Shown here in pieces: positions 1 to 42,990 of a DNA stretch of 42,990 nt. The position numbers were made by a program, and so were the translations under genes. Every line of letters begins with the position of its first letter. Positions within the stretch are counted from its first letter, which is position 1. The notes beneath the pieces are model-generated. The model did no database searches and was not told where the DNA came from. It saw only the letters and a program-made list of their open reading frames with translations. The stretch comes from Oscillibacter sp. (lineage in GTDB: Bacteria; Bacillota; Clostridia; Oscillospirales; Oscillospiraceae): assembly GCA_022791135.1 (NCBI GenBank), contig JAAVYM010000059.1, positions 1 to 42,990 on the forward strand, in the 5' to 3' direction.

Positions 1-50
1 TCGGGGGAGATGCGGGAGTGTATATGATAATCTGCCAGGTACATCGTTCG

Positions 51-1178
51 TCACTTCTTTTTCTTGAAAAATTTCTTTCGCTCCTCGAAGTTTCCGCTCT
101 CGCCCATGGCCTCCGCGAACTTTTTCAGCGCGTCCTTCTGCTCCCGGTTCAGGCCCTTGGGCGTTTCGATGTAAACGGTTACATACTGGTCGCCCCGGCC
201 CCGGCCGTTGATGGACGGAATTCCCTTGCCCTTGAGGCGGAAGGTTGCGCCGCTCTGGGTGCCCTCCGGAAGGTCATATTTCACGTTTCCGTCAATCGTC
301 GGGATTTCCAGTTCCGCCCCCAGCACGGCCTGGGTAAAGGTCACGGGCACTTTCAGCAGCACGGAGGTGCCCTCCCGGCGGAACAGCTCGTGAGGCCGTA
401 CCGCAATGGTAATCAGCAGGTCGCCCGCCGGGCCGCCGTTTTTCCCCGCGCTGCCCTGGCCCCGGATGGAAATGGTCTGACCATTGTCAATACCTGCGGG
501 GATGCTGGCCTGGATGGTCTTGCGGCCCCGGACGGTGCCCGCGCCCCGGCAGTCCTTGCAGGGCTGTTGAATAATCTTTCCCCGTCCGCCGCAGCGGGGA
601 CAGGCGGAAGTCGTGGCAAAAATACCCATCGGCGTCTGACGCCGCACCTGAACGGTGCCGGTGCCGTGGCACTCGGAACAGACCTCCGGCGCGGTGCCGG
701 GGGCGCAGCCGGTGCCCTGGCAGGTGGGACAGGCTTCCGCCCGTTCCACAGTGACGGATTTTTCGCAGCCGAAGGCCGCCTCCTCAAAGCTGATCGTAAG
801 AGACATGCGGATGCTCTCGCCCCGCTGGGGGGCGTTGGGATTGGCCCGGCGTCCGCCGCCGAACCCGCCGAAAAAGCTGCCGAAAAGGTCGCCCAGGTCT
901 CCGAAGTCGAAGCCGCCGTCAAAGCCGCCGCCTGCGCCGAAGTTCGGGTCAATGCCCGCGTGGCCGAACTGGTCGTAGCGGGCTTTTTTTCCGGCGTCGG
1001 ACAGCACCTCGTATGCCTCGTTGATTTCCTTGAACCGGGCCTCGGCGGCGGCGTCGCCGGGGTTGAGGTCCGGATGGTTTGCCTTTGCCAGCTTACGGTA
1101 TGCCTTTTTGATCTCCTCGTCCGTCGCGCCCTTTCCGACGCCCAGGACTTCATAATAATCGCGTTTCTGCTCTGCCAT
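51..1178 (-). CDS. dnaJ: Chaperone protein DnaJ (Hsp40)
   Basis: Co-chaperone that delivers unfolded clients to DnaK and stimulates its ATPase through the J domain. The 375-residue product shows the full type I layout: an N-terminal J domain with the HPD motif (HPDLNPGD, about residue 35), a Gly/Phe-rich linker (about 70-105), four zinc-binding CxxCxGxG repeats ([32 protein letters not shown]; about 140-205), then the client-binding C-terminal domain and a Lys-rich tail. An in-frame ATG lies four codons upstream, but GGAGG sits just before the second ATG at 1178, which is taken as the start. It is the last gene of the hrcA-grpE-dnaK-dnaJ operon, 100 bases after dnaK, so it should be heat-inducible through CIRCE. 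Identification is certain; only the start is open. Confidence 0.97.
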
Positions 1179-1238
1179 AATTTCCTCCATCCAAATGGAT
1201 CATGGTTTCTTGTCAATTCCACAAAAGTCCCTATGCGC

Positions 1239-1274
1239 CATCAAAGGGGCGGGGATGTAAAACCCCCGTCCCCA
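1239..1274 (-). other. GC-rich hairpin between dnaK and dnaJ
   Basis: GGGGCGGGG (1246-1254) can pair with CCCCGTCCCC (1264-1273), leaving one bulged base. On the minus strand only three T follow, so it is a poor terminator. It could instead act as a processing or stability element that sets the dnaK to dnaJ ratio. That role is inference. Confidence 0.35.
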
Positions 1275-1290
1275 TGTATGCGGCGCGTGT

Positions 1291-3123
1291 TTACTTCTGT
1301 TCGTCGTCGTCCACTACCTTGTAGTCGGCGTCATAATATTGGCCGTCCTGCGAAGGACCGGCGTCCGGGCCGGGCTGTGCGCCCTGGGGATTCGCCTGCT
1401 GGTAGAGCTTTTCGCTTACGGCGTAAAACGCCTGGGTCAACGCCTCGGTATCCGCTTTGATTGCGGCGGTGTCGCTGCCCTTGAGGGTTTCCTTGAGCTT
1501 GTCGAGCGCGCCCTGAAGCTTGCCCTTGTCGTCGGCGGGAATCTTGTCGCCCATGTCCGCCAGGGTCTTTTCGCACTGATAGACCATCTGATCCGCCTGG
1601 TTGCGGGTTTCCACATCTTCCTTGAGCTTTTTGTCCTGAGCGGCGTACTGTTCCGCTTCCTTGACGGCCTTTTCAATGTCCTCCTTGCTCATGTTGGAGG
1701 AGGACGTAATGGTGATGTGCTGTTCCTGACCGGTGCCCAGGTCCTTGGCGGAGACCTCGACAATGCCGTTGGCGTCGATGTTGAAGGTCACTTCGATCTG
1801 GGGCACGCCGCGGCGGGCGGGCGCGATGCCGTCCAGGTGGAAGCGGCCCAGGGACTTGTTTGCGGCGGCCATCTCCCGTTCGCCCTGAAGAACGTTGACT
1901 TCCACGCTGGTCTGGTTGTCGGCGGCGGTGGAGAAGACCTGGCTCTTCTTCACGGGGATGGTGGTGTTGCGGTCAATCAGCTTGGTACACACGCCGCCGT
2001 AGGTCTCAATGCCCAGGGACAGCGGAGTCACGTCCAGCAGGAGAAGGCCCTTCACATCGCCGGTGAGAACGCCGGCCTGGAGCGCCGCGCCCATGGCGAC
2101 GCACTCGTCAGGGTTGATGCCCTTGAAGGGGTCGGAGCCGGTGAAGCTCTTCACGGCGTCCTGCACGGCGGGAATGCGGCTGGAGCCGCCCACCAGCAAA
2201 ACCTTGCTGAGGTCGGAGGGCTTCAGGCCCGCGTCGCTCATGGCCTGGCGCACGGGACCCATGGTGGCATCCACCAGGTGGCTGGTCAGCTCGTTGAACT
2301 TCGCCCGGCTGAGGGTGACGTCCAGATGCTTGGGACCGTTGGCGTCAGCGGTGATATAGGGGAGGTTGATGTTGCTGGTGGTGACGCCGGACAGCTCGAT
2401 CTTGGCCTTTTCAGCGGCCTCCTTCAGCCGCTGCATGGCAACCTTGTCGCTGGAGAGGTCCACGCCGTCGGTGCGCTTGAACTCGCCCACCAGCCACTTC
2501 ATGACGCACTCGTCAAAATCGTCACCGCCCAGGCGGTTGTTGCCGGCGGTAGCCAGGACCTCGATGACGCCGTCGTCAATGTCCAGAATGGACACGTCGA
2601 AAGTGCCGCCGCCCAGGTCGTATACCATGATCTTCTGGGTCTGCTCCTTGTCGACGCCGTAGGCCAGGGCCGCGGCGGTGGGTTCGTTGATGATGCGCTT
2701 GACGTCCAGACCGGCAATCTTGCCCGCGTCTTTAGTGGCCTGGCGCTGGGAGTCGGTAAAGTAGGCGGGAACGGTGATGACAGCCTCGGTGACAGTGCCG
2801 CCCAGATAGCTTTCGGCGTCCGCCTTCAGCTTCTGGAGGATCATGGCGCTGATCTCCTGGGGGGTGTAATTCTTCCCGTCGATACCCACCCGGTGGTCGC
2901 TGCCCATTTCCCGCTTGATGGAGGAGATGGTCCGGTCGGGGTTTGTGATGGCCTGTCGCTTTGCCACCTGGCCCACCATGCGCTCGCCGGTCTTGGAGAA
3001 GGCGACGACGGAGGGGGTGGTGCGGTTGCCCTCGGCGTTGGCGATGACGACGGCCTCGCCGCCCTCCATGACCGCCACGCAGGAGTTTGTGGTTCCTAAA
3101 TCGATACCGATAACTTTAGACAT
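1291..3123 (-). CDS. dnaK: Chaperone protein DnaK (Hsp70)
   Basis: ATP-driven cytoplasmic chaperone working with DnaJ and GrpE in protein folding and stress repair. The 610-residue product starts with the Hsp70 phosphate-1 motif ([14 protein letters not shown]). Other family marks are [11 protein letters not shown], the phosphate-2 motif [14 protein letters not shown] (about residue 170) and [13 protein letters not shown] (about 310). The linker into the substrate-binding domain reads [19 protein letters not shown]. The helical lid ends in a Gly/Gln/Asp-rich tail and a short acidic end ([10 protein letters not shown]). Length is typical for Firmicutes. A well-spaced GGAGG precedes the ATG. 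It sits 97 bases after grpE in the CIRCE-controlled operon. Confidence 0.98.
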
Positions 3124-3220
3124 AATGATTGCCTCCTAAATCTATGAAAATATTGGAAACTATTTTACTTCCATTCTATGCTGGGGTTCCGCGCCTCGGA
3201 GCCGGTTTTCAGCGGGACTC

Positions 3221-3805
3221 CTAGTTTGCCACCTGGACCACAGCGTGCCGGATGACCTTCTCCCCCAGGAGGAAGCCCGCCTGGAAGACCTGGGCCACCT
3301 CGTTTTCGCCGAGATTCTCGTCGTCGATGTGCATAACGGCCTCGTGCCGCTCCGGGTCGAAGGGCTGGCCCTGGGCCGCGATTTCCTCCACACCCAGCTT
3401 TTTCAGCAGCTCCTTGTACTGGGCAAAGATCATCTCCAGGCCCTTTTTGTGGGCGTCGTCCTCGCCGCCGGGGGCGCCGGCCGCCCGCTCCAGATTGTCG
3501 TACACCGCCAGGAACTCCCGGATGGTGTTGGCCTTGGCGTCTTGATAGAGGGTTTCCTTTTCCTTGGCGGTGCGCTTGCGATAGTTGTCGTACTCGGCGG
3601 CCAGGCGGGCGAACTGGTCCTTCATGGTCTCCAGCTGCTTCACCGCCTGCTCCATCTGCTCCACCTGTTCCCGGGTGAAGGTGACGCTGCCCTTTTCCTT
3701 TTTCTTTTTGCCCTTGGGGGCCTTTTCCGCCGGCTCCTCGGGCTGGACCTCCGGGGTTTCGGTCTCCGGAGCCTCCTCCTGGGGCTGCTTGATTTCTTCG
3801 CTCAT
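3221..3805 (-). CDS. grpE: Nucleotide exchange factor GrpE
   Basis: Exchanges ADP for ATP on DnaK. The 194-residue protein has an acidic Glu/Pro-rich N-terminus (about 1-30), a Lys-rich stretch, and then a long coiled coil. The GrpE core follows, with EYDNYRKRTAKEKE (about residue 71) and ending in the family motif around EVAQVFQAGFLLGEKVIRHAVVQVA. Its ATG overlaps the hrcA stop (ATGA), which indicates translational coupling. It is the second gene of the heat-shock operon. Confidence 0.97.
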   Translation of the reverse strand: MSEEIKQPQEEAPETETPEVQPEEPAEKAPKGKKKKEKGSVTFTREQVEQMEQAVKQLETMKDQFARLAAEYDNYRKRTAKEKETLYQDAKANTIREFLAVYDNLERAAGAPGGEDDAHKKGLEMIFAQYKELLKKLGVEEIAAQGQPFDPERHEAVMHIDDENLGENEVAQVFQAGFLLGEKVIRHAVVQVAN

Positions 3806-4857
3806 GTCTGATCCTCCTTCGGGGGTAATTCCTGTTTTCCAAACAATCTCGTCAGCCCCTCGGCAAAGCCGGAGAGCCGTGCGGCCACCGCCGCGTAGTC
3901 CATCCGCGTGGGACCCACCACGCCGATGAGTCCCCGCATATTGTCTCCGATATCATAGCTGGCCACCACGACGCTGGTGTCTTTCAACACCTCGCTGACG
4001 TTTTCCGGGCCGATCAGGATCTCCATGGGCCGGTGCTCCGGCATGGGAAGCTCCTCCTTGCTGTCGGCCAGGAAGCTCATCAGCTGATGGGCCTTGTCGG
4101 CGTCCCGGAACTCGGGGAGCTTTAAAAGCTGGCTGGCTCCGGCGGTGACGATTTCCCGCTGTCCCGCCTCCTCCAGGACGTCCGCCGCGTAGCTCACGGC
4201 CTGGGACAGCAGCAGGAACTGCTGGGGCGCAACCTGGTCTGCCAGGTTCATCAGCCGCTGGTGCATTTCGTCGGGGGAGGCGGCGGTAAAATGGCTGTTC
4301 AGCAAACCGACTACCCCGGGCATCTGCTCCGGCTCCATCTTGAGCTGCATCCGCAGCAGCTGGCTCTTCACCCGGCTGTCGCTGGTCATCATGACCAGGA
4401 TGCAGCTTCGCTCGTCCACCGGCAGCAGCTCAAAGCGCCGGGCGGCAACGCTGCTCTTCCGGGCAGCGGTGGCGTAGGCGGGGTAGCGCACCAGGGCGGA
4501 TACCGCCCGGCCCGCCTGGCTGAGCAGGCGGTCCAGCTCCTCCATTTTCAGCTGGAGGGACTGGTTGATGCGTTCGGTCTCCGCCAGAGACAGGCGCTGC
4601 TCCTCCATCAGCTCGTTGACGTAGAGGCGGTAGCCCTTGGGGGATGGCCGCCGCCCGGCGGAGGTGTGTGGCTGCTCGAGGTAGCCCATCTCGGTCAAAT
4701 CGGACAGCTCGTTGCGAATGGTGGCGGAGCTGACGCTGCCGCCCATCTTGGCGGCGATGGCCTTGGACCCCACCGGCTCGGCGGTGCGGATGTAATCCTC
4801 TACCACGACTTTCAATATTTGCCGTTTTCGGTCCGAAAGCTCCACCATGCCCGCCAC
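3802..4857 (-). CDS. hrcA: Heat-inducible transcription repressor HrcA
   Basis: Repressor of class I heat-shock genes that binds CIRCE and is kept active by GroEL in the family's known model. The 351-residue protein begins with a winged-helix domain (LSDRKRQILKVVVEDYIRTA, then VSSATIRNELSDLTEMGYLEQPHTSAGRRPS; about residues 6-70). The HrcA GAF-like core follows, with conserved C-terminal text SVVVASYDIGDNMRGLIGVVGPTRMDY. It is first in the operon, and a perfect CIRCE lies 32 bases before its ATG, so it should repress itself and the grpE-dnaK-dnaJ genes. Confidence 0.97.
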   Translation of the reverse strand: MAGMVELSDRKRQILKVVVEDYIRTAEPVGSKAIAAKMGGSVSSATIRNELSDLTEMGYLEQPHTSAGRRPSPKGYRLYVNELMEEQRLSLAETERINQSLQLKMEELDRLLSQAGRAVSALVRYPAYATAARKSSVAARRFELLPVDERSCILVMMTSDSRVKSQLLRMQLKMEPEQMPGVVGLLNSHFTAASPDEMHQRLMNLADQVAPQQFLLLSQAVSYAADVLEEAGQREIVTAGASQLLKLPEFRDADKAHQLMSFLADSKEELPMPEHRPMEILIGPENVSEVLKDTSVVVASYDIGDNMRGLIGVVGPTRMDYAAVAARLSGFAEGLTRLFGKQELPPKEDQT

Positions 4858-4888
4858 CTGTCCGTTTCTGGATTCAAATTCTCAGACT

Positions 4889-4915
4889 TTAGCACTCCTT
4901 TTGCTGGAGTGCTAA
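4889..4915 (-). promoter_or_regulatory. CIRCE operator for HrcA
   Basis: A perfect inverted repeat, TTAGCACTC (4889-4897), nine spacer bases, then GAGTGCTAA (4907-4915), equal to the CIRCE consensus. It lies between the promoter and hrcA and covers the expected transcription start. Confidence 0.97.
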
Positions 4916-4919
4916 AGCG

Positions 4920-4948
4920 AGTTTACCACTGGAGCCAATCCTTGTCAA
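4920..4948 (-). promoter_or_regulatory. Sigma-A promoter of the hrcA operon
   Basis: On the minus strand a consensus -35 TTGACA (4948-4943) is followed after exactly 17 bases by TAAACT (4925-4920). The start point would fall inside CIRCE, the usual arrangement for direct repression by HrcA. Confidence 0.8.
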
Positions 4949-5107
4949 TGGATGGATATAAACAAATTGTAAACAAACAGAGACATATTTTTAAACAGTG
5001 TCTTTTTCTGAGAAACAACCGTGGAAGCGCCAAAAAATCTGGAAAAAAAACTGTAAATTTCATCGCCCAACCAGTTTTGCGGTGTAGATTTTTGGGAAGG
5101 TCTGTGC

Positions 5108-5113
5108 TATGCT
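5108..5113 (+). promoter_or_regulatory. Possible extended -10 for the aminotransferase gene
   Basis: TATGCT preceded by TG and one base, 56 bases before the chosen start codon. The hexamer 17 bases upstream (TAGATT) is a poor -35, so this is only a candidate. The AT-rich stretch from 4950 to 5100 shows no gene. Confidence 0.3.
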
Positions 5114-5168
5114 TTTAAAGAGATTTTTCAGGCGCGGGATGCGCCTTGGAGAGGAAGGAGAAATATTT

Positions 5169-6329
5169 ATGTCGTTTGTATCCGAGAAGAGCAAAGCCAC
5201 CCCCCGCTCTGTAATCCGGGAGATGTTCGCCATGCAGACCGGACTGGACAACCTGGTCAGCTTTGCCCTGGGCGAACCGGACTTCACCACCCCTACTCAC
5301 ATTATTGAAGCTGCAGCGGAGTCCTTCCACCGGGGGGAGACCCATTACACTCCCAACGCCGGCATTCCCGCCCTGCGGGAGGCCATTGCCCGCTCCTATC
5401 AGGAGCGGGGGCTGGACTACCGCCCGGAGGAGATCCTGGTGGGCGCGGGGGCCATCAGCGTGCTGTGCCTGGCCTGCACCGCCGTGCTGGACATCGGGGA
5501 CGAGGTGCTTTTGCCGGACCCCGGCTGGGCCAATTATCAGGGCCTGATGATGCAGGTGGGGGCCAAGCCCGTCCCCGTCCGGGTGTCGGAGGAGAACGGG
5601 TTCATGTACGACGTGGCGGACCTCCGGGCCGCCGTCACGCCCAGGACGAAGCTCATTGTGTTGAACTTCCCGTCCAACCCCACCGGCGGCGTGGCCGACA
5701 CGGAGAACCTGCGCCAAATTGCGGAGCTGGCCAAAGAAAAGGACCTCTATATCCTCACGGACGAGATTTATCACGAGCTGCTGTGGACCGGAGAACCCTA
5801 TACCAGCATCGCCTCTTTCCCCAGCATGAAGGAGCGGACCATCGTGGTTGACGGTTTTTCGAAGAAATATGCCATGACCGGCTTCCGCCTGGGCTGGGGC
5901 GCCGCCCCGGAGGAGGTCACCGCCACCATGACCAAACTGGTGGAAAACGTTCTCTCCTCCGTCAACGAGGGCGTTCAGTGGGCGGGCGTAGCCGCCCTCA
6001 CCGGGGATCAGAGCTGCGTGACGGAGATGCTGGACCACTACCGCCGCCGCCGGGAGATCATCGTGGAGGGGCTGAACAGCATCGAACGGGTGCACTGCCT
6101 GCCTCCCAAGGGTGCGTTTTACGCCTTCCCCAACATCTCCCAGACGGGCCTCGGCTCCCGGGAGTTTGCCATCCGGCTGCTCCAGGAGACCCACACGGTG
6201 GTGGTCCCCGGCGTGGGCTTCGGCCAGGGGGGCGAGGGCTTCATCCGCATCTCCTACGCCACAAGCGAGGAAAACATCCGGGAGGGGCTGCGCCGCATCA
6301 AGAAATTCGTCGAGAGCCTCCCCGGCTGA
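5169..6329 (+). CDS. Class I/II pyridoxal-phosphate aminotransferase
   Basis: Cytoplasmic aminotransferase that probably moves an amino group between an amino acid and a 2-oxo acid. The 386-residue protein shows the fold-type I aspartate-aminotransferase pattern: SFALGEPDFTTP near the N-terminus, YTPNAGIPALREAIA, LNFPSNPTGG before the PLP-contacting residues, TDEIYHELLW with the PLP Asp and Tyr, and DGFSKKYAMTGFRLGW holding the Schiff-base lysine. FIRISYA near the end carries the carboxylate-binding Arg. A start 60 bases upstream is possible in frame, but AAGGAG sits eight bases before the ATG at 5169. The amino acid specificity cannot be read from sequence; aspartate, alanine or aromatic amino acids are all possible. 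It lies alone between the heat-shock operon and nifJ. Confidence 0.9.
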   Translation: MSFVSEKSKATPRSVIREMFAMQTGLDNLVSFALGEPDFTTPTHIIEAAAESFHRGETHYTPNAGIPALREAIARSYQERGLDYRPEEILVGAGAISVLCLACTAVLDIGDEVLLPDPGWANYQGLMMQVGAKPVPVRVSEENGFMYDVADLRAAVTPRTKLIVLNFPSNPTGGVADTENLRQIAELAKEKDLYILTDEIYHELLWTGEPYTSIASFPSMKERTIVVDGFSKKYAMTGFRLGWGAAPEEVTATMTKLVENVLSSVNEGVQWAGVAALTGDQSCVTEMLDHYRRRREIIVEGLNSIERVHCLPPKGAFYAFPNISQTGLGSREFAIRLLQETHTVVVPGVGFGQGGEGFIRISYATSEENIREGLRRIKKFVESLPG

Positions 6330-6340
6330 CGACCGGCAAA

Positions 6341-6359
6341 GGCCCCCCGAAGCGGGGCC
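6341..6359 (+). other. Short GC hairpin after the aminotransferase gene
   Basis: GGCCCC (6341-6346) pairs with GGGGCC (6354-6359). No T-run follows, so it is not a convincing intrinsic terminator; the nifJ start is 78 bases away. Confidence 0.25.
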
Positions 6360-6437
6360 GCAAGCAGCCGGAAAGCGCCCGGGGGTTCTGCGCCATAATG
6401 AACCATTCCAAATTCCGCAAGGAGAAAGGAAGCCTGT

Positions 6438-9400
6438 ATGTCCAAAAAAACATTCGCCGTCATGGACGGCAACACCGCCGCGGCCTACGCCTCTTATGCC
6501 TTCACCGAGGTAGCGGCCATTTACCCCATCACCCCTTCGTCCACCATGGCTGAGAAGGTGGACGAGTGGGCCGCAAAGGGAAAGAAAAACGTCTTCGGCA
6601 AGCCAGTAGAGGTCATTGAGATGCAGTCCGAGGCCGGCGCGGCGGGAACCTGCCATGGCTCCCTCCAGGCCGGCGCCCTGACCACCACCTACACCGCCTC
6701 CCAGGGGCTGCTGCTGATGATCCCGCCCATGTACAAAATCGGCGGCGAGTTCCTGCCCGGCGTGTTCCACGTCTCCTGCCGCACGGTCAGCGCCCATGCC
6801 CTGTCCATCTTCGGCGACCACTCCGACGCCATGAGCTGCCGGATGACCGGCTTCGGCATGCTGATGTCCGCCTCCCCCCAGGAGGCGATGGACCTGGGCG
6901 CGGTGGCTCACCTGTCCGCCATCGGCGGGCGCTATGCCTTCATGCACTGCTTCGACGGCTTCCGCACCTCTCATGAGATGCAGCGCATCGAGACCTTGGA
7001 TTATGACGATCTGGAGGCCCTCATCGACCAAAAGCAGCTCCAAGCCTTCCGGAAGAACGCCCTGAACCCGGAGCACCCCTGCACCCGGGGCACCACGGTG
7101 AACCCGGACATCTTCTTCCAGTGCCGGGAGGGCGCCAACGAAAAGGTCGACGCCATCCCCGGCGTGGTGCAGCACTACATGGACGAGATCAACCGCCTCA
7201 CCGGGCGAAATTACCAGCTCTTTAACTACCACGGCGCGCCGGACGCCGAGGAGGTGGTGGTGGTCATGTGCTCCGCCGCCGAGACCGTTCGGGAAACCGT
7301 GGACTACCTGAACGCCCACGGCCGGAAGGTGGGTATGGTCCAGGTCCACTTGTACCGCCCCTTCTCCGTGGCCCACTTCGCCGCCGCCATCCCCGCCAGC
7401 TGCAAGAAGGTTGCCGTGCTGGACCGGACCAAGGAGGCGGGCGGAGCCGGCGAGCCGCTGTATCTGGACGTGCAGACTGCCCTGCTCCAGTCCGGGCGGC
7501 GGGACGTGACCGTCGTGGGAGGCCGCTACGGCCTCAGCTCCAAGGACACCACGCCGGGCCAGATCGTGGCCGTCTTTGACAACCTCCGCCGGGACGAGCC
7601 AAAAAACAACTTCACCATCGGCATTGAAGACGACGTGACCTTCACCTCCCTTCCCTGTCCGGAGGTGGTGCTGGACCATCCCGGCCAGACGGCGTGCAAG
7701 ATCTGGGGCGTAGGCGGCGACGGCACCGTGGGGGCCAACAAGAACGCCATCACCACCATCGGCCTCACCGCCGGGAAGTACGCCCAGGCGTATTTTGCCT
7801 ATGACTCCATGAAATCCGGCGGCCTGACCCAGAGCCACCTTCGCTTCGGGGACCAGCCCATTCACTCCACCTACCTGGTCTCCGCCGCGGATTTCGTGGG
7901 CTGCCATGCACCCACCTACGTCCAAAAGTACGACACCACCGCCGATTTGAAAGACGGCGGCGTCTACCTTTTGAACTGCCCCTGGTCCCCGGAGGAGCTG
8001 GACAGACGTCTCCCGGCCAAGATGCGGCGGGACCTGTGCCAAAAGCACGCCCGGTTCTATATCATGGACGCGTCCAAGCTGGCCCGGGAGCTGGGCCTGG
8101 GGAACCGGATCAACACGATTTTGCAGGCCGCCTTCTTCCAGCTGACCCAGGTGATCCCCACCGACCTGGCTGTCAGCGAGATGAAGCGGGGCAATTACAA
8201 CAGCTACTTCAAAAAGGGCGGGCAGGAGATCGTGGATCTGAATGACCGGGCCGCGGACGCCGGACTCAGCGGCATGACCCAGGTGGAGATCCCCGCCGCC
8301 TGGGCCGGCGCACAGGACGGCGAGCCGGAGGTCCTGAAGGGCACGCCCTTCGTGCAGGAGATCGTCGTCCCCATGGACCGCCAGCAGGGCGACAAGCTGC
8401 CCGTGTCCCTCTTTAAGAAGCACAACTGCCTGGACGGCACCTGGGAAAACGGCACCACCGCCTATTCCAAGCGCGGCGTGGCGGTGTCGGTGCCCCGGTG
8501 GGACCCGGAGAAGTGCATCCAGTGCAGCCGCTGTGCCATGGCCTGTCCCCACGCGGCCATCCGCCCGGTGCTGCTGACGGCGGAGGAGCTGTCCACCGCG
8601 CCGGCGTCCTTCGCCGCCGTTCCCGCCAAGGGAATGGGCGGAAAGGGCTACTCCTTCCGGATGCAGGTCTCCCCTTACGACTGCCTGGGCTGCGGCGTGT
8701 GCCTCACCGCCTGCCCCGCCCAGGGCGCGCTGGAAATGGCCCCCTTCGAGGAGGAGCGGACCCAGCAGGAGAACTTCGACCGCTTCGCCATGGACGAGGA
8801 CTACCTCAAGCCCGACGCCATCAGCGATAAGACGGTCAAAAGCATCCAGTTCGCAAAGCCCTACTTCCAGTTCTCCGCCGCCTGCGCTGGCTGCGCGGAG
8901 ACCACGTACATCAAGCTGGTCACCCAGCTCTTTGGCAGCCGCATGTACATCGGCAACGCCTCCGGCTGCTCCTCGGCCTACGGCGGAGCCATGCCCATGA
9001 CGCCCTATGCCTACGACAAGCGCGGCTTCGGCCCCGCCTGGGCCATGAGCCTCTTCGAGGACAACGCCGAGTACGCCTACGGCTTCCTCCGGGCCCACGA
9101 CGCCGTCCATGGGGAGATTCTCCTCCGGCTGGAGGCGCTGCGGGACAAGGGCGTGGCAGCGGAGGCCGTGTCGGATTACCTGGAGCGCTGGTCCGACGCC
9201 GCCGCTACCCGCCAGGTCAGCGACGCCCTCATTGCTGCCCTGGAGTCCGCGCCCGCCACGGAGGAGGGGGCCTTCGTCCTCCAGAACCGGGAGTATCTGA
9301 CGAAGAAGTCTGTCTGGGCCTTCGGCGGGGACGGCTGGGCCTATGACATCGGCTTTGGCGGCATCGACCACGTGCTGGCCCAGAACCGGGACGTGAACAT

Positions 9401-9959
9401 GCTGGTGATGGATACGGAGGTCTACTCCAACACCGGCGGGCAGTCCTCCAAGGCCACCCCTGCCGCCGCCGTGGCGAAATTCGCCGCCGGAGGCAAGGAG
9501 GTCAAGAAGAAGGACCTGGGCGCCATCGCCATGAGCTACGGCTATATTTACGTGGCCCAGGTGGCCATGGGCTACGACCAGGCCCAGACCCTGAAGGCCA
9601 TCCGGGAGGCGGAGTCCTATCCCGGCCCGTCCCTGGTCATCGCCTACTGCCCCTGCCTGGAGCACGGCATCAAGGCCGGCATGGGCTGCACCCAGACGGA
9701 GATGAAAAAGGCGGTGGAGTGTGGCTATTGGCATCTGTACCGCTATGACCCCCGGCGGGCCGCTGAGGGGAAGAACCCCTTCCAGCTGGATTCCCCCGCG
9801 CCGGACACGGAGAAACTGATGGATTACCTCCAGGGCGAGAACCGCTACGCCTCTTTGCGCATCAACTTCCCCCAGCGGGCGGAGGCGCTCTACCAAAAGA
9901 CCGCTCAGGATGCAAAAGAGCGTTATGAAAAATACCGAAAGTTGTCAGAGGAGAACTGA
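6438..9959 (+). CDS. nifJ: Pyruvate:ferredoxin (flavodoxin) oxidoreductase
   Basis: Oxidatively decarboxylates pyruvate with CoA to acetyl-CoA and CO2, reducing ferredoxin: the central step of fermentative energy metabolism. At 1173 residues it is the one-chain homodimeric enzyme with all domains fused. Domain I starts MDGNTAAAYASYAFTEVAAIYPITPSS (the substrate Thr is in YPITPSS). A CoA-binding/gamma domain lies at about 415-650. A ferredoxin insert carries two 4Fe-4S motifs, CIQCSRCAMACP and CLGCGVCLTACP (about 695-765). The C-terminal thiamine-diphosphate domain has CAGCAETTYIKL and GDGWAYDIGFGGIDHVL, then NTGGQSSKATP. GAGAAAGGA precedes the start. The reading frame is unbroken. No clear promoter was found between 6330 and 6437. 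It should supply low-potential ferredoxin to reductases such as the double-cubane system further along. Confidence 0.97.
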   Translation: MSKKTFAVMDGNTAAAYASYAFTEVAAIYPITPSSTMAEKVDEWAAKGKKNVFGKPVEVIEMQSEAGAAGTCHGSLQAGALTTTYTASQGLLLMIPPMYKIGGEFLPGVFHVSCRTVSAHALSIFGDHSDAMSCRMTGFGMLMSASPQEAMDLGAVAHLSAIGGRYAFMHCFDGFRTSHEMQRIETLDYDDLEALIDQKQLQAFRKNALNPEHPCTRGTTVNPDIFFQCREGANEKVDAIPGVVQHYMDEINRLTGRNYQLFNYHGAPDAEEVVVVMCSAAETVRETVDYLNAHGRKVGMVQVHLYRPFSVAHFAAAIPASCKKVAVLDRTKEAGGAGEPLYLDVQTALLQSGRRDVTVVGGRYGLSSKDTTPGQIVAVFDNLRRDEPKNNFTIGIEDDVTFTSLPCPEVVLDHPGQTACKIWGVGGDGTVGANKNAITTIGLTAGKYAQAYFAYDSMKSGGLTQSHLRFGDQPIHSTYLVSAADFVGCHAPTYVQKYDTTADLKDGGVYLLNCPWSPEELDRRLPAKMRRDLCQKHARFYIMDASKLARELGLGNRINTILQAAFFQLTQVIPTDLAVSEMKRGNYNSYFKKGGQEIVDLNDRAADAGLSGMTQVEIPAAWAGAQDGEPEVLKGTPFVQEIVVPMDRQQGDKLPVSLFKKHNCLDGTWENGTTAYSKRGVAVSVPRWDPEKCIQCSRCAMACPHAAIRPVLLTAEELSTAPASFAAVPAKGMGGKGYSFRMQVSPYDCLGCGVCLTACPAQGALEMAPFEEERTQQENFDRFAMDEDYLKPDAISDKTVKSIQFAKPYFQFSAACAGCAETTYIKLVTQLFGSRMYIGNASGCSSAYGGAMPMTPYAYDKRGFGPAWAMSLFEDNAEYAYGFLRAHDAVHGEILLRLEALRDKGVAAEAVSDYLERWSDAAATRQVSDALIAALESAPATEEGAFVLQNREYLTKKSVWAFGGDGWAYDIGFGGIDHVLAQNRDVNMLVMDTEVYSNTGGQSSKATPAAAVAKFAAGGKEVKKKDLGAIAMSYGYIYVAQVAMGYDQAQTLKAIREAESYPGPSLVIAYCPCLEHGIKAGMGCTQTEMKKAVECGYWHLYRYDPRRAAEGKNPFQLDSPAPDTEKLMDYLQGENRYASLRINFPQRAEALYQKTAQDAKERYEKYRKLSEEN

Positions 9960-9975
9960 AACTAATAAAAAACCC

Positions 9976-10004
9976 TTTACTTTTCCAGTAAAAACTGGTA
10001 TGAT
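9976..10004 (+). promoter_or_regulatory. Promoter with palindromic spacer before the Crp/Fnr gene
   Basis: -35 TTTACT (9976-9981), a 17-base spacer, and -10 TATGAT (9999-10004), starting 17 bases after the nifJ stop. The spacer contains a perfect inverted repeat, CCAGT-AAAA-ACTGG (9985-9998), with the 5-4-5 geometry of Crp/Fnr-type boxes. A bound protein there would block polymerase, so autorepression by the gene downstream is the natural guess. Confidence 0.7.
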
Positions 10005-10046
10005 ACTCTATGTTATGTGGGATATGCAACAGAAAGGGATGAGTAC

Positions 10047-10700
10047 ATGCTTAATGAGCAAGAGCTGGAAAAAAGTGCGCTGTTTCACGGCATTGGGTAC
10101 CAGGATTACTGCGAGATTTTGAGCTGTTTTCAAGCGGTTCAGCGATCCTTCCGGGCCGACGACCTGATTTATGACTTCACATCGGACGCGGTGGGCGTGG
10201 TGGAGCGGGGTCAGGCGTCGCTGATCCGCATCGACGAAGATGGCGTCGCCACCGTGCTGGAGGATTTGGGGGCCGGCGGGGTGTTTGGCAAAACGCTGGC
10301 CTTTGCCGGAACCACAGGAGACAGTCTGGAGGTGGTCTGCCGCCGCCCCTGCGACGTGGTCTTCCTGGACTACAGCCATATCTTCACCAGTTGCAGCCAT
10401 GCCTGTACCCGGCACAGCACCCTTGTGCGGAATATGCTGAAGCTGGTGGCGGACAAGGCCCAGGCCCTCTCCTGCCGGGTGGACGTGCTGTCCCGCCGTT
10501 CCATCCGGGAGAAGCTGCTGTGCTATTTCCGCCAGCTGGCGCAGCAGGCGGGGGGGGCTACCTTTACCCTCCCCTTTTCGCTCAGCACTCTGGCGGACTA
10601 CACCGCCACAGACCGCAGCGCCATGATGCGGGAACTCAAACGTTTGCGGGAGGAAGGGAGCGTCCGCTCCGACGGACGGCAGTTCACCTTGCGGCAATAA
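10047..10700 (+). CDS. Crp/Fnr-family transcriptional regulator, Cys-rich
   Basis: Predicted DNA-binding regulator of 217 residues with a cyclic-nucleotide-binding-like beta roll (about 20-110), a dimerisation helix (about 120-145) and a C-terminal winged helix. The recognition region reads LADYTATDRSAMMRELKRLREEG. The effector is unknown. The N-terminal half has Cys at 22, 27, 98, 102, 116 and 120 in C-x4-C and C-x3-C pairs. This could suit an Fe-S cluster or thiol redox sensing, but the spacing is not that of classical FNR. A GTG/ATG start 30 bases upstream is possible; the ATG at 10047 is preceded by AGAAAGGGA and gives a normal family N-terminus. It lies directly after nifJ and before a thioesterase gene, suggesting redox or fermentation control. 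That is inference. Confidence 0.88.
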   Translation: MLNEQELEKSALFHGIGYQDYCEILSCFQAVQRSFRADDLIYDFTSDAVGVVERGQASLIRIDEDGVATVLEDLGAGGVFGKTLAFAGTTGDSLEVVCRRPCDVVFLDYSHIFTSCSHACTRHSTLVRNMLKLVADKAQALSCRVDVLSRRSIREKLLCYFRQLAQQAGGATFTLPFSLSTLADYTATDRSAMMRELKRLREEGSVRSDGRQFTLRQ

Positions 10701-10741
10701 GCCCAGCGGGCCGCAATGCCCGATTATGAGGAGGCACCGGG

Positions 10742-11158
10742 ATGGATTACGAGCGGCTTCGCGCCTTTCGCAATGAGAAAAACCCTTTTGGCAAACGTTT
10801 GGGCATCTACGTGGAGGAACTCCGCCCAGGGTACGCCAGAGCGGTGAAAACCCTGACGGAGGAGGATTTGAACCCTGTAAACGTCCCCCACGGCGGCGTA
10901 TATTTCTCCCTGGCGGACACGGCCTGCGGCTCGGCCATGGTGGCCTATGGGACCATGGCCGTCACGATCAACTGCTCGTTCAGCTTTTTGAAAAGCGCCC
11001 GGGTGGGGGAGCGCCTGACGGCGCAGGCCCACGAGCTGCAAAGCGGGAAAACCGTCTGCGTGCTGGAGGCCCGGGTCACCGGCGAGGCGGGGGAACTGTT
11101 CGCCATAGGGACCTTCACCTTCCGGCGGCTGGACAAGGTTATCGGCTTAGAGCAGTAG
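10742..11158 (+). CDS. PaaI-family hotdog thioesterase
   Basis: Small acyl-CoA thioesterase-like protein of 138 residues with the single hotdog fold of the PaaI/COG2050 family. The signature N-x-x-x-x-HGG-x-x-x-x-L-x-D-x-A is present as NVPHGGVYFSLADTACGSA (about residues 45-63). Next comes the strand TINCSFSFLKSARVGERLTAQA and a final beta strand ending FTFRRL. It should hydrolyse a CoA thioester, perhaps aromatic or a toxic metabolic by-product; the substrate is not predictable. GAGGAGG stands seven bases before the ATG. It follows the Crp/Fnr gene by 41 bases and is probably cotranscribed with it. Confidence 0.88.
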   Translation: MDYERLRAFRNEKNPFGKRLGIYVEELRPGYARAVKTLTEEDLNPVNVPHGGVYFSLADTACGSAMVAYGTMAVTINCSFSFLKSARVGERLTAQAHELQSGKTVCVLEARVTGEAGELFAIGTFTFRRLDKVIGLEQ

Positions 11159-11224
11159 GGGCGGGAGGACCGCCGGTCCTCTGCCATTTGCCCGCAGTCA
11201 GCGCCGGGACAATATGCATAGAAA

Positions 11225-11255
11225 AAAGAGGCTGTGAAAACAGCCTCTTTTTCAT
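11225..11255 (+). terminator. Intrinsic terminator after the thioesterase gene
   Basis: AAAGAGGCTGT (11225-11235), GAAA tetraloop, ACAGCCTCTTT (11240-11250), then a short T-rich tail. It is an 11-base-pair perfect stem. The rest of the gap to 11401 shows no gene. Confidence 0.9.
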
Positions 11256-11401
11256 TTCCTCTTTCCGCAGGATGCGATTCCATCCGGGCATAAAATTCGG
11301 AAAGAATACCGGCCGTATTTTTCAGCTGCCTCCATTTGCGGCGGCAGGCAAAACGGCTCAAGCCAAACGGTGGGATTCTGCGATTTACCACAAGAATCCG
11401 C

Positions 11402-11497
11402 CTACCGGATGTACGGCAGAATCATGGAAGCCAGCAGGGCAACCACCAGCATCACCGCCAGGAGCAGCGCCACTGCCCGTTTCAGCTTGCCGTTCAT
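11402..11497 (-). CDS. 31-residue single-helix membrane peptide
   Basis: A very small gene: MNGKLKRAVALLLAVMLVVA begins the product, which continues into a hydrophobic segment and ends IRstop. A basic N-terminus (K4, K6, R7) is followed by about 20 hydrophobic residues, so an N-in membrane helix is expected. Its ATG overlaps the TGA of the DUF951 gene (ATGA), and an AAAGGAGGGGG ribosome site lies within the end of that gene. Both argue for real translation. Function is unknown. It could be a membrane anchor or partner for the DUF951 protein, or an independent small protein. Confidence 0.6.
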   Translation of the reverse strand: MNGKLKRAVALLLAVMLVVALLASMILPYIR

Positions 11498-11685
11498 GCG
11501 TCCCCCTCCTTTGTCAGAACTTTGCGGATGCTCTTTTCCGCCTTGCTCCGGGGAAGCATCAGCTCATGCCCGCAGCCCAGGCAGCGGAGCTTGATGTCCA
11601 TGCCCACCCGGAGGATTTCCCACTGGGTTGCGCCGCAGGGGTGGGGTTTTTTCAATTCCACCCGGTCGTGAAGCCGAAGGTCCAT
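11494..11685 (-). CDS. DUF951 domain-containing protein
   Basis: A 63-residue protein of the widespread Firmicute DUF951 family. It matches the family pattern closely: MDLRLHDRVELKKPHPCG, then WEILRVGMDIKLRCLGCGHELMLPR. A Cys at residue 17 and the CLGC pair near residue 35 suggest a small metal-binding or rubredoxin-like knuckle; the beta-barrel character suggests nucleic acid binding. Neither is proven. AGGAGG lies six bases before the ATG. It is coupled to the 31-residue membrane peptide downstream and diverges from the S1-domain gene. Confidence 0.9.
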   Translation of the reverse strand: MDLRLHDRVELKKPHPCGATQWEILRVGMDIKLRCLGCGHELMLPRSKAEKSIRKVLTKEGDA

Positions 11686-11776
11686 CCTGTCCTCCTGTCA
11701 ATCATTTCGGTTTACCGCATATATTAACCTATCAAAGTCAATGCCGCCGGCTGCGGCAGATAGGATGCGATCAATT

Positions 11777-12709
11777 ATGCCGGAAAACAAACTGTATCCG
11801 CCGGAGGGACTCCGCCCTCCCGCTACGCTGACCCTGGACCTCCTGCGGGAGGCTCAGGAGAGCGGCGCCATTCTGGAAGCCCCCGTCCAGCGCTGCGACG
11901 TGGGACACACGCTCCATCTCTCCCTGGGCGGCGTCCAGGGGTACATTCCCCGGGAGGAGTCCGTAGCGCCCTGGATCAGCGGGGCCGATCGGGATATCGC
12001 CGTCCTCTCCCGGGTTGGCAAGCCCACTTGCTTTACAGTCACAGCCCTGGAGGCCGACGAAAAGGGCGCGCCTGTGGCGCTGCTGTCCCGGCGGGCCGCC
12101 CAGGAGCAGGCCGTGGACTACTTCCTCGAGCATTTGGAGCCTGGCTCTGTGCTCACCGGACGGGTGACCCGGCTGGAGGGCTTCGGGGCTTTTGTGGACA
12201 TAGGCTGCGGCATTGTGGCCATGCTGCCTATCGAAAACATTTCCGTCTCCCGCATCTCCCATCCCCGGGAGCGCTTCCAGCCGGGGCAGAAGATTCTGGC
12301 AGCGGTTTGGTCCCTGGACCGGGAGGCCCGCCGGATTACCCTCACCCACCGGGAGCTGCTGGGCACCTGGATGGACAACGCCAGCCGCTTCCGCCCTGGG
12401 GAGACGGTGCGGGGCGTGGTCCGGACGGTGAAGGAGTACGGCAGCTTCATCGAGCTGACGCCCAACCTCTCCGGCTTAGCCGACGCCAAGGAGCGCCTGG
12501 CCCCTGGGGACGGGGTGTCCGTGTACATCAAGAGCATCCGGCCGGAGCGGATGAAGGTAAAACTCCAGGTCATTGAAAGGCTGCCTCCGGCTCCGCCGGA
12601 CCCCATTCATTACCAGATTACGGACGGGAAGCTGGAGCGCTGGACCTATTCCCCGCCGAATTATGAAAAGGCGCCGGTGGAGACGGTCTTCACAGCTCCC
12701 GCCCCTTGA
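11777..12709 (+). CDS. S1 RNA-binding domain protein (short ribosomal S1-like)
   Basis: A 310-residue protein built of three S1-type OB folds. The first is degenerate (about 22-95, GGVQGYIPREES). The second is canonical (about 122-195, GSVLTGRVTRLEGFGAFVDIG, ending ITLTHREL). The third is about 205-265 (GETVRGVVRTVKEYGSFIEL). The family includes S1-like proteins of Firmicutes that are shorter than the six-domain RpsA of proteobacteria; a role in mRNA binding or translation is likely. Start choice is uncertain: in-frame ATGs exist at 11741, 11765 and 11777, none with a strong ribosome site. 11777 gives the usual N-terminus. The 3' end overlaps rarA convergently by 20 bases. Confidence 0.85.
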   Translation: MPENKLYPPEGLRPPATLTLDLLREAQESGAILEAPVQRCDVGHTLHLSLGGVQGYIPREESVAPWISGADRDIAVLSRVGKPTCFTVTALEADEKGAPVALLSRRAAQEQAVDYFLEHLEPGSVLTGRVTRLEGFGAFVDIGCGIVAMLPIENISVSRISHPRERFQPGQKILAAVWSLDREARRITLTHRELLGTWMDNASRFRPGETVRGVVRTVKEYGSFIELTPNLSGLADAKERLAPGDGVSVYIKSIRPERMKVKLQVIERLPPAPPDPIHYQITDGKLERWTYSPPNYEKAPVETVFTAPAP

Positions 12710-13958
12710 GCTTTTCCCAATAGGCTTTCGCCGCCTGTTCCGTCTTGTTCTCCCCCCACTCGTAATACTTCACGCCCTTCAGCGCATCGGGCAGGTACTG
12801 CTGTTCCACCCAGTGGCCAGGGAAGTTGTGGGGATAGAGGTAGTGCTGCTGATTGTCGAAGCCGGTGGTGTCGGCGTGGACGTTTTGGAGCTGCCGGGGC
12901 ACGTCCCCGGTGCGGCCCGCCCGGACGTCCGCCCGGGCCCTGCCGATACCGTCCACCACGCTGTTGGACTTGGGCGCGGTGGCCAGCAGGATTGCCGCCT
13001 GGGCCAGGGGGAGCTGCGCCTCGGGGAGGCCCAGCTGCATGGCCGTGTCCACGCAGGCCTTCACGATGGCCACGGCCTGAGGATAGGCCATCCCCACGTC
13101 CTCGCTGGCGGAGCAGAGCAGGCGGCGGCAGGGCGTCACCAGATCCCCGGCCTCCAGGAACCGGGCCAGGTAGTGCAGGGCCGCGTCGGGGTCGCTGCCC
13201 CGGAGGGACTTCATCAGGGCGGAGGCGATGTCATACATGGCGTCGCCCCCCTTGTCATAGCGCATGGCGCTGCGCTGGGAGAGCTGGGCGGCGTCCTCCC
13301 TGGAGAGGAAGAGGATTCCCTGCCTCGGCTGGGCGGCGTGGCTCAAAAGCTCCACGGCGTTGACCGCCTTGCGCACGTCCCCGCCGCAGGCCGTGGCGAT
13401 TTGCAGGGGCAGGCCCTCTTCCCACTCCAGGGGCAGGGAGGAGCGCCGGCGCTCAATGTCCAGCGCCCGGAGGACGGCAGGCTCCGCCTCCTCCGGAGAC
13501 ACGGCCTTGAACTCGAAGACTGTGCTCCGGCTGAGGAGGGCGCTGTAGACGTAAAAATACGGGTTTTCCGTGGTGGAGGCAATCAGGGTCAGCTTGCCGT
13601 TTTCCATAAACTCCAGCAGGCTCTGCTGCTGCTTCTTATTAAAATATTGAATTTCGTCCAGGTACAGCAGCACCCCGCCGGGGGCCAGCAGGGTTCCCAC
13701 GTCGGCGATGATGTCCTTGATATCCTGGAGAGAGGCCGTTGTGGCGTTGAGCCGGTAGAGGGCCTTATGGGTCCTCTCGGCCACAATGTTGGCGATGGTG
13801 GTTTTCCCGGTGCCGGAGGGGCCGTAGAAGACCATGTTGGCCTCGGTCCCGCTCTCAATCAGGCGGCGGAGCACCGCCCCGGGGGCCAGGAGGTGCCGCT
13901 GTCCGACGACCTCATCCAATGTTTTTGGGCGGATCTCATCCGCCAGGGGGCGCTGCAT
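12690..13958 (-). CDS. rarA: Replication-associated recombination protein A (MgsA/RarA ATPase)
   Basis: AAA+ ATPase related to the clamp loader and RuvB; it acts at stalled replication forks. The 422-residue protein has the N-terminal PLADEIRPKTLDEVVGQRHLL. Walker A is YGPSGTGKTTIANI (about residue 46). Walker B/DExx is LYLDEIQYFNKKQQQ, where most relatives have DEIHRFN. The sensor region is TLIASTTENPYFYV. The tetramerisation domain has DPDAALHYLARFLEAGD and the C-terminal YPHNFPGHWVEQQYLP motif. AAAGGAGGG precedes the ATG. It converges on the S1-domain gene and starts beside a MITE-like palindrome. Confidence 0.96.
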   Translation of the reverse strand: MQRPLADEIRPKTLDEVVGQRHLLAPGAVLRRLIESGTEANMVFYGPSGTGKTTIANIVAERTHKALYRLNATTASLQDIKDIIADVGTLLAPGGVLLYLDEIQYFNKKQQQSLLEFMENGKLTLIASTTENPYFYVYSALLSRSTVFEFKAVSPEEAEPAVLRALDIERRRSSLPLEWEEGLPLQIATACGGDVRKAVNAVELLSHAAQPRQGILFLSREDAAQLSQRSAMRYDKGGDAMYDIASALMKSLRGSDPDAALHYLARFLEAGDLVTPCRRLLCSASEDVGMAYPQAVAIVKACVDTAMQLGLPEAQLPLAQAAILLATAPKSNSVVDGIGRARADVRAGRTGDVPRQLQNVHADTTGFDNQQHYLYPHNFPGHWVEQQYLPDALKGVKYYEWGENKTEQAAKAYWEKLKGREL

Positions 13959-13983
13959 GGCGGTCCCTCCTTTTTCTATCTTA

Positions 13984-14149
13984 GAGTCTGTTTACAATTT
14001 ACAATCCGGCGGAATGTGGGATTGGGGCGAATTTTTTCCGGGCAAGGCGATTTGACGCAGGAACTCTGACGGATTTCAAGTCAAATCAACGCAGCCCCAG
14101 CGGAAAAAGATGCCCCGAACCGGCGTTTCGACGGATTGTAAACAGGCTC
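13984..14149 (+). mobile_element. MITE-like palindromic element
   Basis: A 166-base non-coding element with 15-base terminal inverted repeats differing at one base: GAGTCTGTTTACAAT (13984-13998) and ATTGTAAACAGGCTC (14135-14149). It is flanked by TTA on both sides (13981-13983 and 14150-14152), a likely 3-base target duplication. The interior is also an imperfect palindrome: GGGGC/GCCCC, runs of T against runs of A, and ATTTGAC against GTCAAAT. The whole can fold into one long hairpin. No coding capacity was seen. Confidence 0.75.
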
Positions 14150-14223
14150 TTATGGGAAGGGATTATATCACACCGGCGGCAAAGTTTCCAGCCCTGGCGG
14201 GGGAATTTTCTCCGGCAGGGGGC

Positions 14224-14727
14224 TTACCCGCGGCCCGTCTTTTCATAGGCCAGCCGGGGATAGGGGTCCTCCACCACGTGGATGGTACCCCGATGGACGA
14301 AGCCGCGTTTTTCTAAAAGCGATTGCATGACCGTGTTGTCCCCGTGGGTGTCCGCCCGCAGGTGGCCGCACTGCGCAAAGGCCCACTGGAGGCAGAACGC
14401 CCCCACGCCCTTTTGCACTCCGTCCCCCGCCAGGCGGTGGATGACGCCGTAGGGACTTTCGTCTGCCCAGCTGCCGTCTTCAATGACGCGGTAGGTCGGC
14501 TCGATGTCCGGCCCCTGGACAAAGAAAAAGGTTCCGGCGACCCGTCCCTCCGAGACGCATACGTAGCTGCTGCCCGCGGCGATGTCGGCGTGAATCAGCG
14601 GCTCGGGAGGCCAGGCGGTGTCGCCCCACTGATGGGGATTCCCATGCTCCGCCATGAAGCGGCGGGCATGCCGGTAGATCTCCATAATCCGCGGAAAGTC
14701 CTGCTCCGTCGAATGCCGTATCTCCAT
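14224..14727 (-). CDS. GNAT-family N-acetyltransferase
   Basis: A 167-residue acetyl-CoA-dependent acetyltransferase-like protein; the acceptor is unknown. It has the GNAT order: an N-terminal EIRHSTEQDFPRIMEIYRHAR helix, the strand YVCVSEGRVAGTFFFV, a weak acetyl-CoA loop around RLAGDGVQKGVGAFCLQWAF, then LRADTHGDNTVMQSLLEKRGF with the conserved Asn and a final strand HVVEDPYPRLAYEK. The sequence AAAGGAGGTATGGATATG offers two ATGs; the second, at 14727, has proper spacing from GGAGG and is chosen. It stands alone between the MITE-like element and galE. Confidence 0.88.
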   Translation of the reverse strand: MEIRHSTEQDFPRIMEIYRHARRFMAEHGNPHQWGDTAWPPEPLIHADIAAGSSYVCVSEGRVAGTFFFVQGPDIEPTYRVIEDGSWADESPYGVIHRLAGDGVQKGVGAFCLQWAFAQCGHLRADTHGDNTVMQSLLEKRGFVHRGTIHVVEDPYPRLAYEKTGRG

Positions 14728-14805
14728 ATCCATACCTCCTTTGAATATTCTCCTACACTATACCACAGGCCTCCGGGGCAGTACAAGGCGGGAAATTCTT
14801 TTTCC

Positions 14806-14834
14806 TGGACAGGCTCAGAGAGATATAGTATAAT
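14806..14834 (+). promoter_or_regulatory. Promoter of the galE operon
   Basis: -35 TGGACA (14806-14811), 17-base spacer, perfect -10 TATAAT (14829-14834). It leaves a leader of about 140 bases before galE. A second TATAAT at 14957-14962 lacks a good -35. Confidence 0.75.
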
Positions 14835-14980
14835 AAGTGCATAAAACGGACGATTTTTCTAATAATGTGGACTATCCTCCATTCCCATTTCCATCCAAGG
14901 GGCCTACAATAGGGCTTGATGAATATCGAAAATCTTTCACGCAGGCGAAAAATTTTTATAATTGAAAGGGAGCGGTTTTT

Positions 14981-16009
14981 ATGTCCATTCTTGTTACCGG
15001 CGGCGCGGGCTATATCGGCAGCCACACTTGCGTAGAACTCATCCAGGCGGGCTATGAGGTCATCGTGGCGGATAACCTCTATAACTCCTGCGAGGAGGCC
15101 CTCCGGCGGGTGGAGAAAATCGTGGGGAAGAAGATTCCCTTTATCAAGGCGGAGCTGTGCGACATGGAGCAGGTGGAGGCCCTCTTTGCCCAGAATCCCG
15201 GCATCGACTCCGTCATGCACTTCGCCGGGCTGAAGGCCGTGGGCGAGAGCGTCTCCAAGCCCCTGGAGTATTACTCCAACAACCTTATCAGCACGCTCTA
15301 CCTCCTCCAGGCCATGCGGAAGCACGGCGTGAAGAACTTTGTCTTCTCCTCCTCCGCCACCGTGTACGGCGACCCGGCCTCCGTGCCCATCCGGGAGGAT
15401 TTCCCCACCGGCGGCACCACCAACCCCTATGGCACCACCAAGCTCTTCCAGGAGCGCATTCTCGCCGACTGCTGCGCCGCGGACCCCACGCTGAACGTGG
15501 CCCTTCTGCGGTATTTCAATCCCATCGGCGCCCATGAGAGCGGCCTCATCGGCGAGGACCCCAACGGCATCCCCAACAATCTGGTTCCCTATATTGCCAA
15601 GGTGGCCGTGGGCGAGCTGGAGAAGGTCCACGTCTACGGAAACGACTATCCCACCCCCGACGGCACCGGCGTGCGGGATTATATCCACGTCGTGGATCTG
15701 GCCAAGGGCCATGTGGCCGCGCTGAAGAAGCTGGAGGGCAACTGCGGCCTGTTCATCTGCAACCTGGGCACCGGCAAGGGCTACAGCGTGCTGGACGTGC
15801 TCCACGCCTATGAGAAAGCCTGCGGCAAGGAGCTGCCCTACGTCATGGACCCCCGCCGCCCGGGCGACATTGCCCAGTGCTACGCTGATCCCGCCAAGGC
15901 CCGGGACGAGCTGGGCTGGACGGCGGGGCTGGGCATCGAGGAGATGTGCGCCTCGTCCTGGAAGTGGCAGTCCGGGAATCCAAACGGATACCACGGAGGG
16001 GAGAAATGA
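14981..16009 (+). CDS. galE: UDP-glucose 4-epimerase
   Basis: Interconverts UDP-glucose and UDP-galactose, and often the N-acetyl forms, with bound NAD. The 342-residue short-chain dehydrogenase-type protein starts with the NAD motif ILVTGGAGYIGSHTCVELI. It contains FSSSATVYG with the catalytic Ser/Thr region, and the catalytic pair Tyr-x3-Lys in NPYGTTKLFQE. RYFNPIGAHESGLIGEDP and DGTGVRDYIHVVDLAKGH are GalE hallmarks. AAAGGGAGC precedes the ATG. It is the first of four coupled genes with a sugar-nucleotide theme. Confidence 0.96.
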   Translation: MSILVTGGAGYIGSHTCVELIQAGYEVIVADNLYNSCEEALRRVEKIVGKKIPFIKAELCDMEQVEALFAQNPGIDSVMHFAGLKAVGESVSKPLEYYSNNLISTLYLLQAMRKHGVKNFVFSSSATVYGDPASVPIREDFPTGGTTNPYGTTKLFQERILADCCAADPTLNVALLRYFNPIGAHESGLIGEDPNGIPNNLVPYIAKVAVGELEKVHVYGNDYPTPDGTGVRDYIHVVDLAKGHVAALKKLEGNCGLFICNLGTGKGYSVLDVLHAYEKACGKELPYVMDPRRPGDIAQCYADPAKARDELGWTAGLGIEEMCASSWKWQSGNPNGYHGGEK

Positions 16010-16926
16010 AAAAGCCGGTATTGATCATCATGGCCGCCGGCATGGGCAGCCGGTACGGCGGGCTTAAGCAGCTGGACCCCGTGGGGAACCACGGCCAGCT
16101 CATCATTGATTACTCCATCTACGACGCCCGCCGGGCGGGCTTCGAGACGGTGGTGTTCGTCATCAAGCCCGAGATCGAAGAGGATTTCAGGCGCTGCATC
16201 GGCGACCGGGTGTCAAAGTCCATGGACGTACGCTACGTCTACCAGCTGAAAGAAGACCTGCCCGAGGGCTACTCGGTCCCGGCGGAGCGGCAAAAGCCTT
16301 GGGGCACCGCCCATGCGGCCCTGGCCGCCCGGAAGGTGGTGGACGGCCCCTTCGCCATTATCAACGCCGACGATTACTACGGGCCGGAGGCTTACCGGGA
16401 GATTTACGATTACCTCAGCACCCATGAGGACGGGGATCTCTGCGAGTATGTTATGGTGGGCTACCTGCTGAAAAACACCGTCAGCGAAAACGGCACCGTG
16501 GCCCGGGGCGTGTGCGAGGAAACGGAGGACCACTACCTGACCCAAATCACCGAGCGTACCAAAATCGAGCAGGGTCCTCCCCTGCGCTTCACCGAGGACG
16601 ACGGGAAATCCTGGACGGAGCTGGCGGAGGACACCATCGTGTCGCTGAACATGTGGGGCTTCACCCGGAGCTTCCTGGACGAGGCGTGGAAGCGCCTTCC
16701 CGCCTTTTTGGACAAGGCTCTGGCGGAGAACCCTGCTAAGGCGGAGTACTTCCTGCCCACTGTGGTCAGCCAGCTTATTGAGGAGGGGAAGGCCCGGGTC
16801 AAGGTGCTGCGAAGCGGGGACAAGTGGTACGGCGTCACGTACCGGGAGGACAAGCCCGCGGTGGTGGGTGCCATCGCCGGAAAGACAAAGGCCGGCCTCT
16901 ATCCGGACCGGCTGTGGGAGGAATGA
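16006..16926 (+). CDS. Sugar-1-phosphate nucleotidyltransferase
   Basis: Predicted to join a sugar 1-phosphate to UTP (or another NTP), giving a nucleotide sugar and pyrophosphate. The 306-residue protein shows the GT-A nucleotidyltransferase start KPVLIIMAAGMGSRYGGLKQLDPVG with the G-x-G-x-R-x(5)K signature. It also has GTAHAALAARKVVDGPFAIINADDYYG with the metal-binding Asp pair. It resembles uncharacterised UTP-sugar transferases found beside NahK-type kinases more than GalU. The ATG overlaps the galE stop (ATGA), and GGAGGGG lies just upstream. With its neighbours it probably makes UDP-GlcNAc, UDP-GalNAc or UDP-hexose from kinase product; sugar specificity is inferred from context only. 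Confidence 0.85.
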   Translation: MKKPVLIIMAAGMGSRYGGLKQLDPVGNHGQLIIDYSIYDARRAGFETVVFVIKPEIEEDFRRCIGDRVSKSMDVRYVYQLKEDLPEGYSVPAERQKPWGTAHAALAARKVVDGPFAIINADDYYGPEAYREIYDYLSTHEDGDLCEYVMVGYLLKNTVSENGTVARGVCEETEDHYLTQITERTKIEQGPPLRFTEDDGKSWTELAEDTIVSLNMWGFTRSFLDEAWKRLPAFLDKALAENPAKAEYFLPTVVSQLIEEGKARVKVLRSGDKWYGVTYREDKPAVVGAIAGKTKAGLYPDRLWEE

Positions 16927-16927
16927 A

Positions 16928-18040
16928 ATGAGCACCGCGGAAGAGAGACTCCAGGAGGCCCTGGACAGCTTTGATTTCGGTGCGCCCGTGGTGGGGGCGC
17001 TGCGCTACGGCGAGGGGCATATCAACGACACCTTCGTGGTCCACACCCAGCCGGAGGACTGCTGTTGCCGCCGCTTCATCCTCCAGCGGATGAGTTCTGC
17101 GGCCTTTAAGCACCCGGATGAGCTGATGGAGAACATCATCGGCGTCACCGAGTACCTGGGCCGTCAGATTGAAAAGAGCGGCGGCGACCGGGACCGGGAG
17201 GCCATGCGGGTCATCCGCCCCCGGAGCGGCGAACCCTATTTCACCGACAGCGCCGGCGGGGCCTGGCGGGTCTACCCCTTTGTGGAGCGCACGGTCTGCT
17301 ACCAGGCGGCGGAGACGGCGGAGCTATTCGCGGCCTCCGGCCGGGCGTTTGGCCGGTTTCAGCGGCTGTTGGGGGACTACCCGGCCCAGACGCTTCATGA
17401 GACGATCCCCAATTTCCACAACACAGAGGACCGGCTGGCCAAGCTGAAGGAGGCTGTGAAGGCAGACCCCCTGGGCCGGGCGAAGGACTGCGGGCCGGAG
17501 ATCCGCTTTGTCCTGGAGCGGGAGGCGGACTGCTCCGTGGCGCTGGACGCCATGCGGGCGGGAACCCTTCCCCTCCGCGTCACCCACAACGACACGAAGC
17601 TGAACAACGTCCTGCTGGACGAGAAGACCAACGAGGGCATCTGCATCATCGACCTGGATACCGTGATGCCGGGGCTGGTGCTCTATGATTTCGGGGACTC
17701 CATCCGCTTTGGGGCGAACCATTGCGCCGAGGATGAGACAGACCTTAGCAAGGTGAATCTGGACATAGAGCTGTTCGCCGTTTACACCGCCGCCTTTCTG
17801 GAGGGCACCGGCGGGACGCTGAGCAATGCGGAAATTGCCTACCTTCCCTGGGGGGCGAAGCTGATGACCCTGGAGTGCGGCATCCGCTTCCTCACGGACT
17901 ACTTAGTGGGAGATCAGTATTTCCATATCAGCCGGGAACGGCACAACCTGGACCGCTGCCGCACGCAGTTTAAGCTGGTGAGCGACATGGAGGCCCATTG
18001 GAGCGAGCTGGAGGGCATCGTAAAGCAATATCAGAAATGA
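16928..18040 (+). CDS. Phosphotransferase, N-acetylhexosamine 1-kinase (NahK)-like
   Basis: A 370-residue member of the aminoglycoside-phosphotransferase/choline-kinase fold. The nucleotide loop region is GALRYGEGHINDTFVV. The catalytic HxDxxxxN is LRVTHNDTKLNNVLLD (about residue 215), and the metal-binding Asp motif is IIDLDTVMPGLVLYDFGDSIRFG. The family includes NahK/LnpB of bifidobacteria, which phosphorylates GlcNAc and GalNAc at C1, and proteins often named mucin desulfatase. Position right after a sugar-1-P nucleotidyltransferase and galE strongly favours a sugar 1-kinase over antibiotic resistance. It starts one base after the previous stop. No lacto-N-biose phosphorylase gene is in the window. 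Confidence 0.82.
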   Translation: MSTAEERLQEALDSFDFGAPVVGALRYGEGHINDTFVVHTQPEDCCCRRFILQRMSSAAFKHPDELMENIIGVTEYLGRQIEKSGGDRDREAMRVIRPRSGEPYFTDSAGGAWRVYPFVERTVCYQAAETAELFAASGRAFGRFQRLLGDYPAQTLHETIPNFHNTEDRLAKLKEAVKADPLGRAKDCGPEIRFVLEREADCSVALDAMRAGTLPLRVTHNDTKLNNVLLDEKTNEGICIIDLDTVMPGLVLYDFGDSIRFGANHCAEDETDLSKVNLDIELFAVYTAAFLEGTGGTLSNAEIAYLPWGAKLMTLECGIRFLTDYLVGDQYFHISRERHNLDRCRTQFKLVSDMEAHWSELEGIVKQYQK

Positions 18041-18894
18041 ACATACTCTTTGACGAGGAGCGTCTGCGCAGGCTGATTGCCAACCTCAACATTCTCACCG
18101 GCCTGCCGGCCAACATCCTGGACCCCGAGGGGCGGGATATCAACCTGTTCCGGGGCCATCCGCCGTTTTGCCGGATGCTCAACGACCTCCCCGAGGGGCA
18201 TGAGCGCTGCGTTGCCTGCGACCGGTGCAAGATCCGGCACTACACAGCGGAAAAAGGCTTCCAGTTCTACCGCTGCCACGCCGGCGTCTGCGAGGCCGTC
18301 ATGCCCCTGTTCGATAAGAAGCGGCCCCTGGCCTATCTGGTCTTTGGGTGCTATCTGGACGAGTCCCCTATGGAGGAGCAGTGGGAGCGCAGCCGGCAGC
18401 TGCTGGACTGGTATCCCGGCGGAGCCGGCGTTCTGCGCCCTGCCTTTTTCCAGTTCCGGCAATACACCCAGAAGGAGATCCAGGCCTACGCCGAGACGCT
18501 GGAGGCCCTGTCTTCTTACATTCAGCTCAAGGGTATGATCCTGACGGCGGAGCAGACGGACCTTCAGAAGCTGGAGCTGTATTTGGACCAGCACTACATG
18601 GAGAAGCTGTCCCTGGAGTCAATTTCCCAGCAGCTTCATATTGGCCGCACAAAGCTCTGCGCCTTGGCCAAGGAGCTCTCCGAGGGGCAGACGCTTTCCT
18701 ATCTGGTGGCTCAGCGGCGTATTGACGCGGCGAAACGGCTGCTGGTGCAGAGCAGCCTGCCCATTTCGGCGATTGGGGAGTCGGTGGGCATCAGTGATTA
18801 CAATTATTTTTCCAAGGTATTCCGTTCCGCCACCGGCATGACCCCCAGCGCCTTTCGGAAAAACTGCCGGGACGCGGCGTCAAATTTTGGCTGA
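18037..18894 (+). CDS. AraC-family regulator with PocR sensory domain
   Basis: A 285-residue transcription factor. Residues about 8-160 form a PocR-type ligand domain with the Cys-rich core HERCVACDRCK, then FYRCHAGVCEAVMPLF. These cysteines are a family trait and may hold a metal or Fe-S centre. The C-terminal 100 residues are an AraC helix-turn-helix pair (LSLESISQQLHIGRTKLCAL and ISAIGESVGISDYNYFSKVFR, ending GMTPSAFRK). The ATG overlaps the kinase stop (ATGA). It is the last gene of the operon and probably controls it in response to a hexosamine-derived ligand; the ligand is a guess. Confidence 0.9.
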   Translation: MNILFDEERLRRLIANLNILTGLPANILDPEGRDINLFRGHPPFCRMLNDLPEGHERCVACDRCKIRHYTAEKGFQFYRCHAGVCEAVMPLFDKKRPLAYLVFGCYLDESPMEEQWERSRQLLDWYPGGAGVLRPAFFQFRQYTQKEIQAYAETLEALSSYIQLKGMILTAEQTDLQKLELYLDQHYMEKLSLESISQQLHIGRTKLCALAKELSEGQTLSYLVAQRRIDAAKRLLVQSSLPISAIGESVGISDYNYFSKVFRSATGMTPSAFRKNCRDAASNFG

Positions 18895-18933
18895 GAGCAA
18901 GGTGGACCCTCCTAAAGAAAGATTGCGAACAGA

Positions 18934-18975
18934 AGGCAGCCGCACGATGCGAAGGCGTCATGCGGCTGCCTCTTT
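18934..18975 (+). terminator. Intrinsic terminator of the galE operon
   Basis: AGGCAGCCGCA (18934-18944) pairs with TGCGGCTGCCT (18961-18971). An inner GATGC/GCGTC stem is closed by a GAAG loop, and CTTTCTG follows. It is a strong two-part stem. Confidence 0.9.
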
Positions 18976-19036
18976 CTGTATTTTGAAGATAAATTAAACG
19001 CCGGGACCTGTGAGGCGGCCCGCTGCACCTGCCGGA

Positions 19037-19139
19037 CTTATCCGGGGCGCAGCTTTTGAATCCGCCTGAGCATCCAATTGATACGGCGAGCGGATAAGAC
19101 CCTTCCCTTAGGCGGAAAGCCGCCCCTGGGGCTTATCCG
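19037..19139. repeat. Three CTTATCCG octamers and a nested hairpin upstream of the LysR gene
   Basis: CTTATCCG occurs at 19037-19044 and 19132-19139 and inverted (CGGATAAG) at 19091-19098. The last two pair as a 9-base stem (19090-19098 with 19132-19140) enclosing GGCGG-AAAG-CCGCC (19111-19124). This stretch is otherwise gene-free. It may be a regulator site or the remains of a terminator. Confidence 0.5.
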
Positions 19140-19145
19140 CGATCG

Positions 19146-19174
19146 TTGCCTTTTCGAAATTCTTGTGGTAGAAT
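19146..19174 (+). promoter_or_regulatory. Promoter of the LysR gene
   Basis: -35 TTGCCT (19146-19151), 17 bases, extended -10 TGG-TAGAAT (TAGAAT at 19169-19174). It lies seven bases after the last CTTATCCG octamer. Confidence 0.7.
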
Positions 19175-19262
19175 AACGCTATCTATTCAAAATGGGTTCA
19201 AGGGCTGTCCGGCCTAATGTATCCCTTGCCGCAGGCCCTGGACCAACAGGAGCAATTGTATC

Positions 19263-20180
19263 ATGGAATTCAAGCAGCTGCGCTCCCTCGCTGCCGTAGT
19301 AAAATGGGAGAGCTTTACGAAGGCGGCGGAAAACCTCTACCTCTCACAGCCGACCATCAGTGCACACATCCGCCAGCTGGAAGAAGAGCTGCGGGCCAAG
19401 CTGATCATCCGCACAACGAAGAGCCTGGAAATCACCCCAAAGGGCATGGAGATTTACGAATACGCAAAGGCAATCCTGGATCTCCACGACCGGGCGGTCC
19501 GCTGCTGCGCTTCGGAGAACAGGAACACGATTTATCTGGGAGCGTCTACCATTCCCTCCGCCTATCTTCTGCCGGAGGTTCTCCCGGCGTATCAGGCGCA
19601 GTATCCAAAGGCCTGCGTGGCAGTCTGCCAGGACGACTCTCAGGGCGTCATCTCCGGACTTTTGGACGGCGTGTTCGACACCGGCATGATTGGGATGCCG
19701 GCGCAGGAAAAGAACCTTGCCTGCATCCCCTTTTATCAGGATCGGATGATACTCATCACGCCGGTGAACGAGCGGTTCCTCTCGCTGCACCGGGAGGCGG
19801 AACCCCCGATCCGGACGCTCCTGGAGTCTCCGGTTATCCTGCGGGAAAAGGGGAGCGGCAGCAAAAAAAGGGGAGAACTCCTGTTGGAACAGCTGGGCAT
19901 GTCCGAGCGGGATCTTCTGATTGCCGCCCGGGCCAACGATCAGGAGACGATTAAAAATTTGGTGGCCGGTGGCCTGGGCGTTTCGATTATTTCGGAGAAG
20001 GCGGCCCAGGGACTGGTGGAAGCGGGGCGGGTCCTGCGGTTCGAGTTCCTCGGGTTGGACAGCCGGAGGGACCTCTATTTGGCCTACCGGAAGGACCTGG
20101 CCCTGAAGAGCCATGTCCGGGGCTTTCTGCGGTTTATCCAGGAGTTCTATGGCGGACGGAGAGGAAAAGAACCCAGATAA
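19263..20180 (+). CDS. LysR-family transcriptional regulator
   Basis: A 305-residue LysR-type regulator. The N-terminal winged helix reads MEFKQLRSLAAVVKWESFTK, then AENLYLSQPTISAHIRQLEEEL and ITPKGMEIYEYAKAIL. The remaining 210 residues form the two-lobed effector domain (IYLGASTIPSAYLLPEVLPAY, LVAGGLGVSIISEKAAQ). Relatives include CysB/CysL-like regulators of sulfur and nitrogen genes. It converges on the double-cubane reductase gene and is the only regulator near that reductase and the divergent ABC transporter, so it likely controls one or both. The effector is unknown. CAGGAG stands nine bases before the ATG. Confidence 0.92.
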   Translation: MEFKQLRSLAAVVKWESFTKAAENLYLSQPTISAHIRQLEEELRAKLIIRTTKSLEITPKGMEIYEYAKAILDLHDRAVRCCASENRNTIYLGASTIPSAYLLPEVLPAYQAQYPKACVAVCQDDSQGVISGLLDGVFDTGMIGMPAQEKNLACIPFYQDRMILITPVNERFLSLHREAEPPIRTLLESPVILREKGSGSKKRGELLLEQLGMSERDLLIAARANDQETIKNLVAGGLGVSIISEKAAQGLVEAGRVLRFEFLGLDSRRDLYLAYRKDLALKSHVRGFLRFIQEFYGGRRGKEPR

Positions 20181-20234
20181 TTCCCTCCTTCGCAGGAGCG
20201 CCGGAGGCCGCATATGCGATATCTGTCTTTGATG

Positions 20235-20252
20235 AAAGCGCATACGCGCTTT
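20235..20252 (+). terminator. Possible terminator of the LysR gene
   Basis: AAAGCGC (20235-20241), ATAC loop, GCGCTTT (20246-20252). It is a short stem with only three T, so support is weak. Confidence 0.35.
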
Positions 20253-20317
20253 GTACAACAGCGGACTGCGCCGTTTTCAACGATGCCCGTTCCATATCCC
20301 AATCATCGGATAAAGCC

Positions 20318-20344
20318 GGAGGGCCTGACATTGTCAGGCCCTCC
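20318..20344. terminator. Bidirectional terminator between LysR and reductase genes
   Basis: GGAGGGCCTGAC (20318-20329), ATT loop, GTCAGGCCCTCC (20333-20344). The 12-base-pair stem sits between two convergent genes, just past the reductase stop. Confidence 0.8.
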
Positions 20345-20351
20345 TCTGTAT

Positions 20352-21506
20352 TCAAAGCATCTCCAGAAATGCGCTCAGGCGGGTGGAAAGCTGCCCCAGG
20401 TCGGAGCGGGAGAAGTCCGTTTCCACGCAGAGGTACGGAATTCCCAGTTTCCTGGACAGCTCCCGGACCTGATAGCGCTCCACGCTGTAAGGGTGGCACG
20501 CCTGGAGGACGACCTCCACGATGCCCTCCACCTGGAATTCCTCCGTCAGCTGCCGGAGGAGTTCCATACGGTGGAGATTGGGGGCCATCACCGCGCAGCC
20601 AATGCCCAAATAGCGCTCGGCAATGGCCTCCAGAATGTTGGGGCGATTCGTGTCCACCATCAATCGAGTGGGCTTGATGCCGCCGCAGTTCTCCAGGCAC
20701 ACCACCACGCCGCCGCTGGATTCGATGGCGCCCACGGTCTTGTCCAGCACCCCGCCGATGGGGCAGCCGGTGACCAAAATGCGCTTGCAGGACGCCGGGA
20801 CCGGGCGCTCGCCGTCGTCATAGGCCGCCTGAATTTTCCGGACCGCCTCCTCAATGGCCTGGGTGGAAGCGGCCTGATTGAAACTGAAATTACTGCTGTC
20901 CATTACGGCATACAGATCCCGGGCGAAGGCGGGAGGCGGCGTCTGTTTTTGCAGTTCCATAAGAGCGGTCTTCGCCTGCCGCTGGCGGTTGCGCTCCTCG
21001 CAGGCCCGGCGCAGGGCCTCCTCCGTAATGGTGATGCCGAAACGTTTTTCCAGCGCCTCGATCAGAAGCCGCAGCTCCGCGACCCATTGATCCTTGGCGT
21101 AGTGCCGGTCCACCGCCTGGGGCAGCTGCATCACATAGACGTCCTTGAGCCGCCCCAGCAGCTCGTACATTTTCTTTTTCCCGTCGCAAGTGGTCTCCCC
21201 GACAATAAGATCGGCAAAATAAGTATAGGGGCATTTGTCCGAGACGGCAAAGCCATAGCTGGATTTAATCAGCGGGCAGAGATTCTTGGGCAGATCCGCC
21301 TCCGCCGCGGCGACCGTTTCGTCGCTGGTTCCGCACAGGCTGACCGTATAGATTCCGGCAGCGTCGAAAATCTCGTTGGGGGTGAAGGTGCAAAACGTAC
21401 CCGCGATCTTTCCGCCCCGGTCCTTGACCTCCTTCGCCCGCAGGAATCCCGCCTTCCGCGCGTCTGAAAATTCCTCAAAAATGGAGGGAAGCCGCCTCTC
21501 ATCCAT
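20352..21506 (-). CDS. Double-cubane-cluster-type anaerobic reductase (HgdB/YjiM family)
   Basis: A 384-residue protein of the 2-hydroxyacyl-CoA dehydratase superfamily. It most resembles the single-subunit double-cubane-cluster proteins, in which ATP-driven electron injection makes a low-potential [8Fe-9S] centre reduce small molecules; the natural substrate of that family is unknown. Visible marks are IAGTFCTFTPNEIFDAAG (Cys39), LPKNLCPLIKSSYGF (Cys77), FADLIVGETTCDGKKKM (Cys107), VTGCPIGG (Cys248), CLENCGG (Cys274), GIGCAV (Cys304) and LQACHPYSVE (Cys337). That is enough cysteines to hold such a cluster. No partner alpha/beta dehydratase subunit or CoA-transferase gene is near, which speaks against amino-acid fermentation. 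AAGGAG precedes the ATG. It follows its activator by 32 bases. Confidence 0.88.
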   Translation of the reverse strand: MDERRLPSIFEEFSDARKAGFLRAKEVKDRGGKIAGTFCTFTPNEIFDAAGIYTVSLCGTSDETVAAAEADLPKNLCPLIKSSYGFAVSDKCPYTYFADLIVGETTCDGKKKMYELLGRLKDVYVMQLPQAVDRHYAKDQWVAELRLLIEALEKRFGITITEEALRRACEERNRQRQAKTALMELQKQTPPPAFARDLYAVMDSSNFSFNQAASTQAIEEAVRKIQAAYDDGERPVPASCKRILVTGCPIGGVLDKTVGAIESSGGVVVCLENCGGIKPTRLMVDTNRPNILEAIAERYLGIGCAVMAPNLHRMELLRQLTEEFQVEGIVEVVLQACHPYSVERYQVRELSRKLGIPYLCVETDFSRSDLGQLSTRLSAFLEML

Positions 21507-21538
21507 CCGTCATACGCTCCTTTCTGCTGTCGTGTCTC

Positions 21539-22306
21539 TTAAATGGACTCCGCGCACAGCGCCGCGCCGATGGCGCCGGCATACCGCCCGTCATCGCAGT
21601 GGGCCACCGGCACGCCCAGCGCCTTAGACAGCGCGGCGCAAAAGGGTTCCACCCCGCACAGCCCCCCGGTGAGGCAGACCGCCGTGTCCTGGGTGCGGAT
21701 CTGCTGCGCTTGGGAGCAGACCTTTTTTACGATGGAATCCATCACGGCGAACGCGATATCCTCCCGGGGCCGGCCGCTGCCGATGAGGCTGATTACCTCA
21801 GATTCGGCGAAGACCGTGCACATAGAACTTATGGAGACGCCGCCGCCCCGCCGGGCCAGGGCGCACAGCTCCTCTGGCCGCAGGGACAGTGTATTGGCCA
21901 TGATTTCCAAAAAGCGGCCGGTTCCAGCGGAGCACTTGTCGTTCATCACAAAATCCTGGACCTGTCCCCCCTCTGTGCAGATCAGCTTCGTGTCCTGTCC
22001 GCCGATGTCAATAATCATCAGGCGGGGCGCCCCGTGGAGGAAGGCCGCCCCCCGGGCGTGGCAGGTGATCTCCGTGACGGCTTTGTCCGCGTAGGGGACG
22101 GAGATGCGCCCATAGCCCGTGGCCACCACAGCGCTGTCCTCCAGCGGGACGCCCCATTCCTCAAGGGCCGTGCGGACGCGCTCTGCCGCATCGACGCTGC
22201 TCCAGCCGGTGGGCTGCAGCAGGCGGTGCAGGATGGCGCGGTCCCGGTCCAGAACCACCGCCTTTGTGCTGGTGGACCCCACGTCGATGCCGATCCGATA
22301 CTTCAT
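21539..22306 (-). CDS. ATP-dependent activator of the dehydratase/double-cubane reductase (HgdC/YjiL family)
   Basis: A 255-residue ASKHA-fold ATPase (BadF/BadG/BcrA family) that passes electrons to its partner by ATP hydrolysis. The phosphate-1 loop is YRIGIDVGSTSTKAVV; the second is LMIIDIGGQDTKLI. The two cysteines that bridge one 4Fe-4S cluster across the dimer are in NDKCSAGTGRFLE and SSMCTVFAESEVI. The adenosine motif is CLTGGLCGVEPF. AAAGGGAG precedes the ATG. It is the first gene of a two-gene minus-strand operon with the reductase. Ferredoxin or flavodoxin is the expected electron donor. Confidence 0.92.
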   Translation of the reverse strand: MKYRIGIDVGSTSTKAVVLDRDRAILHRLLQPTGWSSVDAAERVRTALEEWGVPLEDSAVVATGYGRISVPYADKAVTEITCHARGAAFLHGAPRLMIIDIGGQDTKLICTEGGQVQDFVMNDKCSAGTGRFLEIMANTLSLRPEELCALARRGGGVSISSMCTVFAESEVISLIGSGRPREDIAFAVMDSIVKKVCSQAQQIRTQDTAVCLTGGLCGVEPFCAALSKALGVPVAHCDDGRYAGAIGAALCAESI

Positions 22307-22322
22307 GGCGCTCTCCCTTTCC

Positions 22323-22344
22323 GCCGCCCGCCGTGGCGGGCGGC
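22323..22344 (-). other. Stable hairpin in the activator gene leader
   Basis: GCCGCCCGC (22323-22331), CGTG loop, GCGGGCGGC (22336-22344), immediately upstream of the ribosome site of the activator gene. It is probably an mRNA-stability or translation-control element. Its role is inferred. Confidence 0.5.
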
Positions 22345-22363
22345 GCGTCCTTGTGTCCTCATC

Positions 22364-22392
22364 AGTATAAACGTTCCTCTCCTGGTTTTGAA
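22364..22392 (-). promoter_or_regulatory. Candidate promoter of the activator-reductase operon
   Basis: On the minus strand TTCAAA (22392-22387), 17 bases, TATACT (22369-22364). The -35 overlaps the inverted repeat GAAATT-TGG-AATTTC (22390-22404). Confidence 0.55.
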
Positions 22393-22439
22393 ATTTGGAA
22401 TTTCGATAAAAGGGCAGGATCTATTATAAAGTTCTATAA
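22390..22439. promoter_or_regulatory. Two inverted repeats in the divergent control region
   Basis: GAAATT-TGG-AATTTC (22390-22404) and TTATA-N6-TATAA (22424-22439) lie between the two divergent promoters. They have the size of LysR-type sites (interrupted palindromes of about 15 bases). Binding by the nearby LysR protein is inference. Confidence 0.45.
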
Positions 22440-22469
22440 GAAGGAGGGGCAGAATCTATCGCCGTTGGG

Positions 22470-22498
22470 TTTACAGAAAAATAGGATCGTGCTATGAT
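22470..22498 (+). promoter_or_regulatory. Promoter of the ABC transporter operon
   Basis: -35 TTTACA (22470-22475), 17 bases, -10 TATGAT (22493-22498). This leaves a structured leader of about 100 bases before the permease gene. Confidence 0.75.
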
Positions 22499-22551
22499 GG
22501 TTTGACGTTATACTTTTTTAAGAATAGCGAATGATATGGACCTATCGAAGC

Positions 22552-22597
22552 GGGCCGGAGGGTAACCGGCGAAGAGAGCATCCGATGGGCCGGAGGG
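22552..22597 (+). promoter_or_regulatory. Duplicated ribosome-site element with alternative pairing in the permease leader
   Basis: The 11-mer GGGCCGGAGGG occurs at 22552-22562 and again at 22587-22597, where it is the ribosome site of the permease gene (ATG 22605). Between them CCGGC (22566-22570) can pair with GCCGG of either copy (22554-22558 or 22589-22593). Translation could switch between an open and a blocked ribosome site. It matches no riboswitch class that I recognise. Confidence 0.5.
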
Positions 22598-22604
22598 GTG
22601 TACG

Positions 22605-23678
22605 ATGCCGGAGGATATTCGACCGAAGAGCGAAAACAAAGCCGGGCGCACGGGGCTGGAGAACCTGACCCGCCAGCAGCTGCGGGAACTGGAGACCAAG
22701 GAGATGACAAGGGCGCAAAAGGTCCTGGAGCGGATGATTCTGCTTTTGCCGGACGTCTGCGGAATCGTGGCGGTTTTGGAGTATCGCCTGCTTCCGGATA
22801 ACAGCATGAACCAGAATCCAAATACATACCTGGCTTTTTTGATTCTGCTGATTGCCGCCTACAACATCTATGGCGCGGTGGCCGGACTCCGGCGTTTGAG
22901 AGGGGACAAGCGGGTCTATGAGAATCTGCGCTACCGTGCGCCGCTGTTTTCTGCGCTGTTCCTGCTGCTGGCTTTTTACGATTACCTGACGCTGAAGACG
23001 GGAATTTTGACCCAGCCCTTTGTGCCCTGCCTGAACTTCGTGGCCAACGCCGCCTGGAAAGACCGCGCCATGATTTGGGACTGCACGCTGCACACGCTCT
23101 GGCTGCTGATGCTGGGCTATACCATCGGCGTCGCCCTGGGCCTGGTCACCGGCATCGCCTGCGGGTACTCCAAGCGATGCCGCTACTGGGTGGACCCCAT
23201 CATCAAGTTCCTGGGACCCATTCCCACGTCCACATGGATTCCCATCATGATGGTGGTAGCATCCTCGCTGTTTGGCGGCGCGGTGTTCATCATTGCCCTG
23301 GGTTCCTGGTTTGCCGTGACGGTGGCGTCCATGACGGGCATTTCCAATGTGGATAAGGACTTCTTCGATGCGGCGAAGACGCTGGGCGCCAGCGAGCGCC
23401 AGCTGGTGTTCCGGGTGGCGATTCCCCATGCCATGCCCTCGATTCTCCAAGGCTGCACCCAGGCCATGAGCAGCTCGTGCACTGCGATTATGATTGCGGA
23501 AATGCTGGGCGTCAAGTCCGGCCTGGGCTGGTATATGAACTGGAGCAAGTCCTGGGCCAGCTATGACAAGATGTTTGCCGCCCTGTTCGTGATCTGCGTC
23601 ATCTTTACCATCGTCACCAAGGGTCTGGACCTCATCAAGCGCCGCGTGCTGCGCTGGCAGATTGGAGTGGAGAAGTGA
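22605..23678 (+). CDS. ABC transporter permease, SsuC/TauC-type, N-terminally extended
   Basis: Membrane subunit of an importer of the nitrate/sulfonate/taurine family. The 357-residue protein is about 100 residues longer than usual. The extra N-terminal part has two hydrophobic segments (about 45-60 and 72-90) before the canonical domain (about 115-345). The canonical part includes the EAA loop FFDAAKTLGASERQLVFRVAIPHAMPSIL, where the ATPase docks, and then IMIAEMLGVKSGLGWYM. GGAGGGG stands seven bases before the ATG. It is the first gene of a three-gene operon divergent from the double-cubane reductase pair. Confidence 0.9.
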   Translation: MPEDIRPKSENKAGRTGLENLTRQQLRELETKEMTRAQKVLERMILLLPDVCGIVAVLEYRLLPDNSMNQNPNTYLAFLILLIAAYNIYGAVAGLRRLRGDKRVYENLRYRAPLFSALFLLLAFYDYLTLKTGILTQPFVPCLNFVANAAWKDRAMIWDCTLHTLWLLMLGYTIGVALGLVTGIACGYSKRCRYWVDPIIKFLGPIPTSTWIPIMMVVASSLFGGAVFIIALGSWFAVTVASMTGISNVDKDFFDAAKTLGASERQLVFRVAIPHAMPSILQGCTQAMSSSCTAIMIAEMLGVKSGLGWYMNWSKSWASYDKMFAALFVICVIFTIVTKGLDLIKRRVLRWQIGVEK

Positions 23679-24454
23679 TGGAGGATCGGAAAGTCACGCT
23701 GGAGCTGAAGAATGTATCCAAGAGCTTTGCCAAGATTGAGACGGAGGAGGTTACCCACGCCCTGAACAGTGTAACCCTCTCCATGGAAAGCGGCGAGTTC
23801 ATCAGTCTGGTGGGTCCCTCCGGCTGCGGGAAATCTACCATTCTGCGCCTGGTGGCCGGTCTGATCGCTCCCACCACAGGAACGCTCAGCGTAAACGGCA
23901 AGGAGATTGAGGATCCGGACCCCGACCGGGGCATGGTATTCCAAAAGCCCACGCTGTTCCCCTGGCTGACCGTGGAGAAGAACATTGCCTTTAGCCTGCA
24001 GATGCAGGGGAAGCTGAAGGGCAATGCACAGCGTGTGGAGGAGATGCTTGAGATTATCGGCCTGGAGAAGTTCCGGGACGACTATCCCGCCCAGCTCTCC
24101 GGCGGCATGGCCCAGCGGGTGGCGCTGGCGCGCTCCCTGATTAACGAGCCGAAGATTCTGCTGCTGGACGAACCCCTGGGCGCCCTGGACGCCTTCACCC
24201 GGATGAATATGCAGGATGAAATTTTGAAGATCTGGCAAAAGCGCCAGCAGCTGGCGCTGATGGTCACCCATGACGTGGATGAGGCGATCTATATGGGGAC
24301 GCGGGTCCTGGTGATGGATTCCGGTCCCGGCTGGATTGTGGCCGACATCCGGATTTCGGAGGCATTCCCCCGGGACCGGTCCTCTCCCGCCTTCGTGGCC
24401 TATCGGAATGACATCCTGCGGAAGCTCCACTTCAGCGGTGGAGAGGTCCAATAG
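23678..24454 (+). CDS. ABC transporter ATP-binding protein, SsuB/TauB-type
   Basis: The 258-residue ATPase powers the adjacent permease. Walker A is VGPSGCGKSTILRL, the Q-loop is GMVFQKPTLFPWLTV, the signature is LSGGMAQRVALARSL, Walker B is ILLLDEPLGALD, and the switch His is in LMVTHDVDEAIYMG. The ATG overlaps the permease stop (TGATG); a GTG one codon earlier is an alternative start. Sequence type (nitrate/sulfonate/bicarbonate class) agrees with the permease and binding protein. Confidence 0.94.
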   Translation: MEDRKVTLELKNVSKSFAKIETEEVTHALNSVTLSMESGEFISLVGPSGCGKSTILRLVAGLIAPTTGTLSVNGKEIEDPDPDRGMVFQKPTLFPWLTVEKNIAFSLQMQGKLKGNAQRVEEMLEIIGLEKFRDDYPAQLSGGMAQRVALARSLINEPKILLLDEPLGALDAFTRMNMQDEILKIWQKRQQLALMVTHDVDEAIYMGTRVLVMDSGPGWIVADIRISEAFPRDRSSPAFVAYRNDILRKLHFSGGEVQ

Positions 24455-24522
24455 TATCCATGGTCCAAATCGCGGCGCGGAGCCGTGTTGGAATAAAATT
24501 GATGAAAAGAGGAAGCGCACAC

Positions 24523-25713
24523 ATGGATGGAAAGAAGATTCTTGCATTGGTCCTGGCGGTGGTTATGGCCCTGTGCCTGGCGGCCTGCGGCGGCGACACC
24601 GGCGGCCAGCTGGAGGGCGACCTGAACAACGATGGACAGATCGAGATGGGTCAAAACGGCGTAGAAGTGGAGGTCAATGTGTCCGATGTCCACATGAATG
24701 CCGCCGAGGCATCGGCCTCCGGCAATTGGGAGGCGCTGTTTACGCCCATGGACATTCCCGGCCGTGCCGTGGACATGGCCGATTTTGATCTGACGCCTTC
24801 CGCCGAGGAGCTGGAGGCCATGAAAAACGAGCCGGCCTACGGTGAACCTGTCAAGTATTACATGTCCGACGGCTGCACCTCCGGCCCCACCGTGGCGGAC
24901 GACCGGGGCTACTATGCGGAGGCCGGCCTGACGGCCGAGGGCTTCAAGGGCACCTCCTACACGGAGGCGCTGGGCACCCGGCAGGCGACCGTGTGCACGG
25001 GCCACATCGCCACGATGCTGGTCCCCATCACCAATGGTGTGGACCTGACCTTCGTCGGCGGTGCGCACATCGGCTGCAAATCCATTTATGTTTTGGGGGA
25101 CAGCGCGTATAACACCACCGAGGACCTGAAGGGCACCCAAATCTCCGTCCCCAACGGCATCGGCGCGTCTGACTACAACATCACCTGCCTGCTGCTGGAT
25201 GCCGACGGTATCGACCCTCAGACCGACGTCACGCTGATGCAGGTCTCTTCTGACGCCTGCGTGGCGGCCATGGAGCGCGGGGAGATTTCCGGCGCGCTGC
25301 TCAGCGACACCTTCGCTTACGCTATGGTTAAAGATGGCAAGCTCAAATGTATCCGCTCCCTGCTGGATGAGGACTTTGCAGATGACAACTGCTGTGTTAT
25401 CGCCATGAACCGCACCTTTGTCCAGGAGAACCCTGTTATTTCAAAGAAAATTGTTCAGGCCGTTCAAAAGGCCCACTCCTGGATGCGGGAGAATCCCGAC
25501 GAAGCCACCACGCTGCTGCTGGAGCGGGGCTGGAACGGCGGTGACTTTGACATGAATGTCATGATTAACAACTCCCTGCAATTTGGCCTGGATCAGGCAT
25601 TCACGGAAACATCTCTCCGGGATGTGGTGAACCGTTATGTACGCCTGGGTCTGATTACCAATATGGACGACACGGATGCCATCATGGATCTGGCTTGGAC
25701 GCCGGTGCTGTGA
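24523..25713 (+). CDS. ABC transporter substrate-binding lipoprotein, SsuA/NrtA-like, Cys/His-rich
   Basis: A 396-residue secreted lipoprotein: signal segment KKILALVLAVVMALCLAAC with lipobox LAAC (Cys22 lipidated), an acidic low-complexity linker (about 25-105), then a periplasmic-binding-type domain. The domain is unusual in its cysteines: Cys118 (SDGCTSGP), Cys158 with His161 (TVCTGH), His182 and Cys185 (AHIGCKS), Cys222, 246, 276, 290 and 291. By analogy with SsuA/NrtA, the first three places are the loops that line the ligand cleft. This suggests a metal, metal complex or thiophilic ligand rather than a plain sulfonate; that is inference. The ATG at 24523 follows AGAGGAAG; earlier in-frame starts would spoil the signal peptide. 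Confidence 0.85.
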   Translation: MDGKKILALVLAVVMALCLAACGGDTGGQLEGDLNNDGQIEMGQNGVEVEVNVSDVHMNAAEASASGNWEALFTPMDIPGRAVDMADFDLTPSAEELEAMKNEPAYGEPVKYYMSDGCTSGPTVADDRGYYAEAGLTAEGFKGTSYTEALGTRQATVCTGHIATMLVPITNGVDLTFVGGAHIGCKSIYVLGDSAYNTTEDLKGTQISVPNGIGASDYNITCLLLDADGIDPQTDVTLMQVSSDACVAAMERGEISGALLSDTFAYAMVKDGKLKCIRSLLDEDFADDNCCVIAMNRTFVQENPVISKKIVQAVQKAHSWMRENPDEATTLLLERGWNGGDFDMNVMINNSLQFGLDQAFTETSLRDVVNRYVRLGLITNMDDTDAIMDLAWTPVL

Positions 25714-25787
25714 TAAATCCGGCATCTTGTGAAAATGCCGGGCAAATATTCGAAAACGCTCCGGCGGCTTCGCCTGGAGGAAACGGA

Positions 25788-25820
25788 AAACCCACGCCAG
25801 AATTATCTGGCGTGGGTTTT
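25788..25820 (+). terminator. Intrinsic terminator of the ABC transporter operon
   Basis: AAACCCACGCCAGA (25788-25801), ATTA loop, TCTGGCGTGGGTTT (25806-25819), then T. It is a 14-base-pair perfect stem. Confidence 0.92.
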
Positions 25821-25984
25821 GCTGTAGAAAGCCATGGCGGTACCGGGGGCCTGTTTCGCTTATGACCCTGCCGGAACAGTTTTGCGCCTGGTTCCCGCAT
25901 GGAATTCAGCCGCTCTACTCAGGCAAAAGAAGAAGCTCCCGCTCCGTTTGTGTCAAGCCCATGCGGCCGGGGTCAAAGTTGGAA

Positions 25985-26461
25985 ATGCCGATTAGTTTCT
26001 ATTAATGATGAAAATAATGTTGCAAGAGTTGCAATTGAGGCTCAATGTACAGTAAAAGTATATTACAAGTATACCAATGAAGACAATTCTTTCTATGACA
26101 AAGAAGATGGTGTTTACTTGTGGCAGGAGGTTATAGAAATAGAGGAATCGTACAAGGTTGAACTGAACCTTACGATATCTCTTGATATTTCTAACTGCGG
26201 AATAGATACAGAGGAAGAAAAAGAATATGTTGAGTTTATGGATTATGTAGATTGCCTGACCGTACGGATTTAGAGGAATACAATTTAATTGCGGGCGAAG
26301 TAGTATCTGATTCTGGTCCGTTTTATGACGAGTATGACCAGGATGAAGATCGCATAGTTTAAAGAATATGCTATACCAGATGTTCGGATTGTGGCTCGCC
26401 TATAGGGGTGAAGCGTGATGGCTGCGGTGGATTTTGTGTGGTGTGCGCACCAAATCACTAG
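25985..26461 (+). pseudogene. Decayed 3' part of a PIN/DUF4935-like protein with zinc ribbon
   Basis: Lower-GC coding remains in changing frames. The first frame (to 26273) has ARVAIEAQCTVKVYYKY and YDKEDGVYLWQEVIE, a beta-rich stretch. A one-base shift near 26250 continues as DLEEYNLIAGEVV and ends at a TAA. In the same frame a zinc-ribbon-like tail follows: CYTRCSDCGSPIGVKR, then CGGFCVVCAPNH. This order resembles the C-terminus of some gut-bacterial PIN-domain proteins, but the N-terminal nuclease part is absent. A frame from 25899 merely reads into it from unrelated GC-rich sequence. Confidence 0.5.
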
Positions 26462-26562
26462 CCGAGGAAATTTGTAACCCGGCATTTTGCCTACAAATCT
26501 GCTTACAGACCGTTCAACAGCGGCCAAAGTCAGCTAAAAACACAATTGTCCAATCAACAAGC

Positions 26563-26605
26563 AAACCCCGGCAAACCCTTGATACAAGCGGGTTTGCCGG
26601 GGTTT
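26563..26605. repeat. 16-base-pair perfect hairpin
   Basis: AAACCCCGGCAAACCC (26563-26578) pairs with GGGTTTGCCGGGGTTT (26590-26605) over an 11-base loop. It lies 40 bases before a tRNA-3'-end-like sequence. It could be the terminator of a lost integrase gene. Confidence 0.6.
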
Positions 26606-26644
26606 CACAGGGAGCGCATAAAAGGACCAAAAACCTGTTCGTCT

Positions 26645-26692
26645 TACTCCTAAGCGACAGGCCGCTGGTTCGAACCCGGTTCAGGGGTGCCA
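26645..26692 (+). other. tRNA 3'-end-like attachment-site scar
   Basis: From ACTCCTAA (anticodon-loop-like, CCT anticodon, tRNA-Arg type) through GGTTCGAACC (T arm: GCTGG-TTCGAAC-CCGGT, 26664-26680) to CAGGGGTGCCA (26682-26692). No matching 5' half precedes it, so it is not a functional tRNA. Tyrosine recombinases commonly leave such a 3' fragment when elements insert into tRNA genes. From 26693 to 26930 I see nothing coding. Confidence 0.5.
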
Positions 26693-26930
26693 ATTTAGAC
26701 AAAACCTGTGCGCAGATCACTATGTTTGGGTTTTGTCGTTTTCTTGATAAAACCATAAATTAGTTATTAAATTATGGTTCAATATAACAATTTGCATCAA
26801 ATAGTTTAGCAAGACATACGTTTATCAAATACCGTCGAAATGATAATCCAAGATGCTTATTTTTGCCTGAGAGCTTCCGGTTTATCATGGAGTCTTAATC
26901 CGCATGCAGACTACGAAATAATTTGTGAGA

Positions 26931-26986
26931 CCACTCAGTATTAGATTGCAGATCCCCTAGTGGGACAAGCAATCTAATATGAGTGG
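26931..26986. repeat. Long interrupted palindrome
   Basis: CCACTC plus ATTAGATTGC (26931-26936 and 26940-26949) pair with GCAATCTAAT plus GAGTGG (26969-26978 and 26981-26986). An inner TCCC/GGGA sits around CTAGT. The whole 56 bases could form a cruciform or a structured RNA end. Confidence 0.55.
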
Positions 26987-27003
26987 CCTGCGGTGTGTCA
27001 AAA

Positions 27004-27038
27004 CAGGAAGAGGACCTCTTTACAAGGTCCTCTTCCTG
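27004..27038 (-). terminator. Terminator of the paralogous membrane-protein operon
   Basis: CAGGAAGAGGACCT (27004-27017), 7-base loop, AGGTCCTCTTCCTG (27025-27038). On the minus strand TTTT follows the 14-base-pair stem. Confidence 0.85.
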
Positions 27039-27091
27039 CTGGTTGTCTTTTTATTATGGTATGGGCAAATGGGATGCTGCGCCAAACATAT

Positions 27092-28069
27092 TCAGTTCGA
27101 ATTTGCCTGGAAATTCATATGAAACTTTTTATAACCATCCGTAAACTGCGTATCAAGCCGTTGGACGATATCTTCGGCTGAAACCGGAGACTCATATTCT
27201 TTACACCAATTTCCATAGTCGGTTGTATCGCTATATTCGTTTAGCTTGATCCGGAAATCCCGATAATATAACTTTGGACCCTCTTCATAAGTTTTACCTT
27301 GAAGCGCGTCGGGCAGCACACTCTGCCGCATGGAATAGACGGCAAACATGTACTCTGTGTCCCATGTCATCAACTTGTATTCGTCGATAGACATGGCCTC
27401 ACAATCTATTCCAATGGATTCCAACGCCCGGATCAAATCAACATAGTGAAAAAGCTCGCGCCCTAAGCGCATCTTATAGAACAGCTCTACCGTATGGGGG
27501 TTCGTTTGAATGTCCGCAAAAGAAGGCGATTCTTTTTTCTTGTCTTCCTCCAGTTTCTCTCTGATAACGCCGATGATCTTCTCCACCTCGGAAGGGTCGT
27601 ATTTGCTGGCAAAAAACTGCTGTTCTTCCGCCACTTTCGAGTAGTGCTGCAAATCCTTTGCAATTTGAGAAACCTGTGCGTCTGCGGCCTGGATCCCCTC
27701 CTCCACCTGGCGGAACCCACTGCCCGCTTCCTCATAAACCGCAGCGGCAGCCTCGTCTTGCGAGACGCTCTCAGACGGTTTTGCCTGGAAAAAGGATTGT
27801 AACTCCCTCCCATAAGCGGGGAAGGAACCGGCATAAACGACGGACCAGACGAAGAGCGCGGCAAATACGGCTCCTGAGGCACGGGACAAAAGTTTTTGCC
27901 GTTTTGCATCGTGTATCATATCCTCGCAAAAGGACAGGATAATCCAGGCCGATCCGAAAACTAAAAACAGGAGCTTAAAAAATATATTGGGCGACGCTGT
28001 GGAAAGAATGACGAGTACGATCACCAAAAGAACGGAGAATATGATTTTTGCATCCTTATTCAGCCGCAT
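27092..28069 (-). CDS. Membrane protein of unknown function (paralog of the preceding gene)
   Basis: A 325-residue protein of no recognised family. Three N-terminal helices are visible (about 9-24, 29-47, 66-83), followed by a soluble domain rich in Glu/Gln/Lys helices (about 90-185). The conserved C-terminal region has ELFYKM (195-200), GIDC (220-223), LMTWDTEYMFAVYSM (233-247), DYGNW and KKFHMNF (314-320). The same marks in the same order occur in the upstream gene, so the two are diverged paralogs. GGGGAGGAG precedes the ATG, and only 18 bases separate it from the upstream gene. The soluble domain probably lies outside the membrane, but orientation is not certain. Codon use and lower GC suggest acquisition. 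Confidence 0.75.
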   Translation of the reverse strand: MRLNKDAKIIFSVLLVIVLVILSTASPNIFFKLLFLVFGSAWIILSFCEDMIHDAKRQKLLSRASGAVFAALFVWSVVYAGSFPAYGRELQSFFQAKPSESVSQDEAAAAVYEEAGSGFRQVEEGIQAADAQVSQIAKDLQHYSKVAEEQQFFASKYDPSEVEKIIGVIREKLEEDKKKESPSFADIQTNPHTVELFYKMRLGRELFHYVDLIRALESIGIDCEAMSIDEYKLMTWDTEYMFAVYSMRQSVLPDALQGKTYEEGPKLYYRDFRIKLNEYSDTTDYGNWCKEYESPVSAEDIVQRLDTQFTDGYKKFHMNFQANSN

Positions 28070-28087
28070 CCTACGTCTCCTCCCCTC

Positions 28088-29029
28088 TTACACAGGAGCC
28101 TTTGCAAAATTCATATGGAATCTTTTATAAAAGTTCATAACATATTCGTGGTGGCTCTTTTCCAGATCCTCTGCGTACACATTATGGTAGGAAAAGTTCC
28201 AGCCCCCATAATCCAGCAGATCGCTGTACTGGTCTTTAGATGATTTATTGGAATCAAATTTAAGCCCCTTCGACTCATACCACTTGTTATCCGCCAGATC
28301 CGGCTCCAGCTCTTTCTTCATGGAATACAGTATATAAAGGTTCTCCGTATCCCAAAGCATCAGCGTGTATCGGTCGACGCCCAGCTGATCGCAGTCGATC
28401 CCATAGTCCTCAAACGCGCTGATAAAACTGCTGTAGTGATATATCCAGTCGTAGGCCTTTGTTTTGTAAAACAATTCAAGATCGGTCCGTTTGGTCTTTA
28501 TATCCGGGAATTGCTCCTCAATCAGCCCCTGCCGTTCCTCAAGCAGATCGTGCAGCTGCTGGACCTCCGCGGAATCGATCTCCTCCGACAAAAAAACATC
28601 GCTGCCAAGCGTATCGATCAACCCTTCCAGACCTTTTGAGACCCCGCCCACTCGATCCTGAAGTTCCCCCAGCGACCGGTTGGCGTCTTCCTGCTGCATC
28701 CGGTAAGCGTCCTCTGCGGACAGGGCGTCCGCCAGTTCCTCTTGGGGGGCCTGCACGCTATGGTCCAACAAACGCGCCGGCAGATCCGGGAAAAAGGCGC
28801 ATACTAAGAACCACAGACCAAGGCATGCCGCCAAAACAAAGGAAAGGTCCTGCAACCTGCGGCTCCCATTTTCGTGTCCCTTAAAGTACAGAGTCACAGC
28901 GAGCATCGTCAGCAAAAGGAACACCGTTTTCGCGGCCAGACCGGGAAATACATTTTCTGAGAGCAGCAAAGTCAGCAATGCGATACCACAGGACCAACGG
29001 ATCTGCGTATTTTCTTTATGCTCATCCAT
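28088..29029 (-). CDS. Membrane protein of unknown function (first of a paralogous pair)
   Basis: A 313-residue protein with the same plan as its downstream neighbour: three helices (about 13-27, 31-49, 61-80), a coiled-coil-prone segment (about 95-180), then ELFYKT (185-190), GIDC (210-213), LMLWDTENLYILYSMKK (223-239), DYGGW and KRFHMNF (302-308). Overall identity to the neighbour looks low outside these motifs. A TTG seven codons upstream is in frame, but AGAGGA is placed for the ATG at 29029. No homolog of known function is recognised. Both genes could form a hetero-oligomeric membrane complex. Confidence 0.75.
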   Translation of the reverse strand: MDEHKENTQIRWSCGIALLTLLLSENVFPGLAAKTVFLLLTMLAVTLYFKGHENGSRRLQDLSFVLAACLGLWFLVCAFFPDLPARLLDHSVQAPQEELADALSAEDAYRMQQEDANRSLGELQDRVGGVSKGLEGLIDTLGSDVFLSEEIDSAEVQQLHDLLEERQGLIEEQFPDIKTKRTDLELFYKTKAYDWIYHYSSFISAFEDYGIDCDQLGVDRYTLMLWDTENLYILYSMKKELEPDLADNKWYESKGLKFDSNKSSKDQYSDLLDYGGWNFSYHNVYAEDLEKSHHEYVMNFYKRFHMNFAKAPV

Positions 29030-29086
29030 TTTGATTATCCTCTGATTCAAATCCCATTTTATATATTCTGACGGTCATCTTTTATT

Positions 29087-29115
29087 ATTGTAACGCACAG
29101 CCCTCTTTTTGTCTA
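29087..29115 (-). promoter_or_regulatory. Promoter of the paralogous membrane-protein operon
   Basis: On the minus strand TAGACA (29115-29110), 17 bases, TACAAT (29092-29087), about 58 bases before the ATG at 29029. Confidence 0.55.
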
Positions 29116-29212
29116 CAATAATTTCCAAATTTCCCTATATTTGCTTGCTGAAATATTTCGAGCATCCCTGTTCAAGATTTATGTTGCGGACAGTTATTCG
29201 GCAAAAACATTC

Positions 29213-29260
29213 ATCAAAAAAACCGAAAGCGGGCGGCCACCTCTGAATTGTGACCGCCCG
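29213..29260 (-). terminator. Terminator of the PUA/ASCH-like gene
   Basis: CGGGCGG (29230-29236) pairs with CCGCCCG (29254-29260). Transcribed on the minus strand, the stem is followed by a run of T (A-run at 29216-29222 on the plus strand). Confidence 0.75.
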
Positions 29261-29280
29261 GCAAACCGGAAATCGTCGTA

Positions 29281-29745
29281 CTAAAACTTTGATTTTTCGT
29301 AATCATAGGGTATGCTTGTCCCCACAACAACGTCTTCAATCTTTTCTATTATCAACCAATCGTCCATATTGCCCTGATGTTCAAAAGCAAGCGGTGCTAT
29401 TCTCTCAACATTTTCAAATTCCACCAAACACAAACATTTCTTATGCCACCGTACTTTTTGCTTATCAGATAAGTTTAGCTTGCTCTGATTGTCTGCAAGG
29501 GTTTTTATAATTTCTTCATCAGACAATTTCACATAATTTTGAACTGCTTTCACAGTAGCGGTTGCCGTTATTTCCGCACTTCCTTTTTCCATGAAGTAAA
29601 GCTGTTCTCCCTTAAAAACTCTGCTATGGGGAATTTTTCTTCCTGCCGCTCCACGTATAACCATTGTCTTTGTTCCGGCTAAAATCTTATCTAATACTTT
29701 TTCGCCTTTCTTTCCTGCGTTATCGCAATACACTAAATGCACCAT
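29281..29745 (-). CDS. Small protein, possibly PUA/ASCH-like
   Basis: A 154-residue protein. The layout (LDKILAGTKTMVIRGAAGRKIPHSRVFKGEQLYFMEKG, then ITATATVKAVQNYVKL and WHKKCLCLVEFENVERIAPLAF) resembles PUA-like ASCH/EVE domains. These are small beta barrels that bind nucleic acids or modified bases and often sit in mobile or defence regions. The match is by pattern only. GGGAG stands nine bases before the ATG. Low GC and IS debris beside it suggest horizontal transfer. If not ASCH, it is simply an unknown accessory protein. Confidence 0.55.
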   Translation of the reverse strand: MVHLVYCDNAGKKGEKVLDKILAGTKTMVIRGAAGRKIPHSRVFKGEQLYFMEKGSAEITATATVKAVQNYVKLSDEEIIKTLADNQSKLNLSDKQKVRWHKKCLCLVEFENVERIAPLAFEHQGNMDDWLIIEKIEDVVVGTSIPYDYEKSKF

Positions 29746-29866
29746 TTCAATATTCTCCCAAATTTGATTGTTGATAAGTAACTCCCGGTCAAATCCTGAT
29801 TCACCGCTTTGATTATAACATGGTACAGGCCTCTTGCCAACTCGTTATCGTGGAATTGCCGGCGTT

Positions 29867-30901
<1,035 letters not shown>

Positions 30902-31125
30902 TCAGCAAAAGCGCCGCATAAGCAGAGGGTCAGTTTCAGGGGGTACGGGTTCGATCAGGACGATGCTGACCGCCAGACCGCCTGACCCCGGCTTGACCAT
31001 AGTGTTTCCAGGATGGGTAAGCCCGGTTAAGCTGGACTGTGCCCAGTCCAGCGGATCATTAATTTGCTTCCCTTTTCTTGATGATTGCTTGTCTGCTTTT
31101 ACACAAATTTTTCTGCCGGGCTTCT

Positions 31126-31747
31126 TTAAAGTGGAACAATTGGTATATAACCAAGCTCCTCTGCTAAGGCCCTTGTCTCATCCCCTTCATAAGCCCGGTC
31201 CATCAAAAGGTGAACCGGATAGTCCGCCGAACCGCGCTGCCGCAAAAGTGCGCAGCCTTCCGGCCCCATCGCCGCAGTTTCCCGCAGACAACGAGTAGAT
31301 TACCCCATCTCGATCAGATGCGGCGGCCATATGAAGTTTGGTATTCCATCCGCCCCGTGTTTTCCCGATGGGCTGGATACCGCTTTTTTCAAAGCACCCA
31401 TTCCGCCGGGATGGACCTTGATGCAGGTGGAAACCAGACGGATCACATTTATTTGGATTTGAATGATTCCCATCTGCTGCAAACGCAGAAATGCAGCCTG
31501 TAAAACACCCTTCTTCGCCCACCGGTTTACCCGGACATAGATCACGTGCCAATCTCCGTATTCTTTGGGCAGGCTCCTCCATTTGCACCCATTTTCCACG
31601 ATGTACAGCACTGCGTTCAACACTTCCGGGTTACTGATTTTGGCCGGTTTCCGCTGTTTAGGAAAGCAATCTTTGATCTGCTCGTATTGCTCTTTTTGTA
31701 GTTCCATTATTTCATTATATCACTATCTTACTTATGCGATCAGGCTC
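31126..31747 (-). pseudogene. Truncated, frameshifted IS5-family transposase
   Basis: The N-terminal part (MELQKEQYEQIKDCFP, PEVLNAVLYIVENGCKWRSLPKEYGDWHVIYVRVNRW) matches the IS5-type OrfA domain. The catalytic part continues in another frame (GKTRGGWNTKLHMAAASDRDGVIYSLSAGN) and then a third (VHLLMDRAYEGDETRALAEELGYIPIVPL), ending at a TAA at 31126. The last third is missing. The promoter-side end shows GAGCCTG (31747-31741 on the minus strand), which may be the terminal repeat. One shift could be the programmed frameshift of such elements; the second shows decay. Confidence 0.8.
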
Positions 31748-31926
31748 TAGAGAACCTCATCGTTGTCAAGCTCTCGTGAAATCGTGTTCTTATCGCATCC
31801 CCAGGGACATCCGGCTGTCAACGGCGCTTTTTGTGGAAGCTCCTGCCGCGGTTCCCGGCGCAAAGCGGATACTTGAGGGGCCGCGGGCTACCCTTTGTAC
31901 AAAAAATGATTTCTCTCTATTCGTGG

Positions 31927-31955
31927 TTGACAAAGACCTATTCATTGGATATAAT
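31927..31955 (+). promoter_or_regulatory. Perfect-consensus promoter before the cobalamin riboswitch
   Basis: -35 TTGACA (31927-31932), exactly 17 bases, -10 TATAAT (31950-31955). It lies 35 bases before the first riboswitch helix. From 31748 to 31926 I see no gene. Confidence 0.92.
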
Positions 31956-31989
31956 GAACTTCAACATCCGAATCTGCAAAAATTGAATC

Positions 31990-32152
31990 CTAATCAAGTG
32001 TCGGCCAGCGCCGATGAAAAGGGAATTGGGTGAAAATCCCAAGCGATCCGGTCACTGTAAGCGGCCAGTTCCCCCGCAGGATACCATTGTGCGAGAGCAT
32101 GAGAAGGTGCGGGGGCGCGGTGAACCGCCAGCCAGGAAACCTGCTTGATTAG
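31990..32152 (+). ncRNA. Cobalamin (B12) riboswitch
   Basis: P1 closes over nine perfect pairs, CTAATCAAG (31990-31998) with CTTGATTAG (32144-32152). Inside are the class hallmarks in order: GAAAAGGGAA, GGGTGAAAATCCC, the ACTGTAAGC core, CCCCCGC paired with GCGGGGG, and the B12 box GCCAGGAAACCTGC (32131-32144). It leads a NikA-type transporter operon. Confidence 0.95.
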
Positions 32153-32161
32153 CAGTCAGTT

Positions 32162-32277
32162 ATTCGCTTCCTGTGATAGGCGAATCAACAGAGAATGCGG
32201 CCTCTTCTTTGCTGGAGGGGGCGTTTTCTGGTCGTCTGTAAAGAGGAGGCGCGGAATTCCGCTCCTCTTCTTTTTTT
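32162..32277 (+). terminator. Riboswitch expression platform: hairpin, antiterminator and terminator
   Basis: ATTCGC (32162-32167) pairs with GCGAAT (32180-32185). The terminator is AAGAGGA (32241-32247) with TCCTCTT (32263-32269) plus inner GCGG-AATT-CCGC, followed by seven T (32271-32277). GCCTCTT (32200-32206) can instead pair with AAGAGG of the terminator, a plausible antiterminator. So bound cobalamin should stop transcription. Confidence 0.88.
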
Positions 32278-32356
32278 GCCGCAGCGGGGAGCCTGTCCGA
32301 ATGGAAACGGGCCTGGACTCGATGCTCCATAAATCCATTTTTTAGGAGGGAATTTT

Positions 32357-33997
32357 ATGAAGATGAAAAAAATGATTGCCGGGTTCCTGGCCGCCGCGCT
32401 GTGCTTGACGCTGGCAGCCTGCAACAGCGGCGAAATACTGCCGGCCGGCCCCGAAACCACGCCCCAGCAGGAGCCTGCCAGCTCCCCGCAGAGCGAGGGA
32501 AAGGATACCTTGGTAGTCCGCGCCCACAAGGACATCGGAGATTTGAATCCCCACACGATGAAAAGCCAGATGTACGCCCAGGATTGGGTCTATGAGAGCC
32601 TGGTGGCTCTGGAGAATGATACGATTGTCCCCGTTCTGGCCGAGAGCTGGGAGATCTCGCCGGACGGCTGCGCCTATACCTTTCACCTGCGCAAAGGGGT
32701 GAAATTCAGCGACGGCAGCGATTTTACCTCCGCTGTCGCAAAGCGTAATATAGAAGCTGTCCAGCGGCACGCCGGCGGCTATTCCTTCCTTCAGTCTCTG
32801 ACCTCCATCACAAGCATTGATACGCCGGACAACCTCACCCTGGTCCTCAATCTGAGCCAGCCCTGCAACTCTCTTCTCAACGATTTTACATTCCGGCGTC
32901 CGCTGACCATGCTTGGGGAAGCCGGATTCCCTGCCGGGGGCGACCCTTATGACAATGGCGTCACCGCCCCCATCGGCACCGGCATGTGGGTACTGAAGGA
33001 GTATGTGGCCGACCAGTATGCGCTCTTCCAGCGCAACGAGGAATACTGGGGAGAAAAGCCCAGCTTTCAATATCTAAGGGCTGTTGTGATCCCCGACGTA
33101 AATACGGCTGCCAACGCCCTGAAGGCCGGCGAGATTGATGTGATGGTGGATTCCACGCAGATTACCGCCGACATGTACCAGCAGATGTCGGCAGCCGGCT
33201 TCAAGACCGAGATGGCCCCCTCCACCAGCATTTCCAACCTGAACATCAACACCGCCGGCCCCATTACCGGAGACCGGAGTGTCCGTCTGGCGATGGAGTA
33301 CGCCACGGATAACACCGCCATCTCCCAGGGCATATTCGGAGGGCTTCAGGAGCCGGCCTCCGCCTATTTCTCCAGCGAGGCGCCCTATGCCGGCACCGCC
33401 GGAATCGAGCCGTATCCCTACGACCCGGAGAAGGCCAGCCAGATTCTGGAGGACGCAGGCTGGGTCTATGCCGGCGGGGACACGGTTCGGTCCAAGGATG
33501 GCCGCAGGCTGGAATTGGATCTGATCTATGACGCCTCGGTCACCAACGACCGTGACATCGGACTCATCCTTCAGGCCCAATACGCCGAAGTGGGCATTCA
33601 GCTCAATATCGTCCCCCAGGACAGCCAGGTCTACCGCAAGAACTGGACGGATGGGGAGTTCGGCGTGCTCATCTACAGCTCCTGGGGCGGCTCCTATGAA
33701 CCCTACGCCACTTTGGCCGCCATGGCCAGCGGCGGCGACAAATTCAACACCGTGCAAAAGGGCATGAGCAACAAAGCCGAGCTGGATGCCGTCATGACCG
33801 ACTGTCTGAGTCAGACGGACCCGGACAAGCTCCAGGAGAATTTCAACTATATCATGAAGAGCTTCCACGATGAGGCCGTATACGTACCGCTCACTGTCAC
33901 CAGCACCCTGGCTATCTACCGCAGCGAGCTGACCGGGCTGGAGCTGATTCCCAGCCGAAGCGGAATGGGTGTCAGCCACATGGCTTGGGCCGGCTGA
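32357..33997 (+). CDS. NikA/OppA-family substrate-binding lipoprotein under B12 control
   Basis: A 546-residue extracytoplasmic lipoprotein of the SBP_bac_5 family: signal KKMIAGFLAAALCLTLAAC with lipobox LAAC (Cys22), then the two-lobed domain. It resembles E. coli NikA along its length: DIGDLNPHTMKSQMYAQDWVYE, APIGTGMWVLKEY, FQRNEEYWGEKPS, YDPEKASQILEDAGW and FGVLIYSSWGGSYEPYA. The loop after the last motif reads MASGGDKF and has no His where NikA has its nickel-site histidine, so the ligand may differ. The riboswitch suggests cobalt, a cobalt chelate or a corrinoid precursor. TAGGAGGG precedes the ATG. Confidence 0.9.
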   Translation: MKMKKMIAGFLAAALCLTLAACNSGEILPAGPETTPQQEPASSPQSEGKDTLVVRAHKDIGDLNPHTMKSQMYAQDWVYESLVALENDTIVPVLAESWEISPDGCAYTFHLRKGVKFSDGSDFTSAVAKRNIEAVQRHAGGYSFLQSLTSITSIDTPDNLTLVLNLSQPCNSLLNDFTFRRPLTMLGEAGFPAGGDPYDNGVTAPIGTGMWVLKEYVADQYALFQRNEEYWGEKPSFQYLRAVVIPDVNTAANALKAGEIDVMVDSTQITADMYQQMSAAGFKTEMAPSTSISNLNINTAGPITGDRSVRLAMEYATDNTAISQGIFGGLQEPASAYFSSEAPYAGTAGIEPYPYDPEKASQILEDAGWVYAGGDTVRSKDGRRLELDLIYDASVTNDRDIGLILQAQYAEVGIQLNIVPQDSQVYRKNWTDGEFGVLIYSSWGGSYEPYATLAAMASGGDKFNTVQKGMSNKAELDAVMTDCLSQTDPDKLQENFNYIMKSFHDEAVYVPLTVTSTLAIYRSELTGLELIPSRSGMGVSHMAWAG

Positions 33998-34055
33998 CCG
34001 CAGCGCCGGTATCCGCGCCGCCGCAGGCGGGATACCACATTTGAAGGAGGAAATC

Positions 34056-34991
34056 GTGCTCCGTTACATAGGAAAACAGATCCTGTGGTTAGTTCCACTT
34101 CTGCTTCTGGTGTCCATTTTGTCCTTTGTCCTGGTTCGAAAGCTTCCGGAGGACGCCGCTACCGCCTACCTGAACTCCGTCAACGCTCCGCTGACAGAGG
34201 AGGCTCTAGCGGCGGTCCGGGCTGAGCTGGGCCTGGACAAGCCCCTTTCGGTACAGTATGGCAGATGGCTGCGGCAGGTGCTGAGGGGGGATCTGGGGTA
34301 CTCCTATCAGACAAAGCGTCCCGTTGCAGAGGAGCTGGCGGAGGATCTGAGGTACACCGGGCAGCTGGCCCTGGCCGCCCTGGGCTGGGTTCTTTTTCTC
34401 AGCGTCACCTTGGGCCTTCTGTCCACCAGACACCCAAACGGGCTGGCGGACAGCGTGATACGCGCCTTTACGTTCCTGGGCGCCTCTATGCCAAAATTTT
34501 GGCTGGGGTTTCTCCTGGTGTCGCTCTTTTCCCTGCGGTGGAACCTGCTGCCGGTCCAGGGCGCTACCAGCTGGAAGCATTTGATCCTTCCGTCCTTTAC
34601 TCTGGCCTGCTCGTACATCGCCACCTATACCAAGCTCCTGCGCAGCAGCATCCTGGAGCTTCAGAGCCAGGGCTTTGTCCGCTATGCCAGGGTCCGTGGC
34701 TTTTCCCGGCGGGCGGTCACCCTGCGCCACGTGATCCCCAACGCCCTGATCCCCGTACTCACCAGCCTTGGCCTCCACCTGGGCAGTATGATGTCCGGGG
34801 CCGTCATTGTGGAGAATGTATTCGCATGGCCCGGGCTGGGGCGGATGTGCGTCTCGGCGGTGAACGCCAGAAATTACCCCATGATCCAGGGATATATCCT
34901 GCTAATGTCCGCACTTTTCATCCTGGCAAATCTTGCTGCCGACCTGGTGTGCGCCATGCTGAATCCGCGCCTCAGACTGGGAGGGTCCTGA
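34056..34991 (+). CDS. NikB/DppB-type ABC permease
   Basis: The 311-residue inner-membrane subunit has the usual order: a first helix (ILWLVPLLLLVSILSFVLVR), a large outer loop with LGLDKPLSVQYGRWLRQVLRGDLGYS, then five more helices. The family loop YARVRGFSRRAVTLRHVIPNALIPVLTSLGLHLG contacts the ATPases, and VIVENVFAWPGLGRM is near the end. The start is GTG at 34056 with GAAGGAGG seven bases before. It forms the channel with the next gene. Confidence 0.9.
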   Translation: MLRYIGKQILWLVPLLLLVSILSFVLVRKLPEDAATAYLNSVNAPLTEEALAAVRAELGLDKPLSVQYGRWLRQVLRGDLGYSYQTKRPVAEELAEDLRYTGQLALAALGWVLFLSVTLGLLSTRHPNGLADSVIRAFTFLGASMPKFWLGFLLVSLFSLRWNLLPVQGATSWKHLILPSFTLACSYIATYTKLLRSSILELQSQGFVRYARVRGFSRRAVTLRHVIPNALIPVLTSLGLHLGSMMSGAVIVENVFAWPGLGRMCVSAVNARNYPMIQGYILLMSALFILANLAADLVCAMLNPRLRLGGS

Positions 34992-35824
34992 TGAGACAAA
35001 AAAACGGAATGCTTGGGCGGTTTCTCCGCCGTCCCACCGTGATCGTCTATCTCACATTGCTGGGCGTCCTGGTGGCGGCCTGTCTCCTGGCGCCGGTACT
35101 GTCCCCCTTCGACCCAGCTTTTATGGATATATCCCTGAAATTTGCGCCCCCCTCCCCCGTTCACCCGCTGGGTACGGACTACCTCGGGCGGGACATTCTG
35201 TCCCGGGTGCTTTGGGGCGGGCGAAATACCATGGGATATGCCGCCCTGGTCACCCTCTTCTCGGCGCTGCCCGGCACCGGAGTCGGGATGCTGTCCGGCT
35301 GGACCGGCGGCTGGGCCGATGAGGCAATTACAAAGGCAAGCGACGTGCTCCGCGCCTTTCCGAGCATCGTTTTTGTGCTTATCATCGTCAGTGCGCTTGG
35401 AATTGGGATCCAGAGCGTCTGTCTGGCCATGTTGACCACCCGTTGGATCTGGTATGCGCGGATGGCTCGCAATTTGGCGCGGGCAGAGCTGACACGAACC
35501 TCCATCATGGCCAGCCGCCTGGCCGGAAGCCGGTGGCCAAGGCTGCTGACACGCCACATTCTGCCCGCTATCCTGCCGCAGATGCTGGCGGTGCTGGCGA
35601 TCGACTTCGGCAGCACGCTGCTGGCCATCTCTGGATACTCCTTCCTCGGTCTGGGCATTCTGGCTCCGCTGCCGGAGTGGGGCGCAATGATCAACGACGG
35701 CCGCAATTATATGGAGCATCCCGGTATGATGTTTTGGCCCGGACTCTGTGTGCTTGTGGTGGTGATTTCCGTCAATCTGCTGGGTGACCGTCTCCGGGAT
35801 ACGCTGGAGGAGAATCGCACGTGA
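34991..35824 (+). CDS. NikC/DppC-type ABC permease
   Basis: The 277-residue second channel subunit has an N-terminal helix (VIVYLTLLGVLVAACLLAPVLSPFDP) and the family motif HPLGTDYLGRDILSRVLWGGRNT. Later come the coupling loop ASRLAGSRWPRLLTRHILPAILPQMLAVLAIDFGSTLLAISGYSFLG and PEWGAMINDGRNY. Its ATG overlaps the stop of the NikB-type gene (TGATG), so translation is coupled. Confidence 0.9.
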   Translation: MRQKNGMLGRFLRRPTVIVYLTLLGVLVAACLLAPVLSPFDPAFMDISLKFAPPSPVHPLGTDYLGRDILSRVLWGGRNTMGYAALVTLFSALPGTGVGMLSGWTGGWADEAITKASDVLRAFPSIVFVLIIVSALGIGIQSVCLAMLTTRWIWYARMARNLARAELTRTSIMASRLAGSRWPRLLTRHILPAILPQMLAVLAIDFGSTLLAISGYSFLGLGILAPLPEWGAMINDGRNYMEHPGMMFWPGLCVLVVVISVNLLGDRLRDTLEENRT

Positions 35825-36816
35825 TGGACGAGAAAGTGTTGTACACAGAGGGGCTGTCGGCGTGGCTGAGAGCCGGGAGATCCATGATCCCTGCTATCCG
35901 CGATGTGTCGCTGACCGTGAAAAAGGGAGGCTGCACCGGTATCATCGGAGAGAGCGGCTGCGGCAAATCCATTACCTGTCAAGCGGTCCTGGGGCTATTG
36001 GAGCACAAAAAGTGGAACGTGGAGGGCCGGGTCTTTCTGCATGGAGCGCCCGTGCCCATTCAGGATGATACCGCGATGGACGCCTTTCGGGGACGGAGAA
36101 TGGCCCTGATCCTGCAAAACCCCATGTCGGCCTTTGATATGCGTTTGACCATTGGAACCCATTTCTGCGAGGGGCGGCGCCGGCGTGAGTGGAGTGTTTG
36201 TCTGGAGGAAGCCGCCGAGATGCTCAGGCGGATGTATATCAAAGAGCCGGAGGGGGTCCTTCGGAGCTACCCGTTCCAGCTCAGCGGCGGAATGCTCCAG
36301 CGCGTTTTGATCGCCATGGCCATCGGCTCGCGCCCGGAACTTCTGATCGCCGACGAACCCACCACAGCGCTGGACCGCACGACGCAGTCGGAAATCCTTC
36401 ATATCCTGCGGCAGCTTCAATACCGGGAGGGGATCGCGATCCTTCTGGTCTCGCACGATTTGAAGGTCATCTCCTGCATGGCGGACAATATCTATGTCAT
36501 GTACGGCGGCCAGGTGGTAGAGCATGGACGCAAGGACAGCGTGCTGTCCCATCCGCTGCATCCCTACACCCGGGGACTGCTGCAATCGCGGTTGACTTTC
36601 TCCAAGCGGCGGCTGGAGGTTATGGAGGGGTATCCCCCCCGGCTGGGAGAAATCATAGGCCCAGGCTGTCCGTTTGCGCCGCGCTGCTCTTTTGCGTTGG
36701 AGGACTGTATATCCGTATCGCAGCCTCTGCGGGAACTGGAGCCGGGGCATTGGAGCCGCTGCTTGTTGAGAGGTGAGTCACTTGGATTTCTTACTGGAAG
36801 CGCAGGGACTGCGTAA
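35824..36816 (+). CDS. NikD/DppD-type ABC ATPase
   Basis: The 330-residue ATPase has Walker [16 protein letters not shown]-loop [16 protein letters not shown], signature [15 protein letters not shown], Walker [13 protein letters not shown] and switch [14 protein letters not shown]. The oligopeptide/nickel ATPase C-terminal tail follows, with [17 protein letters not shown], a cluster of cysteines that in some relatives binds Fe-S. The ATG overlaps the preceding stop (TGATG); GTG one codon earlier is an alternative. Its 3' end overlaps the next gene by 35 bases. Confidence 0.9.
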
Positions 36817-37687
36817 AACTTACCGCCGCGGCTGGAACCGCCGCATAGAGGCGGTTCGGGATGTGTCGTTTTCTCTTCCGGACGGAATCTGCCTGGGGCT
36901 GGTGGGAGAGAGCGGCTGCGGAAAGAGCACCCTGTGCCGGATCCTGGCCGGACTGGAGCAGCCGGCTGCGGGCCGTGTCTTCTACAGAGGCGCGCCGGTA
37001 AGGCCTGGCCGCATTCAAGGCGGTATCCAAATGGTGTTTCAGAACAGTCTGGATTCCGTCAACCTCCATATGGATATAGCTCATATCATCTCTGAACCCT
37101 TGGAAAACCTGTTTCACATGCGGGGTGGGTCCTCCCGCAAAGAGGTGTCCCGATTGCTGGAAATGGTGGGGATCTCTCCCGAAGACATGTATAAATATCC
37201 CCAGCAATTCAGCGGCGGACAGCTCCAGCGTGTTTGCATCGCGCGGGCGCTGGCGGCAAAACCGAAGCTGCTGCTTCTGGACGAGCCTCTGAGCAGCCTG
37301 GACGTATCTGTGCAGGCGCAGGTCCTGAATCTGCTGGCCGGCCTGAAATCGACTCTGGATTTGACCTGCCTCCTGATCTCCCATGATCTGGAGGCGATCT
37401 ATTATCTAGCCGATGCGCTTATGGTCATGTATGGCGGGGTGATCGTGGAACAGATCGGACATATGGAGGATTTTTCAAAGCTTTGTCATCCTTACACCCG
37501 CCGTCTTCTTGCCGCGTACGATATAGCCGGGGAAGAGAGGGAGTCGCTCCCGCCGCCGGCCAGGGAGCCTGACGGCGGATGCCCCTATTATCAGCGATGC
37601 GTCCTGCGGACAGCCCGGTGCCAGGCCCAACGCCCCCCGCTGGAAGAGCGGGAAAAGGACCATAAAATCGCATGCTGGAATATCTGA
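36782..37687 (+). CDS. NikE/DppF-type ABC ATPase
   Basis: The 301-residue second ATPase has Walker [19 protein letters not shown]-loop IQMVFQNSLDSVNLHM, signature FSGGQLQRVCIARAL, Walker B LLLLDEPLSSLDVSVQ and switch LISHDLEAIYYLAD. Its C-terminal tail is GGCPYYQRCVLRTARCQ. The start is uncertain: TTG at 36782 has AGAGGTGA at good spacing, while GTG at 36773 would add three residues but has a poor ribosome site. With the four preceding genes it completes a five-subunit importer. Confidence 0.88.
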   Translation: MDFLLEAQGLRKTYRRGWNRRIEAVRDVSFSLPDGICLGLVGESGCGKSTLCRILAGLEQPAAGRVFYRGAPVRPGRIQGGIQMVFQNSLDSVNLHMDIAHIISEPLENLFHMRGGSSRKEVSRLLEMVGISPEDMYKYPQQFSGGQLQRVCIARALAAKPKLLLLDEPLSSLDVSVQAQVLNLLAGLKSTLDLTCLLISHDLEAIYYLADALMVMYGGVIVEQIGHMEDFSKLCHPYTRRLLAAYDIAGEERESLPPPAREPDGGCPYYQRCVLRTARCQAQRPPLEEREKDHKIACWNI

Positions 37688-37699
37688 GCGAAATTGAAT

Positions 37700-37735
37700 G
37701 GCTCCTGTTTTTCGACTGGTCGAAAAACAGGAGCC
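37700..37735 (+). terminator. Terminator of the B12-controlled transporter operon
   Basis: GGCTCCTGTTTTTCGA (37700-37715), CTGG loop, TCGAAAAACAGGAGCC (37720-37735), then CGTCCTTTC downstream. It is a 16-base-pair perfect stem. The 37745-37960 stretch holds no gene that I can see. Confidence 0.88.
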
Positions 37736-37965
37736 GTCCTTTCATAAAAGCCTTGCAAATGCAGGTTTTTTTATTTTAGCCTCCTGGGTCAAATTTTTGA
37801 AGCCTCCAGAATTCTAAATGTTTTTTCAACAAAAGAACGCTATATGCACCGATTCCAGCAGGTTTTGAAGATCGCCGGCCGTCAGGAAACCTCTGGCCGG
37901 GGACCTTCTAGGCCAGGATAATATCCTTCAAGTCAGCCGTCTCCTTGATTGTCCGTATGGCATTC

Positions 37966-38447
37966 AGGACAGTTTGCCATTGCTCCGGGGTGATAGACTT
38001 CCAGACAGCAGCCTTAAAAGCATACAGATGGTGTCCAGCTGCGTGGCAGGATCCGGCGGGAGCGGGAGCTTGACCCGGCTTTCGGTCCGCTCTTCATAGG
38101 CAACAAAGCAGTCCACAAATTTCTGGTGATCCCGACGGGAATCATCTCCAAAGTAAAGGGCATAAAAAAGCCGTAATCCTGATTTCACCAAGACTCTTTT
38201 CTTCCTCCGTTTTCCCGTTTACCGATGAGGTGAAGCTGTCCAGCCGTCCGAAGCCAGTCCGAATATCTTCAATGTAAGTCCGGTATTCCTCTGAAGTATC
38301 TGCCGGAAGTTCCCTGCTGTAAAAGTACAGCTCAACGGCGGAGACGTTATGCGCGGCGAATCCGAAAGCCGGCACGCACAAAAAGACGGTCGCCAGAATG
38401 ACGGGAAAATGGAATGCCTTAATGATGGCAGAGGAGATAAGGGGCAT
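37966..38447 (-). pseudogene. Frameshifted conjugative-element gene fragment
   Basis: Two frames read as one protein: a hydrophobic segment (FPVILATVFLCVPAFGFAA), then VELYFYSRELPADTSEEYRTYIEDIRTGFGRLDSF up to about 38180. After a frame change comes KSGLRLFYALYFGDDSRRDHQKFVDCFVAYEE, continuing to 37966. I do not recognise a function. The text has the style of accessory proteins of Firmicute integrative elements. Confidence 0.5.
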
Positions 38448-38461
38448 CCAGTCCAGGCCGT

Positions 38462-38774
38462 TCTCACCTTAGCCAAGAGCTTTGCCGGTGATGAAGCTTT
38501 TAGTGATGGGTTTGTCATTCTCACACAGTCTGAGGTAAGCACGCAGAAGCATGCCCTCGTTGCTACCAAAGCCGATGATGAAAAAGACGCCAGTGTCCTT
38601 GGGGATTTCCCGGCCTTCTTCCCGCTCGCGGTTCAACAGGAAGTATTGGCGCAGATAGCCCTGGCTTCCAACCGGTATTTCAGTTCCTCAAACACCTCTT
38701 GCACCGGACGCTGGCCGGCATATTCCAACTGACGGGGATCGCCTGCGGAGGGGTTCCAACAGTTGAATTTCATG
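38462..38774 (-). pseudogene. Frameshifted gene fragment of unknown function
   Basis: Starts MKFNCWNPSAGDPRQLEYAG with an AAAGGAAAATC ribosome-like site, runs to EELKYRLEA, then needs a one-base shift (near 38660) to continue as GYLRQYFLLNREREEGREIP and VFFIIGFGSNEGMLLRAYLRLCEN, ending at a TAA by 38470. It is probably the 5' part of the same decayed locus as the next fragment. Confidence 0.5.
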
Positions 38775-38807
38775 ATTTTCCTTTCTCTGAACTCCTTCTT
38801 TTTTGAC

Positions 38808-38837
38808 TTGTCTCGGATGGACTGGGTATGCTATGAT
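38808..38837 (+). promoter_or_regulatory. Candidate promoter of the polymerase gene
   Basis: TTGTCT (38808-38813), 18 bases, TATGAT (38832-38837). An overlapping alternative is TTGACT (38803-38808) with TATGCT (38827-38832), also 18 bases. Confidence 0.5.
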
Positions 38838-38875
38838 AGGACTAGAACAAAGTTTTGTGTTGGGAGGCAGAAATC

Positions 38876-40399
38876 GTGAAAGGACGGACCTATCTGGCCA
38901 TAGATTTGAAAAGCTTTTATGCCTCGGTGGAGTGCGTCGAGCGGGGGCTGGATCCTCTCACCACAAACCTTGTGGTGGCAGACCTGAGCCGCACGGAGAA
39001 GACCATCTGCCTCGCCGTGACGCCGTCCTTGAAAGCCTGGGGCATTTCCGGCCGGGCGCGGCTGTTTGAGGTGGTCCAGCGGGTTAAGGAAGTCAACGCC
39101 CGGCGGCAGCGACAGGCTCCGGGGCGGCAGCTCACCGGAGCCTCCTCCAGTGACATCGAACTGAAAGCGGACCCCAGCCTTGCGGTGGATTACATCGTAG
39201 CTCCGCCCCGGATGGCCCATTACATGGAGTGGAGCACCAAGGTTTACAACGTGTATCTCAAATATATCGCGCCGGAGGACATTATCAACTACTCCATTGA
39301 CGAGGTCTTCATGGATGTGACCAATTACCTGGGAATTTATGGACTCAGCGCTCGTGATCTGGCCATGAAGATCGTTTTGGACGTGCTGGAGACTACTGGC
39401 ATCACTGCTACGGCGGGCATCGGGCCGAATCTCTACCTCTGCAAAATCGCCATGGACATCTGGGCCAAGCACATCCCGGCGGACAACAACGGCGTACGCA
39501 TCGCCCAACTGACGGAGAAGAGCTACCGCCGTAACCTGTGGACCCACCGCCCCCTGACGGATTTTTGGCGAGTCGGGCGGGGCTATGCGAAAAAGCTGGA
39601 GGCGAAGGGCCTGTACACCATGGGCGACATCGCCCGCTGTTCCATCGGCAAACCCACAGACTATTACAATGAAGAACTGCTCTATAAGCTTTTCGGCGTC
39701 AACGCGGAACTCTTGATTGACCATGCTTGGGGGTGGGAACCCTGTACTATCACCGACATCAAAATGTACAGGCCGGAGTCCAAGAGCATCGGTGCGGGAC
39801 AGGTGCTGCAATGCCCGTATCCCTATGAAAAGACCCGCTTGGTAGTCCGGGAGATGGCAGATCAGCTGGCGCTGGAATTGGTGGACAAAGGTCTGATGAC
39901 AAACCAGTTGACGCTGACAGTGGGCTATGACATTGAGAATCTGACGGATCCCGCCCGCCGGAAGAACTACCAGGGTGAGGTTAAGGCTGACCGCTATGGA
40001 CGCTCCATCCCAAAGCACGCTCACGGCACCTTCAATCTGGAGGAGTACACCGCCTCCACGAAGCGGATTATCGCCGCCGCGCTGGAGCTGTTCGACCGCA
40101 TCATCGACCGGGACCTGCTGTCCCGGAGGCTGACGATCACCGCAGGCCATGTGCTGCCGGAGAGTGAGGCTCCCCAAAAGAATCCATTTGAACAGCTGGA
40201 CCTCTTCACCAACTACACCGCCGTTCAGGAACAGCAGGCGCGGGAAGCCGCTGATTTGGAGCGGGAGAAGAAGGTACAAAAAGCAATTCTGGATATCAAA
40301 AAGCGTTTTGGAAAAAACGCCATTCTGAAAGGCATGAACCTTCAGGAGGGCGCAACCGCAAAGAACCGCAATGAAACGATCGGAGGACACAAAGCGTGA
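38876..40399 (+). CDS. Y-family DNA polymerase (UmuC/UvrX/DinB-like)
   Basis: A 507-residue translesion polymerase. The palm has the two metal-binding motifs: TYLAIDLKSFYASVECVERG (Asp near residue 8) and IINYSIDEVFMDV (Asp-Glu near 140). The helix-hairpin-helix little-finger approach is HRPLTDFWRVGRGYAKKLEAKGLYTMGDIARC. The C-terminus ends in a Lys/Glu-rich coil. It resembles the long YqjW/UvrX type of prophages and integrative elements. The start is GTG at 38876 with GGGAGG eight bases before; a TTG seven codons upstream is less likely. The next gene, YolD-like, starts in its stop codon. It appears intact while the surrounding transfer genes are broken. Likely induced by DNA damage, but no LexA box is convincing. 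Confidence 0.92.
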   Translation: MKGRTYLAIDLKSFYASVECVERGLDPLTTNLVVADLSRTEKTICLAVTPSLKAWGISGRARLFEVVQRVKEVNARRQRQAPGRQLTGASSSDIELKADPSLAVDYIVAPPRMAHYMEWSTKVYNVYLKYIAPEDIINYSIDEVFMDVTNYLGIYGLSARDLAMKIVLDVLETTGITATAGIGPNLYLCKIAMDIWAKHIPADNNGVRIAQLTEKSYRRNLWTHRPLTDFWRVGRGYAKKLEAKGLYTMGDIARCSIGKPTDYYNEELLYKLFGVNAELLIDHAWGWEPCTITDIKMYRPESKSIGAGQVLQCPYPYEKTRLVVREMADQLALELVDKGLMTNQLTLTVGYDIENLTDPARRKNYQGEVKADRYGRSIPKHAHGTFNLEEYTASTKRIIAAALELFDRIIDRDLLSRRLTITAGHVLPESEAPQKNPFEQLDLFTNYTAVQEQQAREAADLEREKKVQKAILDIKKRFGKNAILKGMNLQEGATAKNRNETIGGHKA

Positions 40400-40800
40400 A
40401 CGGCCCCTATGACGATATCATTGACCTGCCGCACCCCACCTCGGAGCGGCATCCCCGGATGTCCATGGCGAACCGGGCGGCGCAGTTCAGCCCTTTCGCG
40501 GCATTGACCGGATACGAAGCCGCTGTCAAGGAGACGGCCCGGCTTACAGACAGCAAAGCCGAGCTGACGGAGGAGGAGAAGGTCGTTTTGGATGCTAAGC
40601 TCCAACTGCTGGTTCCCGGTATGGAAGCTTCGTTTGTCTATTTCCAGCAGGATAACAAGAAGGAGGGGGGCACCTACCTTACAGCCGCGGGTATGGTCAA
40701 ACGAATAGATAGTTGTGCCCGCGAGGTGATCCTAGCGGACGGGCAGAAGATCTTCGTTGACGATATTATAGGAATCCAGCTCGAGGCGTCAGCGGATTGA
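40396..40800 (+). CDS. YolD-like protein
   Basis: A 134-residue partner commonly encoded after Y-family polymerases in Firmicute elements, thought to regulate or assist the polymerase. Family marks are YDDIIDLPHPTSERHPRMSM, RAAQFSPFAALTGYEAAVKETARLTD and a C-terminal small barrel (GTYLTAAGMVKRIDSCAREVILADGQKIFVDDIIGI). The GTG start overlaps the polymerase TGA, which shows tight coupling. The reading frame is complete. Confidence 0.92.
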   Translation: MNGPYDDIIDLPHPTSERHPRMSMANRAAQFSPFAALTGYEAAVKETARLTDSKAELTEEEKVVLDAKLQLLVPGMEASFVYFQQDNKKEGGTYLTAAGMVKRIDSCAREVILADGQKIFVDDIIGIQLEASAD

Positions 40801-40811
40801 ACAAAGAAAAG

Positions 40812-40837
40812 CGTCTGTCATTTCTGACAGACGTTTT
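40812..40837 (+). terminator. Terminator of the polymerase-YolD operon
   Basis: CGTCTGTCA (40812-40820), TTTC loop, TGACAGACG (40825-40833), TTTT. Confidence 0.9.
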
Positions 40838-40849
40838 ACGCAGACTTTC

Positions 40850-41262
40850 GCCGAATTTACGGAGTTGTTTTCCGTACATCGCTGCACGGGGAGGCAACCT
40901 GATACCTCCTCCCGGCAGGGCGGGTAGTTGTTGCAGAACTTTTCCTGGGGGTCGATCTTATGCTTGAGGGAGCATTTTTTATAGCCATAGGCGATGGCGG
41001 GCAGCGTGCCGGAGCGAAGGCATTCCTGCTCCAGCGTCAGCCGGTTCCCGTTTTTTGTCCCGATAGGTGACGGCCTGAATCTCCGGCAGTCCGTGCCGGA
41101 TCAGCCAGTCATTCATGATGGGGGGTAAGCGTATGTGTGGGGCTGCTCCCCGCCGGGGTCCGCGAAGAGGATAAGGTCCACGGGAATATTTTTATGGTAC
41201 ATTCCGATGATGATGGCGGTACTGTTGGTTCCCGCTCCGTAGGCCACTACATTGATAAGAAG
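40850..41262 (-). pseudogene. Frameshifted PP-loop (PAPS-reductase-like) protein
   Basis: Reads INVVAYGAGTNSTAIIIGMY, then IPVDLILFADPGGEQPHTYAY, then a stop. A new frame gives MNDWLIRHGLPEIQAVTYRDK, and after another shift NRLTLEQECLRSGTLPAIAYG and YKKCSLKHKIDPQEKFCNNYPPC. The GAGTNST stretch corresponds to the PP-loop of PAPS-reductase/adenine-nucleotide-hydrolase proteins, and the Cys/His tail is typical. At least two shifts make it non-functional. AAGGAGAG precedes it, right after the stop of the VirB4-side frame. Confidence 0.6.
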
Positions 41263-41270
41263 CTCTCCTT

Positions 41271-42450
41271 TCAGCCGCCCAGCGTCATGCCGGGCGGTTT
41301 GATATTTTGTTCCGGACGATTCCGCAGGATGTCATCCACATCCTCAATCGTCCGGTCTATTGCGTCCATAGCATCCCTGAGCTGCTCCGTCTGCTCCGCA
41401 GTCAACTGGGGGAACTGCTCCGGGAACAGGCACATCCGGTTCAGCTGGTTAACGCATTGCAGTATGGTCGGTTCCCCGCCCAGGCTTCCCACAAGATTCG
41501 GATACGCCTGGCCCATCATTTCCAGCGCCGTTCTGAGGGTGGGCAATGAGTTCAAACTCCGGCGCCTCCAGCTGGAGTTTGTCCATGTAGAACCGCCTAT
41601 CCACGTTTCCGGTATTGAGATGAGGTCCTTCGCGCCGAAGACCAGGAAACGGTGGGAGGTAACGTTGGTGTGCCCGTTGAAGAACGTGCTCTCCGCTCCC
41701 TTGCACATGGAATGGAGGCCCAGCAGGACCTCCTGGAGCAGCTCCCTGGGATACAGCGGGTCCTTCTCCTGTTCGCAGTGCTGATAGGCGTCCTCCATGA
41801 TTTTGTAAAGGTCCGATAGGATGGGGAAATCCTCGGGCCGCATGGACTGGAAATCCGTGTGGTCATTTAGGCCCCAGGTCTTATACAGCCGCTCCAGCAT
41901 TAGCTCGATGGTGTCGATATGCCGGAGGCCAAGATGTTGCACAGCAGGAGCTTCAGGAGAAAGCTCTTGCCCTGGCCGGAGTTGCCCAGGATGAGGGCGT
42001 TGGTCTTGTCTTCCGCCCGGCGGTCCAGGTCCGGGATGATGTTGGAGCCGTAGCAGTCCCTCCCGATGCAGAAGCCGTTGGGGGCGTTTTTCCCGGAGTA
42101 GTTGAAGGGGAAGAGGTTCGCCACGGAGGAGGCGGGAAGGACCCGCTCGAGCTGAGAGGCGAAAATGTTGCTCCCTGCCGGGTTGGAAGCCAGGAAACCA
42201 TTTCTCTGAACGAGGAAAAGCCGGTCCGCACCCAGCTTGGAGCGGGTGAGGGTGGCGGTCACCTCGTCCCGAAGGACTCGCAGCCCGTCGGCGTCCCTGG
42301 CGCAGAGTTCGGTAAACACGGCGCAGTGGACCAGCGGCTCCTTGTTGCGGCGCATGGTGGTGATGAGGGATTCCACGTCCTGGAGATTGACCTCGGCGTT
42401 GATGCTCCAGCGCATATTGTTGGTATTTCCCCGGTCCATGCGGTTTTTGT
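41271..42450 (-). pseudogene. Decayed VirB4-type conjugation ATPase
   Basis: The central part carries SINAEVNLQDVESLITTM, NLFPFNYSGKNAPNGFCIG, RDCYGSNIIPDLDRR and Walker A ALILGNSGQGKSFLLKLL (near 41960). It then shifts frame into TDFQSMRPEDFPILSDLYKIM and FFNGHTNVTSHRFLVFGAKDL. In yet another frame NTGNVDRRFYMDKLQLEAPEFELI is visible (around 41600-41650), showing that a large internal piece with Walker B is lost. The last 90 residues (PNLVGSLGGEPTILQCVNQL and on) look like part of a different transfer-region protein. VirB4 ATPases power type IV secretion; this one cannot work. Confidence 0.75.
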
Positions 42451-42627
42451 TTTGGGCGTTAAGGCATAGAGGACGGTCAGCATCAGCAGGAGCATCCCGG
42501 CGCCGTGACGCAGGGCCAGGACGGAGACCAGGAGACCGGCGCCGATGACGGCCACGTCCCGCAGCTCCCACAACCACAGCTTCGCTTTCAGGTTGTCGGG
42601 GCAGATAAATATAAGGAACACCTCCAA
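42450..42627 (-). pseudogene. Truncated small inner-membrane conjugation protein
   Basis: About 60 residues: FICPDNLKAKLWLWELRDVAVIG, then a hydrophobic stretch (GLLVSVLALRHGAGMLLLML), running into VirB4 sequence in another frame. The position just upstream of VirB4 is that of PrgI/TcpE-like membrane proteins. The 3' part and the VirB4 5' end appear deleted together. Confidence 0.5.
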
Positions 42628-42633
42628 ACGTTA

Positions 42634-42661
42634 AGAGGCCGTCACAAATGTGACGGCCTCT
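42634..42661 (-). terminator. Hairpin terminator between ICE remnant and edge gene
   Basis: AGAGGCCGTCACA (42634-42646) pairs with TGTGACGGCCTCT (42649-42661). On the minus strand it follows the stop of the partial gene at the right edge, but only TT follows the stem. Confidence 0.65.
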
Positions 42662-42678
42662 ATGAATAGCAGATTGTA

Positions 42679-42990
42679 TTAGTGGAATATTTTTCGCCCT
42701 TCCTGAGAACAGATATCTTGAATATGCTTTATGCAAGGCAACGGGTCTTCCGCAGTTTCAATCAGGAGATAGTCGTGACACGAATGATAGAATATTCTAA
42801 GCGCAAACGTACTGCTTCGCAAATTATTTGCAATTGCCTGTACCTGTACATTGGATAATTCCTCACGATATGCATAAAACTCGCACTCATAAAGCCAATG
42901 TTCATATTCGGGCATCAGCGTTACAAGGGTAGGCGTGGTTACCCTTGCCAAAAGGCGATGCTTTTCGGCGAGGATAAATTGCCCACCAGA
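42679..42990 (-). CDS. Partial hypothetical protein at the window edge
   Basis: The last 103 codons of a gene whose start lies beyond base 42990; the frame is open to the edge. Visible text includes GGQFILAEKHRLLARVTTPT, EYEHWLYECEFYAYREELSN, STFALRIFYHSCHDYLLIET and LPCIKHIQDICSQEGRKIFH. No family is recognised. It is lower in GC than the core genome, like the accessory zone at 26000-29700. Confidence 0.6.
   Translation of the reverse strand, partial: SGGQFILAEKHRLLARVTTPTLVTLMPEYEHWLYECEFYAYREELSNVQVQAIANNLRSSTFALRIFYHSCHDYLLIETAEDPLPCIKHIQDICSQEGRKIFH

Follow-up and report, generated by a model that had tools for sequence, protein, structure and literature searches.

A double-cubane-cluster reductase and a cysteine-rich ABC importer as a candidate selenium-acquisition unit in Oscillibacter

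The closest described counterparts of the reductase considered here are what we take to be the Carboxydothermus double-cubane-cluster protein (DCCP), deposited as PDB entries 6eno and 7yyl, and the E. coli YjiM/YjiL proteins, presumably a DCCP with its activase. What the double-cubane protein does in the cell was still given as unknown in 2025 (PMC11971306), and a link between DCCPs and selenium has been proposed earlier (PMC10418091). Other work reports that a Calderihabitans DCCP is lowered under CO, or deals with yjiM/yjiL in a ygfI mutant of E. coli, neither observation bearing on selenium. For the importer, the systems to be compared are the SsuABC, TauABC and CmpA-NrtA importers together with the SAO system, whose SaoXPA importer is read by others as organometallic (NCBIfam; PMC13188914). 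Methylthio-alkane reductase, MarBHDK, is described as an ATP-driven low-potential reductase that cleaves organic C-S bonds (PMC12552129, PMC9147875) and, as regards regulation, a selenium-linked LysR subfamily, with a proline specific to it, has been reported as LysR_Se/HrsM (PMC5322559, PMC11097638).

The window, i.e. the whole stretch of 42,990 nucleotides of an Oscillibacter sp. contig that was analysed, holds the complete gene set where the original prediction had placed it, namely a LysR gene, a DCCP, its activase and a divergent ABC importer (Table 1). The control region of some 300 bases was likewise recovered, with promoter-like matches in both directions, the plus-strand promoter-like site (22470-22498) matching 10 of 12 consensus positions with a TG preceding the second hexamer and the minus-strand site (22392-22364) matching 9 of 12; across the scanned interval 18890-26300, 10 such sites were counted against a shuffled mean of 3.5. 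The nifJ-type gene was confirmed at 6438-9959, about 9.3 kb away from the LysR gene; a supply of electrons by its product, as raised in the original prediction, would be a generic link. An alternative, longer frame of the binding protein starts at 24460.

Table 1. Features of the DCCP-importer locus, in coordinates of the window
Feature	Position	Strand	Basis
LysR-type regulator, selenium-associated subfamily (LysR_Se)	19263-20180	+	NF040786, 291.1 bits (cut-off 250); LysR domains
Terminator-like hairpin separating the convergent genes of LysR and DCCP	20318-20344	.	12 pairs, 9 of them G-C; consensus match only
Double-cubane-cluster protein (DCCP), ATP-dependent reductase	20352-21506	-	NF040772, 480.8 bits (cut-off 350); best PDB match 6eno/7yyl, 253 bits
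ATP-driven activase of the reductase	21539-22306	-	TIGR00241, 234.5 bits (cut-off 125.4); PDB matches 1hux, 4eht, 7yyl chain E
Divergent control region, 298 bases	22307-22604	.	Promoter-like sites in both directions; consensus matches only
Imperfect inverted repeat in the divergent control region	Arms 22366-22395 and 22399-22428		70% arm match
ABC importer permease, 357 aa	22605-23678	+	PF00528; best named model SaoP, 106 bits (under cut-off, 295)
ABC importer ATPase	23675-24454	+	PF00005; best named model SaoA, 255 bits (under cut-off, 360)
Lipoprotein-like substrate-binding protein, NMT1/SsuA fold	24523-25713	+	Model pLDDT 87.5; CmpA/SsuA-type matches

The reductase belongs to the DCCPs by the curated family model, and eight cysteines, each aligned opposite a cysteine of 6eno, are invariant in all 53 DCCPs of a collection that left out hits shorter than 340 residues or below 195 bits, including the sub-cut-off L097 and L098. 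The activase gene lies 32 bases upstream of the DCCP gene on the same strand, and 7yyl chain E, which the activase matches, is itself an activase deposited in a DCCP entry. E. coli also scores over the cut-off in the DCCP profile search. The window pair thus resembles the Carboxydothermus and E. coli proteins in family, in the eight aligned cysteines and in having a dedicated activase, but differs from them in that a dedicated importer adjoins the DCCP. The classic role of a 2-hydroxyacyl-CoA dehydratase was considered for this reductase and rejected, the HadC model reaching 63 bits against a cut-off of 700, in keeping with the original view that amino-acid fermentation is unlikely.

The importer, for which the literature searched holds no earlier description, had been called SsuABC-type; this stands at the level of the fold, with CmpA/SsuA-type matches for the binding protein, but not at the level of the family, as the models of the SsuA family (72 vs. 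163.5 bits), SsuC (79 vs. 347) and the Ssu ATPase (205 vs. 395) all stay below their cut-offs. In other words, the binding-protein fold is shared with the SsuABC, TauABC and CmpA-NrtA importers, whereas the window importer falls under the SsuA, SsuC and TauC cut-offs and carries four invariant cysteines in its binding protein. The invariant residues of the latter are C118, H161, H182, C185, C290 and C291, and the permease cysteines 142, 160, 186, 292 and 331 are present in all 23 close-clade rows; L102, truncated by a stop, was left out of the permease tree, and L052 out of the permease set, owing to a split frame, and also out of the row set A1. PDB sequence matches of the binding protein and permease, as well as fold matches, gave no ligand for this importer clade. 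A selenoprotein importer was also considered and discarded: tblastn alignments longer than 150 residues, over L016-L052 and the window, contained a single internal stop, a codon other than TGA in the binding protein of L052.

Among named models, the permease scores highest with SaoP and the ATPase with SaoA, while SaoX comes second in the case of the binding protein (63 vs. 300 bits), all three under cut-off, so that curated thresholds place the importer outside SAO. These rankings, together with the invariant cysteines of binding protein and permease, speak for the main rival reading, in which the locus would be a cysteine-based form of the SAO system importing a thiophilic organometal or metalloid that the DCCP helps to reduce or detoxify, the selenium genes being there because related systems use selenocysteine. 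So do L025 and L027, whose DCCPs are among the three most closely related to that of the window and which both adjoin SAO importers: in L027, DCCPs, one of them 64% identical to that of the window, stand beside SaoE, SaoB, SaoA, two SaoP and SaoX, and in L025 a SaoX fragment flanks the DCCP. The likeness to SaoXPA (PMC13188914) extends to the broad ABC type, to chalcogen-rich residues and to the same DCCP subclade adjoining in L027; the window importer nevertheless lacks selenocysteine, and the residues aligned with the Sec/Cys motif positions of SaoP and SaoX are Ile297 in the permease and Ser261 in the binding protein, the latter according to our own reading of the SaoX UxP motif. Moreover, a tblastn search (E 1e-10) that used genes of L027 as queries, SaoE, SaoB and SaoX among them, brought up no relative of these three beside the importer of the window or at the 23 closely related loci. 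A SaoX search matched none of the 236 class-sample genomes and none of 14 controls; since the controls were silent too, this silence does not demonstrate absence, and an SAO operon was later found in L027. Given in addition the selenium-related neighbours and sulfur-linked sisters of the importer described below, we consider the organometal reading unlikely.

At the level of whole genomes, counted throughout without regard to kinship, the selenophosphate-related marker SelD accompanies the DCCP: it is found in 11/11 DCCP genomes against 44/139 others in the family of the window (150 genomes), and in 23/23 against 30/213 in its class (236 genomes), the two samples joined giving 33 distinct genomes with both. 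The association also holds where the DCCP loci of class-sample genomes are free of any importer of this kind, which counts against the organometal reading and, at the same time, favours another, in which the DCCP would serve intracellular selenium metabolism, e.g. cofactor maturation or selenide protection, with the importer as an unrelated neighbour. The 16/23 importer loci without a DCCP nearby point the same way. The co-occurrence check called for by the original prediction was run and bears that prediction out, a DCCP scoring over the cut-off in 22 of the 23 importer genomes against 23 of the 236 class-sample genomes. This result and the repeated juxtaposition of the two (see below) render an unrelated importer improbable. 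SelD itself is present in 22/23 importer genomes as compared with 53/236 in the class sample. In the genome of the window, SelD (408 bits), YqeB (360) and YqeC (149) all pass their cut-offs, are neighbouring genes and together make up the selenium-dependent molybdenum hydroxylase trait; SelD lies on a contig other than that of the locus, and, as regards selenocysteine decoding, the best SelB score is 103 bits against a cut-off of 242 in an assembly 84.5% complete. Selenium use does not require the system, since the same-genus genome G316 has SelD and lacks both DCCP and importer permease. Several carriers are animal-gut assemblies according to their records.

A DCCP gene was found near the importer in 7/23 related loci and YedF, Sec-lyase-like or DUF3343 genes in 6/23, the union of the two, in which a DCCP counts alongside YedF, Sec-lyase-like and Se-carrier genes, being 8/23; at the other 15, neither a DCCP gene nor any of the selenium genes looked for was found nearby. 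The importer-adjacent DCCPs are spread over several DCCP clades, the supported branches requiring 4 changes or more, a distribution expected under random placement with p of about 1e-6 or less, kinship being ignored. Neighbour counts, genome co-occurrence and repeated juxtaposition thus uphold the idea that the reductase pair and the importer belong together. Among ten proteins scanned around the Lachnospiraceae subclade no selenium gene was seen, and four genes near the L026 DCCP matched no NCBIfam family.

More distant sisters of the importer have other surroundings: 7/12 outlying loci hold nitrogenase-like genes resembling methylthio-alkane reductase, together with cysteine synthase, O-acetylhomoserine sulfhydrylase or cystathionine enzymes. 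The four invariant cysteines and H182 of the binding protein are kept in 12/12 of these outlying relatives, 7/12 of whose genomes lack SelD, and were therefore dropped as a selenium signature; His161 and the permease cysteines track the close clade better, albeit imperfectly. Both the shared residues and the sulfur genes agree with an importer that would bring in an organic sulfur compound as its sisters may do, the DCCP acting on sulfur or on both chalcogens. Such a sulfur role appears quite unlikely, considering that SelD occurs in 22/23 close-clade genomes vs. 5/12 of the outlying set and that the nitrogenase-like and sulfur-enzyme queries had no match near the window or the 23 close loci.

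The LysR protein of the window resembles LysR_Se/HrsM in passing the subfamily model and in belonging to a genome with SelD over cut-off, but its gene stands at a DCCP-importer locus and not next to Sec-decoding genes. Adjacency of LysR_Se was tried as a general rule and abandoned, as two LysR queries found such a gene close to the importer in no more than the window itself and one of the 23 related loci (L037); LysR is consequently no general part of the system, contrary to what had been proposed. The original interpretation thus keeps the association of pair and importer and the improbable fermentation role, but missed the selenium signal. The LysR_Se model, the SelD co-occurrence and the YedF, Sec-lyase-like and Se-carrier neighbours were all absent from it.

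Since close relatives of both co-occur in selenium-using bacteria, the pair likely imports and reduces a selenium compound, and it is as likely assignments that we infer the substrate of the importer and the reaction of the DCCP. More specifically, we give about an even chance to the proposal that DCCP, activase and cysteine-rich importer form a selenium-acquisition unit, in which a selenium compound, probably organic, is imported and reduced to selenide for SelD; of the two options raised originally, we tentatively prefer import of a substrate to the provision of a metal or cofactor. The binding protein would take the chalcogen compound in a presumed pocket bearing the invariant Cys and His residues, and permease and ATPase would, judging from their families, bring it in. 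The activase, using ATP, would push low-potential electrons into the double-cubane cluster, as established for the DCCP family, and the DCCP may then reduce the imported selenium compound; the simplest course would be a reductive cleavage of C-Se, by analogy with methylthio-alkane reductase acting on C-S. SelD would make selenophosphate from the selenide, which in this genome would probably go into the cofactor of selenium-dependent molybdenum hydroxylase, and LysR_Se may, from its family, respond to selenium status.

With MarBHDK, the likeness lies in an ATP-driven low-potential reductase for organic chalcogen, with Mar-like genes near the distant sisters of the importer, whereas the protein family is unrelated to DCCP and the substrate is sulfur, not selenium. 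A bolder and tentative extension, towards which we are rather sceptical, is that the DCCP works as an ATP-driven selenium reductase and does for selenium what methylthio-alkane reductase does for sulfur, freeing selenide by C-Se or Se-X cleavage, with the adjoining importer as a dedicated high-affinity organoselenium importer, its sulfur sister serving Mar-like operons and SAO systems following the same plan of uptake with selenocysteine.

As of 2022, a high-affinity transport system for selenium had yet to be identified (PMC9312934). The gene set joins this question to that of DCCP function and makes both testable. Beyond this, that a sulfur sister of the importer lies close to Mar-like genes points to a common design for scavenging organic chalcogen under anoxic conditions, that is an importer coupled with an ATP-driven low-potential reductase.

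The gene order set out in the original prediction, i.e. a reductase (double-cubane-cluster protein, DCCP) and its ATP-driven activase on the minus strand opposite a plus-strand ABC importer, with two-way promoter-like sites and a LysR gene on the other side, was confirmed by gene calls and model scores. The eight Cys kept in this DCCP are invariant across the 53 DCCPs collected. The LysR protein exceeds the cut-off of NF040786, 'selenium metabolism-associated LysR' (291 vs 250 bits), a subfamily (LysR_Se) defined by Lin et al. 2015 (PMC5322559), whose STRING table gives as top partner of the Slackia LysR a 2-hydroxyglutaryl-CoA dehydratase subunit, from the superfamily of the DCCP; HrsM, an archaeal LysR_Se ortholog, is described as a repressor acting at adequate selenium (PMC11097638). 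The scanned permease and ATPase of the nickel-type importer further along the window gave no Nik cut-off pass.

Features of the window and of related loci (L-numbers)
Feature	Stretch	Coordinates	Strand	Remark
AraC-type regulator with PocR domain	window	17998-18894		just upstream of LysR gene
LysR	window	19263-20180	+	
DCCP	window	20352-21506	-	NF040772 passed
Activase	window	21539-22306	-	
Divergent region	window			298 bases between activase and permease; promoter-like sites facing both ways
Permease, ATPase, lipoprotein-like binding protein	window	22605-25713	+	
Permease N-terminal extension	window	22605-23000		~130 residues, extra hydrophobic stretches (by eye), ahead of ABC permease domain
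Two adjoining genes	window	27092-29050	-	325 and 320 aa, paralogue-like by eye
Truncated IS3- and IS5-type transposase pieces	window	29867-31707		both below cut-off; between locus and nickel-type importer
Nickel-type importer genes	window	32357-37687		binding protein above NikA cut-off (431 vs 393)
SAO operon directly adjoining DCCP-activase-DCCP set	L027	653-7867 and 8294-11601		
FtsX/MacB-type permease gene	L033	8485-9690		
FtsX/MacB-type permease gene	L103	12408-13625		
FtsX/MacB-type permease gene	L104	6590-7807		

Across genomes, DCCP goes along with SelD, the enzyme making selenophosphate. In the family sample (150 genomes), all 11 genomes above the DCCP cut-off have SelD, against 44 of the 139 others (Fisher 8e-6, phylogeny ignored); in the class sample (236 genomes) the figures are 23/23 and 30/213 (Fisher 1.3e-17, phylogeny ignored). 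Both samples combined hold 33 distinct DCCP genomes and, counted by genus with labels taken by hand from tables, SelD accompanies DCCP in 18/18 vs 20/137 (2e-13, phylogeny ignored). Among 14 control genomes, two exceeded the cut-off for each model (in the class-sample searches, E. coli together with M. jannaschii for both models), and of two genomes with a sub-cut-off DCCP-like protein one has SelD (G184) and one lacks it (G042). The window's own genome (G000) carries the selenium-dependent molybdenum hydroxylase trait, by SelD (408 bits) adjoining YqeB (360 vs 220) and YqeC (149 vs 73) on contig C58; SelB gave no score over cut-off in this 84.5% complete assembly. SelD and a YqeB relative are also present in G316, from the same genus, in which family-sample searches found neither DCCP nor window-type permease.

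The carriers of the importer show the same association. A permease scan of genome contigs, relying on exact peptide patterns so that only close relatives appear, returned 23 further loci (67-84% identity) in genomes labelled as Oscillospiraceae, Lachnospiraceae or Peptostreptococcaceae, or as Clostridia of looser placement. SelD exceeds its cut-off in 22/23 of these genomes (class sample 53/236), as does DCCP (class sample 23/236). The sole genome without a SelD pass (G384) is the source of L030, where YedF, Sec-lyase-like, DCCP and DUF3343 genes are present, and the sole one without a DCCP pass (G404) is a 1.3 Mb assembly. Merging to one the eight loci of a Lachnospiraceae subclade with a diverged binding protein (L043-L049, L052) leaves SelD and DCCP each at 15/16. 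In the family sample, the permease was found at >=46% identity in 4/150 genomes: G000, G240 and G299 combine it with DCCP and SelD, with no DCCP within 10 kb of the importer in the latter two, and G339 has it near nitrogenase-like genes, without DCCP or SelD.

Flanks of the importer, taken to at most 10 kb and less where the contig ends, include DCCP in 7/23 loci (L030, L031, L035, L037, L040, L041, L051), for which random placement of at most two copies per genome gives p ~1e-6 or less. YedF, Sec-lyase-like or DUF3343 genes, all selenium-linked, occur in 6/23 (L030, L031, L037, L038, L041, L051), making a union of 8/23; none of the four was found within the fetched flanks of the other 15/23. 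Representatives comprise YedF (205 vs 110) and LysR_Se (253 vs 250) in L037, Se_S_carrier PF11823 (51.7 vs 25) in L041, and the Sec-lyase-like protein of L031, which matches cysteine desulfurase family TIGR01977 (435 vs 377) and falls below the cut-off of the SclA selenocysteine-lyase model (364 vs 525). In L037, DCCP, LysR_Se, activase, YedF, Sec-lyase-like, permease, ATPase and binding protein genes share one strand throughout. Importer-adjacent proteins are spread over several clades of the DCCP tree, where supported branches force at least four changes, so that the pairing of DCCP with importer probably arose repeatedly.

A rival reading takes the window importer as a cysteine version of the SaoX/SaoP/SaoA-type system (SAO), described here after PMC13188914 and NCBIfam names. 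The nearest relatives of the window DCCP are in L025, L027 (both 64%) and L026 (63%). L027 encodes SaoE (515 vs 325), SaoB (262 vs 140), SaoA (409 vs 360), SaoX (403 vs 300) and two copies of SaoP, both with a single in-frame TGA ahead of the next stop and scoring 220 and 204 vs 295 when cut there; L025 ends in a SaoX fragment, and neither SAO operon genes nor such a fragment were found near the DCCP of L026. The window importer falls below every Sao cut-off, with Ile where the SaoP motif position aligns and Ser where that of SaoX does. It is SAO-like in kind and neighbourhood, not a SAO member.

Twelve outlying importers, from eight other family-search genomes and four of the higher-scoring class matches, were also compared; one (L062, 71% identity) is placed inside the close clade. 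Nitrogenase-like H, D or K genes occur in 7/12 stretches, accompanied in the same seven by cysteine synthase, O-acetylhomoserine sulfhydrylase or cystathionine enzymes; the window and all 23 close loci gave no match to either query group. Structure comparison, made for L103 and L105, placed 9d9u/9fmg first among solved structures for L105 (423 bits for D, 388 for K; next 129, 56) and L103 (161 and 216; next 107, 118), 9FMG being a methylthio-alkane reductase complex (PMC12552129). The permease tree, a quick one with long-branch warnings, separates the close clade from nitrogenase-linked rows (support 99), and SelD and DCCP are found in 5/12 and 2/12 outlying genomes, respectively. FtsX/MacB-type permease genes adjoin the importer in selenium and sulfur branches alike.

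Other DCCP surroundings comprised 14 family and 30 class stretches, some of them short and two class loci below cut-off. Many of these stretches, not all, contain a gene for SelD, YqeB, YedF, a Sec-lyase-like protein or DUF3343 (SelD in, e.g. L082, L086, L087), and no importer permease of close-clade similarity was found there, save weak relatives. A second DCCP type (~420 aa, longer N-terminus) is closely followed by genes for a DUF3343 protein (Se/S carrier) and an activase in L071, L077-L080, L084, L086, L088, L090, L092 and L093. The DCCP and activase genes of L017, L019, L021 and L022 have as neighbours paired Dpp/Nik-type ATPases, a PatB-type C-S lyase relative (in L021 below cut-off, 327 vs 340, NCBIfam scan) and YedF and/or Sec-lyase-like genes; binding proteins of the last three loci fall below the Nik/Opp cut-offs in that scan. 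These sets are suggestive of organic selenium uptake, and their Dpp/Nik-type genes possibly encode a second kind of importer working with the same system.

DCCPs perform ATP-driven chemistry at a double-cubane cluster and reduce acetylene, hydrazine and azide, their biological function being stated as unknown (PMC11971306); they were already provisionally tied to selenium (PMC10418091), for which a high-affinity transport system is stated as not yet identified (PMC9312934). Among the matches listed, open-licence literature gave no description of a window-type importer with DCCP. What the analysis establishes directly is the gene set, model scores, co-occurrence, neighbourhoods, invariant residues and a predicted fold; importer ligand, transport direction, DCCP substrate and electron source are inferences, the DCCP may cleave C-Se bonds, and regulation would be selenium-dependent.
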